Below are positions 1 to 64,000 of a DNA stretch of 64,000 nucleotides, piece by piece. Each line of letters begins with the position of its first letter. Position 1 is the stretch's first letter. Under the pieces are notes generated by a model that worked only from the letters and a program-made list of their open reading frames with translations, made no database searches and was not told the DNA's origin. The position numbers were made by a program, and so were the translations under genes. Origin of the DNA: Cohaesibacter marisflavi (GTDB lineage: Bacteria; Pseudomonadota; Alphaproteobacteria; Rhizobiales; Cohaesibacteraceae); the NCBI RefSeq assembly GCF_900115225.1, contig NZ_FOVR01000013.1, positions 62,001 to 126,000 of the forward strand, read 5' to 3'.

Positions 1-572
1 ATGGCTTTAGAACTCATGCCAAGCTGAGCGGCGAGGCGCCATTGCTCAGCGGGGATCGCCAGCCAGCCTTGCAGCAGAATACGCGTTGCAAGGGGCAGAT
101 TGAAAAAGACATGGGCCAGCAGAATGCCGGGCAGGCCATAGATGGAAAAACCGGAGATGCCGATGCCTGTGGCGAGGGTATGCATGGGACCATTCTTGCC
201 CCAGATGGCGAGCAGGCCGAGAATGGCAACGATGACCGGCAGGATGAAGGGCGCGCCAAACAGCGACAAGATGGCCGCCTTGCCGGGGAAGTTGCGCGTT
301 GCCAGTGCTCTGGCCAGAGGAATGGCCAGCAACGCGGACAGAATGGCAGAGAGCGCCGCCTGCATCAGGGTAAAGCGAACGGCGCGCATGACATAGACGT
401 CAGAAAACAGGCTGCTCAAGGCGCTGCCAACCGAGCTGGTCTCGCCTAGCGTGGGGGCCGCCATGGACCAAAGAGCACCGATGCTGGCGACAACGAGGGT
501 AAGCGGTGCCAAAAAGGCGAAAAGTGCCGGAATGCCATTGGCAAAGGCTTTATGATTTGCCTGTCTGATCAC
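1..572 (-). CDS. thiP: Thiamine ABC transporter permease ThiP (3' part cut by window edge)
   Basis: This is the inner-membrane permease of the ThiBPQ system that imports thiamine, TPP or related compounds. About 190 residues are visible, reading off the left edge of the window. The N-terminal part shows a hydrophobic helix, a periplasmic stretch and a second pair of membrane segments. Near the edge is the start of the permease EAA-type loop (IPAEQWRLAAQLGMS). The GTG start is chosen because an in-frame TAA lies two codons upstream and a GAGGG ribosome site sits about 8 nt before it. It follows thiB by 32 nt on the same strand, downstream of a TPP riboswitch, so it belongs to a thiBP(Q) operon; the ATPase gene would lie outside the window. 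Family assignment rests on context plus sequence and is firm. Confidence 0.88.
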   Translation of the reverse strand, partial: MIRQANHKAFANGIPALFAFLAPLTLVVASIGALWSMAAPTLGETSSVGSALSSLFSDVYVMRAVRFTLMQAALSAILSALLAIPLARALATRNFPGKAAILSLFGAPFILPVIVAILGLLAIWGKNGPMHTLATGIGISGFSIYGLPGILLAHVFFNLPLATRILLQGWLAIPAEQWRLAAQLGMSSKA

Positions 573-604
573 GCATTATCCCTCGTTTTCACATGTTGGG
601 CTGC

Positions 605-1627
605 TTATTGACTAAGAGCGCCGAGCCACTCGTCCAGAGCTTTCTTGCGGATGGCGGGCACCTCTTCTGTGTCAAACAGCAGGGCCTTGTCTGGCTTTGC
701 CAGATCCTTGAAGGAGGCTGGCCATTCACCCTCCGGCATGGCAACAGGATACATCCAGTTGGTTGTCGGAATGACGGTCTGCGCTTCCGGCCCGATGAGG
801 TAGCTCAGGAAGGCGTTGGCCAGATCTTTGTTCTGGCTGGATTTGGTGACGGCAGCCAGCTCGACTTGCATATAGTGGCCATCCTTGAAGGCTGCGGCCT
901 TGTAGTTGGTCTTGTTCTCGGCTGCGATATGATAGGCTGGCGACGTGGTGTAGCTCAGCACCATATCGGCCTGTCCTTCCAGAAACATGCCATAGGCCTC
1001 GGACCAGCCTTTCGTGACCGTGAGGATATGGGGGCTCAGTTGCTTCCACGCATCGGCGGCCTTTTCGCCATAGACATCTTTGACCCAGAGCAGAAGGCCC
1101 AGCCCGGGCGTGGAAGACCGCGGATCTTCGATAACGATCTTTAGATCGTCAGGCGCATTGATCAGTTCTTCAAAGCTGGAGGGGACGGAGGAGAGTTTGT
1201 TGCTATCATAGACAAAGGCGAAATAGCCCCAGTCGAAGGGAACGAATGTGCTGGCATCCCACTCAATGGGCAAGTGCAAGCCCTCAATCGCGACGCTGTT
1301 AGGCTCGAACAGACCGCTTTTCTGAGCATCCGCTACAAGGTTTGAATCAAGGCCGACGAGCACATCCGCTTTTGACGAGCCGCCTTCAAGGCGCAAGCGG
1401 TTGAAGGTTTCTGTCGCGTCGCCCGGAGAGACATATTCAACCGTGCAGCCGCAGGTTTTCTCAAAACCTTCCTTGATTGCTGGCCCGGGGCCCCATTCGG
1501 TATTGAAAGAATCGTAGGTATAGACGGTAAGGGTTGGTTTGTCGGCTGCATTGGCCGACGGGACTGCAACCAGAGACGTTGTCAGGCCGAGACTAGCTGC
1601 GAGAAGAGAAAGGGTCAAAGCTTTCAT
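605..1627 (-). CDS. thiB: Thiamine ABC transporter substrate-binding protein ThiB
   Basis: Periplasmic binding protein for thiamine and its phosphates, delivering ligand to ThiP. The protein begins with a typical Sec signal peptide (MKALTLSLLAAS...) ending near SANAAD. It continues with the ThiB-type start LTVYTYDSFNTEWGPG, where the YDSF region is characteristic of the family. Length, about 340 residues, matches the family. The ATG at 1627 is preferred over a start eight codons upstream because it begins the signal peptide and has a GAGGAAT ribosome site about 5 nt before it. It is the first gene of the operon and is preceded by a TPP riboswitch, so expression should fall when TPP is abundant. 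Confidence 0.93.
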   Translation of the reverse strand: MKALTLSLLAASLGLTTSLVAVPSANAADKPTLTVYTYDSFNTEWGPGPAIKEGFEKTCGCTVEYVSPGDATETFNRLRLEGGSSKADVLVGLDSNLVADAQKSGLFEPNSVAIEGLHLPIEWDASTFVPFDWGYFAFVYDSNKLSSVPSSFEELINAPDDLKIVIEDPRSSTPGLGLLLWVKDVYGEKAADAWKQLSPHILTVTKGWSEAYGMFLEGQADMVLSYTTSPAYHIAAENKTNYKAAAFKDGHYMQVELAAVTKSSQNKDLANAFLSYLIGPEAQTVIPTTNWMYPVAMPEGEWPASFKDLAKPDKALLFDTEEVPAIRKKALDEWLGALSQ

Positions 1628-1790
1628 ATCATTCCTCAAAAAAGAGGCCACGCAGAGGCTCAGGCCGCGCGTGACGCTGGTATGTCGTGTGCATCTTGCT
1701 GCGGGGGAAGTCCTCTCGCATTAGATGCTCTAGCTATTGACCGGATTGGGTAGAGTGGAAGAAGGTTGGGTTTGTTCCAAGCTTCGTCTC

Positions 1791-1870
1791 TTCCTCCGCC
1801 GGTGTGATCCGGATCAGGTTCGACGGGTTCGCACCTTGTGCATCTCAGCCTGGTTACAGGCACCCCGGGA
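1791..1870 (-). promoter_or_regulatory. TPP riboswitch (THI element)
   Basis: Read on the minus strand, this stretch carries the conserved TPP aptamer blocks in order: CGGGGTGCC, then GGCTGAGA, then ACCCGT followed by GAACCTGATCCGGATCA and CACCGGCGGAGG. The paired ends P1/P2 and the CUGAGA loop are intact. It lies about 165 nt upstream of thiB, as expected for TPP control of thiamine uptake genes. Confidence 0.95.
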
Positions 1871-1964
1871 CGGTCGACATACTAGAGATATTGTTTCTGG
1901 AATTCAATCGGCTTGCGGCTTTATACGGAGAACAAATCAATCACGATTGGCTGGCGTATCAACG

Positions 1965-3002
1965 CTAGATCGGCAACCCAGCCATCGGGTCGTCCATCAG
2001 ATCCTGTTCGCTTTCCGAGGAAGGGGCTGATGAGGCTTCCGATGGGTGATTTGGATCAGCGATATAAGTGATTTCGTCTTCTGATAGCCACGCCGGATCT
2101 GTTTGTGGCAATCGTGCCTGTCGTTTGCTGTCCACTTCCTGAAGAAAAGCATCGATCCTGTCATTGATGGAATCAACGAAAAGCAGGGGAGCATGGCCAT
2201 GTCCCTTGGCTTCAAACAGTTGGCAGTCGGGGTGGCGATTTACCATCTCCTTGGCTGTGGTGGCTGCTAGGATGTCGGATGTTTCCCCGCGTAGAACCAA
2301 TGTTGGGCAGTGGGAAAGCGCCATGAATTGCGGCCAGAGATCGATTTTGGTTTCGCTGAGATCAATACTTTCAAGTGCCTTGGCGATATAGGGGTCGAAA
2401 TCACTTTTCGGAACGCCCCCTTCATCGCGGAAGGTCATGCGGGCCATGCGCTCCCAGTCTTCTTCCGCAAGCCCGAAGAAATGCTTGTGGTTGGCTGTTT
2501 TGACATAGGCGACGGCGTCTTCCCATGTCTTGACCGGTTCGGAGCGCGTCAGGTAGGTCTTGATGCGCGCAATGCCGGTTGCATCCAATATGGGGCCGAT
2601 ATCGTTGAAGATGGCGCCGGCGATCAGATTGGGCTGAATGGCCGCGATGGCCAACATCAGCAAGCCGCCGCGCGAGGTGCCCAGAATGATAACCTCATGC
2701 AGACCAGCAGCCGTGATGGCGTCAATGGCGTCTCTTGCTTCGGTGATGACATTGTAGTTTTCGGGATTTTTGTCATAGTCCGATGAGCCACGGCCGCGGC
2801 TGTTGAGAGTCAGGACGAAGCGTGGATGGTCCGGATCGGTGGCGAGGCGCTCGGCCAGCGGATGAAAATCGCGGCTGGTTCGGGTAAGACCCGGCAGGCA
2901 GAGCAGGGGTGTCGCCTTGTTGGCACTGTCACCAAAGGCTTCTCCGCGCAGCACCAGACCATCTCTTGCTGTGATTTCAAAATGTTTGACAGTCGGCTGC
3001 AT
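1965..3002 (-). CDS. Alpha/beta hydrolase
   Basis: A 345-residue alpha/beta-hydrolase-fold protein of unknown substrate. It shows the oxyanion segment LLCLPGLTRTSRDFHPLAERL, the nucleophile elbow GTSRGG (Ser in GxSxG), and a late His in KGHGHAPLL that would complete the triad. The start at 3002 (MQPTVKHFEI) is chosen because the longer frame up to 3182 would overlap the end of the transglycosylase gene and its extra 60 residues do not resemble the family; a GGAG site lies about 11 nt upstream. The protein ends in an acidic, low-complexity tail rich in Ser, Glu and Asp. It lies 115 nt downstream of the transglycosylase gene on the same strand and may be cotranscribed. I cannot assign a substrate. 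Confidence 0.85.
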   Translation of the reverse strand: MQPTVKHFEITARDGLVLRGEAFGDSANKATPLLCLPGLTRTSRDFHPLAERLATDPDHPRFVLTLNSRGRGSSDYDKNPENYNVITEARDAIDAITAAGLHEVIILGTSRGGLLMLAIAAIQPNLIAGAIFNDIGPILDATGIARIKTYLTRSEPVKTWEDAVAYVKTANHKHFFGLAEEDWERMARMTFRDEGGVPKSDFDPYIAKALESIDLSETKIDLWPQFMALSHCPTLVLRGETSDILAATTAKEMVNRHPDCQLFEAKGHGHAPLLFVDSINDRIDAFLQEVDSKRQARLPQTDPAWLSEDEITYIADPNHPSEASSAPSSESEQDLMDDPMAGLPI

Positions 3003-3110
3003 GGTGGCCACTCCGGAGCAAGGCGCTTGAATAGCAGGTGTCACTTCAAGACGAGTGGCACCCTGATATTCATTGCAGGATATTTTGTGCTGCGCAAGAT
3101 GGCGCGGTGG

Positions 3111-3133
3111 GCGCGGCCTAAGGGTGGCCGCGC
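3111..3133 (-). terminator. GC-rich hairpin over the transglycosylase stop codon
   Basis: A perfect 8-bp stem (GCGCGGCC / GGCCGCGC) with a 7-nt loop includes the stop codon of the transglycosylase gene. There is no run of T after it, so it may attenuate or protect mRNA rather than terminate alone. Confidence 0.35.
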
Positions 3134-5400
3134 TTGAGATCCTTGCTGATGTCCAGTGTTTCATTGTGAATGCGGGCTTCATAAACCTGCAAATTCTCGA
3201 TCAGCTTCATGACATAGTTACGCGTTTCCGAGAAGGGAATACGCTCGATCCAGTCAATCGCGCTCACCTCGTTGGTGCGTGGGTCTCCGAAACGTTCAAT
3301 CCACTCGGGTGGGCGTCCGGGGCCTGCGTTATAGGCGGCAAAGGTCAGGATATAGGAACCGCCAAAGCGCTCCAGATTCTCCTTCAGGAAGGCACTGCCC
3401 AGAAGCACAGCATAATTGGGGTCACTCGTGATCCGGGACAGGGAATAGGAGACGCCGAGTTTGCGGGCTGTTCTCTTGGCCGTTGCCGGAAGCATTTGCA
3501 TCAGACCGCGTGCATTGGCGTGACTGCGGGCCTTCAGGTCGAACACACTCTCCTGCTTGGTCAGGGCATAGACCAGAGCAATGTCAACACCATTGGTTTT
3601 GACGCCCATCGGCAGAGCATGAAGCGGGAAGGCCAGCTTGTCGACCGGCATGTCTCGGTTGAGCGCCAACTGTCCAATCTGGACCGCGTTCTGGTGTAGG
3701 CCATAGCTTTGGGCGAGCTTATGGGCCAGTTCGATTTCAGATGGATCAGCCAGCGTGCGCGCCAGATGGCGGAAGAGCGGACCGGCGCGGTCTTCTTGCC
3801 CAACGGCTTTGAGACGCTTGATGGCTCGCACCAGATCGCGACGCTCAAAGCGTGCTTTTTGCGTGGCGTTGGCCGGGGGAGGGGTTCTCAGGTTGAGATG
3901 CTTCGTGCCCAGTTCTTCCAGAGACAACTGACCGTAATAGTTGGTGGCATTGGCGGCTGCTTGATAGAACTTGACCGCAACGGCTCTGTCGCCCGCCGCT
4001 TCCCACGCACGCCCCTGCCAATAGAGGCCACGGGATTTGTCTTGGGTACGGGTGGCCTTCTTCCAGCTATTTTCGAAATGCACAGCGGCGGTCTTTTCGT
4101 CATGCAGATAGCGCAGGGCGAAGAAACCTGCGTGGAACTCCGCTTCGGAGAAGTCCTTGCCGGATTCTGCCGAATGTCTTGCCGCAATCTTGTAGGCGCG
4201 GCGGGCGTCCTCCTTGTTCATCATCATGCGGGCCAGCAGGCGACGCTCATCCCACCATGCATCATGGTTGATCAGGTGATCCTCATCCAGCGGTGCTTTG
4301 AGAATGAGATCTGCTGCCTCAGTTTCCTTGCCCTGTCGGCGCGTATACTGAATTTCGGAAAAGATATAGCCGGGATCCTTTCGCAAGGAACTGGGAACGC
4401 TCCGGAGCAGAGACCCGGCATTGCGAGCACGACGGATGACTGCCACACGCGCATTGACCAGTTTCATCTGGGCATCCGTCAGATAGCGCTTGAGGCGCAA
4501 GGCCCCGTTGGCTCGATCCCGATAGAGCAAATAGCTGGCGCGGTGGAAATGATCCTCATTGGTCAACACCGAGCGCATATTTGAAAGAATGCGGCTTTCG
4601 GTTTTGGAATCCAGAGCACTTTCGCGCCAGATCGGGCGGATGATCTTGGCCGCTTGTGCCTTGTTGCCGACTTTGGCCTGGGAGATGGCGAGTTCAATGG
4701 CCGCCGTGGTGGACTCGGGAATGGCGTTGCCAAAGGCGCGAACCATCTCGGCTCCGGTCTCTGTTTCGCGCGCCACGGCCTCTTCTATGCGGCGCTGGGT
4801 GAGGCTGCGGCTGGGCCATTGCGGATTGTGATCATAGAAAGCCTTGATCTCGCTGGCCGGAAAATTGTGATAGCCACCAATGATGAGGATATAGGTGAGC
4901 AATGTCCGGTCCAAAGAGGGTTTCATGCCTTTCTGGATCGCGAGGGCTTTCTTCTGATCGTTCTTTTCAAGAGCGTTGAGGGCATCCTTAAGGGTGCCGC
5001 GTTCAGCTGAAATGCCATTGTCATGCTTGCGTACGGTTGGCAGTGAAGCCTCCGGCTGAGCCGTCAGCTGTGCTGCGACTGGGAGTTGAAGCGCCGCGCC
5101 GCTGCCCACCGTTGGAGCCGGCTGTGCCGGTGACACTGTCGGGTCGGTACGGTTTTTGGGCAAAATGACAAGATTGGCGGGCAGGTCGGCCGTGCTTTGC
5201 GGAGCGGATGGTGCTGTTTGCTCAAGGCCGGGGGCAGGTTCGGGCGTTGCCTCTGGAAGTGCCATGGGCGCTGTGAGTGCTATAGCCGGGCGGGATCTGG
5301 GCACTGGCACGCTTTCAGGCAGTGTTAGCGCACTGGCAATGGGCGTTATGGCTACAAGGCAAAAGCCTGTGGTCGCTGCTTTGATGATGGATCTAATCAT
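3118..5400 (-). CDS. slt: Soluble lytic murein transglycosylase (Slt70 type)
   Basis: Periplasmic enzyme that cleaves the MurNAc-GlcNAc bond of peptidoglycan with formation of 1,6-anhydro-MurNAc. The 760-residue protein begins with a signal peptide. A Pro/Ala-rich linker of about 100 residues follows, then a long alpha-helical superhelix (U-domain like, roughly residues 140-580) and a C-terminal goose-type lysozyme/SLT domain. The catalytic Glu617 lies in TKQESVFD, followed by ANARGLMQMLPATA and AYNAGPGR, all hallmark SLT motifs. Length is a little above E. coli Slt70. It is transcribed divergently from dapA, with about 350 nt between the two genes. The assignment to the family is secure; the physiological partner is not visible. 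Confidence 0.93.
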   Translation of the reverse strand: MIRSIIKAATTGFCLVAITPIASALTLPESVPVPRSRPAIALTAPMALPEATPEPAPGLEQTAPSAPQSTADLPANLVILPKNRTDPTVSPAQPAPTVGSGAALQLPVAAQLTAQPEASLPTVRKHDNGISAERGTLKDALNALEKNDQKKALAIQKGMKPSLDRTLLTYILIIGGYHNFPASEIKAFYDHNPQWPSRSLTQRRIEEAVARETETGAEMVRAFGNAIPESTTAAIELAISQAKVGNKAQAAKIIRPIWRESALDSKTESRILSNMRSVLTNEDHFHRASYLLYRDRANGALRLKRYLTDAQMKLVNARVAVIRRARNAGSLLRSVPSSLRKDPGYIFSEIQYTRRQGKETEAADLILKAPLDEDHLINHDAWWDERRLLARMMMNKEDARRAYKIAARHSAESGKDFSEAEFHAGFFALRYLHDEKTAAVHFENSWKKATRTQDKSRGLYWQGRAWEAAGDRAVAVKFYQAAANATNYYGQLSLEELGTKHLNLRTPPPANATQKARFERRDLVRAIKRLKAVGQEDRAGPLFRHLARTLADPSEIELAHKLAQSYGLHQNAVQIGQLALNRDMPVDKLAFPLHALPMGVKTNGVDIALVYALTKQESVFDLKARSHANARGLMQMLPATAKRTARKLGVSYSLSRITSDPNYAVLLGSAFLKENLERFGGSYILTFAAYNAGPGRPPEWIERFGDPRTNEVSAIDWIERIPFSETRNYVMKLIENLQVYEARIHNETLDISKDLKRGHP

Positions 5401-5593
5401 ATCGTCTGAAAATGTGCGTAACTACGGGCTTTTTGAGAACAAGACATTATTGTTGCAAAATTATGGTGAAGAAATTCCTTAGACCCGGATAGATTTTTAA
5501 TTTTTCGGATGTCTCACAGCAATGTGATGGGGAGGCTTTTCTTTCCATGCCTGCTTACGGACATCTGGAAGGAGACAGGTCGATGGGGATGAA

Positions 5594-5737
5594 ATGACTG
5601 AAATATTGCATCTTGTAGCGAAACATGGTGTTATGGGTCTCAACTTCCGGCAAAATGCTGGAAAAATTATAAAAACCGTCAAAATGACGGGTTTTTATTT
5701 AAAAATAACGGAAATTCCATGCGTGGAGCGTGGCTAA
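5594..5737 (+). CDS. Possible 47-residue leader ORF upstream of dapA
   Basis: A short open frame begins with ATG after a GGGGAT purine stretch and ends 15 nt before the dapA start codon. It runs straight through a terminator-like hairpin and encodes several lysines close to that hairpin (residues 24-37 include K, K, K and K). I do not recognise the peptide. It could be a translated leader coupling ribosome movement to read-through into dapA, or simply chance; nothing beyond position and codon content supports expression. Confidence 0.25.
   Translation: MTEILHLVAKHGVMGLNFRQNAGKIIKTVKMTGFYLKITEIPCVERG
5671..5697 (+). terminator. Hairpin plus T-run just upstream of dapA (attenuator-like)
   Basis: AAAACCGTC and GACGGGTTTT pair (one bulged G) around a short A-rich loop and are followed by TTTTTATTT. 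It points with dapA transcription, about 55 nt before the dapA start codon, and no annotated gene precedes it on this strand. It therefore resembles a leader terminator. Confidence 0.5.
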
Positions 5738-5752
5738 GACGAGGAAACGAAC

Positions 5753-6628
5753 ATGTTCAAAGGATCTTGCACAGCACTCATCACTCCTTTCAAAGAGGGT
5801 GGCGTGGATTATAAGGCCTTTGAGTCTTTTGTAGACTGGCAGATTACCGAAGGCACCCACGGGCTTGTGCCGGTTGGAACGACTGGAGAGTCTCCAACCC
5901 TGAGCCATGATGAACACAAGAAAGTGGTAGAAGCCTGCGTCAAGGTTGCTGACAAACGTGTTCCTGTTCTGGCTGGTGCCGGGTCCAATTCGACATTGGA
6001 AGCCATCGATCTGGCCCAGTTTGCCGAAGGCGCTGGCGCGGATGGCGTGTTGGTTGTTACGCCATATTATAACAAGCCTTGTCAGGCTGGGCTATATGAG
6101 CATTTCAAGGCTGTTGCGTCTGCGGTGTCTATTCCGATTGTCATCTACAATATTCCGCCAAGATCCGTCATTGATATGAGCGTAGAAACCATGGCGCGCC
6201 TTTATGAAGACTGCCCCAACATTGTCGGCGTCAAGGATGCGACCGGAGATCTGGTGCGTGTGACCCGTCAGCGTCTGGCAATGGGCAAGGATTTCATCCA
6301 GCTTTCTGGCGAAGATGCAACCGCACTCGGCTTCAATGCACAAGGGGGCCATGGCTGTATTTCCGTTACCGCCAACGTCGCGCCAAAGCTGTGCAGCCAG
6401 TTCCAGACCGCTTGCTTGAACGGGGAGTGGGACAAGGCGCTGGAACTGCATGATCTGCTGTCCCCGCTGCACCGCGCCATGTTCTTGCAGCCCAATCCGG
6501 CTGGTGCCAAATATGGCCTGTCGGTGCTCGGCAGGATCGAGAACGATGTCCGCTTGCCCCTGATGGCTGCAACAGATGCTGTAAAAGCCGAGATTGATGC
6601 TGCAATGAAGGTTGCAGGTCTGATCTAA
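5753..6628 (+). CDS. dapA: 4-hydroxy-tetrahydrodipicolinate synthase DapA
   Basis: Condenses pyruvate with L-aspartate semialdehyde in the first committed step of the diaminopimelate/lysine pathway, in the cytoplasm. The 291-residue length is normal. The TIM-barrel motifs are present: [10 protein letters not shown] (carboxylate binding), the YNIPPRS region with the catalytic Tyr, and the Schiff-base lysine Lys161 in [17 protein letters not shown] ribosome site precedes the ATG. smpB follows after 18 nt, so the two are probably cotranscribed. A possible leader ORF and hairpin lie immediately upstream. Confidence 0.97.
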
Positions 6629-6646
6629 AGGGCTTATCTGTGTTGC

Positions 6647-7132
6647 ATGGCTCAGAAGAAGAAAAAGAAAAGCGATCCGAATAACCGCGTTGTGGCGGAG
6701 AATCGGAAGGCGCGACATGATTACGAATTTGGTGAAGTGACCGAAGCTGGCTTGCAGCTCACTGGTACGGAGGTTAAGTCTCTTCGTACCGGCAAGGCCA
6801 ATATCGCCGAATCCTATGCGTCTTATGAGAATGGCGAGATTGTTCTGATCAATGCTCATATTCCCGAGTATGATCAGGGCAACCGGTTCAATCATGAGCC
6901 TCGCCGACCGCGCAAATTGCTTCTCCATAAGCGCGAGATCGCCAAAATGTCTCAAGCCGTGCAGCGCGATGGCATGACCATTGTGCCCCTCAAGCTCTAT
7001 TTCAACGACAAGGGAATCGCCAAACTGGCGGTTGCAGTTGCGCGTGGTAAGAAAAATTACGACAAGCGGCAGGATGCTAAAAAGCGTGATTGGCAGCGCG
7101 ACAAGGCTCGTTTGATGCGTGACAGAGGATAG
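6647..7132 (+). CDS. smpB: SsrA-binding protein SmpB
   Basis: Binds tmRNA and places it in stalled ribosomes for trans-translation. The 161-residue protein has a Lys-rich N-terminus (KKKKKSDP), the OB-fold core with [14 protein letters not shown] and HIPEY, and a basic C-terminal tail ending KARLMRDRG that folds into a helix in the decoding centre. Length and order of motifs are standard. It follows dapA closely and is ended by a good intrinsic terminator. Confidence 0.96.
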
Positions 7133-7157
7133 ATTGCTTTTGTGGGTCGCCTGATTG

Positions 7158-7192
7158 TCCCGAGCCATTCCATCTGGCTCCGGATTTTTTAT
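7158..7192 (+). terminator. Intrinsic terminator after smpB
   Basis: GAGCCA/TGGCTC stem extended by TCC/GGA across one C-C mismatch, 7-nt loop, followed by TTTTTT. Lies 26 nt after the smpB stop. Confidence 0.75.
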
Positions 7193-7397
7193 TATCACAA
7201 GAGCGGGGCTTTTTTGATAAATCGCCATAAGAAAGCGCAGACTTCTGTGCTTTCGTCAAAAAACGGGGACGAAATTTTCCAACCTTTTTAGGCCTCATGC
7301 AAGCGTTTCTGGTCGGATCACTTTTTAAAAGAGGGGAAAACCCGAATTTGGGGTTTAAAAATCTGGCAAGGCTTCTATAAAGATGACACTTCAATGA

Positions 7398-7476
<79 letters not shown>

Positions 7477-7562
7477 CTTAATCTTGTTTCAAGTTCAATG
7501 TCTTGAAATGTTCTCGTAAGAGACCATATAGATTAATGTTGCTTGCATTGAAGCAAAGTTGA

Positions 7563-7639
<77 letters not shown>

Positions 7640-7920
7640 ACGCTCCCCAACATTCTTTGGAATGGAGGGTTGAGTTTCCAAGTAGTGCAGGCAGCAATCC
7701 ATTATCTTCAATCTTCACCCGCTGCCTTTTTCCCACTGGTATGATGACCACCATCTCTATTAGGTTTCTTATCTTGCTGAAGATGTGATCATGAGATTGG
7801 CCTTCCGGCATATCATTGAATGTGTTTTGTGACTTGCGCCCCAAAACTCCTCCAGAATTTGGTAGAGCCCGTCCCACTTTGCTGTGAGCCCCAAGTTCGG
7901 ACCGCCGGGAATTAGAATTT

Positions 7921-8646
7921 TCTGGCTTTCATCACAGTGACGGGCTGGTTACGCCACCGGGATTATACAGAGCAATCGGGACGTTCTATCCGATTGCCGA
8001 ATGAGGGCGACCCGGTTACGCCAAACTCCAACCTTGGTACATACAGCAACTTCGTCAATCTGTTGGACATGTGCGGGCTGGCAGTGCCAATCTCCGCGCG
8101 GTCGGATGGGCGCCCCGGTAGCATCACCCTGTTGGCCAGCTCTGGCAAGGACGCCCTGTTCGCTTCGCTGTCAGCCTGTCTGAAAGCTGCCGGCGAGCGG
8201 ACGCTTGGAGCAACCTCATGGCAGCTTCCTCAAAGAAAGCCCGTCACCGACCTTCTTGATGGATATGCCAAACTTGCGGTCTGTGGAGCTCACCTCAAGG
8301 GTTTGCCTCTCAACTGGCAACTGACTGACAGGAGCGCTAATCTGATAGAGGGACGATGTCGGCGCCTTACTATCGCTTCTATGCGCTGGCCGGGGAAGGC
8401 GTCAAACGCCCGGGAATGATCCGGACAACGGAAAAGCAGGTAAACGGTATCGCTGTCGAGGTCTGGGCCATGCCGTTAGCCGAGCTGGGGTCCTTTCTCG
8501 CGGGTATTCCGGCGCCATTGAGCCTCGGCAAGGTGGAACTGGAAAGCGGGGAGGAGGTTTGTGGCTTCATCTGCGAGGCTACTGGCGCGGAGGATGCTGA
8601 AAATATAACTTCAATTGGCAGTTGGCGCAGCTTCCTAAAGGAGTGA
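7921..8646 (+). pseudogene. Allophanate hydrolase (AtzF/DUR1,2 type) remnant, frameshifted
   Basis: Three pieces in different frames spell the C-terminal half of an allophanate hydrolase. The pieces are GTFYPIAE near 7978-8001, then GDPVTPNSNLGTYSNFVNLLD...AVPI (the amidase-domain end) through KLAVCGAHLKGLPLNWQLTD to about 8350, then YYRFYALAGEG...GFICEATGAED...SWRSFLKE (the C-terminal domain) ending at the stop at 8646. Frame changes occur near 8001-8008 and 8345-8360. The N-terminal amidase half, including the Ser-Ser-Lys catalytic region, is missing. Intact family members are about 600 residues and convert allophanate to ammonia and CO2 after urea carboxylase; no urea carboxylase genes remain nearby. 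Parts may still be read as a 160-residue and a 96-residue ORF, but the whole is best called a decayed gene. It sits about 280 nt after the second initiator tRNA. Confidence 0.8.
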
Positions 8647-8691
8647 TTAGCTGGTATTTCCGTGTTTAAAAATGTAAATTAAGAATATATT

Positions 8692-8713
8692 GGCGCGCCC
8701 AAAAGGGCCCGCC
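8692..8713 (-). terminator. Hairpin downstream of the FNT-family transporter gene
   Basis: GGCGCGCCC and GGGCCCGCC pair (8 of 9, one C-C mismatch) around AAAA. It is placed 43 nt after the stop of the minus-strand transporter gene and is followed on that strand by AT-rich sequence without a clear T-run. Confidence 0.4.
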
Positions 8714-8755
8714 ACTCATGACTCTCGCGATTTTCTTTATCGGAGGTCCGTTGCA

Positions 8756-9598
8756 TTATTCCAATTCGCGTGCGACCTGGCCGTAGGCCAGCAGGGCAAA
8801 CAATCCGGTACCTCCGGCGATGTTACCCAAAAGCGTGCATACCAGAAGGGCTGCTGCTTGCGAGAGGCCGACTTCGCCGCGCATCGCCAAAAGGAAAAGC
8901 TCGGTAGAGCCTGCAATAACGTGCGTGAAATTGCCGATTGCAATGAGATAGGTGAACATGATGATCACCAGAAATGCGGCTCCGCGTGCGGAAGGGATCA
9001 TCCATACAATTGCCGCGACAAGAAAGCCCGACGTGATGCCCAGGGAAAAGGCTTGTGATAATTCCAGATTGGCATAATGGTGCGAGACAGCGGCCATTCC
9101 ATCCACGTATTCAGGTGGAATGGTTCCGACGAAATGCCCCAATGACGCAGCAAGGAAAGTCCCGCACAGGTTAGCGATAAATACGATTGCCCAAATGCGC
9201 AAAGTGCTCCAGAGCATATTGAGGGATCTGTGCGTAAGAAGAGGCAAAATTGCCGTGATGGTGTTTTCAGTAAATAGCTGCAACCGTCCGAGAATGACCA
9301 GCACAAACCCGACCGTATAGCCAAGATTTTCTATAGCAAATTGATGGGGTGAGCCTTCGAACAGTTTGTGCAGTATCCCTTCAGCCATGACTGACGTTGA
9401 GATGCCTATGCCTGCGGCAACGCCTGACCACCACAAAGATGTTGCTGGCCGGTTGAGCTCTTCCGTGCCTTCACGATGGACCACAGCATAAACAGAGACC
9501 GAACTCAGGCTGTGATGATCGCGCACATCTTTTCTTTCCTGTGCGGTTAACGGGGAATTGTTGCCTGATTTGTCTTTTTTTTCTCTCGGTGCCGACAT
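8756..9598 (-). CDS. Formate/nitrite transporter family protein
   Basis: A 280-residue polytopic inner-membrane protein of the FNT (formate/nitrite transporter) superfamily, closest in look to the YfdC-type branch. After a charged cytoplasmic N-terminus of about 55 residues come six hydrophobic segments. The repeated half-helix features are visible: GIGISTSVMAEG and TENTITAILPLL in the first half, TSGFLVAAIVWMIPSARGAA and GNFTHVIAGSTELFLL in the second. Members form pentameric channels for small monovalent anions; the ion here is unknown. It stands alone between the allophanate hydrolase remnant and the oxidase operon. Confidence 0.82.
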   Translation of the reverse strand: MSAPREKKDKSGNNSPLTAQERKDVRDHHSLSSVSVYAVVHREGTEELNRPATSLWWSGVAAGIGISTSVMAEGILHKLFEGSPHQFAIENLGYTVGFVLVILGRLQLFTENTITAILPLLTHRSLNMLWSTLRIWAIVFIANLCGTFLAASLGHFVGTIPPEYVDGMAAVSHHYANLELSQAFSLGITSGFLVAAIVWMIPSARGAAFLVIIMFTYLIAIGNFTHVIAGSTELFLLAMRGEVGLSQAAALLVCTLLGNIAGGTGLFALLAYGQVARELE

Positions 9599-9773
9599 GA
9601 ATATACCTTTGATCTTGGGAGGTAAGTAGATGCATTATCTGGTCGTTTACCGGGAGAGAAACAACCCTCTCAGGATGTTTTCGCTCATGTTTTCTTCGCG
9701 ATACGGCGCGGGCGTGAAGGTGCGGGGGCAATATGGGGATTGCTGCATGGGTGGAGGGGCTCAGGGAGGGCGC

Positions 9774-11168
9774 CTAGAAGAGCCGTTCGACATCTTTCTG
9801 TTTGAGGGAAGCCAGCTCGCCCAGAGTGATCGGTTTGAGTGGCGACCTGATGGTGAAATAGTCGATTTCCTGCATCGACTTGCCGGTTTGCTCGGCAAAG
9901 AGCGTTGAGATGGTCAGTCCACATCCTCGTCCCTGACAAGGGCCCATACCAGCTCGCAAAAAGGCCTTGAGCTGATTGGGGCCCTGACAGCCAAGGGCAA
10001 TTGTTTTGCGGATCTCCCCTGCGGTAACCTCCTCACAACGGCAGACGATTGTCTTGTCCTGTGGCGATTGTGCGTCTTTAAAGGGTGGATAGGCGCGGTC
10101 AAGGAAGGGGCGAGCGGCATTCTCTTTCAAAAGAGCGCTCTTGAGGGGGGCAGCCCTTTGCTGGAGGTTCTCTTCGTCCAGTTTTCCCAACTCGGAGGCC
10201 AACTTGAGCGCGGCAATCCGGCCGCAAAGGTCGGCTGCCTTGGCTCCACCTATGCCAGCTCCGTCGCCCGCGATAAAGATGGTTGCTTCAGAGCTTTTGC
10301 CCCATTCATCCAGAGAAGGGCTGAAGCAGGCTTGCTGTGCATCCCAATGATGGTCCAGCTGCAGGGCGCGGCTAATCTGGACATTCGGTACAACGCCGTG
10401 ATGCAGCAGGGCCGTGTCGCAAGGGATCGTATGGGAGCGGGCACCACACTGGAAGCTGACGCTTGCAACCGCCCCTTCGCCTTCCAGACGAATGTTGCTG
10501 GCACCGGTGTAGCGCTTAACGCCGCCCATTTTGAGAGCGGACAGCAGCTTCGTGCCCTTGAGGAGATAGCGCCAGCCACGCAAAGCGCCGCCGATATGCT
10601 TCATGGCCTTTGTCAAATCGCCCATGGTCTGGGTTTCGATGATGGCTAGCGGTGGCGTTTTGGCCTTGAGCATCTGGCTTGCCAGAACATAGAGCAAGGG
10701 GCCGGAGCCGATAAGGACAGCCTTGTTGGGAATAAGGCCGGATTGTTTGAGCAGTATCTGGCCTGCGCCCACGGTCATCACGCCGGGCATGGTCCAGCCC
10801 GGCAACGGCATGGGACGTTCAATTGCGCCGGTTGCTATGAGGATACGCTGCGCCTTGATCTGGCGGGCTTGATCTTTGACGGAGCAGGTGATCGTTCCAT
10901 CCTTTTCGACCTGCCAGACAACGGCACCCGCTAGATGGGTGATAAGGGGACTATGCGTGCCTTCAGCCAGAGGCAGGCCATCGAGAAAGTCTTGCCCAAG
11001 CATCGCGCCACGCAGAGGGGCGACGCGCTCGACATCACGGTAGATTTGGCCGCCAACGCTTTGTTGTTCATCAATGAGCACAGAGGCGATGCCGCAATTG
11101 GCTGCCTCGATGGCTGCTGCCATACCGGCAGGACCGGCGCCGATGATGGCAAGTTCGGTATCAAGCAT
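9774..11168 (-). CDS. FAD/NAD(P)-binding subunit of an HcnB/OoxA-like amine dehydrogenase
   Basis: A pyridine-nucleotide-disulphide-type flavoprotein of about 464 residues, resembling the B subunit of hydrogen cyanide synthase and the A subunit of opine oxidases. It has an N-terminal FAD dinucleotide fold (IIGAGPAGMAAAIEAA), a second nucleotide site (AVLIGSGPLLYVLASQML) and a C-terminal BFD-like cysteine cluster (CRCEE ... GPCQGRGCG) that likely holds a [2Fe-2S] centre. The start at 11168 has a GGAAG site at a sensible 6-nt spacing; an ATG two codons upstream (11174) is the alternative. It overlaps the end of the small [2Fe-2S] subunit gene by 8 nt. The complex would oxidise a secondary amine or amino acid and pass electrons towards the respiratory chain; the substrate cannot be read from sequence. 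Confidence 0.85.
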   Translation of the reverse strand: MLDTELAIIGAGPAGMAAAIEAANCGIASVLIDEQQSVGGQIYRDVERVAPLRGAMLGQDFLDGLPLAEGTHSPLITHLAGAVVWQVEKDGTITCSVKDQARQIKAQRILIATGAIERPMPLPGWTMPGVMTVGAGQILLKQSGLIPNKAVLIGSGPLLYVLASQMLKAKTPPLAIIETQTMGDLTKAMKHIGGALRGWRYLLKGTKLLSALKMGGVKRYTGASNIRLEGEGAVASVSFQCGARSHTIPCDTALLHHGVVPNVQISRALQLDHHWDAQQACFSPSLDEWGKSSEATIFIAGDGAGIGGAKAADLCGRIAALKLASELGKLDEENLQQRAAPLKSALLKENAARPFLDRAYPPFKDAQSPQDKTIVCRCEEVTAGEIRKTIALGCQGPNQLKAFLRAGMGPCQGRGCGLTISTLFAEQTGKSMQEIDYFTIRSPLKPITLGELASLKQKDVERLF

Positions 11169-11493
11169 GGTCATCTTCCGTATTCAGATCGGCCGGCGTT
11201 GCCGGTTTGCAGACATTCATGTTGGCTTCAACGCTGGTCTGGCAGGCCTGTTGCGTGATGCCATCTATATTGACAAGGCAGTCATAGCAGACGCCCATCA
11301 TGCAAAAAGGGCCGCGCGGTGCTCCTGTGGCTGGTGCGTTGCGGAAGACGGAAACCCCGGCAGTCAAAAGGCTGGCTGCAAGATTGGCCCCTTCGGGCAG
11401 CATATAGTCCTGACCATCAAAACGAACGGGCACAAGGGATTGGCTGGCCCCGGAAGCATCCTCAAGGGAGTTAAAGCCTGAAGCGGTCTTCAC
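11161..11493 (-). CDS. [2Fe-2S] subunit of the HcnA-like amine dehydrogenase
   Basis: A small ferredoxin-like subunit (about 110 residues). It has the cysteine pattern C-x4-C-x2-C (FCMMGVCYDC) and a fourth Cys 12 residues on (QQAC), the arrangement seen in HcnA and the small subunits of opine and D-hydroxyproline dehydrogenases. It begins at a GTG inside the end of the preceding FAD subunit gene; GGAG stands about 9 nt before this GTG, and longer starts have no such site. The start overlaps the upstream gene by 23 nt and its end overlaps the next gene, so all three are translationally coupled. Confidence 0.85.
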   Translation of the reverse strand: MKTASGFNSLEDASGASQSLVPVRFDGQDYMLPEGANLAASLLTAGVSVFRNAPATGAPRGPFCMMGVCYDCLVNIDGITQQACQTSVEANMNVCKPATPADLNTEDDHA

Positions 11494-12568
11494 TGAATTT
11501 CTCCAAATTTGGCGCGTCATTTTTCTGGTCGAACCAGCTCGGCAGCAGCTTTCCATGAACGGCGGAGAGTGTTATGCCGCTATGGCAGGTTACAAGATAG
11601 GCACCGGGCATGGACTGGCTTTGCTGATAAATGGGCAGGCCATCCTTCGACATCACCCGAAGAGCGCCCCAGCTTCTGACCAATTTTGTCTTAGCAAGGA
11701 AAGGGTGGGTTCTGATGGCTTCTGCTGCGAGGAAGGCTATGCCGTCTATCGTGGTGCCATCATCATAGCCGACCCGCTCGTTTGTTGCGCCGATCTGTAT
11801 GCCGCCTTCATCCACCTGACGTGCGGTAACGGATGGCCGATTGATCATGCGGGGCAGCTTTTCGGTGATGAGCACCTGGCCTCTTTCTGGCTCCAGAGGT
11901 GCAACAAAGCCCATCTTGGGGCCAAGATCCCTTGAGCCCAGCCCCGCAGCGAGGATGACCCGCTCCGAGTGGAACGTCTCATTGTCGGCGCATGTCAGGG
12001 TGAAATGATCGGTTTTGGAAACATCCACAACATGTCGGTTGGTCAAGTAGGTGCCACCCATTTGCTGCACATCTTGTTGCAGGGCGCGTAACAGTTTGAG
12101 CGGGTTTAAATGGCCATCGTCATGGTGCAGGATTCCGGCCACAATATCCGGGCCGAGTGTTGGCTCTTCTTTGCGTAAATCTTCGCCGCACAAAATCTCG
12201 AAAGGGTAGTCGCCGTCAAATTCCTGTTTCAGCCTTTCATAGGACTGCACGGTCTTTTGCAGGCTTTCTTCGCTGAAATGATAGTCAAAACCGCCATTCT
12301 GCTCAAGGCCAAGAGGAATGCCCGTGGCTTCTGTCAGTTCATCGGCAAAGTCGGCATAAAGGGAAGCGGACAGTCTGGACCATTTGGCATAATGGGGGGC
12401 CTTGGCGCCCTTGCCTTGAATCCATATCAGCCCAAAATTGCCCCGGCTTGCCCGGAAGGAGCCATCACTCCCATCGAGTATGGCAACCGTGTGGCCATGC
12501 TTGAGCAGCCCCCAAGCGAGCGACATGCCAACCACGCCGCCACCGATGATCGTGAAATTTGTGTTCAT
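11471..12568 (-). CDS. FAD-dependent amino acid/amine oxidase subunit, HcnC-like
   Basis: A 365-residue DAO-family flavoenzyme (glycine/D-amino acid oxidase fold). It carries the N-terminal FAD motif IIGGGVVGMSLAWGL and the C-terminal GLPIYQQS...GAYLVTCHSGITLSAVHG region typical of the family, where Gly-rich sequence contacts FAD and substrate. It is the first gene of the three-gene HcnCAB-like operon and is the likely catalytic subunit. A 7-2-7 inverted repeat lies about 40 nt upstream. The adjacent GntR regulator, the divergent amidohydrolase and the amino acid ABC transporter suggest it degrades an imported amino acid derivative. Confidence 0.85.
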   Translation of the reverse strand: MNTNFTIIGGGVVGMSLAWGLLKHGHTVAILDGSDGSFRASRGNFGLIWIQGKGAKAPHYAKWSRLSASLYADFADELTEATGIPLGLEQNGGFDYHFSEESLQKTVQSYERLKQEFDGDYPFEILCGEDLRKEEPTLGPDIVAGILHHDDGHLNPLKLLRALQQDVQQMGGTYLTNRHVVDVSKTDHFTLTCADNETFHSERVILAAGLGSRDLGPKMGFVAPLEPERGQVLITEKLPRMINRPSVTARQVDEGGIQIGATNERVGYDDGTTIDGIAFLAAEAIRTHPFLAKTKLVRSWGALRVMSKDGLPIYQQSQSMPGAYLVTCHSGITLSAVHGKLLPSWFDQKNDAPNLEKFSEDRFRL

Positions 12569-12609
12569 TGTAATTTGGTTCGAAAGAAAAACAGGGGGGT
12601 GGTCTTGAA

Positions 12610-12625
12610 AAGATAACCTTATCTT
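12610..12625 (-). promoter_or_regulatory. Inverted repeat upstream of the oxidase operon
   Basis: AAGATAA-CC-TTATCTT is a perfect 7-2-7 inverted repeat about 40 nt upstream of the HcnC-like start. A related half site (TATCTTA) recurs about 35 nt further upstream. A plausible operator for the neighbouring GntR regulator; this is inference only. Confidence 0.4.
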
Positions 12626-12723
12626 ACATCAAACGGGATGGGTAGCGGTATCTTATACTTTCATCCTAGATAGCGTAAAATGACTCACTACCAGACGCGG
12701 GTTTTAATAGATCCAATCTCGTT

Positions 12724-13347
12724 TTAGTTCTCTGTGCTGGCCTGATCAATATGGGCTCGAATAATCGCCTTGAGACGATCGGCATCTTTTTCCGCCAGAG
12801 CATCGACCATAGCGAAATGCTCCTTGCCCGATTGTTCTATGCGGGCATAGCTGGACCATTGCGAAGCCGGAGCAGGGGGAATGCGCAAGCGCAAGTCGGA
12901 GACCAGTTCCATGAGGCTGGCATTCCCACAGGTGGCCAGCAATGCAGTATGAAAGGCAATGTTGGTTTCGTAGATTTCCGTGATCTTGTGTTCGCGAATC
13001 TGATCCATGAAGCGCTGGGCCAACTGGTACAAGTCTTCGATCTGCTCATCGGTAACCTGCTTTACCATGAATTCTGCAGCCGATGTTTCGAGCATAATAC
13101 GGATGTCCCGCACCTCATCCGTCGAGACATCATCGGCATGATGCACATAGTAGCCCCGGTTTGGCTCATAACGAACGATGCGCTTATTGCAGAGCGTCTC
13201 CAGCGCCTTTCTTGTTTCCGAGCGACTGGCTTCATAGCGACGCTGAAGATCAATCTGCTTCAACCAGCTGCCCGGCGAGAACACACCCGCGCTAATATCT
13301 GCGGTCAGAAGGTCTATCAGGTCTTTGCTGGACTTCTTCTTTCTCAA
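12724..13347 (-). CDS. GntR-family (FadR/FCD) transcriptional regulator
   Basis: A 207-residue regulator with an N-terminal winged helix (residues 10-70; LKQIDLQRRYEASRSETRKALETL is the recognition region) and an all-helical FCD effector domain. The FCD domain carries the metal/ligand residues typical of the family (RDIRIMLE, NIAFHTALL, EHFAMVDAL). The only usable start is a TTG; no in-frame ATG occurs before the FCD domain. It lies between the oxidase operon (same strand) and the divergent amidohydrolase/transporter operon, and probably controls both in response to the substrate. Confidence 0.88.
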   Translation of the reverse strand: MRKKKSSKDLIDLLTADISAGVFSPGSWLKQIDLQRRYEASRSETRKALETLCNKRIVRYEPNRGYYVHHADDVSTDEVRDIRIMLETSAAEFMVKQVTDEQIEDLYQLAQRFMDQIREHKITEIYETNIAFHTALLATCGNASLMELVSDLRLRIPPAPASQWSSYARIEQSGKEHFAMVDALAEKDADRLKAIIRAHIDQASTEN

Positions 13348-13457
13348 ATCTATCCACCACTCTTCTGGTCATAAATGATTAAATTCGCATCAGAATCCCG
13401 TTTGCCTCATTTTTCACCATGCACAGAGATTGCGCAACCCTAAAAATTGTGTTCAAT

Positions 13458-13469
13458 ATTGGTGCCAAT
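13458..13469. promoter_or_regulatory. Inverted repeat between GntR regulator and amidohydrolase gene
   Basis: ATTGG-TG-CCAAT, a 5-2-5 inverted repeat in the 218-nt divergent intergenic region, about 100 nt before the amidohydrolase start. GntR/FCD operators often have this kind of short dyad. Weak evidence. Confidence 0.3.
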
Positions 13470-13565
13470 TTCGCAATAATGTTTAATCTCATGGGTTTAT
13501 TAGATTTGGTTTTGCGAATTTATAAGAATGCGTTTTTTAAGTAAGGTTCGAAGGAAGTATCCCCA

Positions 13566-14987
13566 ATGCAGAATAGCGACGAAATCTGGTCTCGTGTCGA
13601 CGAGTTGTCCGAAGACTTTTGCGGCTTGTCGGATCGGGTGTGGGAGACGCCCGAGCTTTGTTTCAAAGAGGACAGATCCGCTGCCGAGCATATGGCTATG
13701 CTGGAAAAGCATGGGTTCAAGGCTGAGGCTGGCGTTGCGGGAATGCCAACAGCCATCATGGCTGAAGCTGGCAGTGAAGGACCGGTGATTGCCATTCTGG
13801 GCGAATATGATGCGCTGCCCGGCCTTAGTCAGGAACATGGTGTTGCAGAACGCCGGGAAATCGAAGAAGGCGGAAATGGTCATGGGTGCGGGCACAATCT
13901 GCTCGGCGCAGGCTCCATGCTTGCTGCGGCGGCTGTCAAGGATTGGCTGAAGGAAAAGGGCATAAAGGGGCGTGTGCGCTATTATGGTTGTCCGGCAGAA
14001 GAGGGCGGCTCGGCCAAGGGCTTCATGGTGCGCGAAGGGCTGTTTGAGGATGTTGATGTCGCCATCTGCTGGCATCCGGCCCCCTTTGCTGGCGTCAACA
14101 AACCTATCTCGCTGGCTTGTAATGAACTGATCTTTACTTTCACAGGGCGCGCCTCTCATGCTGCGGCCTCTCCCGAGCTGGGACGCAGCGCGCTTGACGC
14201 CGTTGAACTCATGAGCGTTGGTGTGAACTATATGCGTGAACATATGGCCTCTACTGCCCGCATTCATTATGCGGTGATCGATAGTGGCGGTGTTGCGCCA
14301 AACGTCGTGCAGCCACGCGCCGTCGTGCGCTATCTGGTGCGCGATCGTGAATTGCCGGACATGCAGGCCTTGGTCGAACGCGTCAAAAAGGTCGCCGATG
14401 GGGCAGCGTTGATGACGGAAACCTCTGTGGAAAGCGTGATCGTTTCCGGTGATGGCAACCTGATTGGCAATGATCCGCTTGAAGAGCTGATGCACCAGAT
14501 GCTGGAACGCCTTGGTCCTCCGCAATATTCCGAAGAAGACAAGGACTTTGCCCGCGAAATTCAGGCAACCCTGTCAAAGGAAGATATCGAAGCTGCATAT
14601 AAACGCTTTGGGCTCAAACCACGATTTGATGAACCTCTGTGCGAGAGCATTACGCCGCTTAACTCCGGCGACGGACGTCATGTCGGCTCGACTGATGTGG
14701 GCACCGTAAGCTGGGTGGTTCCGACCGTTCAGATGCGCGGGGCAACTTATGCCGTGGGCACTCCGGGCCATTCCTGGCAGTTGGTGGCACAGGGCAAGAC
14801 GCCCGCCGCACACAAGGGTATGGAGCATACGGCCAAGATCATGGCTGCAACGGCTTGTGAACTGTTCCTTGATCCGGCCAAGATCGAGGCTGCCAAGGTA
14901 GATTTCGCTGACAAGCTCAACGGCCGACCCTTCATCAACCCGATCCCGGATGATTGCGATCCGGAGCTGCCTGAAACCAAGGAATAG
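13566..14987 (+). CDS. M20-family amidohydrolase, AbgB (p-aminobenzoyl-glutamate hydrolase subunit B) type
   Basis: A 473-residue metallo-hydrolase of the M20D/AbgB subfamily, which cleaves amide bonds of N-acyl amino acids. Visible family features are ILGEYDALPGLSQ, the metal-binding GNGHGCGHNLLGAGS and PAEEGGSAKGFMVREG with the catalytic Glu pair. The dimerisation domain contains ASHAAASPELGRSALDAVELM, and a late His-containing segment near the C-terminus (GTPGHSW). Length matches AbgB. It leads a plus-strand operon with an amino acid ABC transporter, so the imported ligand is probably an amide or N-acyl amino acid that is hydrolysed here, with the product then oxidised by the divergent HcnABC-like enzyme. 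The true substrate is unknown. Confidence 0.88.
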   Translation: MQNSDEIWSRVDELSEDFCGLSDRVWETPELCFKEDRSAAEHMAMLEKHGFKAEAGVAGMPTAIMAEAGSEGPVIAILGEYDALPGLSQEHGVAERREIEEGGNGHGCGHNLLGAGSMLAAAAVKDWLKEKGIKGRVRYYGCPAEEGGSAKGFMVREGLFEDVDVAICWHPAPFAGVNKPISLACNELIFTFTGRASHAAASPELGRSALDAVELMSVGVNYMREHMASTARIHYAVIDSGGVAPNVVQPRAVVRYLVRDRELPDMQALVERVKKVADGAALMTETSVESVIVSGDGNLIGNDPLEELMHQMLERLGPPQYSEEDKDFAREIQATLSKEDIEAAYKRFGLKPRFDEPLCESITPLNSGDGRHVGSTDVGTVSWVVPTVQMRGATYAVGTPGHSWQLVAQGKTPAAHKGMEHTAKIMAATACELFLDPAKIEAAKVDFADKLNGRPFINPIPDDCDPELPETKE

Positions 14988-15065
14988 GCAGGTCACTGTC
15001 TCAATCCTTTTTTCCCGATCCCGTTATCAATCTGCGACGGGGTCCCGACAAGGAGACTAAAACCA

Positions 15066-15776
15066 GTGAGCTTTTTTCAACTGATGGGCTTTGGTGAAGG
15101 TGGTTGGGGTGCCTTCATGCTCATGGGGGCGCTGGTCACCATGGCACTGGCGCTCTGTGGCTTTTCCATTGGCGCCTGCTTTGGCGCCTTTGCCGCATGG
15201 GCCAAGATATCGGGCAACCGGTTTACGCGCACCATTGCAGATATTTACACCACCGTGTTGCGTGGTATCCCCGATCTGCTGGTCATCTATCTGTTCTATT
15301 TCGGTGGCAGCGCCTTTCTCACATGGTTGGGCCGCCTGTTCGGCTCGGACGGCTTTATCGGGCTGCCAGGCTTTCTGGCTGGCGCGATGGCTATCGGCAT
15401 CACATCAGGCGCACAGCATACGGAAGTGTTCCGCGGGGCCTATCGCGCTGTTGCGAAAGGCGAGATTGAAGCCGCCGTCGCTTGTGGCATGCCGCGCGCC
15501 ATGCGCTTTCGCCGTATTGTCGCTCCGTTGGTTTTGCGTCATGCGTTGCCCGGTCTTGGTAATGTCTGGCAGATCGTGCTGAAAGAATCCGCGCTGGTCT
15601 CTGTTACCGGCGTTGTGGAGCTACTGCGCCAAAGTCAAGTGGGGGCAGGCTCGACGCGGCAGCCGTTCGATTTCTATTTTGCAGCCGCCATTCTCTATCT
15701 CTGCATCACCACCATCTCGAGCATCAGCTTTCACACGGCCGAGAAACGGTTCAATAAAGGGGTGAGAAGAAGCTGA
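15066..15776 (+). CDS. Polar amino acid ABC transporter permease (HisQ/OccQ type)
   Basis: Inner-membrane permease, 236 residues, GTG start with AAGGAG about 10 nt upstream. It carries the HAAT-family landmarks TVLRGIPDLLVIYLFYFGG and the EAA loop EAAVACGMPRAMRFRRIVAPLVLRHALPGLGN. It pairs with the following permease, overlapping it by one base. It resembles the HisQ/OccQ/ArtQ subunit of histidine, opine and arginine importers, consistent with a cationic or opine-like amino acid ligand. Confidence 0.9.
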   Translation: MSFFQLMGFGEGGWGAFMLMGALVTMALALCGFSIGACFGAFAAWAKISGNRFTRTIADIYTTVLRGIPDLLVIYLFYFGGSAFLTWLGRLFGSDGFIGLPGFLAGAMAIGITSGAQHTEVFRGAYRAVAKGEIEAAVACGMPRAMRFRRIVAPLVLRHALPGLGNVWQIVLKESALVSVTGVVELLRQSQVGAGSTRQPFDFYFAAAILYLCITTISSISFHTAEKRFNKGVRRS

Positions 15777-16513
15777 TGGATATGCAATTTTTCTGGGAGT
15801 CGTTGGTCACCCTGATCCCCGGCATTCCGCTTACTCTGCAATTGGCGTTTCTTTCCACCTTCCTTGGAGCTTTTATCGCTCTAGGGCTGGCGATGATGCG
15901 ACTCTCGGGCATTCGCCCGCTAGACTGGTTTGCGCGGGGCTATCTGTTTGTATTCCGAGGCTCGCCGCTGCTGGTGCAGCTGTTCCTCATCTATTACGGG
16001 CTCAGCCAGTTTCCCGCCGTACGCCATTCCTTCGCCTGGACTTTCCTGCGTGATCCCTATTGGTGCGCCATCATCGCGTTGACGCTCAACACGGCGGCCT
16101 ATGCCAGTGAGGTCATTCGTGGCGGGCTTTTGTCTGTCCCTCATGGGCAGGTGGAAGCGGCGCGCGCTTGTGGCATGTCGGGCTTCAAGCTGTTCCGCCG
16201 CATTGTCTTGCCGCTGGCCATCCGTCAGGCTCTGCCGGCCTATGGCACCGAGCTGATCCTGATGGTCAAGGCGACCTCGCTGGCGTCCATTATCACCATC
16301 ATGGAAATCACAGGTCTTGCCGCCAAGCTGGTTTCCGAGACCTATCGGGTGATTGAGGTCTTTGTGGTCGCCGGTGCTATCTATCTGGCAATCAACTTTA
16401 TCCTCACCCGCATCATCATGGCATTTGAATATAAGCTGACGCCGCATTTGCGCGAGCCTCGCATTACCAAAGTGCTTGCCCTTGAAAATGAATCTGCTGG
16501 AGAAATCTCGTGA
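15776..16513 (+). CDS. Polar amino acid ABC transporter permease (HisM/OccM type)
   Basis: Second permease, 245 residues, overlapping the first by one base (TGATG context). It shows FRGSPLLVQLFLIYYGLSQFPAVR and the EAA loop EAARACGMSGFKLFRRIVLPLAIRQALPAYG. FPAVRHS in the loop is typical of the HisM/OccM group. It forms the membrane channel with the preceding protein. Confidence 0.9.
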   Translation: MDMQFFWESLVTLIPGIPLTLQLAFLSTFLGAFIALGLAMMRLSGIRPLDWFARGYLFVFRGSPLLVQLFLIYYGLSQFPAVRHSFAWTFLRDPYWCAIIALTLNTAAYASEVIRGGLLSVPHGQVEAARACGMSGFKLFRRIVLPLAIRQALPAYGTELILMVKATSLASIITIMEITGLAAKLVSETYRVIEVFVVAGAIYLAINFILTRIIMAFEYKLTPHLREPRITKVLALENESAGEIS

Positions 16514-17292
16514 CCAGTTCTGCCTCTCAAAACAGCCCTGTGGCTGTCAGCCTGACCGATCTGCACAAGTATTTCGGTGATCTCGAAGTGCTCAAGGGCG
16601 TTACCATGAAGGCCCACGAGGGCGAGGTCGTGTCTATTCTCGGCTCGTCCGGTTCGGGCAAATCCACCATGTTGCGCTGTATCAACATGCTTGAAACCCC
16701 GACGTCAGGCACCGTGACTGTTGGCGAGGAAACCATCAAGCTGGTGACCGACCGCAAGGGCGTCGTTAAACCGGCTGATCGCAAGCAGGTGGACCGGTTG
16801 CGGACCCGTGTTGGTATGGTGTTCCAGTCCTTCAATCTTTGGTCTCACAAGACCATTCTGGAGAATGTGATCGAAGCGCCGATCCATGTGCAGGGACGCG
16901 ACAGAAAAGACTGCATCGAGGAAGCACAGGATATTCTCGCCAAGGTCGGTATCGCCGACAAACGGGATTTCTACCCCTCCCATCTTTCCGGTGGGCAGCA
17001 GCAACGTGCCGCCATTGCGCGTGCTTTGGCCCAGCATCCAGATGTGTTGCTGTTTGATGAACCGACCTCGGCGCTTGATCCCGAGTTGGTCGGTGAGGTG
17101 CTGCGCGTGATGAGGGGGCTAGCTGAAGAGGGCCGTACCATGCTGGTCGTGACCCATGAAATGAGCTTTGCCCGGGATGTGTCGAACCGCGTCGTCTTCC
17201 TGCATCAGGGGCAGATCGATGCCGAGGGGAGCCCTGATGCTCTCTTTAACGATATGAGCAATGAGCGTTTTCAGAAATTTATTGCCGGCTAA
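16510..17292 (+). CDS. Polar amino acid ABC transporter ATP-binding protein (HisP/OccP type)
   Basis: Cytoplasmic ATPase, 260 residues, with Walker A GSSGSGKST, Q-loop VFQSFNLWSH, signature LSGGQQQRAAIARAL, Walker B VLLFDEPTSALDPE and the H-loop THEMSFARDV. The NLWSH form of the Q-loop and the TSALDPELVGEVL sequence are typical of the HisP/OccP branch. It starts with GTG overlapping the permease stop by 4 nt. Confidence 0.94.
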   Translation: MTSSASQNSPVAVSLTDLHKYFGDLEVLKGVTMKAHEGEVVSILGSSGSGKSTMLRCINMLETPTSGTVTVGEETIKLVTDRKGVVKPADRKQVDRLRTRVGMVFQSFNLWSHKTILENVIEAPIHVQGRDRKDCIEEAQDILAKVGIADKRDFYPSHLSGGQQQRAAIARALAQHPDVLLFDEPTSALDPELVGEVLRVMRGLAEEGRTMLVVTHEMSFARDVSNRVVFLHQGQIDAEGSPDALFNDMSNERFQKFIAG

Positions 17293-17360
17293 CGGCGGCA
17301 GTCAAAAGCTCCGACTCTCCGCTAGAGATGGTCGGGAATCACAACAGAAGGGAAACTGAA

Positions 17361-18209
17361 ATGAAAGTCTGGACTCGACTTCTCGGGGTGGCTATGACCG
17401 CAGCAATGCTGGTGGCTGGCCCTGCGATGGCAAAAGAATGGAAAACTGTCAAATTGGGCACCGAAGGCGCCTTTCCTCCGTGGAACTCCACCAAGGCTGA
17501 CGGCACGCTGGAAGGCTTTGAAATTGATCTGGCCAACATTCTGTGCGAGCGCATGGACGTGAAATGTGAATGGGTTGTCCAGTCCTGGAAGGGCATTATC
17601 CCTGCGCTGAATGCTGGCAAGTTCGACGTTATCATGTCCGGTATGTCTGCAACGGCTAAGCGCGCTGAAGTGATCGATTTCTCGATTCCTTACGGTTCTA
17701 CCGGTCAGACCTTCGGCGTTCTGTCAGATTCCGAGCTTGTGGATCTGCCGCTCAAAGGCACTGTCTTCCCGCTCGCTTCCAAACCGGAAGAAGCCAAAAA
17801 AGCCATCGAAGAAATCAAGCCGATGTTCGAAGGCAAAATCATTGGCGTTCAGTCTTCCGCTATCGCAGAGCGCTTTTTGCAGGAAAATCTGGCTGACGTG
17901 GCTGAAATCCGCGAATATGGCAAAACGCAGGAACATGATCTCGATCTGATGTCCGGCCGTGTTGATGCCATCATGGCGTCTACTGCCTATATCTCCACGG
18001 CGATGAAAGACCCGGCTAACGAAGGCATGGTTCTGGCTGGCCCACGTTTCCAGGGTGGTATTCTGGGCAAAGGCAGCTCCATCGGTATGCGCAAGGGTTC
18101 CGACGACCTCAAGGCCATGTTCGACAAGGCCATTGCTTCTGCTCGCGATGACGGCACCATCAAGGATCTGTCCATCAAATGGTTCGGCTTTGACGTAACC
18201 GTCTACTAA
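17361..18209 (+). CDS. Polar amino acid ABC transporter substrate-binding protein
   Basis: Periplasmic receptor of about 282 residues, cluster-3 solute-binding fold. A signal peptide ends at AMAKEW. It then shows KLGTEGAFPPWNSTKADGTLEGFEIDLANILCERM and DVIMSGMSATAKRAEVIDFSIPY, the lysine/arginine/ornithine/histidine- and opine-binding pattern in which the GFEIDLA acidic residue holds the ligand amino group. The start at 17361 is preferred over 17328 because it begins the signal peptide and has AAGGGAAA upstream. It closes the transporter operon and is followed by a strong terminator. Confidence 0.92.
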   Translation: MKVWTRLLGVAMTAAMLVAGPAMAKEWKTVKLGTEGAFPPWNSTKADGTLEGFEIDLANILCERMDVKCEWVVQSWKGIIPALNAGKFDVIMSGMSATAKRAEVIDFSIPYGSTGQTFGVLSDSELVDLPLKGTVFPLASKPEEAKKAIEEIKPMFEGKIIGVQSSAIAERFLQENLADVAEIREYGKTQEHDLDLMSGRVDAIMASTAYISTAMKDPANEGMVLAGPRFQGGILGKGSSIGMRKGSDDLKAMFDKAIASARDDGTIKDLSIKWFGFDVTVY

Positions 18210-18261
18210 GACAGAACCAGCCTTGCCGCGCTTGTGGCAGGGTTGCTATTTGAAAAATGAT

Positions 18262-18297
18262 CGCCCCTTTGTGTTTCTGGCAAAGGGGCGTTTTCTG
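18262..18297 (+). terminator. Intrinsic terminator after the amino acid transporter operon
   Basis: Perfect 10-bp stem CGCCCCTTTG/CAAAGGGGCG with a 9-nt loop, followed by TTTTCTGTTT. It also stands just past the end of the convergent sulfotransferase gene. Confidence 0.85.
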
Positions 18298-18300
18298 TTT

Positions 18301-19011
18301 CTACCGGGATTGGATATCCGTCGGCGCGTCCAGGTTTTTTCGCTTGTTGAGCCGCTCTACGTCTCTTAGCTCCTGCATTGTAAAACCGAGAAAATTCACC
18401 AGCGGTTCGCAGATATCGTCGTGATCTTCATATTGAAATTTGTGGACTTTTCCCAAATCCTGCCAAAAATTCAAAATGCTTTCGGTGTCATAATACCAGT
18501 CAGCGTTGATACGCTCCTCTTCTGGAAAGCTGTTTAACAGAGGGGCAACTTTGGGATCTTTCTGCAACTGGTTTTCCCAGCTTTGCTTCCAGCTGGTCAA
18601 ATCTCGCAAAACAAGCAGAATCTCGACTTTTCTGTCCAACTTGGCAAAGAAGGCTGACAGCTTTTCCTTTTCCGTTTCCTCGCGCATAAAGCAAAAGACT
18701 TCTGCCGAAGCAATGAGGGTATCTTCCGGATGGGTATTCACGGCCTTTGCGAAGCTATCTTCAAAGGTGGCTTTTTCGTGCTCTTGTAATTCTGAAATCT
18801 GGCCCCTCAGACGTGCGCCTGTTTTGAGGCACGCGCGTAAATGTAGATGGGAGAGATCAAACAAGTTGAAGCGGCGAGCCCTATTGCGGTCCAGTTCGAA
18901 GATCGGTCGGACATTGTTTTCTATCATATGCTTCTGGTTTGCCCGCAGCAGACGCTGAAAGGAGGTCGTCCCGGTCTTGTGAACACCGATATGTATGATT
19001 AGCTTCTTCAA
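18301..19011 (-). CDS. Sulfotransferase-like protein
   Basis: A 236-residue protein beginning KKLIIHIGVHKTGTTSFQRLL, the P-loop-like 5' phosphosulfate-binding motif of PAPS-dependent sulfotransferases. A second region LVLRDLTSWKQSWENQL resembles the 3' phosphate-binding segment. The acceptor (glycan, lipid or polysaccharide) is not predictable. It lies next to a second sulfotransferase on the same strand with an 89-nt gap, suggesting a small unit that sulfates a surface molecule. Catalytic residues between the motifs are not certain. Confidence 0.72.
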   Translation of the reverse strand: MKKLIIHIGVHKTGTTSFQRLLRANQKHMIENNVRPIFELDRNRARRFNLFDLSHLHLRACLKTGARLRGQISELQEHEKATFEDSFAKAVNTHPEDTLIASAEVFCFMREETEKEKLSAFFAKLDRKVEILLVLRDLTSWKQSWENQLQKDPKVAPLLNSFPEEERINADWYYDTESILNFWQDLGKVHKFQYEDHDDICEPLVNFLGFTMQELRDVERLNKRKNLDAPTDIQSR

Positions 19012-19100
19012 GATGTCTTCTTTCGCTTCAAGTGTCTGGCCTTTTGCATGCGGGACGTCTTGGATATCTCACGACAAGGCTAAGGGGCGGATCTGACCAT

Positions 19101-19964
19101 TCAATAGCCGAAATGCTCATAATCCTGCTTGTAGATCTGGCTGCAAAGATCGCGGGCTTCCGGGCTGTCATAGAGTGCAAAAAGGTCGGCTTTTTGGGCT
19201 GGCGTTGTCTGGGCGTTTTTCTGTTTCGGGCTCAGTGGGCTTGGAAATCCGATTTTCTCTGAAGCTTCGGCATAGAAGCTATCCATATCTTCCATCCGTC
19301 CGATGATCGTTGGTTCAAAGAGATCGGGCTTGATGAAGGTATATTGCGGTTGCCAATGACCATTCACGGCGTCGGCACCTTCAAGCTCGATTTGCCACTG
19401 GATGTAATTGAGAAAAAGCAGAAAGCCTTTGGGCGTATTCATGTCTTTTTCCCAATCGAAACGGAAGAAGGCATTGAGCTTGAAGCGATCTGGCGCGAAC
19501 CAGCGGCTCTCCTGCTTTTGCGATTTGCAAAGATAGAGAAAGGCCGATATTGCACGCTCGAAGGGATTGCGCACGACGCAAAGGCGCTCCATGGAACGCT
19601 CAGGTGCTTTGAAATGCTCCATATTATAGCCCTGCAACAGAGCGCGGGAGAATATGCCATAGATTGGCAGAGTGTGGATTTCCGAGGCCGGATTGATGTC
19701 TATGGGATGCTCTGCCTTGACCGTGAGCGGCACGCCGAATTCTTGCTCAAATAGCCAGTTCAGAACCGAGGTTGAGGCATTCTTGCCTGTCGAAATAAAT
19801 GCCCAGCGCATGGAAGGTGGGAAAATGATCTGAAGAAAGAAATCCCGTGCCGCTTCCTTGTTGGGGAAGTGCTCGGGATGGGTCTCGATCGCTTCTTGAA
19901 GGAATTTTGCATTTTGGTTCGGCGTCAGTTTGTCAAGAAAGGGCTTGTGGGGGCTATGGTCCAT
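19101..19964 (-). CDS. Sulfotransferase family protein (Sulfotransfer_2-like)
   Basis: About 287 residues. FISTGKNASTSVLNWLFEQEFG gives the 5' phosphosulfate-binding loop and RLCVVRNPFERAISAFLYL gives the 3' phosphate-binding motif, both in the form seen in carbohydrate (chondroitin/heparan type) sulfotransferases found in marine bacteria. The ATG at 19964 is used; a TTG three codons earlier is possible. It is upstream of the other sulfotransferase gene and preceded by a 350-nt region containing two dyads. Substrate unknown. Confidence 0.75.
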   Translation of the reverse strand: MDHSPHKPFLDKLTPNQNAKFLQEAIETHPEHFPNKEAARDFFLQIIFPPSMRWAFISTGKNASTSVLNWLFEQEFGVPLTVKAEHPIDINPASEIHTLPIYGIFSRALLQGYNMEHFKAPERSMERLCVVRNPFERAISAFLYLCKSQKQESRWFAPDRFKLNAFFRFDWEKDMNTPKGFLLFLNYIQWQIELEGADAVNGHWQPQYTFIKPDLFEPTIIGRMEDMDSFYAEASEKIGFPSPLSPKQKNAQTTPAQKADLFALYDSPEARDLCSQIYKQDYEHFGY

Positions 19965-20112
19965 GATGATCAATACTACTTGGAAAAAAGAGTAATAAGA
20001 TTTGCTATTGCGCCTGAGTATAGGGCGCTGAACGCTCTTATAAGATCTGGCTTATAGGCAAATCAGCCAGCGGGCAGGCGCTCATGGATAAGTGTAGGCA
20101 GATCGGGGACGT

Positions 20113-20128
20113 GATGACAATTGTCATC
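20113..20128. promoter_or_regulatory. Perfect 16-bp palindrome upstream of the sulfotransferase genes
   Basis: GATGACAA/TTGTCATC, a gapless perfect palindrome about 150 nt upstream of the sulfotransferase start at 19964 and 187 nt after the end of the PduT-like gene. Possible regulator site. Confidence 0.35.
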
Positions 20129-20224
20129 TGGAGCTTTTATCATCAAACCGATGACTACGGCGATGCCAGATGATTTTTATCCTCTTGGAGGCAACGCAGA
20201 AAGAGAAGGCACGTCCGCACAGCC

Positions 20225-20254
20225 TTCCATCCAGATCATCCTTTCTGGATGGAA
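20225..20254 (-). terminator. Hairpin downstream of the PduT-like gene
   Basis: Perfect 11-bp stem (TTCCATCCAGA/TCTGGATGGAA) with an 8-nt loop, 60 nt after the pduT stop on the minus strand. No T-run follows, so termination is uncertain. Confidence 0.45.
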
Positions 20255-20314
20255 TGAGAGACATGCTCGTTCTAGTTCACCGATGGTTGATGTAAGACAC
20301 TTGGCAGGTTGCGG

Positions 20315-20869
20315 CTAGACATATTCTTTGAACAGCTCTTCGGCTGCGTTGGAAATGACCACATGATTGACAAGGATGCCGGCATCCTTGATTTCTTCTA
20401 TGCCTGCTGCAACGGCGGCTTTGACGGCGCCAACATCGCCGCAGAGCTGGAGGAAGCCTTTGCCGCCGACTGCCATGGCAATATGAACTCTGAGAAGCGT
20501 GACATTGGCTGCTTTGGCCGCAGCGTCGGCTGCCCATACAATGCTTGACGAGGAAAAGGTCTCGATGATGCCGAGGGCTTTGCCTTTGGTTTGCGGCAGT
20601 TCGACTGATCCAGTCAGGGACGGGAATAGTTGCGGATCGACGTTAGGCAGGAATATCTTGTCCACCTGAAAGCCTGCAGCAAGGCGTTCGCCCGTATCGA
20701 GCGCGGTCTGGACTGCAGAGACATTGCCTCCAACCACGATCATATATTTGCCCGGGCAGATGGTCCGGGCGACCAGCAGTTTCACATCCGCTGCCTTGAG
20801 CATGCCGTCCTGTACCAGATATCCGGCTGCAATGCTGGAGAGTTCCAAAATTCCGATGGCGAGTGGCAT
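20315..20869 (-). CDS. pduT: Tandem-BMC-domain microcompartment shell protein, PduT type
   Basis: A 184-residue protein made of two BMC (bacterial microcompartment) domains, residues about 3-85 and 95-180. It aligns along its whole length with PduT, a trimeric shell protein of the propanediol-utilisation compartment that carries a [4Fe-4S] cluster in its central pore. The cluster ligand Cys38 is conserved in ARTICPGKY, and the second domain has the expected KGKALGIIETFS...RVHIAMAVGGKG. It lies 61 nt downstream of a PduS-like gene with AAGGA before the ATG. PduT is known to bind PduS, so the two presumably act together. No other shell protein, signature enzyme, aldehyde dehydrogenase or cobalamin enzyme is present in the window. 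Confidence 0.85.
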   Translation of the reverse strand: MPLAIGILELSSIAAGYLVQDGMLKAADVKLLVARTICPGKYMIVVGGNVSAVQTALDTGERLAAGFQVDKIFLPNVDPQLFPSLTGSVELPQTKGKALGIIETFSSSSIVWAADAAAKAANVTLLRVHIAMAVGGKGFLQLCGDVGAVKAAVAAGIEEIKDAGILVNHVVISNAAEELFKEYV

Positions 20870-20930
20870 GAAGGCATTCCTTGTTTTCTACTGTTCTGTT
20901 TGTTGTTTCCTGCAACCGAGCGATCAGGGA

Positions 20931-22286
20931 TCAGGCAAAGGGGGCTATAACAATTTCCCTATCGTTGACCGCAGTTATCTGTCCATCAACGGGGGAGTGG
21001 ATTTCAGCACCCAGCTTGTCTCCGACCGAGGCAATCTTCTGGTATCGGGTGACCTTGTCGCCTGTTGTCACCATGGGCGTGGCCGGGGCGCCGATATGCT
21101 GACTGGTGCGGATGGTCAATTGTTTGGGATGAAGGGCGAAGGCTGATAGGGCGCCTTTGTTCTGGAAGCGATCGAGCGCCAGCCGGGTCATGATTTTCTT
21201 CACCGGCGTGCGGCGATAGTCGATCAGCGGATGGGCGTTGTCCTCGTTGGCCGCGTCAAGAGTGGCCTTGGCGGCCATAGACTGTTTCTTGCTCGCGATG
21301 GTAACCTGTGCCGGATAAAGCCCTTCAGGGCAGGAGACGAGGGTGCAGAGGTTGCATTCTGCGCAGGCCAGCGTGTTCGGCAGAATGGCAAGCGTCTGAT
21401 CTGTCCCCTCGGCGAAGGACGAAAACATCAAGTTGCGCATGGCCTTGTGGGGCTCGACCGGATGACCCAGCAAATGGCGCGGACAGAGCTCGCTGCAGAT
21501 GGAGCATTGATCACAGGCGGATTTGCCGATCCGTTTGACCCGCTTTTCCTGCGCTGCCGTTTCGAAACGCTGGATGAGAGGATGGTCTTTGGCAAAAACC
21601 AACAAGCCGCCAGTGGTCTTGGTAACCGGCTCATCAAGGCTGGTCGCCAGTTTGCCCATCATGGGGCCTCCAACGATAACGGCGAAATCCTCTTCCATAT
21701 GGGCGAGATCTGCGCCCTTCAGATTGGGGTGGGCCAGAGCAATCACTTCGCGGAAGGGCATGCCGATGGGTACTTCCACCGAGACGGGCTGTTGAACATC
21801 GCCGCCAACGGTGATGAATTTGGTCACCAGAGGCGTGCCAAGGCCGATATTGTAGATCGTCTCCACATTGTTGACGATAACCCCTTGGCTGCTAGGAAGG
21901 GCTCTGGGGGCAACGATGCGACCGGTTGTTTCATATATGAGGGTGATTTCATCTCCTACGGGGTAGAAGTCACGCAGGCCCATGATTTCGATGCGGTCGG
22001 GTGCTGGATTGGTTTCTTTCAGATGGGTAATCAGGTCGGTATATTTCGCCTTGACCCCGATGATGCACCGCTGGGCGGCGGTTAGATCCAGACAGGTTAC
22101 AAGCCCCTTGTAGAAAATCTCGCTTTTTAGACGCAGCAGCTCTTTGTCCTTGTGCAACAGCGGTTCGCATTCGGCTGCGTTGACAATGAATATTTCCGTT
22201 TCGCTGCCCAGTTTCACATAAGTGGGAAAGCCTGCTCCGCCAGCCCCAACGATGCCAAACTCCTTGATCTGTTCTGTTGTTGCCAT
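20931..22286 (-). CDS. pduS: PduS-like flavo-iron-sulfur reductase (RnfC family)
   Basis: A 451-residue electron-transfer protein related to RnfC/Nqo1. In Pdu microcompartments PduS reduces cob(II)alamin for diol dehydratase using NADH. Visible parts are the N-terminal NADH/FMN region with GIVGAGGAGFPTYVKL, the VNAAECEPLL segment, VNNVETIYNIG, and GGPMMGKLATSLDEPVTKTTGG. Two [4Fe-4S] motifs follow: CDQCSICSELCPRHLLGH and CAECNLCTLVSCPEG. A C-terminal barrel-sandwich-type domain is rich in QHIGAPATP and HSPVDG. Motifs appear intact and length is normal. GAGGG lies 6 nt before the ATG. It leads a two-gene operon with the PduT-like gene. Without a neighbouring cobalamin enzyme its electron acceptor is unclear. 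Confidence 0.88.
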   Translation of the reverse strand: MATTEQIKEFGIVGAGGAGFPTYVKLGSETEIFIVNAAECEPLLHKDKELLRLKSEIFYKGLVTCLDLTAAQRCIIGVKAKYTDLITHLKETNPAPDRIEIMGLRDFYPVGDEITLIYETTGRIVAPRALPSSQGVIVNNVETIYNIGLGTPLVTKFITVGGDVQQPVSVEVPIGMPFREVIALAHPNLKGADLAHMEEDFAVIVGGPMMGKLATSLDEPVTKTTGGLLVFAKDHPLIQRFETAAQEKRVKRIGKSACDQCSICSELCPRHLLGHPVEPHKAMRNLMFSSFAEGTDQTLAILPNTLACAECNLCTLVSCPEGLYPAQVTIASKKQSMAAKATLDAANEDNAHPLIDYRRTPVKKIMTRLALDRFQNKGALSAFALHPKQLTIRTSQHIGAPATPMVTTGDKVTRYQKIASVGDKLGAEIHSPVDGQITAVNDREIVIAPFA

Positions 22287-22593
22287 GGGGCCCTCATTTC
22301 AATTTTTACGATCGACGAAGCGGATAGGCGACAGCCTTTTTGCGCGCAAGGACGCCGAATCTTGACTGGCATGCGCGGCGGATTAGGTCTCTCGGTTTTG
22401 GCTATCGCTTGGGTGCCACCAACTTGTGCCTCGGGGCACGGACCAAGGAGCCGGGTTGTGTCTGGTATTCTCGCTTAGCACGCGGGATAACCGGCTCCGA
22501 AACAGGGTCTGTGCAGCCTTGTCAAAGAGGAGCCTGTGGCTCAACTCTCCCGTGGCTTCTTCTGGATAACCAAGGCCTGATGAAAGACCTTTG

Positions 22594-22632
22594 AATAAGT
22601 ATAACTTATTGATTTGACGCATAATGTGTCAA
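22594..22632. promoter_or_regulatory. Two adjacent inverted repeats upstream of the pduST-like operon
   Basis: AATAAGT-ATA-ACTTATT (22594-22610) and TTGACGC-ATAAT-GTGTCAA with one G-T mismatch position (22614-22632) lie back to back about 310 nt upstream of the PduS-like start. Candidate regulator sites or part of a promoter region. Confidence 0.35.
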
Positions 22633-23164
22633 CGAGACTCATTTGCCATTCGAGGGTAAAAAATTGCTATCGCCGCACCTGATAAGCGCTGTGTGCATCT
22701 AGGTGATAGGGGCTGTTCGCTTGAGTCGCTCTTGGGGGATCGACCGCACACTCTGTGTGTTCCTCAATGCGTTTGGCGGGCCTTGGGGCGGTGTGCTGTT
22801 TGAAGATCGGTCAAGGCGATTCATGAAAGTAGTTATTGTAGCATTACTTCGAAATAATAAATGGAGATTTGGGAGACGGATAAGAAGCCTTCTTGTTGTT
22901 TTTATGTGTGATTTTTCTGGTTATGTTTGAGTAAAAGTGTTTCCTAATCTGTTTAGATTTTTATGTCTGTATGATTGATAAGAATATATGATCAATTCGA
23001 TGTATAAACGAGTGTTGTGCTAGCGGTTAAATTTGGTTAAATGACTGATTTGTTTCCAATAATAGAATATAAATACTATTAAGTCATTTGGCTGATGAAC
23101 AAAAGTACTATGGTATCTCTAATCAAACTCTCAGTACGTTTACTTAGTCTAAGTTAGACGCCGT

Positions 23165-23211
23165 GGCCGCTTTGAGGAGAGTGGCTACGGGACGGCCGCT
23201 TTGAGGAGAGT
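23165..23211 (+). repeat. 18-bp perfect direct repeat in the leader of an ABC transporter operon
   Basis: GGCCGCTTTGAGGAGAGT occurs at 23165-23182 and again at 23194-23211, 29 bp apart start to start, ending 30 nt before the start codon of the binding-protein gene. Each copy contains GAGGAG, which resembles a ribosome binding sequence but is too far from the start codon to serve as one. Confidence 0.7.
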
Positions 23212-23241
23212 TGGCCACCTATTTTTCTTTGGGAGGAATTT

Positions 23242-24591
23242 ATGACCAAACTTACGATTTCACGTCGTGGTTTGATCAAGACCGGTGCATTCGTCGGTGC
23301 CGGCTTGGCCATGCCAACCATTTTTACTAGCAGAGCAAACGCGTTTACCAATGCGCCGATGGGCTCCACCGTGACACTTGGTTTTAACGTACCGCAAACC
23401 GGCCCTTATGCCGATGAAGGTGCCGATGAGCTTCTGGCGCAGAAGCTTGCCGTGGAGCATCTCAATGGCGAAGGCGACGGCGGTTGCCTCAATACCTTCA
23501 CCTCCAAGGCATTGAAGGGCAATGGCATCTTGGGCAAGAAGGTTGAATTCGTCACCGGTGACACGCAGACAAAATCGGATGCGGCTCGCGCTTCTGCCCG
23601 TTCCATGATCGAAAAAGACGGTGCGATCATGATCAACGGCGGATCATCTTCGGGCGTGGCAGTTGCTGTTCAGGGGCTTTGTCAGGAAGCTGGCGTCATC
23701 TTTATGGCTGGCCTGACGCACTCCAACGATACCACCGGCAAAGACCGCAAAGCCAATGGCTTCCGCCACTTCTTCAACGCCTATATGTCGGCGGCGGCGC
23801 TGGCTCCGATTCTGGCCAAGGAACTTGGCACGGATCGCAATGCCTATCATCTGACTGCTGATTATACCTGGGGCTGGACCCAGCAGGAATCCATGCAGGC
23901 TGCCACCGAGGCCATGGGCTGGAAAACCGTCAATAACGTGTTGACGCCGCTGGCCACGACAGATTTCTCGTCCTACATCGCTCCGGTGATCAATGCTGGC
24001 GCAGATGTTCTGGTTCTCAACCACTATGGCGGCAACATGGTCAACTCTCTGACCAATGCGGTGCAGTTCGGCCTGCTCGACAAGATGGTCAATGGCAAGG
24101 ACTTCAAGATCATCGTTCCGCTCTATTCTGAATTGATGGCCGCGGGTGCTGGCGACAACATCAAGGGCGTGCTCGGGTCGATGAACTATAACTGGCAGCT
24201 GCAGAATGAAGGCTCCAAGGCCTTTGTGAAATCCTTCGGCGAGAAATATGGCCGTCCGCCGTCCAACTCCGCTCAGACCTGCTACGCACAGGTTCTGCTT
24301 TATGCAGATGCTTGCGAACGTGCCGGTACCTTTAATCCGTGCGGTGTTGCTGAAGCGCTGGAAGGCTTCGAGTTTGACGGGCTGGGCAACGGCAAGACCA
24401 TGTATCGCAAGGAAGACCACCAGTGCTTCAAGGATGTGCTGGTCGTGCGTGGTGCGCAGAACCCGACAACCGCTTATGACACGCTGGAAATTGTTGAAGT
24501 CACTCCGGTTGATCATGTCACATATCCGCCGAACCATCCGATGTTCGGGGGCGATGACGCATCGCTTGGCACCTGCAACGCCGGCGCATAA
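23242..24591 (+). CDS. Branched-chain-amino-acid-type ABC transporter substrate-binding protein (Tat-exported)
   Basis: A 449-residue periplasmic binding protein of the LivK/amide-urea group (type-1 fold). The N-terminus TISRRGLIKTGAFVGAGLAMP is a twin-arginine signal, which suggests export in folded form. The mature part starts VTLGFNVPQTGPYADEGADE and includes GGSSSGVAVAVQGLCQEAG and DYTWGWTQQESM. Several Cys residues (GGCLN, QTCYAQ, DACERAG, FNPCG, HQCFK) could form disulphides. GGGAGG lies about 5 nt before the ATG. It is first in a five-gene operon and is followed by a hairpin that may reduce downstream expression. The ligand is not identifiable; amides, urea-like compounds and amino acids are all possible. 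Confidence 0.85.
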   Translation: MTKLTISRRGLIKTGAFVGAGLAMPTIFTSRANAFTNAPMGSTVTLGFNVPQTGPYADEGADELLAQKLAVEHLNGEGDGGCLNTFTSKALKGNGILGKKVEFVTGDTQTKSDAARASARSMIEKDGAIMINGGSSSGVAVAVQGLCQEAGVIFMAGLTHSNDTTGKDRKANGFRHFFNAYMSAAALAPILAKELGTDRNAYHLTADYTWGWTQQESMQAATEAMGWKTVNNVLTPLATTDFSSYIAPVINAGADVLVLNHYGGNMVNSLTNAVQFGLLDKMVNGKDFKIIVPLYSELMAAGAGDNIKGVLGSMNYNWQLQNEGSKAFVKSFGEKYGRPPSNSAQTCYAQVLLYADACERAGTFNPCGVAEALEGFEFDGLGNGKTMYRKEDHQCFKDVLVVRGAQNPTTAYDTLEIVEVTPVDHVTYPPNHPMFGGDDASLGTCNAGA

Positions 24592-24606
24592 TCAGAACGA
24601 CCATTC

Positions 24607-24643
24607 TGGCCGTGCCACAAAATCGTGGTGCGGCCATCTTTTT
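24607..24643 (+). terminator. Intercistronic terminator/attenuator after the binding-protein gene
   Basis: A 12-bp stem (TGGCCGTGCCAC/GTGGTGCGGCCA, two G-T pairs) with a 6-nt loop and TCTTTTT after it. It lies between the binding-protein gene and livH, as expected when the receptor is made in excess over the membrane parts. Confidence 0.75.
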
Positions 24644-24699
24644 GATTTGGACAGAACCGACGCAATTCATACGCACGGTTTATCGATGCAGGCTTCTCA

Positions 24700-25731
24700 A
24701 TGGACGCAATTATTCTTCAGATTCTCAACGGTTTGGATAAAGGCAGTGCCTATGCTCTGATCGCTCTGGGACTGACACTCATCTTCGGCACGCTGGGCGT
24801 GGTTAACTTCGCTCATGGTGCCCTGTTTATGCTCGGCTCCTTTTGCGCCGTTACGCTGCAAAGACTGTTGTCGCTGTCTTTCACGGTCGTGGATCCGACA
24901 AAAAAAGACTTTCTGGGCAATCCGCTGAAGGTCGATACGCCTTATGTGGTGGACTGGTTTGGCGATGCGGCGGGCAATGCCATTATCAACTGGTCGGTGC
25001 CGCTGGCGATCCTGTTTGCGATACCCGTGATGCTATTTATCGGCTATGCGATGGAGCGCGGGCTGATCAAACATTTCTACAAGCGCCCGCACGCTGACCA
25101 GATTCTGGTGACCTTTGGCCTCGCCATCGTAATTCAAGAGATTGTCAAATATTTCTACGGGGCCAATCCGATTCCGACGCCTGCGCCTGCGGCGTTCAAG
25201 GGGTCGCTTGATTTTGGCGTCATGATCGGCTTTGCCGAGAATACGATTATTTATCCCTACTGGCGCCTGATCTACTTTGTGTTTTCCGCCGTGATCGTTA
25301 GCGCCGTGTTTGCCTTCTTGCGCTTTACGACATTCGGCATGGTTGTTCGTGCGGGTATGGCTGATCGCGAGACCGTTGGTCTGCTGGGCATCAATATCGA
25401 CAAGCGCTTCACCATCATGTTTGGCATGGCGGCGGCTGTTGCCGGTCTTGCCGGTGTCATGTATGCGCCGATCAACTCGCCCAACTATCATATGGGCATG
25501 GACTTCCTGGTGCTGTCTTTTGTCGTGGTCGTTGTCGGCGGCATGGGCTCGCTGCCCGGTGCGGTGCTGGCCGGCTTCCTGCTCGGCATTCTGGAGAGCT
25601 TCGCTTCCATGAACGAAGTCAAGTCGCTGATACCCGGGATCGACCAGATCATCATTTATCTAGTTGCAATTATCATCCTTTTGACCCGCCCGCGCGGTCT
25701 TATGGGACGAAAAGGCGTGATGGAGGAATAA
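24700..25731 (+). CDS. livH: Branched-chain-amino-acid-type ABC permease LivH
   Basis: A 343-residue permease. It begins with ILNGLDKGSAYALIALGLTLIFGTLGVVNFAHGALFMLGSF, the LivH signature, and contains a GLLGINIDKRFTIMFGMAAAVAGLAGVMYAPI segment and VVVVGGMGSLPGAVLAGFLLGILESF near the C-terminus. An extra loop of about 40 residues (residues 55-95, including TKKDFLGNPLKVDTPYVVDW) lengthens it compared with E. coli LivH, as is common in the amide-type transporters. Its stop overlaps the ribosome site of livM. Confidence 0.9.
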   Translation: MDAIILQILNGLDKGSAYALIALGLTLIFGTLGVVNFAHGALFMLGSFCAVTLQRLLSLSFTVVDPTKKDFLGNPLKVDTPYVVDWFGDAAGNAIINWSVPLAILFAIPVMLFIGYAMERGLIKHFYKRPHADQILVTFGLAIVIQEIVKYFYGANPIPTPAPAAFKGSLDFGVMIGFAENTIIYPYWRLIYFVFSAVIVSAVFAFLRFTTFGMVVRAGMADRETVGLLGINIDKRFTIMFGMAAAVAGLAGVMYAPINSPNYHMGMDFLVLSFVVVVVGGMGSLPGAVLAGFLLGILESFASMNEVKSLIPGIDQIIIYLVAIIILLTRPRGLMGRKGVMEE

Positions 25732-25734
25732 GCC

Positions 25735-26943
25735 ATGCTGGGTTTGAGCAAGAAAGACACAACCTTTCTCCTCATCGTCATGTTTCTGACTTTGGCGACA
25801 CCGATATTGCTGCAGCCATTTCCCGAAGGCTCGGGGCTGGCGCAGTTCAATGCCGGATATCCTGATCTCATGCAGAGATTTGCCATCTACGGCATCTTTG
25901 CAATCGGGTTCAATATTCTTTTTGGCCTGACGGGTTATCTGTCCTTCGGTCATGCGGCCTTTCTTGGTGTCGGATCTTATTCCGTCGTCTGGATGTATAA
26001 GCTTTTGAGCTACAATGTGCTGCCGGGACTGATCCTTGCGGTGATCATGTCAGCGCTGTTTGCCTTGTTGATCGGATATGTTTCCCTGCGCAGGTCGGGC
26101 ATCTATTTCTCGATCCTGACATTGGCCATGGCTCAGATGTCTTTCAATCTGGCCTATTCGGTTCTTACGCCGCTCACCAACGGGGAAACCGGTCTTCAGG
26201 TCTATGGCGATGATCCTCAAGTCTTGATGGGGGAAGGTGGCCCGACGTCGCCGCACTTCTTTGGTATCGTCATGAACGAAGCCACAAAAGTGGACTTTGC
26301 AGGGTGGCAGTTTACCTTCAGCAATGGCTACTATTTCTGCGCCATCATTGCGATCATCGTCTTCTATATTTCCCTCAGAATCTTTCGGTCGCCCTTTGGT
26401 CTGATGCTGCGGGCGATCAAGACCAATCAGACGCGTATGAGCTATACCGGCCTTAATACGCGGCCCTATACGCTTGCTGCCTTCGTCATATCGGGCATGT
26501 ATGCCGGTCTGGCCGGTGGTTTGCTGGCGGCGATGGATCCTCTGGCTGGTGCCGAGCGCATGCAATGGACCGCGTCTGGGGAAGTAGTGCTGATGACCAT
26601 TCTGGGAGGGGCTGGAACCCTGATGGGACCAGTCCTTGGCGCGGGCTTCATCAAATATTTCGAGAATATTTTCTCAAAGATCAACGACAACGTTTTGCAT
26701 GGCTGGTTCGCGGTTCTTCCTGATGGCCTTGAAGACACCATTGTCTTTTTGATGCACCCCTTCATCGGCAAGGGCTGGCATCTGACATTGGGCTTGTTGT
26801 TCATGCTGGTGGTTATTTTCCTTCCCGGTGGATTGATCGAAGGTGGGCAGAGACTGCGCAACTGGATCAAGCGCGATAAGGAGCCGAAAGGTCCGTCCAA
26901 AGACACCGAGCATCACCCCAAACCGAAGCCTCACGTGGCCTGA
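25735..26943 (+). CDS. livM: Branched-chain-amino-acid-type ABC permease LivM
   Basis: A 402-residue permease with the LivM landmark [31 protein letters not shown] later segment [48 protein letters not shown] is followed by [17 protein letters not shown]. The C-terminal tail is charged ([24 protein letters not shown]) and cytoplasmic. It lies 3 nt after livH and directly before livG. Confidence 0.9.
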
Positions 26944-26957
26944 TGGAGACAACAAAC

Positions 26958-27713
26958 ATGGGCATTCTTGAAGTCAAAGATGTCAATAAACGCTTTGGTG
27001 GCTTACAGGCGCTTGGCAATGTCAACCTGTCGGTGGCCGAAAACTCGGTTCACGCGATTATCGGTCCAAACGGAGCGGGCAAATCGACCTTGCTCAACTG
27101 TCTGATCGGCAAGTTGGAACCGGACACTGGGTCTGTCACCTTTCAGGGGCAGTCTGTGCTCGGGCGGACGCCGTATGAAATCAACCAGATGGGCATCAGT
27201 CGCGTTTTCCAGACACCGGAGATCTTTACCGATTTGACGGTGATGGAAAATATGCTGATACCCTGCTTTGCCAAGCGGGACGGCGCATTTCGCATGCATG
27301 CCTTTGAGACTATTTCAAACGAGAAAGAGGTCATTGAGCGAGCTGAGCATATGCTGGAAGAAGTCAATATGACGGAGAAACTGCATATGGTTGCCGGGTC
27401 TATGTCGCGTGGTGACAAACGCAGGCTGGAAATGGCCATGTGTCTGGTGCAGGCTCCCAAGCTTCTTCTGCTGGATGAACCGACCGCAGGCATGGCGCGA
27501 GCTGACACCAACAACACCATCGATCTGCTCAAGGAAATCCACGAAAAGCACGACATCACCATTGCGATCATCGAGCATGACATGCATGTGGTCTTTTCTC
27601 TTGCCGAGCGCATCACTGTGTTGGCTCAGGGCACGCCTCTGGTTGAAGACACACCGGAAAATATCAAGGGCCATCCGAAGGTGAAAGAAGCCTATCTTGG
27701 AGAAGCAGCATGA
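26958..27713 (+). CDS. livG: Branched-chain-amino-acid-type ABC ATPase LivG
   Basis: ATP-binding subunit of about 251 residues with Walker A GPNGAGKST, Q-loop GISRVFQTPEIF, Walker B LLLLDEPTAGMARAD and H-loop IIEHDMHVVFSLAE. The usual LSGG signature is replaced by SMSRGDKRRLEMAM, a variant seen in amide/urea-type LivG proteins. The ATG at 26958 has GGAGAC about 9 nt upstream and is preferred over 26943. The stop overlaps the livF start (ATGA). Confidence 0.9.
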   Translation: MGILEVKDVNKRFGGLQALGNVNLSVAENSVHAIIGPNGAGKSTLLNCLIGKLEPDTGSVTFQGQSVLGRTPYEINQMGISRVFQTPEIFTDLTVMENMLIPCFAKRDGAFRMHAFETISNEKEVIERAEHMLEEVNMTEKLHMVAGSMSRGDKRRLEMAMCLVQAPKLLLLDEPTAGMARADTNNTIDLLKEIHEKHDITIAIIEHDMHVVFSLAERITVLAQGTPLVEDTPENIKGHPKVKEAYLGEAA

Positions 27714-28501
27714 GCGATCTCGCTATTGAAGCAACCAAACGCCCCGCAGAAGACCGACCAGATTTCAGTAAACATGCCAATGTGGCCGCCACAGCTCCGG
27801 CCTTTTTGTCGGTGCATGATATTCACGCCTACTACGGTGAAAGCTATATCGTGCAGGGGGTCTCCTTCAATGTGCATGAAGGGGAAATTCTGGCGCTGTT
27901 GGGCCGGAACGGGGCGGGTAAGACATCGACCCTGCGCACCATCGCGCGACTCGATAATCCATCTCTCACCTATGGGGAAATCTGGCTGGATCATCAGCAT
28001 TTGCACACCATGGCGAGCCATGAGGCAGCGAGGGCGGGCATGGTGCTGGTGCCGGAAGATCGGCGCATCATTCCCGGTCTGACGGTCGAGGAGAATATCC
28101 AGCTGGCACAGATCGTCGAGCCGGTCGGCTGGAGCATTGATCGTCTTTATGATCTGTTCCCGAGGCTTGGGGAGCGGCGCAATCAGGAAGGGGTGACGCT
28201 CTCGGGCGGTGAGCAGCAGATGCTGGCGATTGCCCGAGCCTTGGCACGGGACATCAAGGTGTTGCTGCTTGATGAACCCTATGAGGGGCTGGCACCTGTT
28301 ATCGTGGACGAAATCGAGAAGACCCTCGAAATCATCAAGATGCAGGGCATTACCACGATTCTGGTGGAACAGAATGCGATTCGGGCACTGGAGCTGGCTG
28401 ACCGGTCTGTCATTCTTGATACCGGGAGTGTCGTATTTGATGGCACTGCCAAGGAAGTGCTTGATAATAAAGAACTACGCGAGAATTATCTCGCTATCTG
28501 A
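27710..28501 (+). CDS. livF: Branched-chain-amino-acid-type ABC ATPase LivF
   Basis: Second ATPase, 263 residues. A 30-residue N-terminal extension precedes the LivF core HDIHAYYGESYIVQGVSF. Walker A is GRNGAGKTS, signature LSGGEQQMLAIARAL, Walker B VLLLDEPYEGLAPV, and the H-loop position is EQNAIRALELAD, where His is replaced by Asn as is usual for LivF. It overlaps livG by 4 nt and is the last gene of the transporter operon. Confidence 0.92.
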   Translation: MSDLAIEATKRPAEDRPDFSKHANVAATAPAFLSVHDIHAYYGESYIVQGVSFNVHEGEILALLGRNGAGKTSTLRTIARLDNPSLTYGEIWLDHQHLHTMASHEAARAGMVLVPEDRRIIPGLTVEENIQLAQIVEPVGWSIDRLYDLFPRLGERRNQEGVTLSGGEQQMLAIARALARDIKVLLLDEPYEGLAPVIVDEIEKTLEIIKMQGITTILVEQNAIRALELADRSVILDTGSVVFDGTAKEVLDNKELRENYLAI

Positions 28502-28517
28502 TGGCTGCACTCAGTGG

Positions 28518-28557
28518 TTTTATGCTGCCGCTTTTATGCTGCCGCTTTTATGCTCCC
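28518..28557 (+). repeat. 14-bp tandem repeat after livF
   Basis: TTTTATGCTGCCGC is repeated head to tail, two perfect copies and a third degenerate one (TTTTATGCTCCCGG), beginning about 17 nt after the livF stop. The unit contains GCTGCCGC, and a complementary GCGGCAGC occurs about 20 nt downstream, so the transcript could fold here. Confidence 0.7.
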
Positions 28558-28733
28558 GGATATGCTTCAGGAGCAAAGCGGCAGCTGAAGACCTGTATCG
28601 GGCTGCCCTTTCTCTCCCAGTCACTTCCCACAGGCGAATATCTTTTTTGCAAGCATTCCATACGGCCCAATAGGCGCACATTACGTTCTTTAGCGCAGGA
28701 ATGCAGGCGGGTCTCAAGCATGCTATTTGCGGT

Positions 28734-28758
28734 AAAAAGGGCGCGAAAGCGCCTTTTT
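28734..28758 (+). terminator. Strong bidirectional terminator after the liv operon
   Basis: AAAAAGGGCGC-GAAA-GCGCCTTTTT: 10 paired bases with a GNRA loop and a T-run on the plus strand and an A-run before it. It separates the transporter operon from the following peptidase gene. Confidence 0.8.
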
Positions 28759-28994
28759 CTGCAGCACAGGCTTGTGCTCCCAGATCAGATTTGATAGGCA
28801 CCTCATCGAAACATGACTGGGTGCGTTTCTGGCGTTCCTCGGGCTTATTTTCCTTGAAAAATGTAGTAGGTCGGTTCTCGCGTGCAAAGGTCGCAGCCTT
28901 GTCTTGCGGTCATCCTCATCGGGATGCCATGATGTGACCTCTTTTCGGATGTCTGGTCCCCTTTTTCTTCTCGAATCTGTTCAATAGTAGTCCC

Positions 28995-30824
28995 ATGATG
29001 AATTCGCAATCCAAGTCCGTGATCTGTCGCACAGAGTTGCCGACATCCCTGTCTGTGCTGGTTGAGCGCTTCAAGCAGGCGCCCTACAAGGGGGCGGCGA
29101 TTGACATCTGGGTTTTCGACGGTCCTGAGCGGCGCAAGGCTGCCGAACGCGAGATTGCGCGGAGCGGGGCGGATGTGCATATCTATTCTGCCTTCAAACC
29201 GTTGCTCCATGCGCTGTTGGAAGAGATCAATCTGACCCATGTCGAGGATATGGTGATCCATTATCCGGTTATTGAAGGCGTATCTGATATCCGCTTTATG
29301 CTTGAGGCTTATCCGGTGCTGGATCTGTTTGATGACGGACAATGCCGCTTCGAGCCCATGCCGCAGCAGGATGAGAAACCCTATTACCAGCTTGATATGA
29401 CCATGTCTTCGAGCCGCAAGGACAGTGTGCGCCTTTTCGCGCCAAACCGGAGCCGGACGGATCATGCTGGCATGGAGATTCTGGCCAATTGCGGCTGGGT
29501 ACGGGTCGTTGGAGCTGAAGACGAAGGGCTTGATTGTGACGCACCGTTCGAAACAGATCTGGAACAGGCCTTTGAATGGGTGCTCAATAGCCTCAAGGCG
29601 CAAGAGTGGGGCAACAATAGTCCCTTGTTCGATCGGCTGGAAATGCGTCTGGAAGCGCCATTCTACGAGACCGAATTACCGCACTCCAAAGAGGTAATCA
29701 GTTCGGCAGAGCTGATGCATGAAGAACTCTATTTTGCAGCCCTTGAGACCCTCAAGGTGCAAAATGGGTACAAGGAAGACGACCGCACCTTCGCGCCGGG
29801 TCAGTTGGTCCCTTATCTGGTGCCGCGTGCCGACGAGACTGTTCTGGTTGAACTGGCGCTTGCGTCAGATCCCTATCTGGCGATTGATTGCGCTAGCGAA
29901 ACCATGCCGATCCTTCACAGCCGCGTTGAAGGCTGGCGTGTACCAAAAGACGAAGATCCGCTTAAGAGTCTTGAGCATGTAGACCACTGGCTTTCGCCCG
30001 ATACGGTCCGCGCCGGTCTTGAGGCTCTGGGCGGGGAGAAGCTGATCTCCTGCTCCCGTCGAGGCCGACCTGTATGGGGACGCTATCTGAAGGGAGAAGG
30101 ACCAGGTCTGGTGATCAGTTCCGGGCAACATGCCAATGAGACGAGTGGACCAGTCGGCGCCTTGCGTGCGGCTGCGCGCTTGCGCGATGATGCCCATAAC
30201 AATTTCGCCATTGCGCCTCTGATCAATCCGGACGGCTTTGCCCTCATGCGGGAATTCTGCAAGGATTTTCCCAATCATATGAATCATGCGGCGCGTTTTA
30301 CTGCTGGCGGGAATGATCTTGAATATGTCGAGCGTGGCTATGAGAATGATATTCTGCACGAAGTCAAAGCGTTGACGGATGCCAAGCTGCATTTGAATTT
30401 GCATGGCTATCCTTCACACGAATTCGCGCGGCCTCTTTCTGGCTATGTGCCACGTGGGCAGGAAATCTGGACATTGCCCAAGGGCTTTATGCTGATCTTG
30501 CGCTATTTGCCCGGCTGGCAGGGGATTGGGGAAGCCATCTTGCAGACCATGATCAGTGTTTTGCAAGAATATGAGCCGATCATCGCCCTCAATCGCGCTC
30601 ATCTCGCGCGGTTCAGCCAATATAGTTCTGATGATATGGGCTTTAGCATCACCAAGGATATCGCGCATTTTACGCAGGAATTTCCCGGTTCCCTGTTTCC
30701 GGTGACCATCATCACCGAAGCGCCGGATGAGACCGTCTATGGCGAGGATTTCCATATATTGCATGAAGCACAAATGCGCTGTGTCATTGCGGGGGCGCGT
30801 GTCTTGCGGGATCTGATCCGTTAG
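28995..30824 (+). CDS. M14-type zinc carboxypeptidase / deacylase-like protein
   Basis: A 609-residue protein whose C-terminal third (from about residue 330) is an M14/aspartoacylase-like metallohydrolase. Zinc ligands are visible as His379 and Glu382 in SGQHANETSG and His470 in LHLNLHGYPSHEF. PLINPDGFALM and a downstream TIITEAPDET segment match the fold. The first 330 residues do not resemble a domain I recognise; they include acidic, hydrophobic-poor sequence and two beta-rich blocks. There is no signal peptide, so it should act in the cytoplasm on a peptide, N-acyl amino acid or amide. A terminator separates it from the ABC transporter upstream, but the shared orientation leaves a functional link possible. 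I cannot name the substrate. Confidence 0.72.
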   Translation: MMNSQSKSVICRTELPTSLSVLVERFKQAPYKGAAIDIWVFDGPERRKAAEREIARSGADVHIYSAFKPLLHALLEEINLTHVEDMVIHYPVIEGVSDIRFMLEAYPVLDLFDDGQCRFEPMPQQDEKPYYQLDMTMSSSRKDSVRLFAPNRSRTDHAGMEILANCGWVRVVGAEDEGLDCDAPFETDLEQAFEWVLNSLKAQEWGNNSPLFDRLEMRLEAPFYETELPHSKEVISSAELMHEELYFAALETLKVQNGYKEDDRTFAPGQLVPYLVPRADETVLVELALASDPYLAIDCASETMPILHSRVEGWRVPKDEDPLKSLEHVDHWLSPDTVRAGLEALGGEKLISCSRRGRPVWGRYLKGEGPGLVISSGQHANETSGPVGALRAAARLRDDAHNNFAIAPLINPDGFALMREFCKDFPNHMNHAARFTAGGNDLEYVERGYENDILHEVKALTDAKLHLNLHGYPSHEFARPLSGYVPRGQEIWTLPKGFMLILRYLPGWQGIGEAILQTMISVLQEYEPIIALNRAHLARFSQYSSDDMGFSITKDIAHFTQEFPGSLFPVTIITEAPDETVYGEDFHILHEAQMRCVIAGARVLRDLIR

Positions 30825-30909
30825 TGTGCCCGGTCCGGCATAAAAATTACAAAATGGCTGAATAATCTATCCCCTCTTGCGAGCACGCTAGCCGTGTCGC
30901 AAGGGAACG

Positions 30910-30968
30910 GGCTGTGCATCCCTGGAGACGCTCATTGCCGTGGGGCGTCTATGTCTTATCCCACAGCC
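30910..30968 (+). terminator. Nested inverted repeats after the M14-type gene
   Basis: GGCTGTG (30910) pairs with CACAGCC (30962), and within it AGACGC (30926) pairs with GCGTCT (30945), giving a two-tier stem followed by TTTAAAAG. It could be a terminator of the peptidase gene or a structured leader for the GH94 gene downstream. Confidence 0.4.
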
Positions 30969-31041
30969 TTTAAAAGCAAAATCGATCTTGAAGTGAAAAA
31001 TAATTTCTAAAATTACAAATTTAAGAAATAAATATAAAATC

Positions 31042-31053
31042 TGAAACGTTTCA
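31042..31053 (+). promoter_or_regulatory. LacI-family-type operator upstream of the GH94 gene
   Basis: TGAAACGTTTCA is a perfect 12-bp palindrome with the central CG typical of LacI/GalR-family operators. It lies about 140 nt before the phosphorylase gene in an AT-rich promoter-like region. The cognate regulator is not adjacent. Confidence 0.6.
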
Positions 31054-31190
31054 CTTCCAACTTTCTATCTCATGTGTTAGGCAATGGCCAACCGGAGGTT
31101 AGGAGCCTTCTGTCTCTTTTGCGGCTTGAAATGCATGGTTGGCGGATACGCGGCTCTTTGTCCCTTACTGACATTTGATAGGTGCTCACT

Positions 31191-33635
31191 ATGAAATATG
31201 GATATTTTGACGATCAGGCGCGTGAATATGTGATTACACGTCCTGATACGCCTGCGCCCTGGATCAACTATATTGGCTGTCAGAGCTATTTCGGTATTCT
31301 CTCCGCCACCGCTGGAGGCTATTCCTATTATCGCGATGCTCGTTTGCGCCGCCTGACGCGTGGGCGCTACAACAATGTGCCGACTGATTTCGGTGGCCGA
31401 TATGTCTATGTACGCGACAACGAAACCGGCGACTGCTGGACGCCTTCCTGGATGCCGATGCAAACGGAGCTGGAGGACTATTCCTGCCGTCATGGCATGG
31501 GCTATTCTGTTATCTCTTCCAAAAAGGATGGCATTCGCACCGCAACCCGCTATTTCGTGCCGTTGGATGAAACGCTGGAAATCTGGCAAGTGACGGTCAG
31601 CAACGAGCGCCTTGTGCCTGCGGATGTCTCGCTCTTTTCCTCGGTGGAATTCTGTCTCTGGGATGCACTGGATGATCAGAGCAATTTCCAGCGCAACCTC
31701 TCCACCGGTCAGGTGGAAGTGGAAGAGGGGGTGATCTATCACAAGACGGAATATCGCGAGCGCCGCAACCATTTCGCCTTCTTTGCTTGCTCTGAGGAGA
31801 TTGCCGGTTTCGATACCCAGCGCGAAGACTTTCTTGGTCCATGGCGCGGCTGGGACAAGCCGGTTGCCGTGATGGAAGGCAAATCACGGGATTCCATTGC
31901 CCATGGCTGGTCCCCGATGGGATCGCATCACGTGAAGCTGCGCCTTGAGCCAGGTGAGACCCGTCAGGTCGTGTTTGTGCTCGGCTATCATGAGAATGAC
32001 AAGGATGACAAGTTCGATCCACCAAGCTCGCAGATCCTGAACAAGAAGACGGTTAAACCGATCATCGACAAATATTGCGATCTTGAGACTGTCGATGGGG
32101 CTTTTGATGCGCTAACCAAGCATTGGGATGCGCTGTTGGGTGTCTATCAGGTGTCTTCGCCTGATCAGCACACCAACCGTATGGTCAATATCTGGAACGC
32201 CTATCAATGTATGGCGACCTTCAACATGTCTCGCTCGGCTTCCTCGTTTGAGTCTGGCATCGGGCGCGGGCTTGGCTTCCGCGATTCCAATCAGGACTTG
32301 CTGGGCTTCGTACATATGGTGCCATCGCGAGCCCGGGAACGGATACTGGATATTGCTGCAACGCAGCTTTCCTCGGGCGGAGCCTATCACCAATATCAGC
32401 CGCTGACGAAGAAGGGCAACAATGATATCGGGGGCGACTTCAATGACGATCCGCATTGGCTGATCATCGGGGTGGCGGCCTATCTCAAGGAAACCGGCGA
32501 CTTTTCCATTCTGGATGAACCGGTGATGTTTGATTGCCAGCCGGGCACGGAAGAGCCGCTCTATGAGCATCTCAAACGCTCGATCCAATATGCCGAGGAT
32601 CGGATGGGCCCGCATGGCTTGCCTCTGATCGGGCGCGCCGACTGGAACGATTGCCTCAATCTCAACTGTTTCTCTGATACGCCGGGAGAAAGCTTCCAGA
32701 CCACGACCAGCAAGGAAGGCACGGTGGCTGAATCCGTGTTTATCGCCGGATTGATGGTGCTGTCTGCCAAGGAACTGTCCGATATCGCCAAGGTCATCGG
32801 CAAGGATGGAGACGCGGCCTATTATGCTCGGATTTCTGCGGATATGGGCGCCACGATCAGCGAACATGGCTGGGATGGCGAATGGTTCCTCAGGGCCTAT
32901 GATGATTTTGGCAACAAGCTGGGCACGCATGAACAGGCCGAAGGTAAGATCTTCATCGAGCCGCAGGGCTTCTGTGTTCTGGCTGGTGTCGGTGTGGAAG
33001 ATGGCAAGGCTCGGCAGGCGTTGGATTCGGTTGCGAAACATCTGGCAACCCCGCATGGCGTCGTGCTGCAGCAGCCTGCCTATTCGCGCTACTATATCGA
33101 ATATGGTGAAATCTCCACCTATCCGCCGGGCTACAAGGAAAATGCCGGCATCTTCTGCCACAACAACCCGTGGGTGGCCATTGCCGAAGCTGTGCTGGGC
33201 AATGGGGATGCGGCCTTTGACTATTATAGCCGGATCAGTCCATCTGTGCGGGAAGGTATTTCCGATGTGCATCGGTTGGAGCCCTACGTCTATGCGCAGA
33301 TGATCGCTGGTCGTGATGCGCCGAGCCACGGGGAGGCCAAGAACTCTTGGCTGACTGGTACTGCTGCCTGGAACTATTACACCATTACGCAATGGATTTT
33401 GGGTATCCGTCCCGATTATGACGGCCTCAAGATCGCTCCGGTCATCCCTGAGCGCTGGGATGATTTCCGCGTGCAGCGCATGTTCCGTGGTGTCTCCTAT
33501 GATATTTCCGTGGTGCGCAAAGGGTCGGGCAACGTTGTCTCTCTGAGCGTGGACGGTAAGCCGATTGCCGGTGATATCGTGCCCCCACCAGCAGATGGTG
33601 TGGCCAAAGTGACCGTTGAGGCGATCATCGGATAA
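31191..33635 (+). CDS. GH94 glycoside phosphorylase (cellobiose phosphorylase type)
   Basis: An 814-residue cytoplasmic enzyme that would cleave a beta-linked disaccharide with phosphate to give a glucose 1-phosphate type product and a free sugar. It begins MKYGYFDDQAREYVITRPDTPAPWINYIG, has the N-terminal beta-sandwich, then an (alpha/alpha)6 barrel. Motifs include SGIGRGLGFRDSNQDLLGF, GGAYHQYQPLTKKGNNDIGGDFNDDPHWL, and the acid-catalyst motif DWND at residues 484-487 in GRADWNDCLNLN. No signal peptide or glycosyl transporter is adjacent. The ATG at 31191 is preferred over a GTG three codons upstream. Whether it acts on cellobiose, chitobiose or another disaccharide is not certain, though overall it looks like cellobiose phosphorylase. 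A LacI-type operator precedes it and a strong terminator follows. Confidence 0.9.
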   Translation: MKYGYFDDQAREYVITRPDTPAPWINYIGCQSYFGILSATAGGYSYYRDARLRRLTRGRYNNVPTDFGGRYVYVRDNETGDCWTPSWMPMQTELEDYSCRHGMGYSVISSKKDGIRTATRYFVPLDETLEIWQVTVSNERLVPADVSLFSSVEFCLWDALDDQSNFQRNLSTGQVEVEEGVIYHKTEYRERRNHFAFFACSEEIAGFDTQREDFLGPWRGWDKPVAVMEGKSRDSIAHGWSPMGSHHVKLRLEPGETRQVVFVLGYHENDKDDKFDPPSSQILNKKTVKPIIDKYCDLETVDGAFDALTKHWDALLGVYQVSSPDQHTNRMVNIWNAYQCMATFNMSRSASSFESGIGRGLGFRDSNQDLLGFVHMVPSRARERILDIAATQLSSGGAYHQYQPLTKKGNNDIGGDFNDDPHWLIIGVAAYLKETGDFSILDEPVMFDCQPGTEEPLYEHLKRSIQYAEDRMGPHGLPLIGRADWNDCLNLNCFSDTPGESFQTTTSKEGTVAESVFIAGLMVLSAKELSDIAKVIGKDGDAAYYARISADMGATISEHGWDGEWFLRAYDDFGNKLGTHEQAEGKIFIEPQGFCVLAGVGVEDGKARQALDSVAKHLATPHGVVLQQPAYSRYYIEYGEISTYPPGYKENAGIFCHNNPWVAIAEAVLGNGDAAFDYYSRISPSVREGISDVHRLEPYVYAQMIAGRDAPSHGEAKNSWLTGTAAWNYYTITQWILGIRPDYDGLKIAPVIPERWDDFRVQRMFRGVSYDISVVRKGSGNVVSLSVDGKPIAGDIVPPPADGVAKVTVEAIIG

Positions 33636-33678
33636 AAGGTCTTTCTCGGGAACTGTTTTGCTCCGGTGCTAAAGAGAA

Positions 33679-33716
33679 AAAGCGCAGTCTGTTGTTGCAG
33701 GCTGCGCTTTCTTTTT
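33679..33716 (+). terminator. Intrinsic terminator after the GH94 gene
   Basis: 13-bp stem (AAAGCGCAG plus TCTG against CAGG plus CTGCGCTTT, one T-G pair), 6-nt loop, then CTTTTT. Almost the same sequence recurs at 53742-53780, at the other end of the phenylacetate cluster. Confidence 0.88.
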
Positions 33717-33988
33717 ATGCTTTGGGACTGATGGTCCGCGGTGTCTGATAAAGCTCTGGCGGGCTTAGAAGTCGTGGCAGAGTGAAGCTCGATCGCGTGG
33801 AATTGGGTGTCTTTTCATTCCGGGCGGCTTTTGATGAGAGAGTTTCCTGTTCCGGCTTCCGTTTGAATGATCAAGAATTTCAATCTGTTATCAGGCGTAT
33901 AGACCAATGTTGTGTGGCCAATTTGGCTGTCTCATCCCAATGGCTGGTACAAAGCTGTTGCACTCTGGAGTATCTTCGTAATAATGTG

Positions 33989-34002
33989 AACGAACGGTCG
34001 GT
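33989..34002 (+). promoter_or_regulatory. PaaR-type operator before the thiolase-paaABCDEZ operon
   Basis: AACGAACGGTCGGT matches the consensus ACCGwCCGGwCGGT at 10 of 14 positions and is followed by TAATTAAT. The same type of site occurs before the TetR gene and, twice, between paaG and paaN. Confidence 0.65.
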
Positions 34003-34047
34003 TAATTAATGAAGGCCGGTAAGTAGTCTCATTGGGGGGAGTTTTGA

Positions 34048-35253
34048 ATGTCGGAGGCATTCGTTTGCGATGCTGTGCGCACGCCTATCGGGCGCTATGG
34101 GGGCGCCTTGTCTTCCGTGCGGGCCGATGATCTGGCCGCCGTGCCGCTTCGGGCACTGCTGGAACGCAATCCGCAACTTGATTGGGAGCAGGTGGATGAC
34201 GTGATCCTTGGCTGTGCCAATCAGGCTGGCGAGGATAATCGCAATGTTGCCCGCATGGCGGTTTTATTGTCCGGACTGCCGGTTGGAGTGCCGGGAACAA
34301 CGGTCAATCGGCTCTGTGGGTCGGGTATGGATGCCATCGGGCTGGCTGCTCGCACCATACGCGCCGGAGATGGCGACATGTTGGTTGCTGGCGGCGTGGA
34401 AAGCATGAGCCGGGCGCCTTTTGTGGTGGCCAAGGCTGGCAATGCCTTTTCTCGCAATGCTGAAATGTATGACACGACGATTGGCTGGCGTTTCAAGAAT
34501 GCAGTGCTTGATAAGGTGCACGGCACGCACAGCATGCCGGAAACGGCCGATAATGTGGCCGAGGACTATGATATTACGCGCGAAGATCAGGACCGCTTTG
34601 CCGCTGAAAGTCAGCGTCGCTGGGAAGAAGCCCAGAAGGCGGGGCGCTTTGCCGAGGAAATTGTTCCCGTCACCATTCCCCAACGCAAGGGAGACCCGCT
34701 TGTCGTTGATATTGATGAGCATCCGCGTCCGGGAACAAGCGTTGAAACGCTTGCCAAGCTGCGTGGGGTGAATGGACCTGATCTGACGGTGACAGCGGGC
34801 AACGCCTCGGGGGTCAATGATGGCGCTGCAGGGCTGATTGTTGCCTCTGAAGCTGCTGCCAAGACCAATGGCTTGACTCCGAAGGCTCGCATCGTAGCCA
34901 TGGCAGCTGCCGGAGTGCCACCGCGTGTGATGGGCATCGGACCAGTTCCGGCAACCCGTCGGGTGCTGGAGAGGGCCGGTCTGACATTGGGCCAGATGGA
35001 TGTTATCGAGCTCAATGAAGCCTTTGCAGCGCAGTCGCTTGCCGTTCTGCGAGACCTCGGGCTACCCGAGGATGCCTCATATATCAACGCCAATGGCGGC
35101 GCGATCGCCATGGGCCATCCGCTGGGGATGTCCGGGGCGCGGCTTGTGCTGCACGCCACCTACCAGCTTCAACGCACCGGTGGGCGCTATGCGCTCTGCA
35201 CCATGTGCGTCGGGGTCGGGCAGGGCATCGCTCTCATTCTGGAACGCGTCTGA
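34048..35253 (+). CDS. paaJ: 3-oxoadipyl-CoA / 3-oxo-5,6-dehydrosuberyl-CoA thiolase
   Basis: Performs the thiolytic steps of phenylacetate degradation, releasing acetyl-CoA and succinyl-CoA. It is a 401-residue thiolase of the PaaJ/PcaF type. The acyl-acceptor cysteine is Cys90 in [13 protein letters not shown]. The downstream [15 protein letters not shown] segment follows [13 protein letters not shown], and the second active-site Cys is in [10 protein letters not shown]. It starts the plus-strand paa operon with GGGGGGAG before the ATG and a PaaR-type site 46 nt upstream; paaA follows after 14 nt. Confidence 0.92.
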
Positions 35254-35267
35254 AGAGGAGGTCGGAC

Positions 35268-36266
35268 ATGTATGCACAGATGGTGAAGTCGGAAGGAATG
35301 AAGTCTCGGGACGAAATGACGCCTGAAGAACAGGCGTTTCAGGATCGGGTCGATCGGGGGGAAAAGATCGAGCCTAAGGAATGGATGCCCGAAGGGTATC
35401 GCAAAACACTGATCCGGCAGATCGGACAGCATGCCCATTCGGAGATTGTCGGACAGTTGCCCGAAGGCAACTGGATTACACGAGCGCCAACTCTTGAGCG
35501 TAAGGCCATTTTGTTGGCCAAGGTGCAGGATGAAGCCGGACACGGGCTGTATCTTTATTCAGCAGCGGAAACGCTGGGGGTCAGCCGCGATGAGCTTACA
35601 GAGAAGCTCCACTCTGGCGCCATGAAATATAGCTCGATTTTCAATTACCCCACCCTGACATGGGCGGATATGGGAGCTGTGGGCTGGCTGGTAGATGGCG
35701 CTGCCATCATGAATCAGGTGCCTCTGCAGCGCACATCCTATGGCCCTTACAGCCGGGCGATGATCCGGATCTGCAAGGAGGAGAGTTTCCACCAGCGACA
35801 AGGCTACGCCATCATGATGAAGATGGCAGAAGGCACTCCGGCGCAGAAGGAAATGGCGCAGGATGCGCTCAATCGCTTCTGGTATCCGTCGTTGATGATG
35901 TTTGGTCCGTCCGATGCCGAGTCGGTTCATTCTGCCCAATCCATTGCCTGGAAAATCAAGATCAATACTAACGACGAGCTGCGCCAGAAATTTGTCGATC
36001 AGACGGTGCCTCAGGCTGAATATCTGGGCCTTTCCATTCCCGATGACAATCTCAGATGGAACGAGGAGAAGGGCGGCTACGACTTCAGCGAGCCGAACTG
36101 GTCTGAGTTTTTCGAGGTCATCAAGGGCAACGGGCCGTGCAATCGCGAGAGGATGAATGCGCGGGTCAAGGCCTGGGATGATGGCGCATGGTTCCGCGAA
36201 GGACTGTACGCCCATGCAGAAAAGGCCGCGCATCGTCGGGCTGCGGCAACCACTGCCGCTGAGTGA
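35268..36266 (+). CDS. paaA: 1,2-phenylacetyl-CoA epoxidase catalytic subunit PaaA
   Basis: Catalytic di-iron subunit of the PaaABCE monooxygenase that converts phenylacetyl-CoA to the ring 1,2-epoxide. About 332 residues, close to E. coli PaaA along the whole length. Iron ligands are visible in [17 protein letters not shown] and [11 protein letters not shown], with the aspartate in [10 protein letters not shown]. The ATG at 35268 has GAGGAGG upstream; the longer frame from 35205 overlaps the thiolase gene. It forms the complex with PaaC and PaaB encoded just downstream. Confidence 0.96.
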
Positions 36267-36295
36267 TAGCGGAAATTTTTGGGGGAGGAATTATA

Positions 36296-36583
36296 ATGTC
36301 TAGAAAAGAATGGCCGCTTTGGGAAGTGTTTATCAGAGGGCAGCACGGGCTCAACCATCGCCATGTCGGCAGCCTGCACGCATCTGACGCCGAGATGGCA
36401 ATCCATCATGCGCGTGATGTTTATACGCGCCGCAAGGAGGGCGTATCGATCTGGGTGGTGAAATCCAACGACATCACCGCATCTAGCCCGTCGGAGAAAG
36501 GGCCGCTGTTCGATCCGGCCGAGAGCAAGGCTTATCGCCATCCGACCTTCTTTGATATCCCTGATGAAGTGGGGCATATGTGA
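36296..36583 (+). CDS. paaB: 1,2-phenylacetyl-CoA epoxidase subunit PaaB
   Basis: Small structural subunit of the epoxidase, about 95 residues, starting MSRKEWPLWEVFIRGQHGLNHRHVGSLHA as in other PaaB proteins. GGGGGAGGAA precedes the ATG. Its stop overlaps the paaC start (ATGTGATG). It bridges PaaAC heterodimers in the E. coli complex. Confidence 0.95.
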   Translation: MSRKEWPLWEVFIRGQHGLNHRHVGSLHASDAEMAIHHARDVYTRRKEGVSIWVVKSNDITASSPSEKGPLFDPAESKAYRHPTFFDIPDEVGHM

Positions 36584-37419
36584 TGAGTGTGGGAGCTATG
36601 GAAAAGGCTGCGACCGGGGCTATACTGAACCCGGTCGAGGACCGGTTTGTCAGCGATGATGCGCTGGCACCCGCCTTCTTTGAGTGGCTGTGTCGCATGG
36701 GGGATAGCGCTCTAGTGCTGGGGCACAGGGTGTCTGAATGGTGCGGGCATGCCCCCGCACTTGAAGAAGACATCGCTATGGCCAATACGGCGCTGGACCT
36801 GATTGGCCACACCCAGATGTGGCTGGGGCTTGCCGGCGAGGTTGAAGACAAGGGACGGGATGCGGATGCGCTGGCCTATCTGCGCGATGCGCTGCAATTC
36901 CGCAATCTATTGCTCTGTGAGCTGCCCAATGGCGACATGGGCGTGACGATCATGCGCCAGTTCCTGTTTGATGCTCGCCACTATGCCCTGTTGATGCGCC
37001 TTACCGGTTCGGTCAGTCCACGGGTTGCCGAGATTGCAGCCAAGGCTGTCAAGGAAGCCAGTTATCATCTGGAGCGCTCCTCGGATCTGGTTGTCCGGCT
37101 GGGGGATGGCACGGATGAGAGCCAACGCCGTATGCAGGCTGCCCTTGGTCAGCTCTGGCCTTATGTGGACGAGATGTTCGTTGCCGATGCGGTGGACGAA
37201 GCCGTGGCCAAGGCGGGCATAGCCCCAGACCCTTCGGATTTGAAAGCCGAATGGGAGGAAACTGTGCGCTCGGTGTTGGCTGAGGCCATGCTCGATATGC
37301 CGGGGCCAGCAGGCTTTGCCCAAACCGGTGGCGTCATTGGGCGTCATACGGAGCATCTGGGCTATATTCTGGCTGAAATGCAGTTTTTGCAGCGGGCCTA
37401 TCCGGGCGCACGTTGGTAG
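36583..37419 (+). CDS. paaC: 1,2-phenylacetyl-CoA epoxidase structural subunit PaaC
   Basis: Non-catalytic ferritin-like partner of PaaA, about 278 residues. Family features are GHRVSEWCGHAPALEEDIAMANTALDLIGHTQMWL, RQFLFDARHYALLMRL and KEASYHLERSSDLVVRLGDGTDESQRRMQAAL. The start at 36583 overlaps the paaB stop; Met at 36598, preceded by GGGAG, is an alternative. Without PaaC, PaaA is inactive in E. coli. Confidence 0.94.
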   Translation: MSVGAMEKAATGAILNPVEDRFVSDDALAPAFFEWLCRMGDSALVLGHRVSEWCGHAPALEEDIAMANTALDLIGHTQMWLGLAGEVEDKGRDADALAYLRDALQFRNLLLCELPNGDMGVTIMRQFLFDARHYALLMRLTGSVSPRVAEIAAKAVKEASYHLERSSDLVVRLGDGTDESQRRMQAALGQLWPYVDEMFVADAVDEAVAKAGIAPDPSDLKAEWEETVRSVLAEAMLDMPGPAGFAQTGGVIGRHTEHLGYILAEMQFLQRAYPGARW

Positions 37420-37423
37420 AACC

Positions 37424-37969
37424 ATGGTCACTCAGCAGAACCTATCCGCTTCCATAGTGCAGCCTTCTGTCGATATCGTCTGGGGCTGGCTGGCTGATGT
37501 GCCAGATCCGGAAATTCCGGTCGTTTCAGTCATCGAGTTAGGGATTGTGCGAGAGGTCCGCTATGAGGGCGAAACGCTTGTTGTTGCCGTCACACCGACC
37601 TATTCGGGCTGTCCGGCAACGGCTGTGATAGATCTCGCCATCGAAGAAAAGCTGCGTGAAAAGGGCATTGATCAACTGCGTCTTGAACGGCGTCTGTCAC
37701 CCCCATGGACCAGCGACTGGATTGCTCGGGATGCGCGCGAGAAGCTGCGCGCCTTCGGGATTGCGCCGCCGATTGATGGCACTGCAGCCAGTGGTGTCAT
37801 GGCCGCACGGGCGCGCCGCATGAGCGGCAAGAGCAATCTGGTGGTGGAATGCCCGCGCTGTGCTTCGACCAACACGGAACGTGTCAGCCAGTTCGGCTCC
37901 ACCCCTTGCAAAGCCTCGTGGCGCTGTAAGGACTGTCTGGAACCCTTTGACTATTTCAAATGCATCTAA
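37424..37969 (+). CDS. paaD: PaaD-like Fe-S assembly protein of the epoxidase
   Basis: A 181-residue protein with an N-terminal MIP18/DUF59 domain (VPDPEIPVVSVIELGIVREV ... TPTYSGCPA) and a C-terminal zinc-ribbon-like cluster (CPRCAS ... CKASWRCKDC ... CI). PaaD is needed for full epoxidase activity and is thought to serve Fe-S insertion into PaaE. It lies 5 nt after paaC. The long upstream extension of the frame overlaps paaC and is rejected. Confidence 0.94.
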   Translation: MVTQQNLSASIVQPSVDIVWGWLADVPDPEIPVVSVIELGIVREVRYEGETLVVAVTPTYSGCPATAVIDLAIEEKLREKGIDQLRLERRLSPPWTSDWIARDAREKLRAFGIAPPIDGTAASGVMAARARRMSGKSNLVVECPRCASTNTERVSQFGSTPCKASWRCKDCLEPFDYFKCI

Positions 37970-37990
37970 GCCTTGGAGGAGAGGCTTGCC

Positions 37991-39067
37991 ATGTCACGAT
38001 TTTCATCACTTGAAGTGACCGATGTGCGTCGCGAAACCCGCGATGCCGTGGTCCTGACGTTAAAACCCGACCCTGCAGATGCGGAGGCTTTCGCCTTTAC
38101 GCAAGGGCAATATCTCACCTTTCGCCGGATGTTTGATCAGGAAGAGCTGAGGCGTTCCTATTCCATCTGCGCGGGCCTTGACGAGGGGTGCCTGAAGGTC
38201 GGGATCAAATGCGTTGAGGGGGGAGCCTTTTCCACCTGGGCCAATGAAGAGCTGAAGGTGGGCGACCATATAGACGCCATGCCACCGGCGGGTCGCTTCT
38301 TCACGCAGATTGATCCGGCAGCTGAGAAAACTTATCTCGCCTTTGCTGGAGGGTCGGGTATTACACCGGTGCTCTCGATCATCAAGACGGTCCTGGCTCG
38401 CGAACCGAAATCCAACGTCACGCTGGTGTATGCCAATCGGCAGGTGAGTTCGATCATGTTCCGCGAGGAACTGGAAGACCTCAAGAATATGTATCTGGGC
38501 CGGTTGTCCGTGATCCATATTCTCAAGAGTGAGGGGCAGGAAATCGATCTCTTCACCGGCCGCATTGATGACGAGAAACTGGACGCCCTGTTCAATCTCT
38601 GGATTGAGGCCGACAGTGTTGATACCGCCTTCATCTGCGGACCAGAGCCCATGATGCTGACCATTGCGGACAATCTGCGCAAGCATGGTATTTCTGATGA
38701 GCAGATCAAGTTCGAGCTTTTTGCCACGTCTCAGCCGGGCCGGGCTCGCAAGCAGGTCGTTTCCAAAGAAGCGTCGGTCACGCGCAATAGCTGCGCGGTC
38801 TCGGTGACCCTGGATGGCGCAACGCGCAGCTTCACGATGCCCAAGGATGGCAATTCGATTCTCGAAGCAGCGATTGCCAATAACATGGATGCTCCGTTTT
38901 CCTGCAAAGCCGGGGTTTGCTCCACCTGTCGGGCCCGTGTGCTGGAGGGCGAGGTCGAGATGGCTGTGAATCATGCTCTTGAGGACTATGAGGTGAAGGC
39001 TGGCTATGTGCTGTCGTGCCAATGTGCGCCGGTCTCGGACAAGGTGGTGTTGAGCTATGACGAGTGA
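37991..39067 (+). CDS. paaE: 1,2-phenylacetyl-CoA epoxidase reductase subunit PaaE
   Basis: NADPH-dependent ferredoxin-reductase-type subunit that feeds electrons to PaaA. About 358 residues in three parts. An FAD domain carries RRSYSICAGLDEG, an NAD(P)-binding domain carries AGGSGITPVLSIIKTVL and CGPEPMM, and a C-terminal plant-type [2Fe-2S] domain carries CKAGVCSTCRARVLEGEVEM and the fourth Cys in LSCQC. The ATG at 37991 is used. Its end overlaps the start of the next gene by 11 nt, showing tight coupling. Confidence 0.95.
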   Translation: MSRFSSLEVTDVRRETRDAVVLTLKPDPADAEAFAFTQGQYLTFRRMFDQEELRRSYSICAGLDEGCLKVGIKCVEGGAFSTWANEELKVGDHIDAMPPAGRFFTQIDPAAEKTYLAFAGGSGITPVLSIIKTVLAREPKSNVTLVYANRQVSSIMFREELEDLKNMYLGRLSVIHILKSEGQEIDLFTGRIDDEKLDALFNLWIEADSVDTAFICGPEPMMLTIADNLRKHGISDEQIKFELFATSQPGRARKQVVSKEASVTRNSCAVSVTLDGATRSFTMPKDGNSILEAAIANNMDAPFSCKAGVCSTCRARVLEGEVEMAVNHALEDYEVKAGYVLSCQCAPVSDKVVLSYDE

Positions 39068-39821
39068 TGCAGGACTGATGCCGATTGATGAGTATCTCGC
39101 GCAAGGGGGAAAGCTCACCTCGCCGGAGAATGTATCCCCACGCTATCGTGCCGAGCTTTTGAAGCTGATGTCGTCCTTTGTTGACAGCGAATTGGCAGGC
39201 TCTGCCGGTTTTGCCAATGCCATCAATTGGGCTCCGGGTATAGCGCAACGGATAGCAGCCTGCCGGATCACTCTTGAGAAGGCGGCCAGCGCGGAAAAGG
39301 TGCTCGATCTCATGGAAGATTTCGGCACTGACAAGGCTCTTTATAATCGGGCCCATGATTGGGCGGCTCGCATGCCGCGTGACGCTGCCATTGACCCTTG
39401 CCGCCAAGGGGGCGACATGCGCCTTTCGGTTTTTCATGCGCCGCTTGTCAGTTGGACGGATGCCTGCGTCATGAACCTGCTGATGGGGCTGGCAACGGGC
39501 ATCCAGCTTGGAGAGCTGGCTCAGGTTTCCTATAGCCCGCTCGCTGAAGCGATCCGGGAGATTGCCCCTGTTGAAGTGCGCCACAAGGAGATGGGGCGAG
39601 TCGCGCTGGAGGATATTTGCTCCAGGGCCGAAGGGCGGTCTGAAGCCGCAGCCTCAATTGATTATTGGTATCCACGCGTGGCGGCGACCTTCGGTGTGAT
39701 TGGCTCGGAACGGTTCGAGCGGTTGCATCGGAAAGGGCTGCGACACAGCACTAACGAGGTGCTTCTCGACGCATGGCAGAAAGCTTCCAGGGGCGAGATT
39801 GCAGCGCTCGGGCTGAGCTAG
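39057..39821 (+). CDS. PaaA/PaaC-like ferritin-fold protein with a partly lost di-iron site
   Basis: A 254-residue member of the phenylacetic-acid-catabolic protein family, downstream of paaE and before paaZ. It aligns with PaaA: SSFVDSELAG for [28 protein letters not shown] for [35 protein letters not shown] for [16 protein letters not shown], and REIAPVEVRHKEMG for [11 protein letters not shown]. The ExxH of the last helix is kept, but the first ExxH has become ExxA and the LVDG aspartate is missing, so a normal di-iron centre seems unlikely. It starts inside the paaE stop region (11-nt overlap) and is 26 nt from paaZ. A role as an accessory or regulatory subunit is possible; no function is known to me. 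Confidence 0.8.
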   Translation: MTSDAGLMPIDEYLAQGGKLTSPENVSPRYRAELLKLMSSFVDSELAGSAGFANAINWAPGIAQRIAACRITLEKAASAEKVLDLMEDFGTDKALYNRAHDWAARMPRDAAIDPCRQGGDMRLSVFHAPLVSWTDACVMNLLMGLATGIQLGELAQVSYSPLAEAIREIAPVEVRHKEMGRVALEDICSRAEGRSEAAASIDYWYPRVAATFGVIGSERFERLHRKGLRHSTNEVLLDAWQKASRGEIAALGLS

Positions 39822-39847
39822 GCTAATCCAAGTAGAAAGGAACAATC

Positions 39848-41926
39848 ATGAAGGACGAGACCCTGTCTCCGCGCCGTCTGGAAAGTTATGTTGTCGGCGC
39901 CTGGCGCACGGGTGAAGGCGAGGGCGCGCCTGTTGCCAATGCCGCCACAGGCGTGGTGCATGCCTTGATAGGAACCAAGGGGCTTGATTTTCGTGCAGCT
40001 CTTGAATGGGGGCGTGCGGTGGGCGGGCCCGCTTTGCGGGCCATGACGATCCATCAACGCGCCCTGATGCTCAAGGCACTTGGCCTGAAGCTGATGGAGC
40101 TGAAGGAAGACTTCTATCAGGAGAGCTTTGCCACTGGGGCCACGCGCAGCGATGCCTGGCCCGATATCGAGGGCGGCATTGGAACCATGCTGACCTTTGC
40201 ATCCAAGGCGCGGCGGGAATTTCCCAATGCACGGGTGCTGACGGAAGGGCCTGTCGAGACTTTAGCGCGGGATGCCTCCTTCATGGGGCAACATATTCTG
40301 ACGCCGATGGAAGGTGTGGCCATTCACATCAACGCCTACAATTTTCCGGTTTGGGGCATGTTGGAGAAAATCGCTCCTTCGCTGATTGCGGGCATGCCTT
40401 GCCTCGTCAAACCAGCTAGCCAGACCGCCTATCTTACAGAATTGGTGGTGCGGCGCATGCTGGAAACCGGTCTGCTGCCCGACGGTGCCTTGCAGATTGT
40501 AACCGGTGATCCGGGTGATCTGCTGGATCATGTGACCGAGCAGGATGTGGTGACCTTCACCGGTTCGGCCACAACTGGTCAGATGCTTAGGAGCAAACCG
40601 GCCATCATTGCCAATTCCGTTCGTTTCACGATGGAGGCCGATAGTCTGAATGCATCTGTGCTTGGTGCGGATGCGGGCCCCGGGACGCCGGAATTTGATC
40701 TGTTCGTGCGTGAGGTGGCGCGTGAGATGACCGCCAAGGCGGGGCAGAAATGTACCGCCATTCGCCGCATCATGGTGCCTCGATCCCATGAAACCGCCTT
40801 CGTGGAGGCGCTCACGGCCAGGCTTGAGCAGGTGCCGATCGGGCTGCCGACAGACGCTTCCGTGCGTATGGGCGCGCTCGTTTCCCTCAAGGATCGAGAA
40901 ACAGTTCGTGCGCGCACTTCCGAATTGATGACCGAAGCAGAGCTCGTGGTTGGTGATCCTGAAAGCTGCCTTTTGGTCTCGGGCGATGGGGAACAAGGCG
41001 CCTTCATGGCTCCGGTGCTGTTGCGCTCTGCCAATCCGCAGGAAGGGGAGGCGGTGCATGGCATCGAGGCCTTTGGGCCTGTGGCAACGCTGATGCCTTA
41101 TGATGATCCGGAAGAGGCCATTGCTCTTTGTCGTAAGGGGCGAGGGTCGCTTGTCTCCTCTGTCTTCACGGATGATGGAGCACTGGCTGCCAAAATGGTG
41201 GCGGGGCTTGCGTCATTCCATGGACGCGTGATGATCGGCAATCGGGCTTCGGCCAAAAGCTCGACGGGCCATGGCTCTCCGCTTGCACCCTTGGTGCATG
41301 GTGGACCGGGCCGTGCCGGTGGCGGCGAGGAAATGGGGGGGATGCGTGGTGTGAAGCATTTCATGCAGCGCACCGCCATTCAGGGCGCTCCAGCGATGCT
41401 ATCGGCCGTCACGGGACAGTGGGTTGATGGCGCACCGGTGCAACATGATGTGCATCCGTTTCGCAAGTCCCTTGCCGACCTTGAGATCGGGGATCAAATC
41501 GTCACGGACGCCCGCCCGGTTACGCAGGCTGATGTGGAGCATTTCGCCGAATTTACCGGTGACACCTTTTATGCGCACATGGATAGCGCTGCGGCCAAGG
41601 CAAATCCGTTCTTTGAGGATCGCGTCGCCCATGGATATCTCATCGCCTCTTTTGCGGCAGGTCTGTTCGTTGATCCCGAACCGGGGCCGGTGCTGGCCAA
41701 CTATGGTGTCGATGCTATGCGCTTCATGATGCCGGTCTATTTTGGCGATAGCTTGCGGGTGCGCCTTACCTGCAAGGAGATCAATCCTCGCGAAAATGCC
41801 GAGCATGGTGAGGTGCGTTGGGACTGTCAGGTGGTCAATCAGAAGGGCGAGATCGTGGCGCACTATGACGTGTTGACCATGGTGGCCAAAAGCTGGCCCC
41901 TGTCCTTGTCTGATGCTGCGGAATAG
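39848..41926 (+). CDS. paaZ: Oxepin-CoA hydrolase / 3-oxo-5,6-dehydrosuberyl-CoA semialdehyde dehydrogenase PaaZ
   Basis: Bifunctional enzyme that opens the oxepin-CoA ring and oxidises the reactive aldehyde with NADP. The 692-residue protein has an N-terminal aldehyde dehydrogenase domain with Glu263 (FTMEADSLN) and Cys302 (KAGQKCTAIRR). The C-terminal MaoC-type hydratase domain has Asp572 and His577 in FTGDTFYAH and FEDRVAHGYLIASF. The length equals the E. coli enzyme. Last gene of the plus-strand operon, followed by a large palindromic terminator. Confidence 0.96.
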   Translation: MKDETLSPRRLESYVVGAWRTGEGEGAPVANAATGVVHALIGTKGLDFRAALEWGRAVGGPALRAMTIHQRALMLKALGLKLMELKEDFYQESFATGATRSDAWPDIEGGIGTMLTFASKARREFPNARVLTEGPVETLARDASFMGQHILTPMEGVAIHINAYNFPVWGMLEKIAPSLIAGMPCLVKPASQTAYLTELVVRRMLETGLLPDGALQIVTGDPGDLLDHVTEQDVVTFTGSATTGQMLRSKPAIIANSVRFTMEADSLNASVLGADAGPGTPEFDLFVREVAREMTAKAGQKCTAIRRIMVPRSHETAFVEALTARLEQVPIGLPTDASVRMGALVSLKDRETVRARTSELMTEAELVVGDPESCLLVSGDGEQGAFMAPVLLRSANPQEGEAVHGIEAFGPVATLMPYDDPEEAIALCRKGRGSLVSSVFTDDGALAAKMVAGLASFHGRVMIGNRASAKSSTGHGSPLAPLVHGGPGRAGGGEEMGGMRGVKHFMQRTAIQGAPAMLSAVTGQWVDGAPVQHDVHPFRKSLADLEIGDQIVTDARPVTQADVEHFAEFTGDTFYAHMDSAAAKANPFFEDRVAHGYLIASFAAGLFVDPEPGPVLANYGVDAMRFMMPVYFGDSLRVRLTCKEINPRENAEHGEVRWDCQVVNQKGEIVAHYDVLTMVAKSWPLSLSDAAE

Positions 41927-41936
41927 TTGGCGGAAA

Positions 41937-41972
41937 GGGGCCTGAACCGGCATCGATGCCGGTTCAGGCCCC
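41937..41972 (+). terminator. 36-bp perfect palindrome between convergent paaZ and the TetR gene
   Basis: GGGGCCTGAACCGGCAT-CG-ATGCCGGTTCAGGCCCC, a gapless 36-bp palindrome (stem up to 16-17 bp as RNA), 10 nt after the paaZ stop. It lacks an immediate T-run. Likely a bidirectional transcription end or mRNA 3' stabiliser. Confidence 0.7.
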
Positions 41973-42099
41973 TAGATTGGCTTTTGCTGTTTTGAGCGCA
42001 TTGAGGGGCTGAGCAACATCCAGTCTGCTTGCTGACGCTCTGGGCCGACTCTCGGGGCTATCTCTGGCTATATCAATGCTGTCTTGGGGAAGGCGGCGC

Positions 42100-42699
42100 C
42101 TAGCGGACGGCTTTCACCCCTTCCAGAATGAGCACAGTTGCCAAACGGGCATAGTCCTCGCGGGAAATGGGGCCATCTTCCTTGAACCACATATAGACCC
42201 AATTCATCATGCCGAACAAAGACATGGTGACAGGCATCAGCAGTGGGCGGTCGGGATCATCCAGAATCGGGTGGATCTCGCGTAGCGTGCTGGAGAAGCG
42301 TTTGACGACGCGGCGCTCCACCTTGACGATTTCGGCGCGCTGCTCGGCTGAGAGCGCCTGACTGGCGTTGAGCTGCACTTTGTGTTGATCGTCTGCGCCG
42401 CGATAGGCCTCTATGACCGTCCGGACCAGCTTTTCTAGTCGTTCTTCTGCAGGCAGGGATGGATCATCCGCGTCCGTCAGAGCTTGATCCAGCTCTTCGA
42501 GATGAGAATGCACGATCTCGAAAATCAGCGCATCCTTGGATGGATAATAGTGATAGAGCAGGGACTTGGACACGCCGGCGGCGGATGCGATCTGCGACAT
42601 GGAGGCTTTTTCCATGCCTTGCGTTGCGAAGACTCGTGCCGCATCCAGCAGCAAACTATGTTGTTTTTCTTCGAAATCGTTTGCGCGTGTTCTGGCCAT
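42100..42699 (-). CDS. paaR: TetR-family regulator of phenylacetate genes (PaaR-like)
   Basis: A 199-residue TetR regulator with the N-terminal HTH (residues about 8-55; ASMSQIASAAGVSKSLLYHYYPSKDALIFEI). The C-terminal helical domain presumably binds phenylacetyl-CoA, the known effector of PaaR proteins in other bacteria. The ATG at 42699 has GGAGAA upstream. It is the last gene of the paaGIK unit, yet also has a probable operator of its own just upstream (42777-42790), which overlaps the paaK stop codon and suggests autoregulation. The role is inferred from location and shared operators. Confidence 0.85.
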   Translation of the reverse strand: MARTRANDFEEKQHSLLLDAARVFATQGMEKASMSQIASAAGVSKSLLYHYYPSKDALIFEIVHSHLEELDQALTDADDPSLPAEERLEKLVRTVIEAYRGADDQHKVQLNASQALSAEQRAEIVKVERRVVKRFSSTLREIHPILDDPDRPLLMPVTMSLFGMMNWVYMWFKEDGPISREDYARLATVLILEGVKAVR

Positions 42700-42776
42700 G
42701 GACAGAGTTCTCCAAAATGCTGAAGACGAAAGTAGGGGGCTATTATGCCCCCTATACACCAAATTTGCTATAGTTG

Positions 42777-42790
42777 ACCATACGGTCGGT
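42777..42790 (-). promoter_or_regulatory. PaaR-type operator before the TetR gene
   Basis: ACCATACGGTCGGT, followed by TAAATT, is a one-sided match to the ACCGwCCGGwCGGT dyad and shares TACGGTCGGTTAA-type sequence with the other paa sites. It touches the paaK stop codon. Confidence 0.55.
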
Positions 42791-44100
42791 TAAATTTTTG
42801 GCCGATTGTCGACAACGCGCTTGGCCTTGCCTTCGGATCTGGCCAGTTCTTGTGGATCGCGTACATCGATCCTGACTGTTACACCAACTACGGATTTGAT
42901 GTGGTGGGAAAGCTCCACTGCGGAGGCCTTGCGGGCGTCTTCGGAGACATGATCGGTAGAGGCTTCCACGTGAACAACCATGGTGTCCTTGTGATCCTTG
43001 CGCGACAATTCGATTTGGAAGTGCGGTGTGAGGCCATCGCATTTGAGGATCTGCTCTTCGATCTGGGTTGGAAACACATTGACCCCGCGCAGGATGATCA
43101 TGTCATCAGAGCGACCGGTGATTTTTTCAATCCGGCGCATGGATCGTGCCGTTCCGGGCAACAGGCGGGTGAGGTCTCTGGTGCGATAGCGTACCATCGG
43201 CAATCCCTCTTTGGTCAGAGTGGTAAAGACCAACTCGCCCATTTCCCCGTCTGGCAGTACTTCACCGGTGGCTGGATCAATGATCTCGGGATAGAAGTGG
43301 TCTTCCCAGATATGCAAGCCGTCTTTCGTCTCCACGCATTCATTGGCAACACCGGGCCCCATCACTTCGGAGAGACCATAGATATCGACGGCATGCATGT
43401 TGAAGGCCTGTTCGATCTCTTCGCGCATGCTGTTGGTCCATGGCTCGGCACCAAAAATGCCGACCTTGAGCGAACTTTCTCGCGGGTCCAGTCCCTGACG
43501 GCGGAACTCATCGAGAATCGAGAGCATGTAGGATGGCGTGACCATGATGATTGATGGTTTGAAATCCTGAATGAGTGTCACTTGCCGCTCAGTCATGCCG
43601 CCGGAGATTGGCACAACGGTGCAGCCCAGTCGCTCTGCGCCATAGTGGGCGCCCAGACCGCCGGTAAAGAGTCCATAGCCATAGGCCACATGTACGATAT
43701 CGCCGGGGCGCCCGCCGGAGGCGCGAATCGAACGGGCGACCAGATCGGCCCAAACGTCGATATCCTTGCGTGTATAGCCGACGACTGTGGGTTTGCCCGT
43801 GGTGCCGGATGAGCCATGAATTCGCACCAGCTTTTCGCGCGGAACAGCAAACATACCGAAGGGATAGGTGTCTCTTAGGTCCGTCTTCTGAGTGAACGGG
43901 AACTTGGACAGGTCCGCAAGGGTTTTGAGGTCAGAAGGATGAACCCCATGCTCATCAAAACGTTTGCGATAGAAGGGGGAATTCTCATAAGCGTGGGCCA
44001 GAGACCGACGCATACGGTGATATTGAAGAGCCGAAATCTCGTCGCGCGAGGCGACTTCGATCGGATCAAGAAGGTTTTTGGTTGGTGTCAGATCGTTCAT
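42790..44100 (-). CDS. paaK: Phenylacetate-CoA ligase PaaK
   Basis: Activates phenylacetate to phenylacetyl-CoA with ATP, the entry reaction of the pathway. About 436 residues, adenylate-forming family. It shows the phosphate loop GSSGTTGKPTVVGYT, the YGYGLFTGGLGAHYGAERLGCTVVP segment, IYGLSEVMGPGVANEC, and the C-terminal hinge region TGRSDDMIILRGVNVFPTQIE. The ATG at 44100 follows GGGGAGGAAA; the longer frame starting at 44127 overlaps the thioesterase gene and lacks such a site. It lies 16 nt after paaI. Confidence 0.96.
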   Translation of the reverse strand: MNDLTPTKNLLDPIEVASRDEISALQYHRMRRSLAHAYENSPFYRKRFDEHGVHPSDLKTLADLSKFPFTQKTDLRDTYPFGMFAVPREKLVRIHGSSGTTGKPTVVGYTRKDIDVWADLVARSIRASGGRPGDIVHVAYGYGLFTGGLGAHYGAERLGCTVVPISGGMTERQVTLIQDFKPSIIMVTPSYMLSILDEFRRQGLDPRESSLKVGIFGAEPWTNSMREEIEQAFNMHAVDIYGLSEVMGPGVANECVETKDGLHIWEDHFYPEIIDPATGEVLPDGEMGELVFTTLTKEGLPMVRYRTRDLTRLLPGTARSMRRIEKITGRSDDMIILRGVNVFPTQIEEQILKCDGLTPHFQIELSRKDHKDTMVVHVEASTDHVSEDARKASAVELSHHIKSVVGVTVRIDVRDPQELARSEGKAKRVVDNRPKI

Positions 44101-44116
44101 TGTTTCCTCCCCAGGA

Positions 44117-44587
44117 TCAGACGTCATCGCTCTTGGCGACGGTTTGGGACGACAGCAGTGTCCCTTTTACGGTGCGGGCATGGCCGCGAAATTCAGCAAT
44201 GATGGTTCCGTCTTCACGCACCACCTGCACGTCATAAAGACCGGAACGGCCCGAGCGGGACCGCTCGCGGGCGGAGGCCGTCAGGCGGTCGCCACGGGTG
44301 CCCGGTGCAAGAAAAGTGATAGCGCAATTCTGCGCGACGGTGATTTGGTTGTATGTGTTGCAGGCAAAGGCAAAGGCGCTGTCTGCCAGGGTAAAGAGAT
44401 AGCCGCCGTGCGCATTGCCGTGACCATTGGTCATGGCTTCGGTGAGCATCATAGACAGAACGGCCTCACCGGGCGCTACATGCTCCAGTTTCATGCCGAG
44501 CTTTTGGGAGGTGGAATCCCCGTCCCACATAGCCTGAGCGCAGGCTTCGGCCAGCTCTTGCGGGGGCATGGTTGTCATCTGGTCCAT
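44117..44587 (-). CDS. paaI: Hydroxyphenylacetyl-CoA thioesterase PaaI
   Basis: Hot-dog-fold thioesterase of about 156 residues that removes dead-end acyl-CoA products and frees CoA. The active-site region is GNAHGGYLFTLADSAFAFACN (Asp in the conserved helix), as in PaaI. The ATG at 44587 is chosen: AGGGGG lies about 8 nt upstream, and it starts directly after the paaG stop codon. The longer frame extends into paaG and is rejected. Confidence 0.93.
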   Translation of the reverse strand: MDQMTTMPPQELAEACAQAMWDGDSTSQKLGMKLEHVAPGEAVLSMMLTEAMTNGHGNAHGGYLFTLADSAFAFACNTYNQITVAQNCAITFLAPGTRGDRLTASARERSRSGRSGLYDVQVVREDGTIIAEFRGHARTVKGTLLSSQTVAKSDDV

Positions 44588-44588
44588 A

Positions 44589-45383
44589 TCAGCACCCCCT
44601 GAAGTTGGCTGGGCGTTTTTCCAGAAAGGCTGCGACACCTTCAGAATAGTCGTCGGTCTGACCAGCAGTGCGCTGGCAGTCACGTTCCATATCTAGATGC
44701 GTGTCCAAGGGCTGATCGGAAGCGGCCTGGATGAGGCGTTTGCTCAGTCCCAGACCAACGGTAGGGCCAGCGGCAAGCTGCTCGGCCATGGCACTTGCTT
44801 CTTCCATCAGCGCTTCATCATCCACAGCCTTCCAGATCAGGCCCCAGTCGGCGGCTTGTTCCGCAGGAAGAGGAGTTGCCAGCATCGCCAGCGCCTTGGC
44901 TCTCGGTTCGCCCAGAATGCGGGTGAGAGACCAGCTTCCTCCGGCATCGGGAATAAGGCCAATCTTGGAAAAGGCCTGAATGAATTTTGCCGATTTCGCA
45001 GCCAGAACGATGTCACAGGCCAGAGCGATATTGGCTCCTGCACCTGCGGCAACGCCATTGACTGCGCAGAGCACGGGCTTTTCCAGCAAGCGGATCAGGC
45101 GCAGCGTTGGATTGTAAAATGTTTCAAGCGTTTGTCCGAGATCCGGTTTGGCTCCTCCCTTGCGAGGATCGCGGTCTCCCAGATCCTGCCCGGCGCAAAA
45201 GCCGCGTCCTGCTCCTGTTAGCAGAACGGCGCGGATATCCGCATCCGCAAGAGCGCGTTCCATTTGTGCCCGCAAGGCAAGATGCATCTCATCGTTGAAT
45301 GAGTTCAGTTTGTCCGGTCTGTTGAGCGTGAGCCTGAGCACGCCATTCTTCAGATCCGACAGCACGGTCTCGGATATGTTCAT
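44589..45383 (-). CDS. paaG: 1,2-epoxyphenylacetyl-CoA isomerase PaaG
   Basis: Crotonase-fold isomerase turning the ring epoxide into oxepin-CoA. About 264 residues. FNDEMHLALRAQMERAL, GRGFCAGQDLGDRDP, CAVNGVAAGAGANIALACDI and FSKIGLIPDAGGSW are the PaaG sequence marks; the Asp in IPDAGGSW is the catalytic acid of PaaG, where enoyl-CoA hydratases have other residues. The ATG at 45383 follows GGGGGAG. It heads the minus-strand operon paaG-paaI-paaK-tetR and is divergent from paaN across the tandem operator. Confidence 0.95.
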   Translation of the reverse strand: MNISETVLSDLKNGVLRLTLNRPDKLNSFNDEMHLALRAQMERALADADIRAVLLTGAGRGFCAGQDLGDRDPRKGGAKPDLGQTLETFYNPTLRLIRLLEKPVLCAVNGVAAGAGANIALACDIVLAAKSAKFIQAFSKIGLIPDAGGSWSLTRILGEPRAKALAMLATPLPAEQAADWGLIWKAVDDEALMEEASAMAEQLAAGPTVGLGLSKRLIQAASDQPLDTHLDMERDCQRTAGQTDDYSEGVAAFLEKRPANFRGC

Positions 45384-45433
45384 TTGTTCTCCCCCAAGGT
45401 CCACTTTTGTAGAGCCAACGAAAGACTTGTTGC

Positions 45434-45499
45434 ATAAACCGTCCGGACGGTCAATTATACGCTTGAATAAATCGTCCGGACGGTCAATTATATGCCGGA
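45434..45499 (+). promoter_or_regulatory. 33-bp tandem repeat carrying two PaaR-type palindromes
   Basis: Two head-to-tail 33-bp units (45434-45466 and 45467-45499) fill most of the paaG/paaN divergent intergenic region. Each contains a 14-bp dyad, ACCGTCCGGACGGT (45438-45451, perfect) and ATCGTCCGGACGGT (45471-45484, one change), followed by CAATTATA. The dyad centres are 33 bp apart, about three helical turns, so two TetR dimers could bind the same face and control both operons. Confidence 0.8.
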
Positions 45500-45518
45500 T
45501 ACTGAATGTGGGGGACCA

Positions 45519-47171
45519 ATGACTAATTTTTATATTCGCCATCATGCGCTGCTGACTGATGCTGTCTCTGCGCTGAAATCGCGGGAATTCTGGACGCCGT
45601 TTCCGGAAATCCCCAGCGGCCGTTTCTATGGCGAGAGCGCTCGCGAAGATGGTCAGGCGGCCTTTGATAGACTAATTGGTCATCGGTTTGCGCTACCCGA
45701 TCATCCGGAAACCGACAGGGTGGGCATGGAAGAATCTCCTTGGGGGCTGCCGCTCAAGATTAATTATCCCACAGCTGATGCATCGCAGCTGATTGAAGCT
45801 TCTGAGGCCGTTGCTGGTGAATGGGCCGAAGCCAGCCCGGAGGTGCGCGTCGGGGTTCTGCTAGAGGCTCTGGTGCGGCTTAATGCCATGAGTTTCCTGA
45901 TGGGGCACGCGGTGATGCATACCACCGGGCAGGCATTTCCCATGGCCTTTCAGGCTGGTGGGCCGCATTCGCAGGATCGTGGACTGGAGGCGGTTGCCGC
46001 TGCGTGGGTTGAGATGAACGCGACCGTGCGCGAGGCGACATGGGAGAAGCCGCAAGGCAAGCTGGCCTCCATCATTCTGGAAAAACGCTGGAAACTGGTG
46101 CCGCGCGGACTGGCGTTAGCCATTGGCTGCAACACCTTCCCCACCTGGAATGGCTATCCGGGGATTTTTGCCAGTCTGGCTACGGGTAATACGGTCATTG
46201 TCAAGCCACATCCGGCGGCCATTCTGCCCCTTGCCCTTACCGTCAGAGTTTTACGCGAAGTGCTGGTGGAAGCCGAGCTACCGGCCGATGTGGTTCTGCT
46301 TGCTGCCGATGAGCCTGGACAGGAGATGACGCAAGAGCTCGTGGATAGCGGCGCCTTTTCCCTGATCGATTATACTGGTTCTTCGGTTTTTGGCGCTTGG
46401 CTACGCAAGCATGCAGGCAAGGCACAGGTCTATACCGAAGAGACCGGCGTTAACTCCATTACGATAACCGGATGCCGAGATTTCAAGGGCATGTGCAACA
46501 ATATTGCCTTTTCGCTGTCGCTCTATTCGGGGCAGATGTGCACTTCGCCGCAGAATATCTATATCCCGTCCACTGGCATAGACAGTGATGAGGGGCCCAA
46601 GAGCTTTGATGACGTGGCCAAGGGTATCGCCTTCGCCGTCGATAGATTGCTGTCTGATGGGGAACGAGCTTCCGGGATATGCGGCACCATTGCCAACCCG
46701 GCGACCCTTGCGCGGGTGGCCGTGTCGCGTGGTATCGGACGTATTGTCCGCGATAGCGGCGAGACGGGGATTGGCCGCAGTGCAACGCCGCTGTTGTTGG
46801 CGCTTGACGGGGAAGAAGAGGGGGCGGAGCAGGAGGAGTGCTTCGGGCCGGTGTCATTCTTCATTCCATGTGAAAGCGCATCCGATGCTATCGCGCGTGC
46901 ATCAAGCATTGCCCGACAGAAAGGGGCGATTACCGCTGCTCTGTATGCCACGGATCAGGATCTGATCACGGAGGCCGAGGATGCCTTCGCGCATGCTGGA
47001 GTCAATCTGTCGGTCAATCTGACGGGCAATATTTTTGTCAATCAATCGGCGGCTTTTTCCGACTTTCACGTTACTGGCGCCAATCCTTCGGGCAATGCCT
47101 GCCTGACGGATACTGCCTTTGTCGCGTCGCGTTTCCGGCGCGTCATGATCCGTTGGCCCAAGGTCGCTTAA
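45519..47171 (+). CDS. paaN: Phenylacetate degradation protein PaaN (aldehyde dehydrogenase family)
   Basis: A 550-residue ALDH-superfamily protein of the PaaN group found in many proteobacterial paa clusters and thought to act on ring-opening aldehydes. It has RGLALAIGCNTFPTWNGYPGIFASLATGNTVIVKPHP (NAD-binding region), SLIDYTGSSVFGAWLRKHAG, YTEETGVNSITITGC and SLSLYSGQMCTSPQNIYIP (active-site Cys). The ATG at 45519 has GGGGG just upstream and directly follows the tandem operator. Because PaaZ is also present, the two may be partly redundant or have different substrates. First gene of an operon that continues with an ABC transporter. Confidence 0.9.
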   Translation: MTNFYIRHHALLTDAVSALKSREFWTPFPEIPSGRFYGESAREDGQAAFDRLIGHRFALPDHPETDRVGMEESPWGLPLKINYPTADASQLIEASEAVAGEWAEASPEVRVGVLLEALVRLNAMSFLMGHAVMHTTGQAFPMAFQAGGPHSQDRGLEAVAAAWVEMNATVREATWEKPQGKLASIILEKRWKLVPRGLALAIGCNTFPTWNGYPGIFASLATGNTVIVKPHPAAILPLALTVRVLREVLVEAELPADVVLLAADEPGQEMTQELVDSGAFSLIDYTGSSVFGAWLRKHAGKAQVYTEETGVNSITITGCRDFKGMCNNIAFSLSLYSGQMCTSPQNIYIPSTGIDSDEGPKSFDDVAKGIAFAVDRLLSDGERASGICGTIANPATLARVAVSRGIGRIVRDSGETGIGRSATPLLLALDGEEEGAEQEECFGPVSFFIPCESASDAIARASSIARQKGAITAALYATDQDLITEAEDAFAHAGVNLSVNLTGNIFVNQSAAFSDFHVTGANPSGNACLTDTAFVASRFRRVMIRWPKVA

Positions 47172-47219
47172 GCGGCATTGAGCCAATTTCATCAACTGGA
47201 TATCTAGGGAGGACTATCC

Positions 47220-48368
47220 ATGAAACCTGTAATTACTACTGCCATGACTACACTTGTTGCGCTTGGCGTTATCAGCCTTGCCGCTCCGGCTTCTGCTGAA
47301 ATTCGTCTGGGGGCGAGTGTCTCTGCAACGGGGCCTGCGGCCTTTTTGGGGGACCCGGAGGCCAAAACCATCGAAATGCTCGTGGAGCAGGTCAATGAGG
47401 CCGGTGGCATCAATGGTGAAAAGATCGAGCTATTCCTTTATGACGATGGTGGCGACCCCAACAAGGCTCGCACCTTTGCTACTCGTCTGGTGGAAGATGA
47501 CGAAGTGGTTGCCATCATTGGTGGCTCAACGACGGGGACCACCATGTCGATTATTTCGGTGGCGGAAGACGAGGAAATTCCGTTCATCTCGTTGGCTGGT
47601 GCCATCCAGATCATTGATCCGGTGCGCGACTATGTGTTCAAAACGCCGCATACGGACAGAATGGCATGCGCCAAGATCTTTACGGATATGGCGGCGCGTG
47701 AGCTCACCAAAATCGGCATGATTTCCGGTACGGACGGGTTTGGCGCATCGATGCAGGCGCAGTGCCATGATATCGCTGCGGAGCACGGTATAGAGGTGAT
47801 CGCGGATGAGACTTATGGGCCGCAGGATGCGGACATGACACCGCAGCTCACCAAGATTTCCAAGACCGAAGGCGTGCAGGCGATCCTCAACCCCGGCTTT
47901 GGTCAGGGGCCGGCGATCGTGACGCGCAACAAGGCGCAGCTTGGCATCAACTTGCCGCTTTATCAAAGCCATGGTGTGGCCTCTGACGGCTTTATCAAGC
48001 TGGCCGGTGCCGAGGCATCCGAGGGCGTCAGACTGCCGGGAACGGCCCTGTTGATCGCAGATATTCTGCCCGATGGAGACCCACAGAAGGATGTTGTTAC
48101 GTCTTACAAGTCCGCTTTCGAGGGCAAGTATGAGCAGAAGGTGTCCACCTTTGGCGGCTACGCCAATGATGCCTTTTTGCTGATGACAAGTGCCATGGCC
48201 AAAGCAGGCTCTGATGCTGAAGCAATCCGCAATGCGCTTGAGGACACATCCGGTCTGGTGGGGACAACCGGCACCTACAGCTTCTCTGCCAATGACCATC
48301 TCGGTCTGGATCTCAGCGCCTTTCGCATGCTCGAAATCCGCGATGGTGGCTGGGCTCTTGCAGAATAA
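47220..48368 (+). CDS. livK: LivK-type ABC transporter substrate-binding protein, likely for aromatic acids
   Basis: A 382-residue periplasmic binding protein (type-1 fold) with a Sec signal peptide ending at ASAEIRLG. Marks are GASVSATGPAAFLGDPEAKTIEMLVEQVNEAGGINGEKIEL and VAIIGGSTTGTTMSIISVAED. It lies between paaN and the permease genes, so it most likely captures phenylacetate or related aromatic acids; that is inferred from context. GGGAGG precedes the ATG. A hairpin follows the gene. Confidence 0.87.
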   Translation: MKPVITTAMTTLVALGVISLAAPASAEIRLGASVSATGPAAFLGDPEAKTIEMLVEQVNEAGGINGEKIELFLYDDGGDPNKARTFATRLVEDDEVVAIIGGSTTGTTMSIISVAEDEEIPFISLAGAIQIIDPVRDYVFKTPHTDRMACAKIFTDMAARELTKIGMISGTDGFGASMQAQCHDIAAEHGIEVIADETYGPQDADMTPQLTKISKTEGVQAILNPGFGQGPAIVTRNKAQLGINLPLYQSHGVASDGFIKLAGAEASEGVRLPGTALLIADILPDGDPQKDVVTSYKSAFEGKYEQKVSTFGGYANDAFLLMTSAMAKAGSDAEAIRNALEDTSGLVGTTGTYSFSANDHLGLDLSAFRMLEIRDGGWALAE

Positions 48369-48378
48369 ATGCGCATCG

Positions 48379-48398
48379 GGCGGGGCTGTTGCCCCGCC
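48379..48398 (+). terminator. Intercistronic hairpin after the aromatic-acid binding protein gene
   Basis: GGCGGGGC-TGTT-GCCCCGCC, a perfect 8-bp GC stem with a tetraloop and no T-run, 10 nt after the stop codon. It may protect the 5' part of the transcript or reduce downstream expression. Confidence 0.6.
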
Positions 48399-48431
48399 TC
48401 AATCGACTCGATCTTAAAGGGAGAGCCGCTC

Positions 48432-49304
48432 ATGGATGCCTTGATGCAGTTTCTTTTGTCTGGAATGACCGTCGGCGCAGTTTATGCGCTCGTTGCTCTG
48501 GGCTTTACAATTATCTATAACGCTTCCGATGTGGTGAATTTCGCACAGGGCGAATTCGTCATGCTGGGCGGTATGACAACCGTTTTTGCCCATGCCGCAG
48601 GGTTGCCTCTGCCTCTGGCTGCGGTCATTGCCATTGCGCTCACCGCCCTTGTTGGCGTGGCGCTCAACAAGCTGGCGATTGAACCGGCCCGTGGTGCGCC
48701 GGTGGTCTCATTGATCATTATCACCATCGGGGCGTCGATTTTCATCCGGGGTGCCGCGCAGCTGGTTTTTGACAAACAGTTGCACCGCTTTCCCTCTTTC
48801 TCGGGCGATGAACCTATACGTTTGCTCGGGGCTGCGATTCTTCCGCAGAGCCTGTGGGTTGTCGGTGGGGCCTTTGCCGTCTTTTTCGGCCTCTGGGCCT
48901 TCTTTACCAAAACCCTGACAGGCAAGGCCGTGTTGGCAACAGCCAATAATAGACTGGCCGCACAGCTGGTCGGCATCAATACCGGTTGGGTGATGACGCT
49001 TTCCTTCTCTCTGTCCGCAGCCATTGGGGCGCTCGCTGGCGTTCTGGTCACTCCTATCACGCTGGTTGCCTATGACGTTGGGGTCGGGTTGGCGCTCAAG
49101 GGTTTTGCGGCTGCCATGCTGGGCGGCATGGGCAACCCGAAAGGGGCGCTTGTTGGCGGCATCCTTCTTGGTCTTCTGGAAGCGATGACAGCTGGCTATC
49201 TCAGTTCACAATATAAGGATGCGGTAGCCTTCATCGTCATTCTGGCTGTGTTGTTTGCCATGCCGCAGGGTTTGTTCGGCGCCAAGCACACCGAGAGGGT
49301 CTGA
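48432..49304 (+). CDS. livH: LivH-type ABC permease of the phenylacetate cluster
   Basis: A 290-residue permease with FLLSGMTVGAVYALVALGFTIIYNASDVVNFAQGEFVMLGGM at the start and FAAAMLGGMGNPKGALVGGILLGLLEAM near the end. The ATG at 48432 follows AGGGAGAG. It forms the membrane pore with the next protein. Confidence 0.92.
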   Translation: MDALMQFLLSGMTVGAVYALVALGFTIIYNASDVVNFAQGEFVMLGGMTTVFAHAAGLPLPLAAVIAIALTALVGVALNKLAIEPARGAPVVSLIIITIGASIFIRGAAQLVFDKQLHRFPSFSGDEPIRLLGAAILPQSLWVVGGAFAVFFGLWAFFTKTLTGKAVLATANNRLAAQLVGINTGWVMTLSFSLSAAIGALAGVLVTPITLVAYDVGVGLALKGFAAAMLGGMGNPKGALVGGILLGLLEAMTAGYLSSQYKDAVAFIVILAVLFAMPQGLFGAKHTERV

Positions 49305-49307
49305 TCC

Positions 49308-50264
49308 ATGAAATCAAATCTGAAATGGATACAACTGGCGATCGTGTTTGTGCTGATCATCGCGTTGCCGGCATTTTTTCCCTCTGGATACTATTATCGG
49401 GTCGGAGCGCTGATCTTTGTCAACGCCCTCAGCGTCGTCGGCCTGGTGATCCTGATCGGTTATGCGGGCCAGATCAGCCTTGGCCATGCCGGATTTGCTG
49501 GCATAGGGGCCTATGCCTGCGCTCTGGGACCTGATTATGTCGGGTTACATCCAGCTTTCTCAGTCATTCTGGGTGCTGTTGTTTCTGCTGGTATGGCAGC
49601 GCTTATCGGCAAGCCGATCTTGCGTCTCAAAGGGTATTATCTCGCGGTTGCCACTTTGGGGTTCGGCATTCTGGTCTCCATGGTTTTGACCAATGAGCGC
49701 GCACTGACAGGCGGTCCGGATGGAACGGCTGTGGCGAAACTGGGGTTGAGAAGCTGGCTCAAGGATGCCGGTATCAAGCTTTCCAGCGGAGAATTCTGGT
49801 ATCTGGTCTGTGGGGCCGTCTTGCTGATTGGGGTCTGGATTGCGCTCAATCTGTTCCATAGCGCGACAGGACGGGCCATGCGGGCGCTGCACGGCTCGGA
49901 AGTCGCCGCGCGTACTGTCGGTATCGATGTTGCGCAGGTAAAGCTGCAAGCCTTCGTGATTTCTGCTGTCTATGCGTCGGTGGCCGGGTCTCTTCTGGCC
50001 TTACAGAATAAGTTCATCACACCTGATGTTGCCGGCTTCATGCATTCCATCGAGATGGTGACCATGGCTGTTCTGGGAGGCGTCAACTCTGTTCTGGGGG
50101 CCACATTAGGGGCGGCGATACTTACATTGCTGCCACAGGTTCTCACGATATTCGCCGAATATGAGCAGTTGGTCATGGGGCTTGTGATGATCCTAGTGAT
50201 GATCTTTCTGCCCAAAGGGCTGTTGCCTTCCATCGCTGCCCGGTTGAGAGGGAGGGGAGAATGA
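49308..50264 (+). CDS. livM: LivM-type ABC permease of the phenylacetate cluster
   Basis: A 318-residue permease. The LivM signature VNALSVVGLVILIGYAGQISLGHAGFAGIGAY, the GRAMRALHGSEVAARTVGIDVAQVKLQAFVISAVYASVAGSLLA segment and VLGGVNSVLGATLGAA are present. It starts 3 nt after livH and overlaps livG by 4 nt. Confidence 0.92.
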   Translation: MKSNLKWIQLAIVFVLIIALPAFFPSGYYYRVGALIFVNALSVVGLVILIGYAGQISLGHAGFAGIGAYACALGPDYVGLHPAFSVILGAVVSAGMAALIGKPILRLKGYYLAVATLGFGILVSMVLTNERALTGGPDGTAVAKLGLRSWLKDAGIKLSSGEFWYLVCGAVLLIGVWIALNLFHSATGRAMRALHGSEVAARTVGIDVAQVKLQAFVISAVYASVAGSLLALQNKFITPDVAGFMHSIEMVTMAVLGGVNSVLGATLGAAILTLLPQVLTIFAEYEQLVMGLVMILVMIFLPKGLLPSIAARLRGRGE

Positions 50265-51070
50265 CGCTTTTACAAATTGAAGGACTGGGGATCAGCTTCG
50301 GTGGCCTAAGGGCGGTCAATGATGTGGGCTTTTCTGCCAAGCCGGGCGAAGTTGTCTCGGTTATCGGGCCAAATGGCGCAGGCAAGACGACCCTCTTCAA
50401 CATGATTTCCGGCGTCTATCTGCCCAACACGGGGCGGGTACTGCTCGATGGGCAGGATGTCACACGGTTTGAATCACACCGTCTGGCGCGCAAGGGACTG
50501 ACGCGCACATTCCAGAATCTGCAGATTTTTCAGGATATGACTGTGCTCGAAAATGTCATTGTCGGCTTTCATCTGGCCGAGCGAGGTCATTTGTTGGCCG
50601 ACATTCTCTCTTTGCCGAGCACAAAACGACGGGCACGGGAGGTGCGGACGAAAGCCATGGATCTGCTGAAGCGGGTACGTTTGGACAAGGCCGCCGACCA
50701 AGTGGCGGGCAATCTGTCCTACGGATCGCTCAAGCGGCTGGAAATCGTGCGCGCACTGGCTATGGAGCCACGGGTTTTGCTGCTTGATGAACCGGCGGCT
50801 GGCTGCAATGCGGTCGAGACCGAAGAGATCGATTCATTTATCGCGGAGCTTGCTGCCTCTGGCATCGCTATTCTGCTGGTCGAGCATGACATGAAGATGG
50901 TGATGCGGATTTCCAATCATATTGTCGTTCTGGATCACGGTGAGAAAATCGCCGAAGGCAGCCCGGAAGAGGTTTCGAAAAATCCCGAGGTGATTTCGGC
51001 CTATCTGGGCGCGGAGGCGGGGCAGGATACCCCGAGCGTGGAAAGGGAGGTTGCCAATGCTGACGGTTGA
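50261..51070 (+). CDS. livG: LivG-type ABC ATPase of the phenylacetate cluster
   Basis: A 269-residue ATPase with Walker A GPNGAGKTT, Q-loop LTRTFQNLQIFQDM, signature LSYGSLKRLEIVRAL, Walker B VLLLDEPAAGCNAVE and H-loop LVEHDMKMVMRISN. The GCNAVET sequence after Walker B is typical of LivG. It overlaps livM and livF at its ends. Confidence 0.93.
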   Translation: MTLLQIEGLGISFGGLRAVNDVGFSAKPGEVVSVIGPNGAGKTTLFNMISGVYLPNTGRVLLDGQDVTRFESHRLARKGLTRTFQNLQIFQDMTVLENVIVGFHLAERGHLLADILSLPSTKRRAREVRTKAMDLLKRVRLDKAADQVAGNLSYGSLKRLEIVRALAMEPRVLLLDEPAAGCNAVETEEIDSFIAELAASGIAILLVEHDMKMVMRISNHIVVLDHGEKIAEGSPEEVSKNPEVISAYLGAEAGQDTPSVEREVANADG

Positions 51071-51758
51071 GAAACTGCATTCGGCCTATGGGCGCATCGA
51101 GGTGCTGCACGGGATCGATCTGCAGGTCAAGTCAGGTGAGATTGTGACCGTGGTGGGGGCCAATGGGGCAGGCAAGACAACGCTTCTCAAGTGCCTTTCC
51201 GGTACGCAACCTGTCACTTCGGGGCAGATCGATTTTCGTGGTGAGGTGATCACAGCAGTGCCTGCCTTCAAGCGACTGGAACGTGGACTAGCGCAGTCGC
51301 CGGAGGGGCGGCAAATATTCACCAATCTGTCGGTGGAGGAAAATCTGCGCCTTGGTGCCTTTCTTTTCAGCGATGATCGGGTGGATGCGGATATGCAGGA
51401 TGCTTTCACCATGTTTCCGATCCTCAAGGAAAAGCGCAACCTGATGGCGGGCGGGCTTTCTGGAGGGCAGCAGCAGATGCTGGCCATTGCGCGGGCCCTG
51501 ATGGGGCGTCCGCATTGCCTTTTGCTGGATGAACCGTCGATGGGGCTGGCGCCTTTGCTGGTCGCGCAAATATTTGAGGTGGTTGAAAGCCTGAAGGCGC
51601 GCGATGTGACGGTTTTGCTGGTGGAACAGAATGCCTTCGGAGCGCTCAAGATCGCCGATCGCGGCTATGTGATGGAAACGGGGCAGGTGACGATGAGCGG
51701 TCCTGCATCGGAGTTGATTGCAGATCCGCGCATTCGTGAAGCCTATTTGGGGATTTGA
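51057..51758 (+). CDS. livF: LivF-type ABC ATPase of the phenylacetate cluster
   Basis: A 233-residue ATPase with Walker A GANGAGKTT, AQSPEGRQIFTNLSVEENL, signature LSGGQQQMLAIARAL, Walker B LLLDEPSMGLAPL and LVEQNAFGALKIAD at the H-loop position. The ATG at 51057 has GGGAGG about 6 nt upstream and lies inside the end of livG. The start of the following fadB-like gene directly adjoins its stop. Confidence 0.93.
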   Translation: MLTVEKLHSAYGRIEVLHGIDLQVKSGEIVTVVGANGAGKTTLLKCLSGTQPVTSGQIDFRGEVITAVPAFKRLERGLAQSPEGRQIFTNLSVEENLRLGAFLFSDDRVDADMQDAFTMFPILKEKRNLMAGGLSGGQQQMLAIARALMGRPHCLLLDEPSMGLAPLLVAQIFEVVESLKARDVTVLLVEQNAFGALKIADRGYVMETGQVTMSGPASELIADPRIREAYLGI

Positions 51759-51759
51759 T

Positions 51760-53730
51760 ATGGACGCGAAAAATTCATCTGTTGTTCGCCTGCGCCGTGC
51801 GGGTGATATTGCCATCGTCACGGTTGACAATCCGCCGGTCAATGCGCTCTCGGTGGCTCTCCGCCAAGGATTGCTGGATGCTGTTGAGGATTGCGAGGCT
51901 GATGAGGCTGTGCGGGCGGTGGTGCTGCAGTGTGCGGGGCGAACCTTTATTGCCGGTGCAGATGTCCGTGAGTTCGGCAAGCCCCCTCAACCGCCCCACT
52001 TGCCTGATGTGGTTGCACGTATCGAAGGGGCTCGAAAGCCCTGGATTGCTGCGATCCACGGGACCGCTCTGGGGGGCGGGTTCGAGGTGGCCATGGGATG
52101 CCGCTTTCGTGTTGCTGCACCAGACGCCAAGGTCGGGCTGCCTGAGGTGACGTTGGGCATCGTGCCGGGGGCCTCTGGCACTGTGCGCACCGCGCGTCTT
52201 GCCGGGGTAGCCTCTGCGGTGGAACTTGTCACCAGCGGACGGCCATGGAAGGCAGACAAGGCACTGTCTGCAGGCCTTTTGGACGGCGTCGTCGCAGGGA
52301 ATTTGGAAGACGAGGCGATAGCCTTTGCGCGAGCCGCCTTGGACCGCCCCTTGCCTGAAGTGGCTTCAGAGCGCCCTGTGGAGCCGATGCCAGAAGCTTT
52401 TTGGCAAGAGGCAAAGAAGGCCGTGGCCAAAGCTGGACATCAGGCCCCTGTGAAGGCGTTGGAATTGATCCGTCAGGGATCCGAGCTTCCCTTCTCGGAT
52501 GCGATGGCGAAGGAGCGCGAAGCGTTTCTTACGTTGCGCCAGTCAGACGAGGCAGCAGCCTTGCGTCATGTGTTTTTTGCAGAAAGGGCAGCCGGTCGAC
52601 CTGATGCCCTGCGCTTCGTTACGCCACGACAAGTGCATACTGTCGGGGTGATTGGGGGGGGGACCATGGGCGCGGGCATTGCGGCTGCCCTGAGACTGGC
52701 AGGCCTGCCCGTTGTGCTGATTGAGCGGGATCAAGCCGCTTTGGATCGCGGGATGGATACCCTGTCCACCTTGTTCGATGGAGCTGTTAAACGCGGCAAG
52801 CTGGATGCCAAAGGCAAAGCCGAGTGCATGGACGGCGTTACTGGCAGCGTGGACTATAGCGCTTTGGTGCCGTGCGATCTTGTCATTGAGGCTGTTTTTG
52901 AGGAAATCGGGGTGAAGCGCTCTGTCTTTGCGGAGCTTGTGCTTCACTGTCGGCCTGATGCCATTCTTGCGACCAATACCTCCTATCTCGATCCGCGCTC
53001 AATTGCTGAGGGCCTTCCCAATCCGGAGCGGTTCATCGGGCTGCATTTCTTCAGTCCGGCCCATATCATGAAGTTGCTGGAGATTGTGCCGGTGACTGAA
53101 ACGGCTGAGGAGGTGCTGGCATCAGCCTTTGCGCTTGCGCGGCAGTTGGGCAAGATGCCGGTCAAGGCCGGTATTTGCGAAGGTTTCATCGGTAATCGCA
53201 TTCTCAAGCGCTATCGGAGCGAAGCAGAGACGCTTCTGCTTGATGGTGTAGCCATTGCTGATATCGATCAAGCGATGCGGTCTTTCGGTTTCCGGATGGG
53301 GCCGTTCGAAGCGCAGGATCTGGGAGGGCTTGATATCGCCTTTCTACAGCGGGAAGGTGCGCGTGCCGCAGGCAAAGACGTGCCCGAAACGCTGGGAGAC
53401 ATTCTGGTCAAAGCGGGGCGCAAGGGGCAGAAGACCGGCGGCGGCTGGTATGACTACAACAAAGGAGACCGCACCCCGCGCCCTTCGGACGCAGTTGCCC
53501 AGTTGCTCAAGGGGAGAATGAAGGCTCAAAAGCCAATGCCTCTGGATGCAATCTCAAGCCATTTGATCACTGCGATGGCGAGAGAAGGGCAGGCTCTTCT
53601 GGAAGAAGGGATCGCCGGGCAACCATCGGACATCGATCTGGTCGAAATCCATGGATATGGGTTCCCGCGCTGGAAAGGGGGGCCGATGTTCTGGGCCGAA
53701 CGGATGGGCCTAACAAATCTCGCAGGATAA
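51760..53730 (+). CDS. Fused enoyl-CoA hydratase / 3-hydroxyacyl-CoA dehydrogenase (PaaF/PaaH function)
   Basis: A 656-residue FadB/FadJ-type bifunctional protein. The N-terminal crotonase domain (residues 1 to about 190) has GTALGGGFEVAMGC and GLPEVTLGIVPG, with both catalytic Glu residues. The dehydrogenase part starts at VGVIGGGTMGAGIAAALRLAG (NAD site) and holds TNTSYLDPRSIAEGLPNPERFIGLHFFSPAHIMKLLEIVP, with the catalytic His in LHFF. A C-terminal domain with KGGPMFWAERMG follows. There are no separate paaF or paaH genes in the cluster, so this protein likely performs both beta-oxidation steps on dehydroadipyl-CoA. It is somewhat shorter than FadB. It is the last gene of the operon, before a strong terminator. 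Confidence 0.9.
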   Translation: MDAKNSSVVRLRRAGDIAIVTVDNPPVNALSVALRQGLLDAVEDCEADEAVRAVVLQCAGRTFIAGADVREFGKPPQPPHLPDVVARIEGARKPWIAAIHGTALGGGFEVAMGCRFRVAAPDAKVGLPEVTLGIVPGASGTVRTARLAGVASAVELVTSGRPWKADKALSAGLLDGVVAGNLEDEAIAFARAALDRPLPEVASERPVEPMPEAFWQEAKKAVAKAGHQAPVKALELIRQGSELPFSDAMAKEREAFLTLRQSDEAAALRHVFFAERAAGRPDALRFVTPRQVHTVGVIGGGTMGAGIAAALRLAGLPVVLIERDQAALDRGMDTLSTLFDGAVKRGKLDAKGKAECMDGVTGSVDYSALVPCDLVIEAVFEEIGVKRSVFAELVLHCRPDAILATNTSYLDPRSIAEGLPNPERFIGLHFFSPAHIMKLLEIVPVTETAEEVLASAFALARQLGKMPVKAGICEGFIGNRILKRYRSEAETLLLDGVAIADIDQAMRSFGFRMGPFEAQDLGGLDIAFLQREGARAAGKDVPETLGDILVKAGRKGQKTGGGWYDYNKGDRTPRPSDAVAQLLKGRMKAQKPMPLDAISSHLITAMAREGQALLEEGIAGQPSDIDLVEIHGYGFPRWKGGPMFWAERMGLTNLAG

Positions 53731-53741
53731 GAAACAAGAGA

Positions 53742-53780
53742 AAAGCGCAGCCTGTCAGATGCAGGTTGCGCTTTCTTTTT
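53742..53780 (+). terminator. Intrinsic terminator at the right end of the phenylacetate cluster
   Basis: 13-bp stem (AAAGCGCAG plus CCTG against CAGG plus TTGCGCTTT, one G-T pair), 7-nt loop, then CTTTTT. The stem and tail are nearly the same as at 33679-33716. Confidence 0.88.
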
Positions 53781-53821
53781 GGGTCACGAATTTGGTCCTT
53801 GAGCAGATGGTCCGTCTGCTC

Positions 53822-54700
53822 TTATTCTGCGATGGCTGGTGCCGGTGCTCGTTTCATTTGATAGAGTTTGAGAAGTGGCTGACCCAAGGCTGCAATCAGA
53901 ATGAGGCTGCCGCCTATGAAGGTTGCCTCACTAGGAACTTCTCCGAACAGCGCCCAGATGATCACCGGTGCGATGACAATCTTGATCTGCGCGATGAGGC
54001 TGACTTCCGGAGCGGAGATAAGGCGGGTGGCCATGGCATTCAGCATGCGGCCGACGGGGGCGGTAAACAGGCCCATGACCATCATGATCAGCACGCCATA
54101 CATATCGAAGTCGCCCACCTTGATGAAGGGAACCGCAAACAGGCCAATGAACAGGCCGCCAGCGCCGACCACCAGTGAGCGGTTGAGCTGGCTGAATTTG
54201 CGCCAGACTACGAAATTCAACGATACGGCCAGCGATGCGGTGAGCGCGATCAGGTCGCCAGCCATACCGCCGGAAGCCAGAGAGCCTCGTACGATGATAT
54301 ACATGCCGGCCATGGAGAGGAGGATGGCAAAGAAGGTCTGCTTCTGCAGGCGCTCCTTAAGGAAAATCCAGCTGAAGATGGCTGAGAGAATGGGCGTTAC
54401 GCTCATGATGAGCAGCACATTGGCGACGGTCGTCTTTTGCACAGCGAGGGTAAAGGCTGTTCCGCTGACGCCCATGATGGCGCCGGAGACAAACAGCATG
54501 AAGCCACCGGCCTTGATGACCGGAAGCAGATGGCCTTCCCGGATGCGGGTCAGCAGCGTCATCGAGATCAACGAGAAGACGCCGAACAGGAAAGACGGAG
54601 CAAAGCCATGCAGGCCGGATAGGCGAATAAAGACCGCATCCAAGCTCATGAGAGCGGCGGCGACCAGAAGATAGGTTAGACCTTTTTCGTGATGTGTCAT
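53822..54700 (-). CDS. EamA/DMT-family transporter
   Basis: A 292-residue drug/metabolite-transporter-type membrane protein with ten hydrophobic segments arranged as two five-helix EamA repeats. Examples are YLLVAAALMSLDAVFIRLSGL at the start, and SVTPILSAIFSWIFLKERLQ and APVIIWALFGEVPSEATFIGGSLIL at the ends of the repeats. These proteins mostly export amino acids, metabolites or drugs; the substrate is not predictable. It is divergent from a TetR gene with an inverted repeat in the 82-nt gap, so it is likely repressed by that regulator. Confidence 0.85.
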   Translation of the reverse strand: MTHHEKGLTYLLVAAALMSLDAVFIRLSGLHGFAPSFLFGVFSLISMTLLTRIREGHLLPVIKAGGFMLFVSGAIMGVSGTAFTLAVQKTTVANVLLIMSVTPILSAIFSWIFLKERLQKQTFFAILLSMAGMYIIVRGSLASGGMAGDLIALTASLAVSLNFVVWRKFSQLNRSLVVGAGGLFIGLFAVPFIKVGDFDMYGVLIMMVMGLFTAPVGRMLNAMATRLISAPEVSLIAQIKIVIAPVIIWALFGEVPSEATFIGGSLILIAALGQPLLKLYQMKRAPAPAIAE

Positions 54701-54742
54701 TGATGATTAATCCTGACTTGTATTTTCAAGAATTTGAACATA

Positions 54743-54756
54743 ATACTGGTTAGTAT
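54743..54756. promoter_or_regulatory. Inverted repeat between the DMT transporter and TetR genes
   Basis: ATACT-GGTT-AGTAT, a 14-bp dyad centred in the 82-nt divergent region, with flanking matches (CAT and ATG). The form is usual for TetR/AcrR operators. Confidence 0.5.
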
Positions 54757-54782
54757 GATTTGCAAGCTCTGTTGGTGTTCTT

Positions 54783-55370
54783 ATGAAAGTTGCCGAGAAA
54801 ATCCGTTTGAAACAAAAAACCATCGTAGAGGCTGCCGAACGGCTGTTTCTGGCGAATGGCTATAGTGGTACCACCATGGATGCCGTGGCGTTGGAGGCGG
54901 GGGTCACCAAGCAGACGGTTTATCGCTACTTTCCCTCCAAAGTTTCGCTGTTTACTGCGCTTCTTGGTCGTTTCGATGAAGATGAAACAGAGTTCTTCTT
55001 CTCAAGCGAGGGAGATTTGGCTGAAGAATTACGCCTTTATGGGGTCGCATTCCTGACGCGTCATATGCGGTCTCGAAATCTGGCATTGTTTCGCTTGATG
55101 CTATCGGAAAGCAAGCATAGCAGCGAGCTTGGCGATTTGTTTCGTTTCCACGCACAGCCCTATTGGCTAGGCAAACTCACGCTTTTTCTAAGTCAGTATC
55201 TGCCTGAGCAAGAGGCTAAGGCCTATGCGCACATGTATAACGCCATGCTGCTTTCCAAGCGGACGCCGTTGCTGATGCGCAGGGAGGAGGGAATGACGGC
55301 TGAGCAGATTCGCAATCATGTGGACTTCAGCCTTCAGCTCTTTCTTCATGGCCTGCCGCTTGACCGATGA
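54783..55370 (+). CDS. TetR-family transcriptional regulator
   Basis: A 195-residue regulator. The HTH is clear (residues about 10-55: IVEAAERLFLANGYSGTTMDAVALEAGVTKQTVYRYFPSKVSLFTAL), followed by a helical ligand domain resembling the AefR/TetR_C group (GVAFLTRHMRSRNLALFRLMLSES). It is divergent from the DMT transporter gene, which it probably represses. The ligand is unknown. Confidence 0.88.
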   Translation: MKVAEKIRLKQKTIVEAAERLFLANGYSGTTMDAVALEAGVTKQTVYRYFPSKVSLFTALLGRFDEDETEFFFSSEGDLAEELRLYGVAFLTRHMRSRNLALFRLMLSESKHSSELGDLFRFHAQPYWLGKLTLFLSQYLPEQEAKAYAHMYNAMLLSKRTPLLMRREEGMTAEQIRNHVDFSLQLFLHGLPLDR

Positions 55371-55677
55371 CCATTCGCGATAGGGGTGTTGCCAATGAAG
55401 GGACAAGAGAGAGGGAGAGGGCCTTTCTCTTTCTGTACCACGCATATTATCTGTGACTTTCTTCCCGATTGGCGCGAAGGCCTGTGTGCGTCACAATAAA
55501 AGCACATAAACTCTACAACCTGTTTGTTGTTATTGGAGCGAAAACCGTTCTGAGGAGATGCTGTTGGCTCGCACTCGCTCGGTCTTTGCTCGCATTGCGG
55601 GGCTGGTTGTCTGTTTGATGCCTATTTCGCCCGTGTTTTCAATGAAGTGTCTATTTTGATTCAAGGAGCGCTTGATT
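55371..55677. other. Intergenic region without recognisable genes
   Basis: 307 bp between the TetR gene and the cpdB-type gene. It contains AAGGAG before the latter's start codon. I see no hairpin, repeat or gene here. Confidence 0.6.
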
Positions 55678-57657
55678 ATGTCCACACTCTCACTTTCCCG
55701 TCGCCGCTTTCTGGCTGGTGCTGCTGGCGCAGGCGCGCTGATTGCTTTGCATCCTTTTTCCGCCTTTGCAAAGGCGGGGCAGGCCCATTTGCGTCTGATG
55801 GAGACGACCGACATTCACGTCGCGATTTTTCCTTATGATTATTACGGTGACAAGCCAACGGATTCAGCCGGTCTTGCCCGTACGGCCGCGCTGATCAATG
55901 ACATTCGTGCCGAAGCGTCCAATTCCATGTTGCTGGATAACGGAGATCTTATTCAGGGCAATCCGATGGGCGATTATGTTGCCTATGAACGCGGGTTTGA
56001 GGGGGATCAGCTGCATCCAATGATGGCGGCCATGAATACCCTTGGCTATGACATGGCTACCCTTGGTAACCATGAATTCAACTATGGCCTCGATTTCCTC
56101 AAGAAGGCACTCGCCGGGGCGAACTTCCCCTTCGTTTGTGCCAATATTGCCATGGGTGATACGCTCGGAGCTGATCCCACCAAGGACAAAACCCTGATCA
56201 AGCCATATGAAATTCTTGAAAAGACGATCAAGGATGGTGATGGCAATGAGCATACCATCAAGCTTGGGTTCATCGGCTTTGTACCGCCACAGATCATGAC
56301 ATGGGATATGGCCAATCTGGAAGGCAAGGTCATGACGCGCGATATCGTCAAGACAGCCGAAGCCTATGTGCCGCAAATGAAGGAAGAGGGCGCCGAACTG
56401 ATCATTGCGTTGTGTCATTCGGGCATTGCCGGTGGTGGTTATTCCGAAGGGATGGAAAACGCTGCTCTCTATCTGGCCGGTGTGAAGGATGTCGACGTTG
56501 TCTTTACCGGCCATCATCACCGTGTCTTTCCTGGCAACTATGCCGACATCAAGGGCGTCGACAACGAGAAGGGCACCTTGATGGACAAACCGGCTGTTAT
56601 GGCTGGCTTCTGGGGCTCGCATCTGGGGCTGATCGATCTGCTGCTTGAGAAGAATGAAAATGGCAAATGGGCCATCGCTTCGCATGTTTCCGAGGCCCGT
56701 CCTATCTACAAGCGCGAAAAACGGAAATATATTCCGCTGGTGGAAAGTGTGGCGTCGGTTCTGGCACCCGTCCAGAAAACCCATGAGGAAACCCTTGATT
56801 ATATCCGTCGTCCGGTGGGGGAAGCTGCTTCGGCGCTTTATTCCTATTTCGCGCTGGTGGCTGATGATCCATCCGTGCAGATCGTCTCCAATGCGCAGCT
56901 CTGGTACACCGCGCAGATGCTGAAGGGCTCCGAGTTTGAAGGGTTACCGCTGCTTTCTGCTGCTGCTCCGTTCAAATGCGGCGGTCGTGGTGGGCCTGAT
57001 TATTACACCGATGTGCCAGCCGGCCCGGTCGCCATCAAGAATGTGGCTGACCTCTATCTCTATCCCAACACCGCACGGGCGGTGAAAGTCACCGGACAGC
57101 AGGTCAAGGATTGGCTTGAGCGTTCCGCCGGGATCTTCAATCAGGTGGAAGCCGGTGGCAAGGATCAGACTCTGCTCAATCCAGACTTCCCATCCTACAA
57201 TTTCGATGTGATCGACGGAGTGACCTACAAGATCGATATTTCCCAGCCGTCAAAATATTCTTCTGACGGAAAGGAAGAAATCAATCCCGATGCCAACCGT
57301 ATCGTCGATCTGATGTATGACGGCAAACCGGTTGACCCTGAAGCCGAGTTCATTGTGGCAACCAACAACTATCGCGCTGCCGGTGGCGGCCACTTCCCGG
57401 GCTGTGATGGTTCCACCATCATTCTGACCGCGCCGGATACCAACCGCGATGTGATTGTGCGCTACATTGTCGAGAAGGGAACCGTGAACCCGACGGCAGA
57501 TTCCAACTGGTCGCTGGCTCCTCTGGCTGACACGACGGTTCTGTTTGAAACAGGGCCGAAAGCGGCTGCTTTCGTCGAGGATGTAGAAGCGGTTTCCATC
57601 GAGGCAACCGGCGAGACCAGCGAAGCCGGCTTCGGGGTCTATCGCATCTCGCTGTAA
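55678..57657 (+). CDS. cpdB: 2',3'-cyclic-nucleotide 2'-phosphodiesterase / 3'-nucleotidase, CpdB type
   Basis: Periplasmic enzyme that hydrolyses 2',3'-cyclic nucleotides and 3'-nucleotides for nucleoside and phosphate salvage. About 659 residues. The N-terminus [28 protein letters not shown] is a twin-arginine signal. The calcineurin-like metal motifs follow: [39 protein letters not shown] and [11 protein letters not shown]. The C-terminal 5'-nucleotidase domain includes [17 protein letters not shown] and [13 protein letters not shown]. The ATG at 55678 is preferred over 55672. E. coli CpdB uses a Sec signal, so the Tat signal is notable. Confidence 0.93.
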
Positions 57658-57680
57658 ATTGGCCTGTTCCATTGGAAATG

Positions 57681-57717
57681 AAAACACCCGCAAGTCTTTT
57701 AGCTTGCGGGTGTTTTT
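57681..57717. terminator. Bidirectional terminator between cpdB and the isomerase gene
   Basis: AAAACACCCGCAAG paired with CTTGCGGGTGTTTT across an 8-nt loop, with T-run on the plus strand and the mirrored A-run on the other. It serves two convergent genes. Confidence 0.88.
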
Positions 57718-57738
57718 ATGTCTCGTCTTCTGCGGATT

Positions 57739-58419
57739 TTAACTCAGGAATGTATCATAGTCGGAGACGAGCAGGTGGCGAGGTGCTTCGTCTTCTTCGA
57801 TGGAGGAGAAGCGACCGATATCCATTTCGAACCAGTTGTCGGTCTTGTCGTCATTGACGGTAGAAACTTCGCCGATCAGCACATCGTCGCCTTCTCCCCA
57901 GAAGGAATGCCAGACGCCCGGCATCAGCGTGATGCTTTCACCCGGATCCAGCTTGAGGTGGCTGCCCGCCTTGAGGGTCTTCATACGGCCGTCAATGGGA
58001 ACCACGACATCCTTTTCGCGATCGATTGTCCCTTCTTCATTCGGCGCCCAGAGTTCGAGCACCAGCTTGCCGCCGCCGCGGTTGATGATGTCTTCGGCCT
58101 TCAGATAATGGCGATGCATCGGGGAAAGCTGGTCTTTGCGGCTGATCATGATCTTTTCCGCATAGAGCATGCCTTTGCCGCGTTTGAGGTCTTCTGCAAT
58201 GCCGTTGCGCACGGTGAACAGAAACAGGCCAAGTTCGTCGAACTTCCCAAGTCCGTAATCGGTGATATCCCATCCCATGGCGCGCTCGACATAGAGGCTA
58301 TGGTCGGTGGCCTTCATCTCTTCGGGAGAGAGATAGGCAAAGGGTGGCAAAATGTAGCCGAAGGATCGAATGAAGCTGTCTGCCTCTTTCAGGATTTCAT
58401 TGACATGGGAACGTTTCAT
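57739..58419 (-). CDS. D-lyxose/D-mannose ketol-isomerase family protein
   Basis: A 226-residue cupin-fold isomerase of the D-lyxose isomerase family, which interconverts D-lyxose with D-xylulose and D-mannose with D-fructose. Features are SHVNEILKEADSFIRSFGYILPPFAYLSP, GWDITDYGLGKFDELGLFLFTVRNG, the Mn-binding MHRHYLKAEDIINRGGG (His, His, Glu) and the later His in LMPGVWHSFWGEGD. The ATG at 58419 is used. Divergent from a LacI-type regulator whose gene is followed by a PfkB kinase, which suggests a mannose/fructose or lyxose/xylulose route. Confidence 0.87.
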   Translation of the reverse strand: MKRSHVNEILKEADSFIRSFGYILPPFAYLSPEEMKATDHSLYVERAMGWDITDYGLGKFDELGLFLFTVRNGIAEDLKRGKGMLYAEKIMISRKDQLSPMHRHYLKAEDIINRGGGKLVLELWAPNEEGTIDREKDVVVPIDGRMKTLKAGSHLKLDPGESITLMPGVWHSFWGEGDDVLIGEVSTVNDDKTDNWFEMDIGRFSSIEEDEAPRHLLVSDYDTFLS

Positions 58420-58456
58420 CAAAGCTGCTCTCTGAATTCGCTGTTAGAAAATTGAC

Positions 58457-58468
58457 TGCAACGCTGCA
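58457..58468. promoter_or_regulatory. LacI-family-type half-symmetric site upstream of the isomerase gene
   Basis: TGCAACGCTGCA is symmetric at 5 of 6 positions with a central CG, 38 nt upstream of the isomerase start in the divergent intergenic region. Likely bound by the adjacent LacI regulator. Confidence 0.5.
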
Positions 58469-58647
58469 ATTGAAGGTAGTATAGGACAAATCGAGAGAAT
58501 TTTATATCGTTACAATAGCTAGGTTGGATAAATCTCTAACTGTTTGTAATTGGGAAAAAAATGGCATAGTCTTCATTCCTGATCAAAAAAGTTACGTATT
58601 AAATTCTGCCATTCAGGCTGAATAGCGCGTGCCGTTGAAGGGATTTC

Positions 58648-59664
58648 ATGCAGCAAGGGTCAACCAAGCCGACGCAAAAGACGATTGCGCAAATCATGGG
58701 GCTGGCGGTTACAACCGTTTCTCGTGCCCTGAAGGGGGATCCCAAGATCGCCGAGGCAACGCGACAGCAGGTGGCCAAGGTTGCCGAGGAAATCGGCTAT
58801 GTGCCAGACCGTGCGGCTCAGCGACTCAGAACCGGAAAGACGCGCGTCATCGGCCTGATGTTGAGCCCCCATGACGAGATTTTCGGGTTTGGCAACAGCA
58901 TGATCGAGGGGCTGACCCGCTCTCTGGAGGGATCTGGCTATCATTTGATCATAACGCCCACATTTTCTGGTGGAGATGATATCGCTCCGATCAAATATGT
59001 GGTGCGGAACGGTTTGGCGGATGGGCTGGTGCTGACGCGGACGCGCAATTTCGATGAGCGCGTTCGCTATTTGCTTGAGAAGAAATTTCCCTTTGTTTCG
59101 CATGGGCGCACGGATTTCTCGCAGAAGCATAGTTTCATTGACTTCAACAATGAGGATTTTGCCTTTCAGGCTGCCAACAGATTGGCAGATCTTGGCTGTA
59201 ACCGTCTTTCCATGATCCTGCCGCAGGAGGGCTTCACCTTCCACCAGCATCTGCGCTACGGTTTCATGCGGGCCGTGCGGCAGGCGGGTCTGGACTATGT
59301 CATTCCGGACACGGTTACACTGGATTCCAATCTTGAAGCCATCCGCTCATGGGCGGTGGAGCTGTTGTCTGATCGCAAGGAAGGCGATGTGTTCGGCTTC
59401 ATTTGCCCCGGCGAGACCAGCTATCTGGCGCTGAATGCTGGGTTGCGCAATATCGGCCTCAAGCGGGGCGTGGACTATCAGGCTGTGGTTAAAACCAACA
59501 GCGCCATTCTGGAGCAGATCTCGCCGACACTTGATCGCGTGTATGAGGATATCGAGAATGCCGGTCTGCTGATGGGCAAAACGCTGCTATCCATATTGGA
59601 CGGGAGCAGTGAGGGCGTTTCACAAATTGTACAGGAGCCGATCTTCAGTTTTCAGAATGTCTGA
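58648..59664 (+). CDS. LacI-family transcriptional regulator
   Basis: A 338-residue LacI/GalR regulator. HTH at residues about 11-32 (KTIAQIMGLAVTTVSRALKGDPKIAEATRQQV), hinge helix DRAAQRLRTGKTRVIGL, then a periplasmic-binding-like sugar domain with FPFVSHGRTDFSQKHSFIDFNN. It is flanked by the divergent isomerase and the kinase gene 49 nt downstream, so it should control this small sugar locus. Confidence 0.92.
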   Translation: MQQGSTKPTQKTIAQIMGLAVTTVSRALKGDPKIAEATRQQVAKVAEEIGYVPDRAAQRLRTGKTRVIGLMLSPHDEIFGFGNSMIEGLTRSLEGSGYHLIITPTFSGGDDIAPIKYVVRNGLADGLVLTRTRNFDERVRYLLEKKFPFVSHGRTDFSQKHSFIDFNNEDFAFQAANRLADLGCNRLSMILPQEGFTFHQHLRYGFMRAVRQAGLDYVIPDTVTLDSNLEAIRSWAVELLSDRKEGDVFGFICPGETSYLALNAGLRNIGLKRGVDYQAVVKTNSAILEQISPTLDRVYEDIENAGLLMGKTLLSILDGSSEGVSQIVQEPIFSFQNV

Positions 59665-59713
59665 GCGAAGCAAGAGGCTGGGTTGAACCGGTTTATCAGG
59701 GAGGATTTGAACA

Positions 59714-60655
59714 GTGAGCAACGGGCCGAGAATCATATGCTGCGGAGAAGCGTTGATTGACATGATACCCACCAAGAGTGTGGAGGGAACGCTGACCTAT
59801 GAGCCCTGCTCTGGAGGGGCTGTCTTCAACACTGCGATTGCCTTGGGGCGCTTGGGGGTGCCAGCTGAATTCCTGACTGGTCTATCGTCTGATCTGTTCG
59901 GAGAGCAAATCCGGGATTCTCTGGAGCAGAGCGGTGTCGGGGCAAGCCTGAGCGAAGTGAGCAAGCGGCCGACAACCTTGGCTTTTGTCAAGCTGGTTGA
60001 TGGGCATGCGACCTATCATTTCTATGACGAGAATTCTGCCGGTCGAATGCTTTCAATCGAGAAAGTGGGGGCCGTGCCCGCATCCATCGACGCCCTGTTT
60101 TTTGGCGGTATCAGCCTTGCGGTCGAGCCTTGCGCTCGCACTTATCAGGCGATTGCCCTTAGGGAAGCGGAAGACCATGTGATCATGATGGACCCGAATG
60201 TCAGGCCGGGCTTTATCGAGGATGCGGATGTCTATCGCACGCGCATCTGCTCCATGATGGCGCATAGCGATATCGTGAAGCTTTCGGATGAAGACATTGC
60301 CTGGTTTTTCCCTGATCTTGATAATCTGGATGACCAGGTGGCCGAGGTCAAAAAACTCGGGCCGACGATCATCCTGATCACCAAAGGCGCGGAGGGTGCA
60401 ACGGCTTATCTTGCTGATGGCCGTACCATATCTGCGCCATCCGAGCAGGTCAGTGTGGTTGATACCGTAGGGGCCGGTGACACCTTCAATGCCGGTATTC
60501 TGGCCAAACTGGATGAAATGGGCCTGTTGAGCAAAGAGGCTCTCAAGGGCGTTTCCGATGATCAGATCGGTGAGGCTATGGCTTTTGCTGCGCGGGTGGC
60601 GGCGGTTACCGTTTCCCGCAAAGGCGCCAATCCGCCTTGGGCGAAAGAAATCTAG
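59714..60655 (+). CDS. PfkB-family sugar kinase (fructokinase type)
   Basis: A 313-residue ribokinase-like enzyme. N-terminal CCGEALIDMIP and GGAVFNTAIALGRLGVPAEFLTGLSSD form the sugar site. ILITKGAEGATAYL and DTVGAGDTFNAGIL close the C-terminal part, with the catalytic base Asp256 in GAGD. It starts with GTG, preceded by GGGAGG. Overall it resembles fructokinases, which with the mannose/lyxose isomerase would give fructose 6-phosphate from mannose; xylulose or other ketoses remain possible. Confidence 0.88.
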   Translation: MSNGPRIICCGEALIDMIPTKSVEGTLTYEPCSGGAVFNTAIALGRLGVPAEFLTGLSSDLFGEQIRDSLEQSGVGASLSEVSKRPTTLAFVKLVDGHATYHFYDENSAGRMLSIEKVGAVPASIDALFFGGISLAVEPCARTYQAIALREAEDHVIMMDPNVRPGFIEDADVYRTRICSMMAHSDIVKLSDEDIAWFFPDLDNLDDQVAEVKKLGPTIILITKGAEGATAYLADGRTISAPSEQVSVVDTVGAGDTFNAGILAKLDEMGLLSKEALKGVSDDQIGEAMAFAARVAAVTVSRKGANPPWAKEI

Positions 60656-60707
60656 GCAGCCTTCATGCGGCATTTTGGCCGCGGAAAGATCGTTAATCCT
60701 CATTCAT

Positions 60708-60743
60708 AAGCATGCGGACCAATCTGCATGCTTTTCTTTTTTC
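60708..60743 (+). terminator. Intrinsic terminator after the sugar kinase gene
   Basis: AAGCATGC/GCATGCTT 8-bp stem, 10-nt loop, then TTCTTTTTT. About 50 nt after the kinase stop. Confidence 0.8.
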
Positions 60744-60807
60744 AAGCGGCTTTTTTACAAATGCAGATTGGTTTGCCAATTGACAATAATCGTAAAAGTG
60801 TCAAATC

Positions 60808-60836
60808 GTATGATGTTTTTGTCAAAATTATCATAC
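60808..60836. promoter_or_regulatory. Spaced inverted repeat before a TetR gene
   Basis: GTATGAT and ATCATAC, 15 bp apart, lie about 90 nt upstream of the TetR start in an AT-rich stretch. Possible autoregulatory site. Confidence 0.35.
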
Positions 60837-60924
60837 TTGAAACATAAAGTACGGTGCTGTATCTAAAAGGCGGGTGTTCGGTTCAGCAGGAAGCGTTGCT
60901 GTTTCTATTAAGGTGGAGGGGCAT

Positions 60925-61554
60925 TTGACTGAGAAGAAAAAAAGGCGTCGAGGGGAAGCCCTCGAGCGAGCAATTCTGGATGCTGCATGGGAAGAAGTGC
61001 TGGTCTATGGATTTCAGCAATATACCGTGGAAGGTGTCGTGAAGCGCGCCAAGACAAGTCGGTCGGTTGTCTATCGTCGATGGTCCAACAAGGTGGAGCT
61101 GTTTGAAGCGGCTCTTTTGCACTATTTCCAGCAGAACAAACCCACTGTGCCCGACAGAGGGTCTCTACGCGATGATCTGATTGCGCTGTTGAACCAGGTT
61201 TGCGAAATGCGGGGCCATTTGATGATGGTTCTTACCTCTCAGCTGATGGAATATTACAGAGAGACATCTGTTAAGCCCATGGAACTGAGAGAGAAGATTG
61301 TTATTGCCAGCAATTCGGTTCTCGATGCGGTTCTGCTGAATGCCATTCAGCGTGGCGAAATCAGCGTGTTGCCGATTCCAGATCGCATCAAGCATTTGCC
61401 TTTCGATCTGATGCGCAGTGAGTTTTTCATGACCCTGCAACAGCCCAATCTCAATAGCATTATTGAGATTGTTGATTTGATCGTGTTGCCTGCGATCCAT
61501 TTTCATCAGAAGCAATATGCTCATGTCAGCGGACAAGGGGCTGCCGCACAATAA
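60925..61554 (+). CDS. TetR-family transcriptional regulator
   Basis: About 209 residues. A very basic start (EKKKRRRGEALERAILDAAWEEVLVYG) leads into the HTH (YTVEGVVKRAKTSRSVVYRRWSNKVELFEAAL) and a helical C-terminal domain (TetR_C-type). A TTG at 60925 with GGAGG 6 nt upstream is the best start; a GTG at 60874 would add 17 residues with no ribosome site seen. No adjacent target gene is evident: upstream is the sugar kinase unit behind a terminator, and downstream is a 629-nt gap. Confidence 0.82.
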   Translation: MTEKKKRRRGEALERAILDAAWEEVLVYGFQQYTVEGVVKRAKTSRSVVYRRWSNKVELFEAALLHYFQQNKPTVPDRGSLRDDLIALLNQVCEMRGHLMMVLTSQLMEYYRETSVKPMELREKIVIASNSVLDAVLLNAIQRGEISVLPIPDRIKHLPFDLMRSEFFMTLQQPNLNSIIEIVDLIVLPAIHFHQKQYAHVSGQGAAAQ

Positions 61555-62183
61555 GGGGGCGGGTCAAGCAGAAGGGTGCTCGATTCAGGGCATCCTCCTA
61601 TTTCCTTCTGCAATCAACCCAGATCGGGCTCGTGTCGTTACGTGCTTGTCTAACTGACTGTGTTTTGGGCATGAATTTCATTTTGTTGGATAAAGTCCAA
61701 TAATTAGTCAAAATAACATTGTTAAATGTACTAGTTCTGTTGACCTTTTTTCTGTAATCTCCCTTTCTATAATTGTTGTTAAAAGACTTGCCGACCTTCC
61801 ATATGGTGCTAAGGCGTTATGGGACGGGTATTGTTTTTCCTATGTCTTTCAATGCGTCTTTGATCCAAAAAGCGTCCAGCGTTCTGGTGACGGCAAGGTT
61901 TGGTGGGCTTTTGCTGATCTGATTTTGAGTTCCCGTGGGGGGGACTGGAGATGGGGTGTTTCTCTTTTGCTTTGGCATTTTGTTCAAAGCATGGGGCGCA
62001 CCCCATCGAGTTTGTGCCGACAGGCGCCTTAGGTCTTGATAAAAATACTATGCTTTAGCTGACTATCCGGTGTTATACCGGCAATTTTTCTTTGTTGCAC
62101 AGATGGTTAACACCTTGTCAAAGAATTCGGTAGCAAACTTCGGCCCATGAATTTCTAGATAGCAGGGTCTTGGGAGGCTTTCG
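61555..62183. other. 629-bp intergenic region
   Basis: No credible gene. GCAGAAGG (about 61569) and CCTTCTGC (about 61606) could pair across a 30-nt loop just after the TetR gene. The rest is AT-rich in the middle (61680-61800) and gives no recognisable feature. Confidence 0.55.
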
Positions 62184-63473
62184 ATGTTCGGGCTACGTAA
62201 AGAAAAGGCAGCTGAAGGGTCTTCGTTGAATGATCTCGTCGCCGCAGCAATGGACGGATCTCCGTCTGGTGTATTTATCAACTGTCTGGCGCCGGGACGC
62301 GAAGGCATCGTCTATGTCAACAAGGCTTTTCTGAAGGCGTCGGGATACCCATCCCTGCAATCGGTGCAAAGCCGCCCGGTCGCTGAGCTTCTGGCCAAGG
62401 AGCAGTATGGCGGTGTTCGCGTGGATGACTATGTCAAAAATGTTGAAGACACCATCCAGAAGTCCGGCAACTGGTCGGGCAAGATTATCTATAACAAATA
62501 TGATGGTGGCAGTTTTGGCTCGCTGGTGGATATATCGGTTGCCGTGATCGATGACGTGCCATATGCCTGTGCAGTCTTGCAGGATGCGGTGAATAGCGAA
62601 GCAGCTTTTGCCAGAAACCGCAGCTTCCAAACGCTATCCAGCAGCTTTCAGGATAGTGTTGGCAGTGTTGCCCAGACCATTCAGGATGCCGCAGGTGACT
62701 TGCAGGCAACTGCACAGCAGATGATTGGCGGGGCGCAGCGCACCAGCAGTGAAACCTCGGCTTTGTTTGGCCTTACAAACCAGACGGTTGACAATATGCG
62801 CTCTGTGCAGGCTGCAACTGAAGAACTGTCCGCCTCGATTGAGGAAATTGGTCGGCAGGTGACGACCTCAACCGAAGTGGTGCATGAAGCATCCGGTCAG
62901 GCCGAGGCCACCACCAATGTTGTCAGCGAGCTGGCCACATCGGCGAGCCGCATTGGTGATGTCATCCGGCTTATTCAGGAAATCGCCGAGCAGACCAACC
63001 TGCTTGCTCTGAACGCCACTATTGAAGCTGCGCGTGCGGGCGAAGCCGGGCGCGGCTTTGCTGTTGTTGCTGCTGAAGTGAAGGATTTGGCCAACCAGAC
63101 TGCCAAGGCAACTGAGGAAATTTCAGGACAGGTTTCCGGTATTCAAACCTCCACGAGCGAGACCGTTGCTGCGATTGAAAAAATCGCGGGCACGATTTCA
63201 CATATCAACGAGATTTCCTCTTCTATCGCAACGGCTGTTGAGCAGCAGGCGTCGGCTGCCAAGGAGATTGCTGATAACGTGACACAGGCCTCTGGCGGTG
63301 CGGAGCAGATCAATGCTGCTCTGGGCAGCGTGGAAGAGGCTGCCAAGGAAACTGAAGTTGCGGCCAAGAGCGTCGCCGAACGGTCAGAGCATTTGTCCGG
63401 TCAGTCGAAAGAGTTGAGCGACCATGCCAGCACGTTTCTCGGGGCGCTGGATGAGACCTATCAGGCTCTCTAG
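62184..63473 (+). CDS. Cytoplasmic methyl-accepting chemotaxis protein with PAS domain
   Basis: A 429-residue chemoreceptor without membrane segments. Residues about 20-135 form a PAS domain ([32 protein letters not shown]), which may hold a cofactor or redox ligand. From about 150 onward it is coiled coil, ending in the MCP signalling domain whose hairpin tip [35 protein letters not shown] is fully conserved. Lacking a transmembrane anchor it would sense an intracellular cue and act through CheA/CheW elsewhere in the genome. There is no pentapeptide CheR tether at the C-terminus. Confidence 0.9.
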
Positions 63474-63513
63474 TCAGTCTGGCTTTGGCTCAGATCAGTT
63501 CCAATGAAATAGA

Positions 63514-63545
63514 AAAGGGGCCGCGTTGGCCCCTTTGTTTTGTTT
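63514..63545. terminator. Bidirectional terminator between the chemoreceptor and ABC ATPase genes
   Basis: AAAGGGGCC/GGCCCCTTT, 9-bp perfect stem with a 5-nt loop, then GTTTTGTTT on the plus strand and A-rich on the other side. The genes on either side are convergent. Confidence 0.85.
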
Positions 63546-63557
63546 GATGAAATCGGC

Positions 63558-64000
63558 CTAAATGCCCGCGCCGGATTGGTTGTAACCGCCGGCGCCTTCG
63601 AGGAATTCTGCCACGAATGGCGAGGATGGCTTTTTGATCAGATTAGCCGGTGTATCGAACTGCTCGATCTTGCCGTCTGCCATGACGGCAATGCGGTCCG
63701 CCAGCTCAAACGCTTCTTCCTGATCGTGGGTAACCAGAATGGCACCGACGCCGACTTTCTGTTGCAGGCTGCGCAGGGAAAAACGTAGATCCTTGCGCAC
63801 CCGCGTATCCAGTGCGCTGAAGGGTTCATCCAGGAGCAACAGCCTTGGCTCGATGGCGAGCGCCCGCGTGAGGGCCACCCGCTGACGCTGACCACCGGAA
63901 AGCTGGCTTGGGAAACGCTCTGCCAAATGGCCGATCTGGGCCATGTCGAGCAGTTCAACGACACGGCGGCTGATGTCCTTTGCCGAAGGGCGAGCGCTAC
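63558..64000 (-). CDS. CysA-like ABC transporter ATP-binding protein (5' part cut by window edge)
   Basis: The last 147 residues of an importer ATPase. The frame is open to the right edge ([22 protein letters not shown]). Visible motifs are the signature [17 protein letters not shown], Walker [20 protein letters not shown] and the H-loop [25 protein letters not shown] followed by this signature is the CysA/sulfate-type pattern. The protein stops soon after [11 protein letters not shown], so it lacks the TOBE-type C-terminal domain (about 100 residues) that sulfate and related ATPases normally have. The substrate cannot be fixed without the missing part and its permeases. Confidence 0.8.

What the first reader, a model, noticed from the sequence alone, without database searches (positions are those of the whole stretch)
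20315..22286. Isolated PduS-PduT electron-transfer pair with no microcompartment genes around it
The two genes encode a PduS-like NADH/FMN/[4Fe-4S] reductase with both cysteine clusters, and a tandem-BMC shell protein that keeps Cys38, the pore cluster ligand of PduT. No shell hexamers or pentamers, signature enzyme, aldehyde dehydrogenase, phosphotransacylase or cobalamin enzyme occurs within about 20 kb to the left or 40 kb to the right. Known: PduS and PduT interact and PduS reduces cobalamin in Pdu compartments. Inference: this is a satellite part of a compartment encoded elsewhere, or an independent shell-derived electron-conducting module.
Basis: partly seen in the sequence, partly recalled or inferred. 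Interest (0 to 1): 0.72.

Follow-up and report, generated by a model that had tools for sequence, protein, structure and literature searches.

The report
Remote redox add-on for a microcompartment
Two neighbouring genes make an electron-carrying shell protein and its partner enzyme for a protein-shelled bacterial compartment whose other genes lie elsewhere in the same genome, and both sites carry a near-matching promoter sequence, so the pair is probably a separately placed accessory switched on together with the compartment.

Summary
pduS (20931-22286, -) and pduT (20315-20869, -) are intact, keep all Fe-S ligand cysteines, and are the only BMC-domain or recognisable compartment genes found in the window. 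They are not orphans. The same genome carries, on another contig, a full B12-independent glycyl-radical BMC locus of 1,2-propanediol (GRM3) type that lacks both genes. Among 18 genomes of the genus, pduST occurs in 5, all among the 7 with this locus, and in 0 of the 11 without it. In four relatives it lies 0.4-1.1 Mb from the locus. Both promoters share a 24-base element followed by TTGA: a pattern made from main-locus promoters alone hits two places in this 5.34-Mb genome, that promoter and the pduS promoter, and a weight matrix from main-locus sites ranks all five pduS sites next. Best reading: a promoter-linked, relocatable satellite adding an NADH/FMN/Fe-S electron path to the compartment. 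Satellites and pduST in such compartments are known; a free-standing redox pair with a matched promoter is a new variant. The independent-module idea is disfavoured: 10 of 10 remote genomes tested with isolated pduST have other BMC genes. Electron direction is untested.

The parts
20931..22286 (-). pduS: 451-aa NADH/FMN/2x[4Fe-4S] oxidoreductase-like protein (Complex1_51K, SLBB, Fer4_17, RnfC_N)
   Evidence: orthologues 98/98/89/80% identical in four genus genomes
20315..20869 (-). pduT: 184-aa tandem-BMC (BMC-T) shell protein with pore cysteine Cys38 (CPGKY)
22643..22666 (-). Putative regulator site CAATTTTTTACCCTCGAATGGCAA, near-copy of the element in front of the compartment operon
   Evidence: one of only two hits in the whole genome to a pattern built from the compartment promoters (up to 2 mismatches)
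22627..22632 (-). Putative -35 box TTGACA, 10 bases after the element (9 in the compartment promoter)
   Evidence: read by eye from the aligned sites
22603..22608 (-). Putative -10 box TAAGTT, 18 bases after the -35 box (same spacing as in the compartment promoter)
   Evidence: read by eye; transcription start not measured
22287..22602 (-). Long leader (about 310 bases) between the putative promoter and pduS; less conserved than the element, no Rfam match

Best explanation
pduST is a two-gene satellite of a GRM3-type (glycyl-radical, B12-independent 1,2-propanediol) microcompartment, encoded on another contig here and 0.4-1.1 Mb away in four relatives. SHOWN by sequence: both genes intact with all Fe-S ligands; a complete compartment locus without pduST in the same genome; co-occurrence in the genus; a common promoter element. 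INFERRED: the regulator coded at the compartment locus (PocR-domain histidine kinase plus AraC-type response regulator) switches both sites on with the same inducer. PduT trimers then enter the shell and put a [4Fe-4S] cluster in a pore; PduS docks on PduT from inside, oxidises NADH made by the aldehyde dehydrogenase and passes electrons through the cluster to a cytosolic acceptor. That would let more aldehyde go to acyl-CoA and ATP instead of half being spent as alcohol to recycle NAD+. Sub-probabilities: satellite of this compartment 0.93; common regulation 0.85; electron export as main role 0.5; feeding electrons inward to the radical-SAM activase 0.25; corrin reduction 0.08; other 0.17.
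For: Own genome: five BMC-domain hits over the cut-off on C25, beside the two of pduT, the only BMC-P gene on C25, and with them a GRE of 867 aa with GCVEP Cys451 and RVAGYS loop, activase, acylating AldDH, PduL, EutJ, PduB, Fe-ADH, SAM synthetase, PocR-kinase, AraC response regulator. GRE best PDB matches: 9rco (unnamed glycyl radical protein), glycerol dehydratase 1r8w, diol dehydratase 5i2a; it passes the PFL2-3 model and fails the choline-lyase cut-off (536 of 1050 bits); it has an internal insert of about 50 aa like the internal encapsulation peptide described for the R. palustris GRM3 enzyme (PMC5311937, abstract and passages). Genus: pduT 5 of 18, pduS the same 5 of 18, compartment 7 of 18; Fisher one-sided P = 0.0025. 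Promoter. In G014 pduST sits at a different chromosomal site, yet the element is there. Remote genomes: 10 of 10 with isolated pduST have other BMC genes. Role: NADH-dependent reduction of PduS FMN and Fe-S and PduS-PduT co-purification are reported for the Pdu homologue (PMC2982820, passages); a PduT cluster at +99 mV makes export downhill (PMC6325248, passages).
Against: 2 of 7 compartment genomes (G011, G015) have no pduST, so it is not needed for the compartment. The genus genomes are related, so the Fisher value overstates independence. The spacing between element and -35 box differs by one base (9 versus 10) and the element differs at 5 of 24 positions in this genome; three of the five pduS sites (G003, G013, G014) need more than two mismatches and are missed by the pattern. 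That pattern was built from main-locus promoters, but after the likeness had been seen by eye. The response regulator was read only in this genome, and the kinase in the other six only up to the end of the fetched stretch. No expression, localisation or redox data exist here. EutB is present in 3 of 5 pduST genomes, so a B12 client is not excluded in those.
Confidence: 0.8

Rival explanations
1. pduST feeds electrons inward: NADH -> PduS -> a flavin carrier -> the radical-SAM activase, to install or repair the glycyl radical inside the closed shell.
For: Proposed in print for GRM PduS (PMC6325248, passages). The compartment locus encodes a radical-SAM activase with extra Fe-S domains, a SAM synthetase and a 276-aa protein with a sub-threshold Flavoprotein match (20.8 bits, cut-off 22.7).
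Against: 2 of 7 compartment genomes lack pduST. NADH (-320 mV) and the Pdu PduS/PduT potentials quoted are too high to reduce a radical-SAM cluster without energy input (the activase potential is recalled). A GrpU-like pore protein is in 7 of 7 compartment loci and could serve that role.
Confidence: 0.25
2. pduST is an independent electron-conducting module unrelated to any compartment.
For: It is physically alone in the window; similar isolated pairs occur in other phyla (8 of the 80 nearest remote loci, with at least 8 kb held on both sides).
Against: 0 of 11 genus genomes without BMC genes have it; 10 of 10 remote genomes with isolated pduST have other BMC-domain genes; common promoter element.
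Confidence: 0.03
3. PduS acts as a corrin (cobalamin) reductase for a B12 enzyme such as ethanolamine ammonia-lyase.
For: Pdu PduS reduces cobalamin (PMC2982820, passages); EutB is in 3 of 5 pduST genomes, about 14 kb from pduST in G003.
Against: EutB not found in G013 and G014 while the glycyl-radical compartment is in 5 of 5; no cobalamin riboswitch in the window or at L014/L015. The diol dehydratase large-subunit search found 0 of 5, but its controls were silent too, so it shows nothing.
Confidence: 0.07
4. The pair is a decaying remnant of a lost Pdu-like locus.
For: Isolated position; absent from 13 of 18 genus genomes.
Against: Both frames open, all ligand residues invariant in 5 of 5, 80-98% identity across the genus, promoter block more conserved than leader and flanks.
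Confidence: 0.03

Closest known systems
PduS-PduT pair of GRM and PDU microcompartment loci (Ferlez et al. 2019, PMC6325248; Parsons et al. 2010, PMC2982820; passages seen)
   Same: Adjacent genes, domain order, both cysteine motifs, pore cysteine in C-P-G-K-Y; goes with a GRM3-type compartment
   Different: In the passages seen the pair is described as part of the compartment locus; here it stands alone, away from the locus, with its own matched promoter
Satellite / satellite-like BMC loci (Axen et al. 2014, PMC4207490; Sutter et al. 2021, PMC8217296; passages seen)
   Same: Shell gene without a full shell set, and a full BMC locus elsewhere in the genome
   Different: Carries a dedicated redox enzyme plus its pore protein. 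The satellite examples in the passages I saw were CcmK3/K4, BMC-P with aldolase, EUT modules and AldDH; the Sutter main text has 0 mentions of PduS or PduT
GRM3 compartment of Rhodopseudomonas palustris BisB18 (PMC5311937; abstract and passages seen)
   Same: 1,2-propanediol-type glycyl-radical dehydratase with an internal insert, activase, AldDH, PduL
   Different: Its main text has 0 occurrences of PduS or PduT. The locus here has a GrpU-like shell protein (by the gene content given in PMC6325248 nearer to subtype GRM3b; subtype not tested by tree), SAM synthetase, a PocR-kinase system and the remote pduST

Membership tests
Satellite BMC locus (Axen 2014 criteria) | Insufficient shell complement (PF00936 or PF03319 only) | tested here: met
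   Only two PF00936 domains, both in pduT, on this contig; no PF03319 there
Satellite BMC locus (Axen 2014 criteria) | Shell genes contiguous | tested here: met
   Single shell gene
[quoted passage not shown]
   C25 locus with BMC-H, BMC-T and BMC-P
Satellite BMC locus (Axen 2014 criteria) | No other BMC-related gene next to the shell gene (otherwise 'satellite-like') | tested here: not met
   pduS is adjacent: by Axen's wording 'satellite-like'; by Sutter's wider wording (shell proteins with or without enzymes) a satellite
PduT | Two BMC domains in tandem, pore cysteine in CPGKY | tested here: met
PduT | NCBIfam TIGR02526 equivalog cut-off (250.3 bits) | tested here: not met
   113.1 bits: PduT-like, not that equivalog
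PduT | [4Fe-4S] cluster in the trimer pore | not testable with these tools
   needs purified protein
PduS | Domains 51K, SLBB, Fer4_17, RnfC_N and two four-cysteine motifs | tested here: met
   motifs as in passages of PMC2982820
PduS | NADH-dependent FMN/Fe-S reduction; binding to PduT | not testable with these tools
   assay needed
RnfC / PrdC | NCBIfam cut-offs (245.95 and 490 bits) | tested here: not met
   211.3 and 213 bits; the genome has a separate RnfC-like protein, 33% identical
GRM3 compartment (the main locus) | Diol-dehydratase-type GRE with internal encapsulation-peptide insert, cognate activase, AldDH, PduL, BMC-H/T/P | tested here: met
GRM3 compartment (the main locus) | Substrate is 1,2-propanediol | tested here: inconclusive
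   Nearest named PDB relatives are glycerol and diol dehydratases; no assay

The most novel reading that the evidence does not exclude
pduST is a self-contained, relocatable redox cassette with its own copy of the compartment's regulator site: it can sit elsewhere in the chromosome and still be made in step with a GRM3 compartment that already has one Fe-S pore protein (GrpU-like), thereby turning a redox-balanced compartment into one that exports electrons. Isolated pduST pairs in Desulfoluna, Bryobacterales and other remote genomes would be the same kind of cassette for other compartments.
Probability: 0.4. Interest if true: 0.6.

Novelty: new variant of a known kind. Interest (0 to 1): 0.45.

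Why it matters
What PduS and PduT do in B12-independent compartments is called an open question in the 2019 review (PMC6325248, passages). Here nature provides the comparison: close relatives with the same compartment, five with and two without the pair, and the pair at its own locus with its own promoter. It can be removed without touching the compartment operon, which would make a clean test of whether electrons cross the shell and in which direction.

Tried and rejected
A palindrome-like TTGAC...GTCAA near the pduS promoter was considered as the regulator site and dropped: it is not conserved in G014. A 71-base stretch of the pduS promoter found no match by blastn at the compartment promoters beyond 11-base words; the likeness shows only in the alignment and pattern tests. 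Conserved neighbours as functional partners were rejected: the amidohydrolase/ABC cluster and the branched-chain-type ABC operon flank pduST in 4 of 5 genomes, but in G014 pduST has other neighbours, and the two sulfotransferase-like genes are missing at this site in G013. The diol dehydratase large-subunit search shows nothing either way because its controls were silent. Structure prediction and fold search were not run: for the main-locus proteins the stated list of allowed sources does not include loci taken with the fetch from genomes, and for pduS/pduT the sequence evidence sufficed.

Full report
What is there. pduS (20931-22286, -) and pduT (20315-20869, -) are complete, 61 bases apart and on one strand. 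PduS has Complex1_51K, SLBB, Fer4_17 and RnfC_N domains in that order and both four-cysteine motifs, invariant in five genus members. PduT has two BMC domains and its best PDB matches are PduT-type shell proteins; Cys38 in CPGKY is invariant in five of five. Neither protein reaches an NCBIfam equivalog cut-off (PduT-like 113 of 250 bits; RnfC 211 of 246; PrdC 213 of 490), so the names are family-level. The window shows no other gene of a compartment: at E <= 1 the BMC domains on this contig are only those of pduT, and the only BMC-P gene of the genome is elsewhere. A tblastn of 16 compartment proteins against the window found only the second of these, weakly, but also missed pduT's own BMC domains, so it is a blunt test. 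Of the window's ORFs, 35 were given to Pfam, not all.

The rest of the compartment. The same genome (5.34 Mb, 41 contigs) has 13 BMC-domain matches at E <= 1: two in pduT, five over the cut-off together on contig C25, and six below the cut-off scattered; the single BMC-P gene is also on C25. The C25 locus reads, in transcription order: DJ-1-like protein, glycyl-radical enzyme (867 aa), iron alcohol dehydrogenase, BMC-H, PduB-type BMC-T, a second BMC-H (222 aa), PduL, EutJ, a 276-aa protein with a sub-threshold Flavoprotein match, BMC-P, HbpS-like protein, acylating aldehyde dehydrogenase, a small BMC-H, glycyl-radical activase, S-adenosylmethionine synthetase, a histidine kinase with a PocR sensory domain, and an AraC-type response regulator. 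Fifteen of these 17 genes were found in the six other compartment genomes (which covers all but the small BMC-H and the response regulator; the kinase is cut by the end of the fetched stretch). The enzyme's best PDB matches are 9rco (unnamed glycyl radical protein), glycerol dehydratase 1r8w and diol dehydratase 5i2a; it fails the choline-lyase cut-off (536 of 1050 bits); it carries the catalytic Cys (GCVEP), the glycyl loop (RVAGYS) and an internal insert of about 50 residues. An internal insert of this kind is described as an encapsulation peptide in 1,2-propanediol GRM enzymes (PMC6325248, passages; PMC5311937, abstract and passages). The small BMC-H has the pore motif GTCPQH, the GrpU signature given in PMC6325248, in 7 of 7 compartment loci; by the gene content given there that is nearer to subtype GRM3b. 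The locus has no pduS or pduT (own genome; the other six).

Who has the pair. Of 81 genomes searched with PduT (E <= 1e-10), 5 have it, all in the genus (18 genomes, own included). PduS (E <= 1e-40) is in the same 5 of 20 searched. BMC domains (E <= 1e-5) are in 7 of 18 genus genomes and in neither of two other family members; the glycyl-radical enzyme at 87-100% identity is in the same 7. Thus pduST is in 5 of 7 genomes with the compartment and in 0 of 11 without (Fisher one-sided P 0.0025; 0.0034 without the 64%-complete G005). The genomes are related, so this P is only a guide. In four relatives pduST is 0.40, 0.46, 0.48 and 1.12 Mb from the compartment on the same contig (coordinates); in this genome the two are on different contigs and the distance is unknown. 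A second, 35-36% identical glycyl-radical enzyme occurs in genomes with and without pduST and is not a likely partner.

The common promoter. Aligning the upstream regions of pduS (5 genomes) and of the compartment operon (7 genomes) shows in each one block that is better conserved than its surroundings. The blocks resemble each other: CAATTTTTTACCCTCGAATGGCAA-N10-TTGACA-N18-TAAGTT for pduS and CAATTCTTTACCCCTCAATGACAA-N9-TTGATA-N18-TAATGT for the compartment (box assignment by eye). I saw this likeness first and then tested it with a pattern made only of columns conserved in the seven compartment promoters: with up to two mismatches it has 11 matches in 18 genomes (17 of the genus and one other genus): 7 compartment promoters, 2 pduS promoters (this genome and G002) and 2 strays (G015:C42, G017:C7) without TTGA at that spacing; the backward control pattern has none. 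In this genome the only two matches are the two promoters. The pduS sites of G003, G013 and G014 have more than two mismatches and were therefore not in that list. A weight matrix from the seven compartment sites (five identical ones down-weighted), scanned over 374,016 bases on both strands of genus sequence already fetched (chosen around these loci, not the whole genomes), ranks the seven compartment sites first, as it must, and the five pduS sites next (28.2 to 24.2 bits), followed by one 20.0-bit site without TTGA and then 13.2 and lower. In G014 pduST lies at another place in the chromosome with other neighbours, yet it keeps the block, so gene pair and promoter travel or are selected together. 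The likely regulator is the PocR-kinase/AraC pair at the compartment locus; this is inference.

Origin and wider survey. Of the 80 nearest remote PduT loci kept (of 493 found), 78 have PduS close by; 53 have another shell gene within the DNA held, 8 have none although at least 8 kb is held on both sides, and 19 have none but less DNA. The four nearest are Desulfobacterium, Desulfoluna and deltaproteobacterial records at 55-60% identity; two of them, L061 and L064, have GRE, activase, PduL and BMC-H close by. I searched the genomes of the 8 isolated cases plus two with one shorter flank (L076, L082) for BMC domains: 10 of 10 have others elsewhere than in pduT (no completeness is given and most are metagenome-assembled; BMC-P was not sought there). 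Isolated pduST pairs therefore recur, and in the cases examined always with other shell genes.

How it probably works. For the Pdu homologue it is reported that PduS binds FMN, has two [4Fe-4S] centres, is reduced by NADH and co-purifies with PduT (PMC2982820, passages), and that the PduT cluster has +99 mV (PMC6325248, passages). Downhill flow is therefore NADH -> PduS -> PduT -> outside. In this compartment NADH should be made by the aldehyde dehydrogenase and used by the alcohol dehydrogenase; an exit for electrons would free aldehyde for acyl-CoA and ATP. That two of seven compartments do without the pair fits an optional exit better than an obligatory activator. The inward route to the activase, proposed in the same review, is not excluded. 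EutB, a B12 enzyme, is present in 3 of 5 pduST genomes, near pduST in G003 (about 14 kb), on another contig here and in G002, so a corrin role cannot be fully excluded there, but it cannot explain G013 and G014.

Known or new. Satellite loci are defined in PMC4207490 (passages) and PMC8217296 (passages), and PduS/PduT inside GRM loci in PMC6325248 (passages: 47 of 65 GRM3 loci encode PduT or PduS). By the 2014 wording this is 'satellite-like' because pduS adjoins the shell gene; by the 2021 wording it is a satellite. I found no description of a free-standing pduST satellite or of a regulator site shared by satellite and main locus; that rests on searches of an open-access library and on passages, not whole texts or supplements, so it is a weak negative.

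Noticed in passing
L014 12606-13754 (own genome, contig C25): An S-adenosylmethionine synthetase gene lies inside the compartment locus next to the radical-SAM activase, in this genome and the six others; it may supply SAM to the activase.
   Followed up: partly
L014 14768-14950 (C25:89767-89949): A small BMC-H with a GTCPQH pore (GrpU signature) is in 7 of 7 compartment loci, so genomes with pduST code for two different putative Fe-S pore proteins.
   Followed up: partly
L015 2698-3528: A fast-evolving 276-aa protein (39-93% identity in six relatives) with a sub-threshold Flavoprotein match sits in the compartment operon; a possible electron carrier.
   Followed up: no
window 9774-20000: An amidohydrolase/ABC transporter/FAD-oxidase cluster beside pduST is shared by G002, G003 and G013 at this site and was not found next to the flanking ABC operon in the five other genus genomes examined: a variable region.
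   Followed up: partly
window 18301-19973: Two sulfotransferase-like genes (one under the Pfam cut-off) lie directly downstream of pduT; both are missing at this site in G013.
   Followed up: no
window 34048-53730: A phenylacetate (paa) degradation cluster with thiolase, PaaA/PaaC-type proteins, aldehyde dehydrogenase-MaoC fusion, CoA ligase-like, enoyl-CoA hydratases, a second aldehyde dehydrogenase and a branched-chain-type ABC transporter.
   Followed up: no
window 1773-1877 (-): TPP riboswitch (Rfam, 76 bits), upstream of a solute-binding protein gene at 605-1651.
   Followed up: no
window 7398-7474 and 7563-7639: Two tRNA-Met (CAT) genes in tandem.
   Followed up: no
L063 (Desulfoluna limicola) 8367-10555: An isolated pduS-pduT pair in a complete genome that has 23 other BMC-domain hits, in one region at about 1.35-1.45 Mb.
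   Followed up: partly
G000:C19:66758-69121: A second glycyl-radical enzyme (801-aa frame, about 35% identical), of a kind also present in three genus genomes without BMC genes.
   Followed up: no
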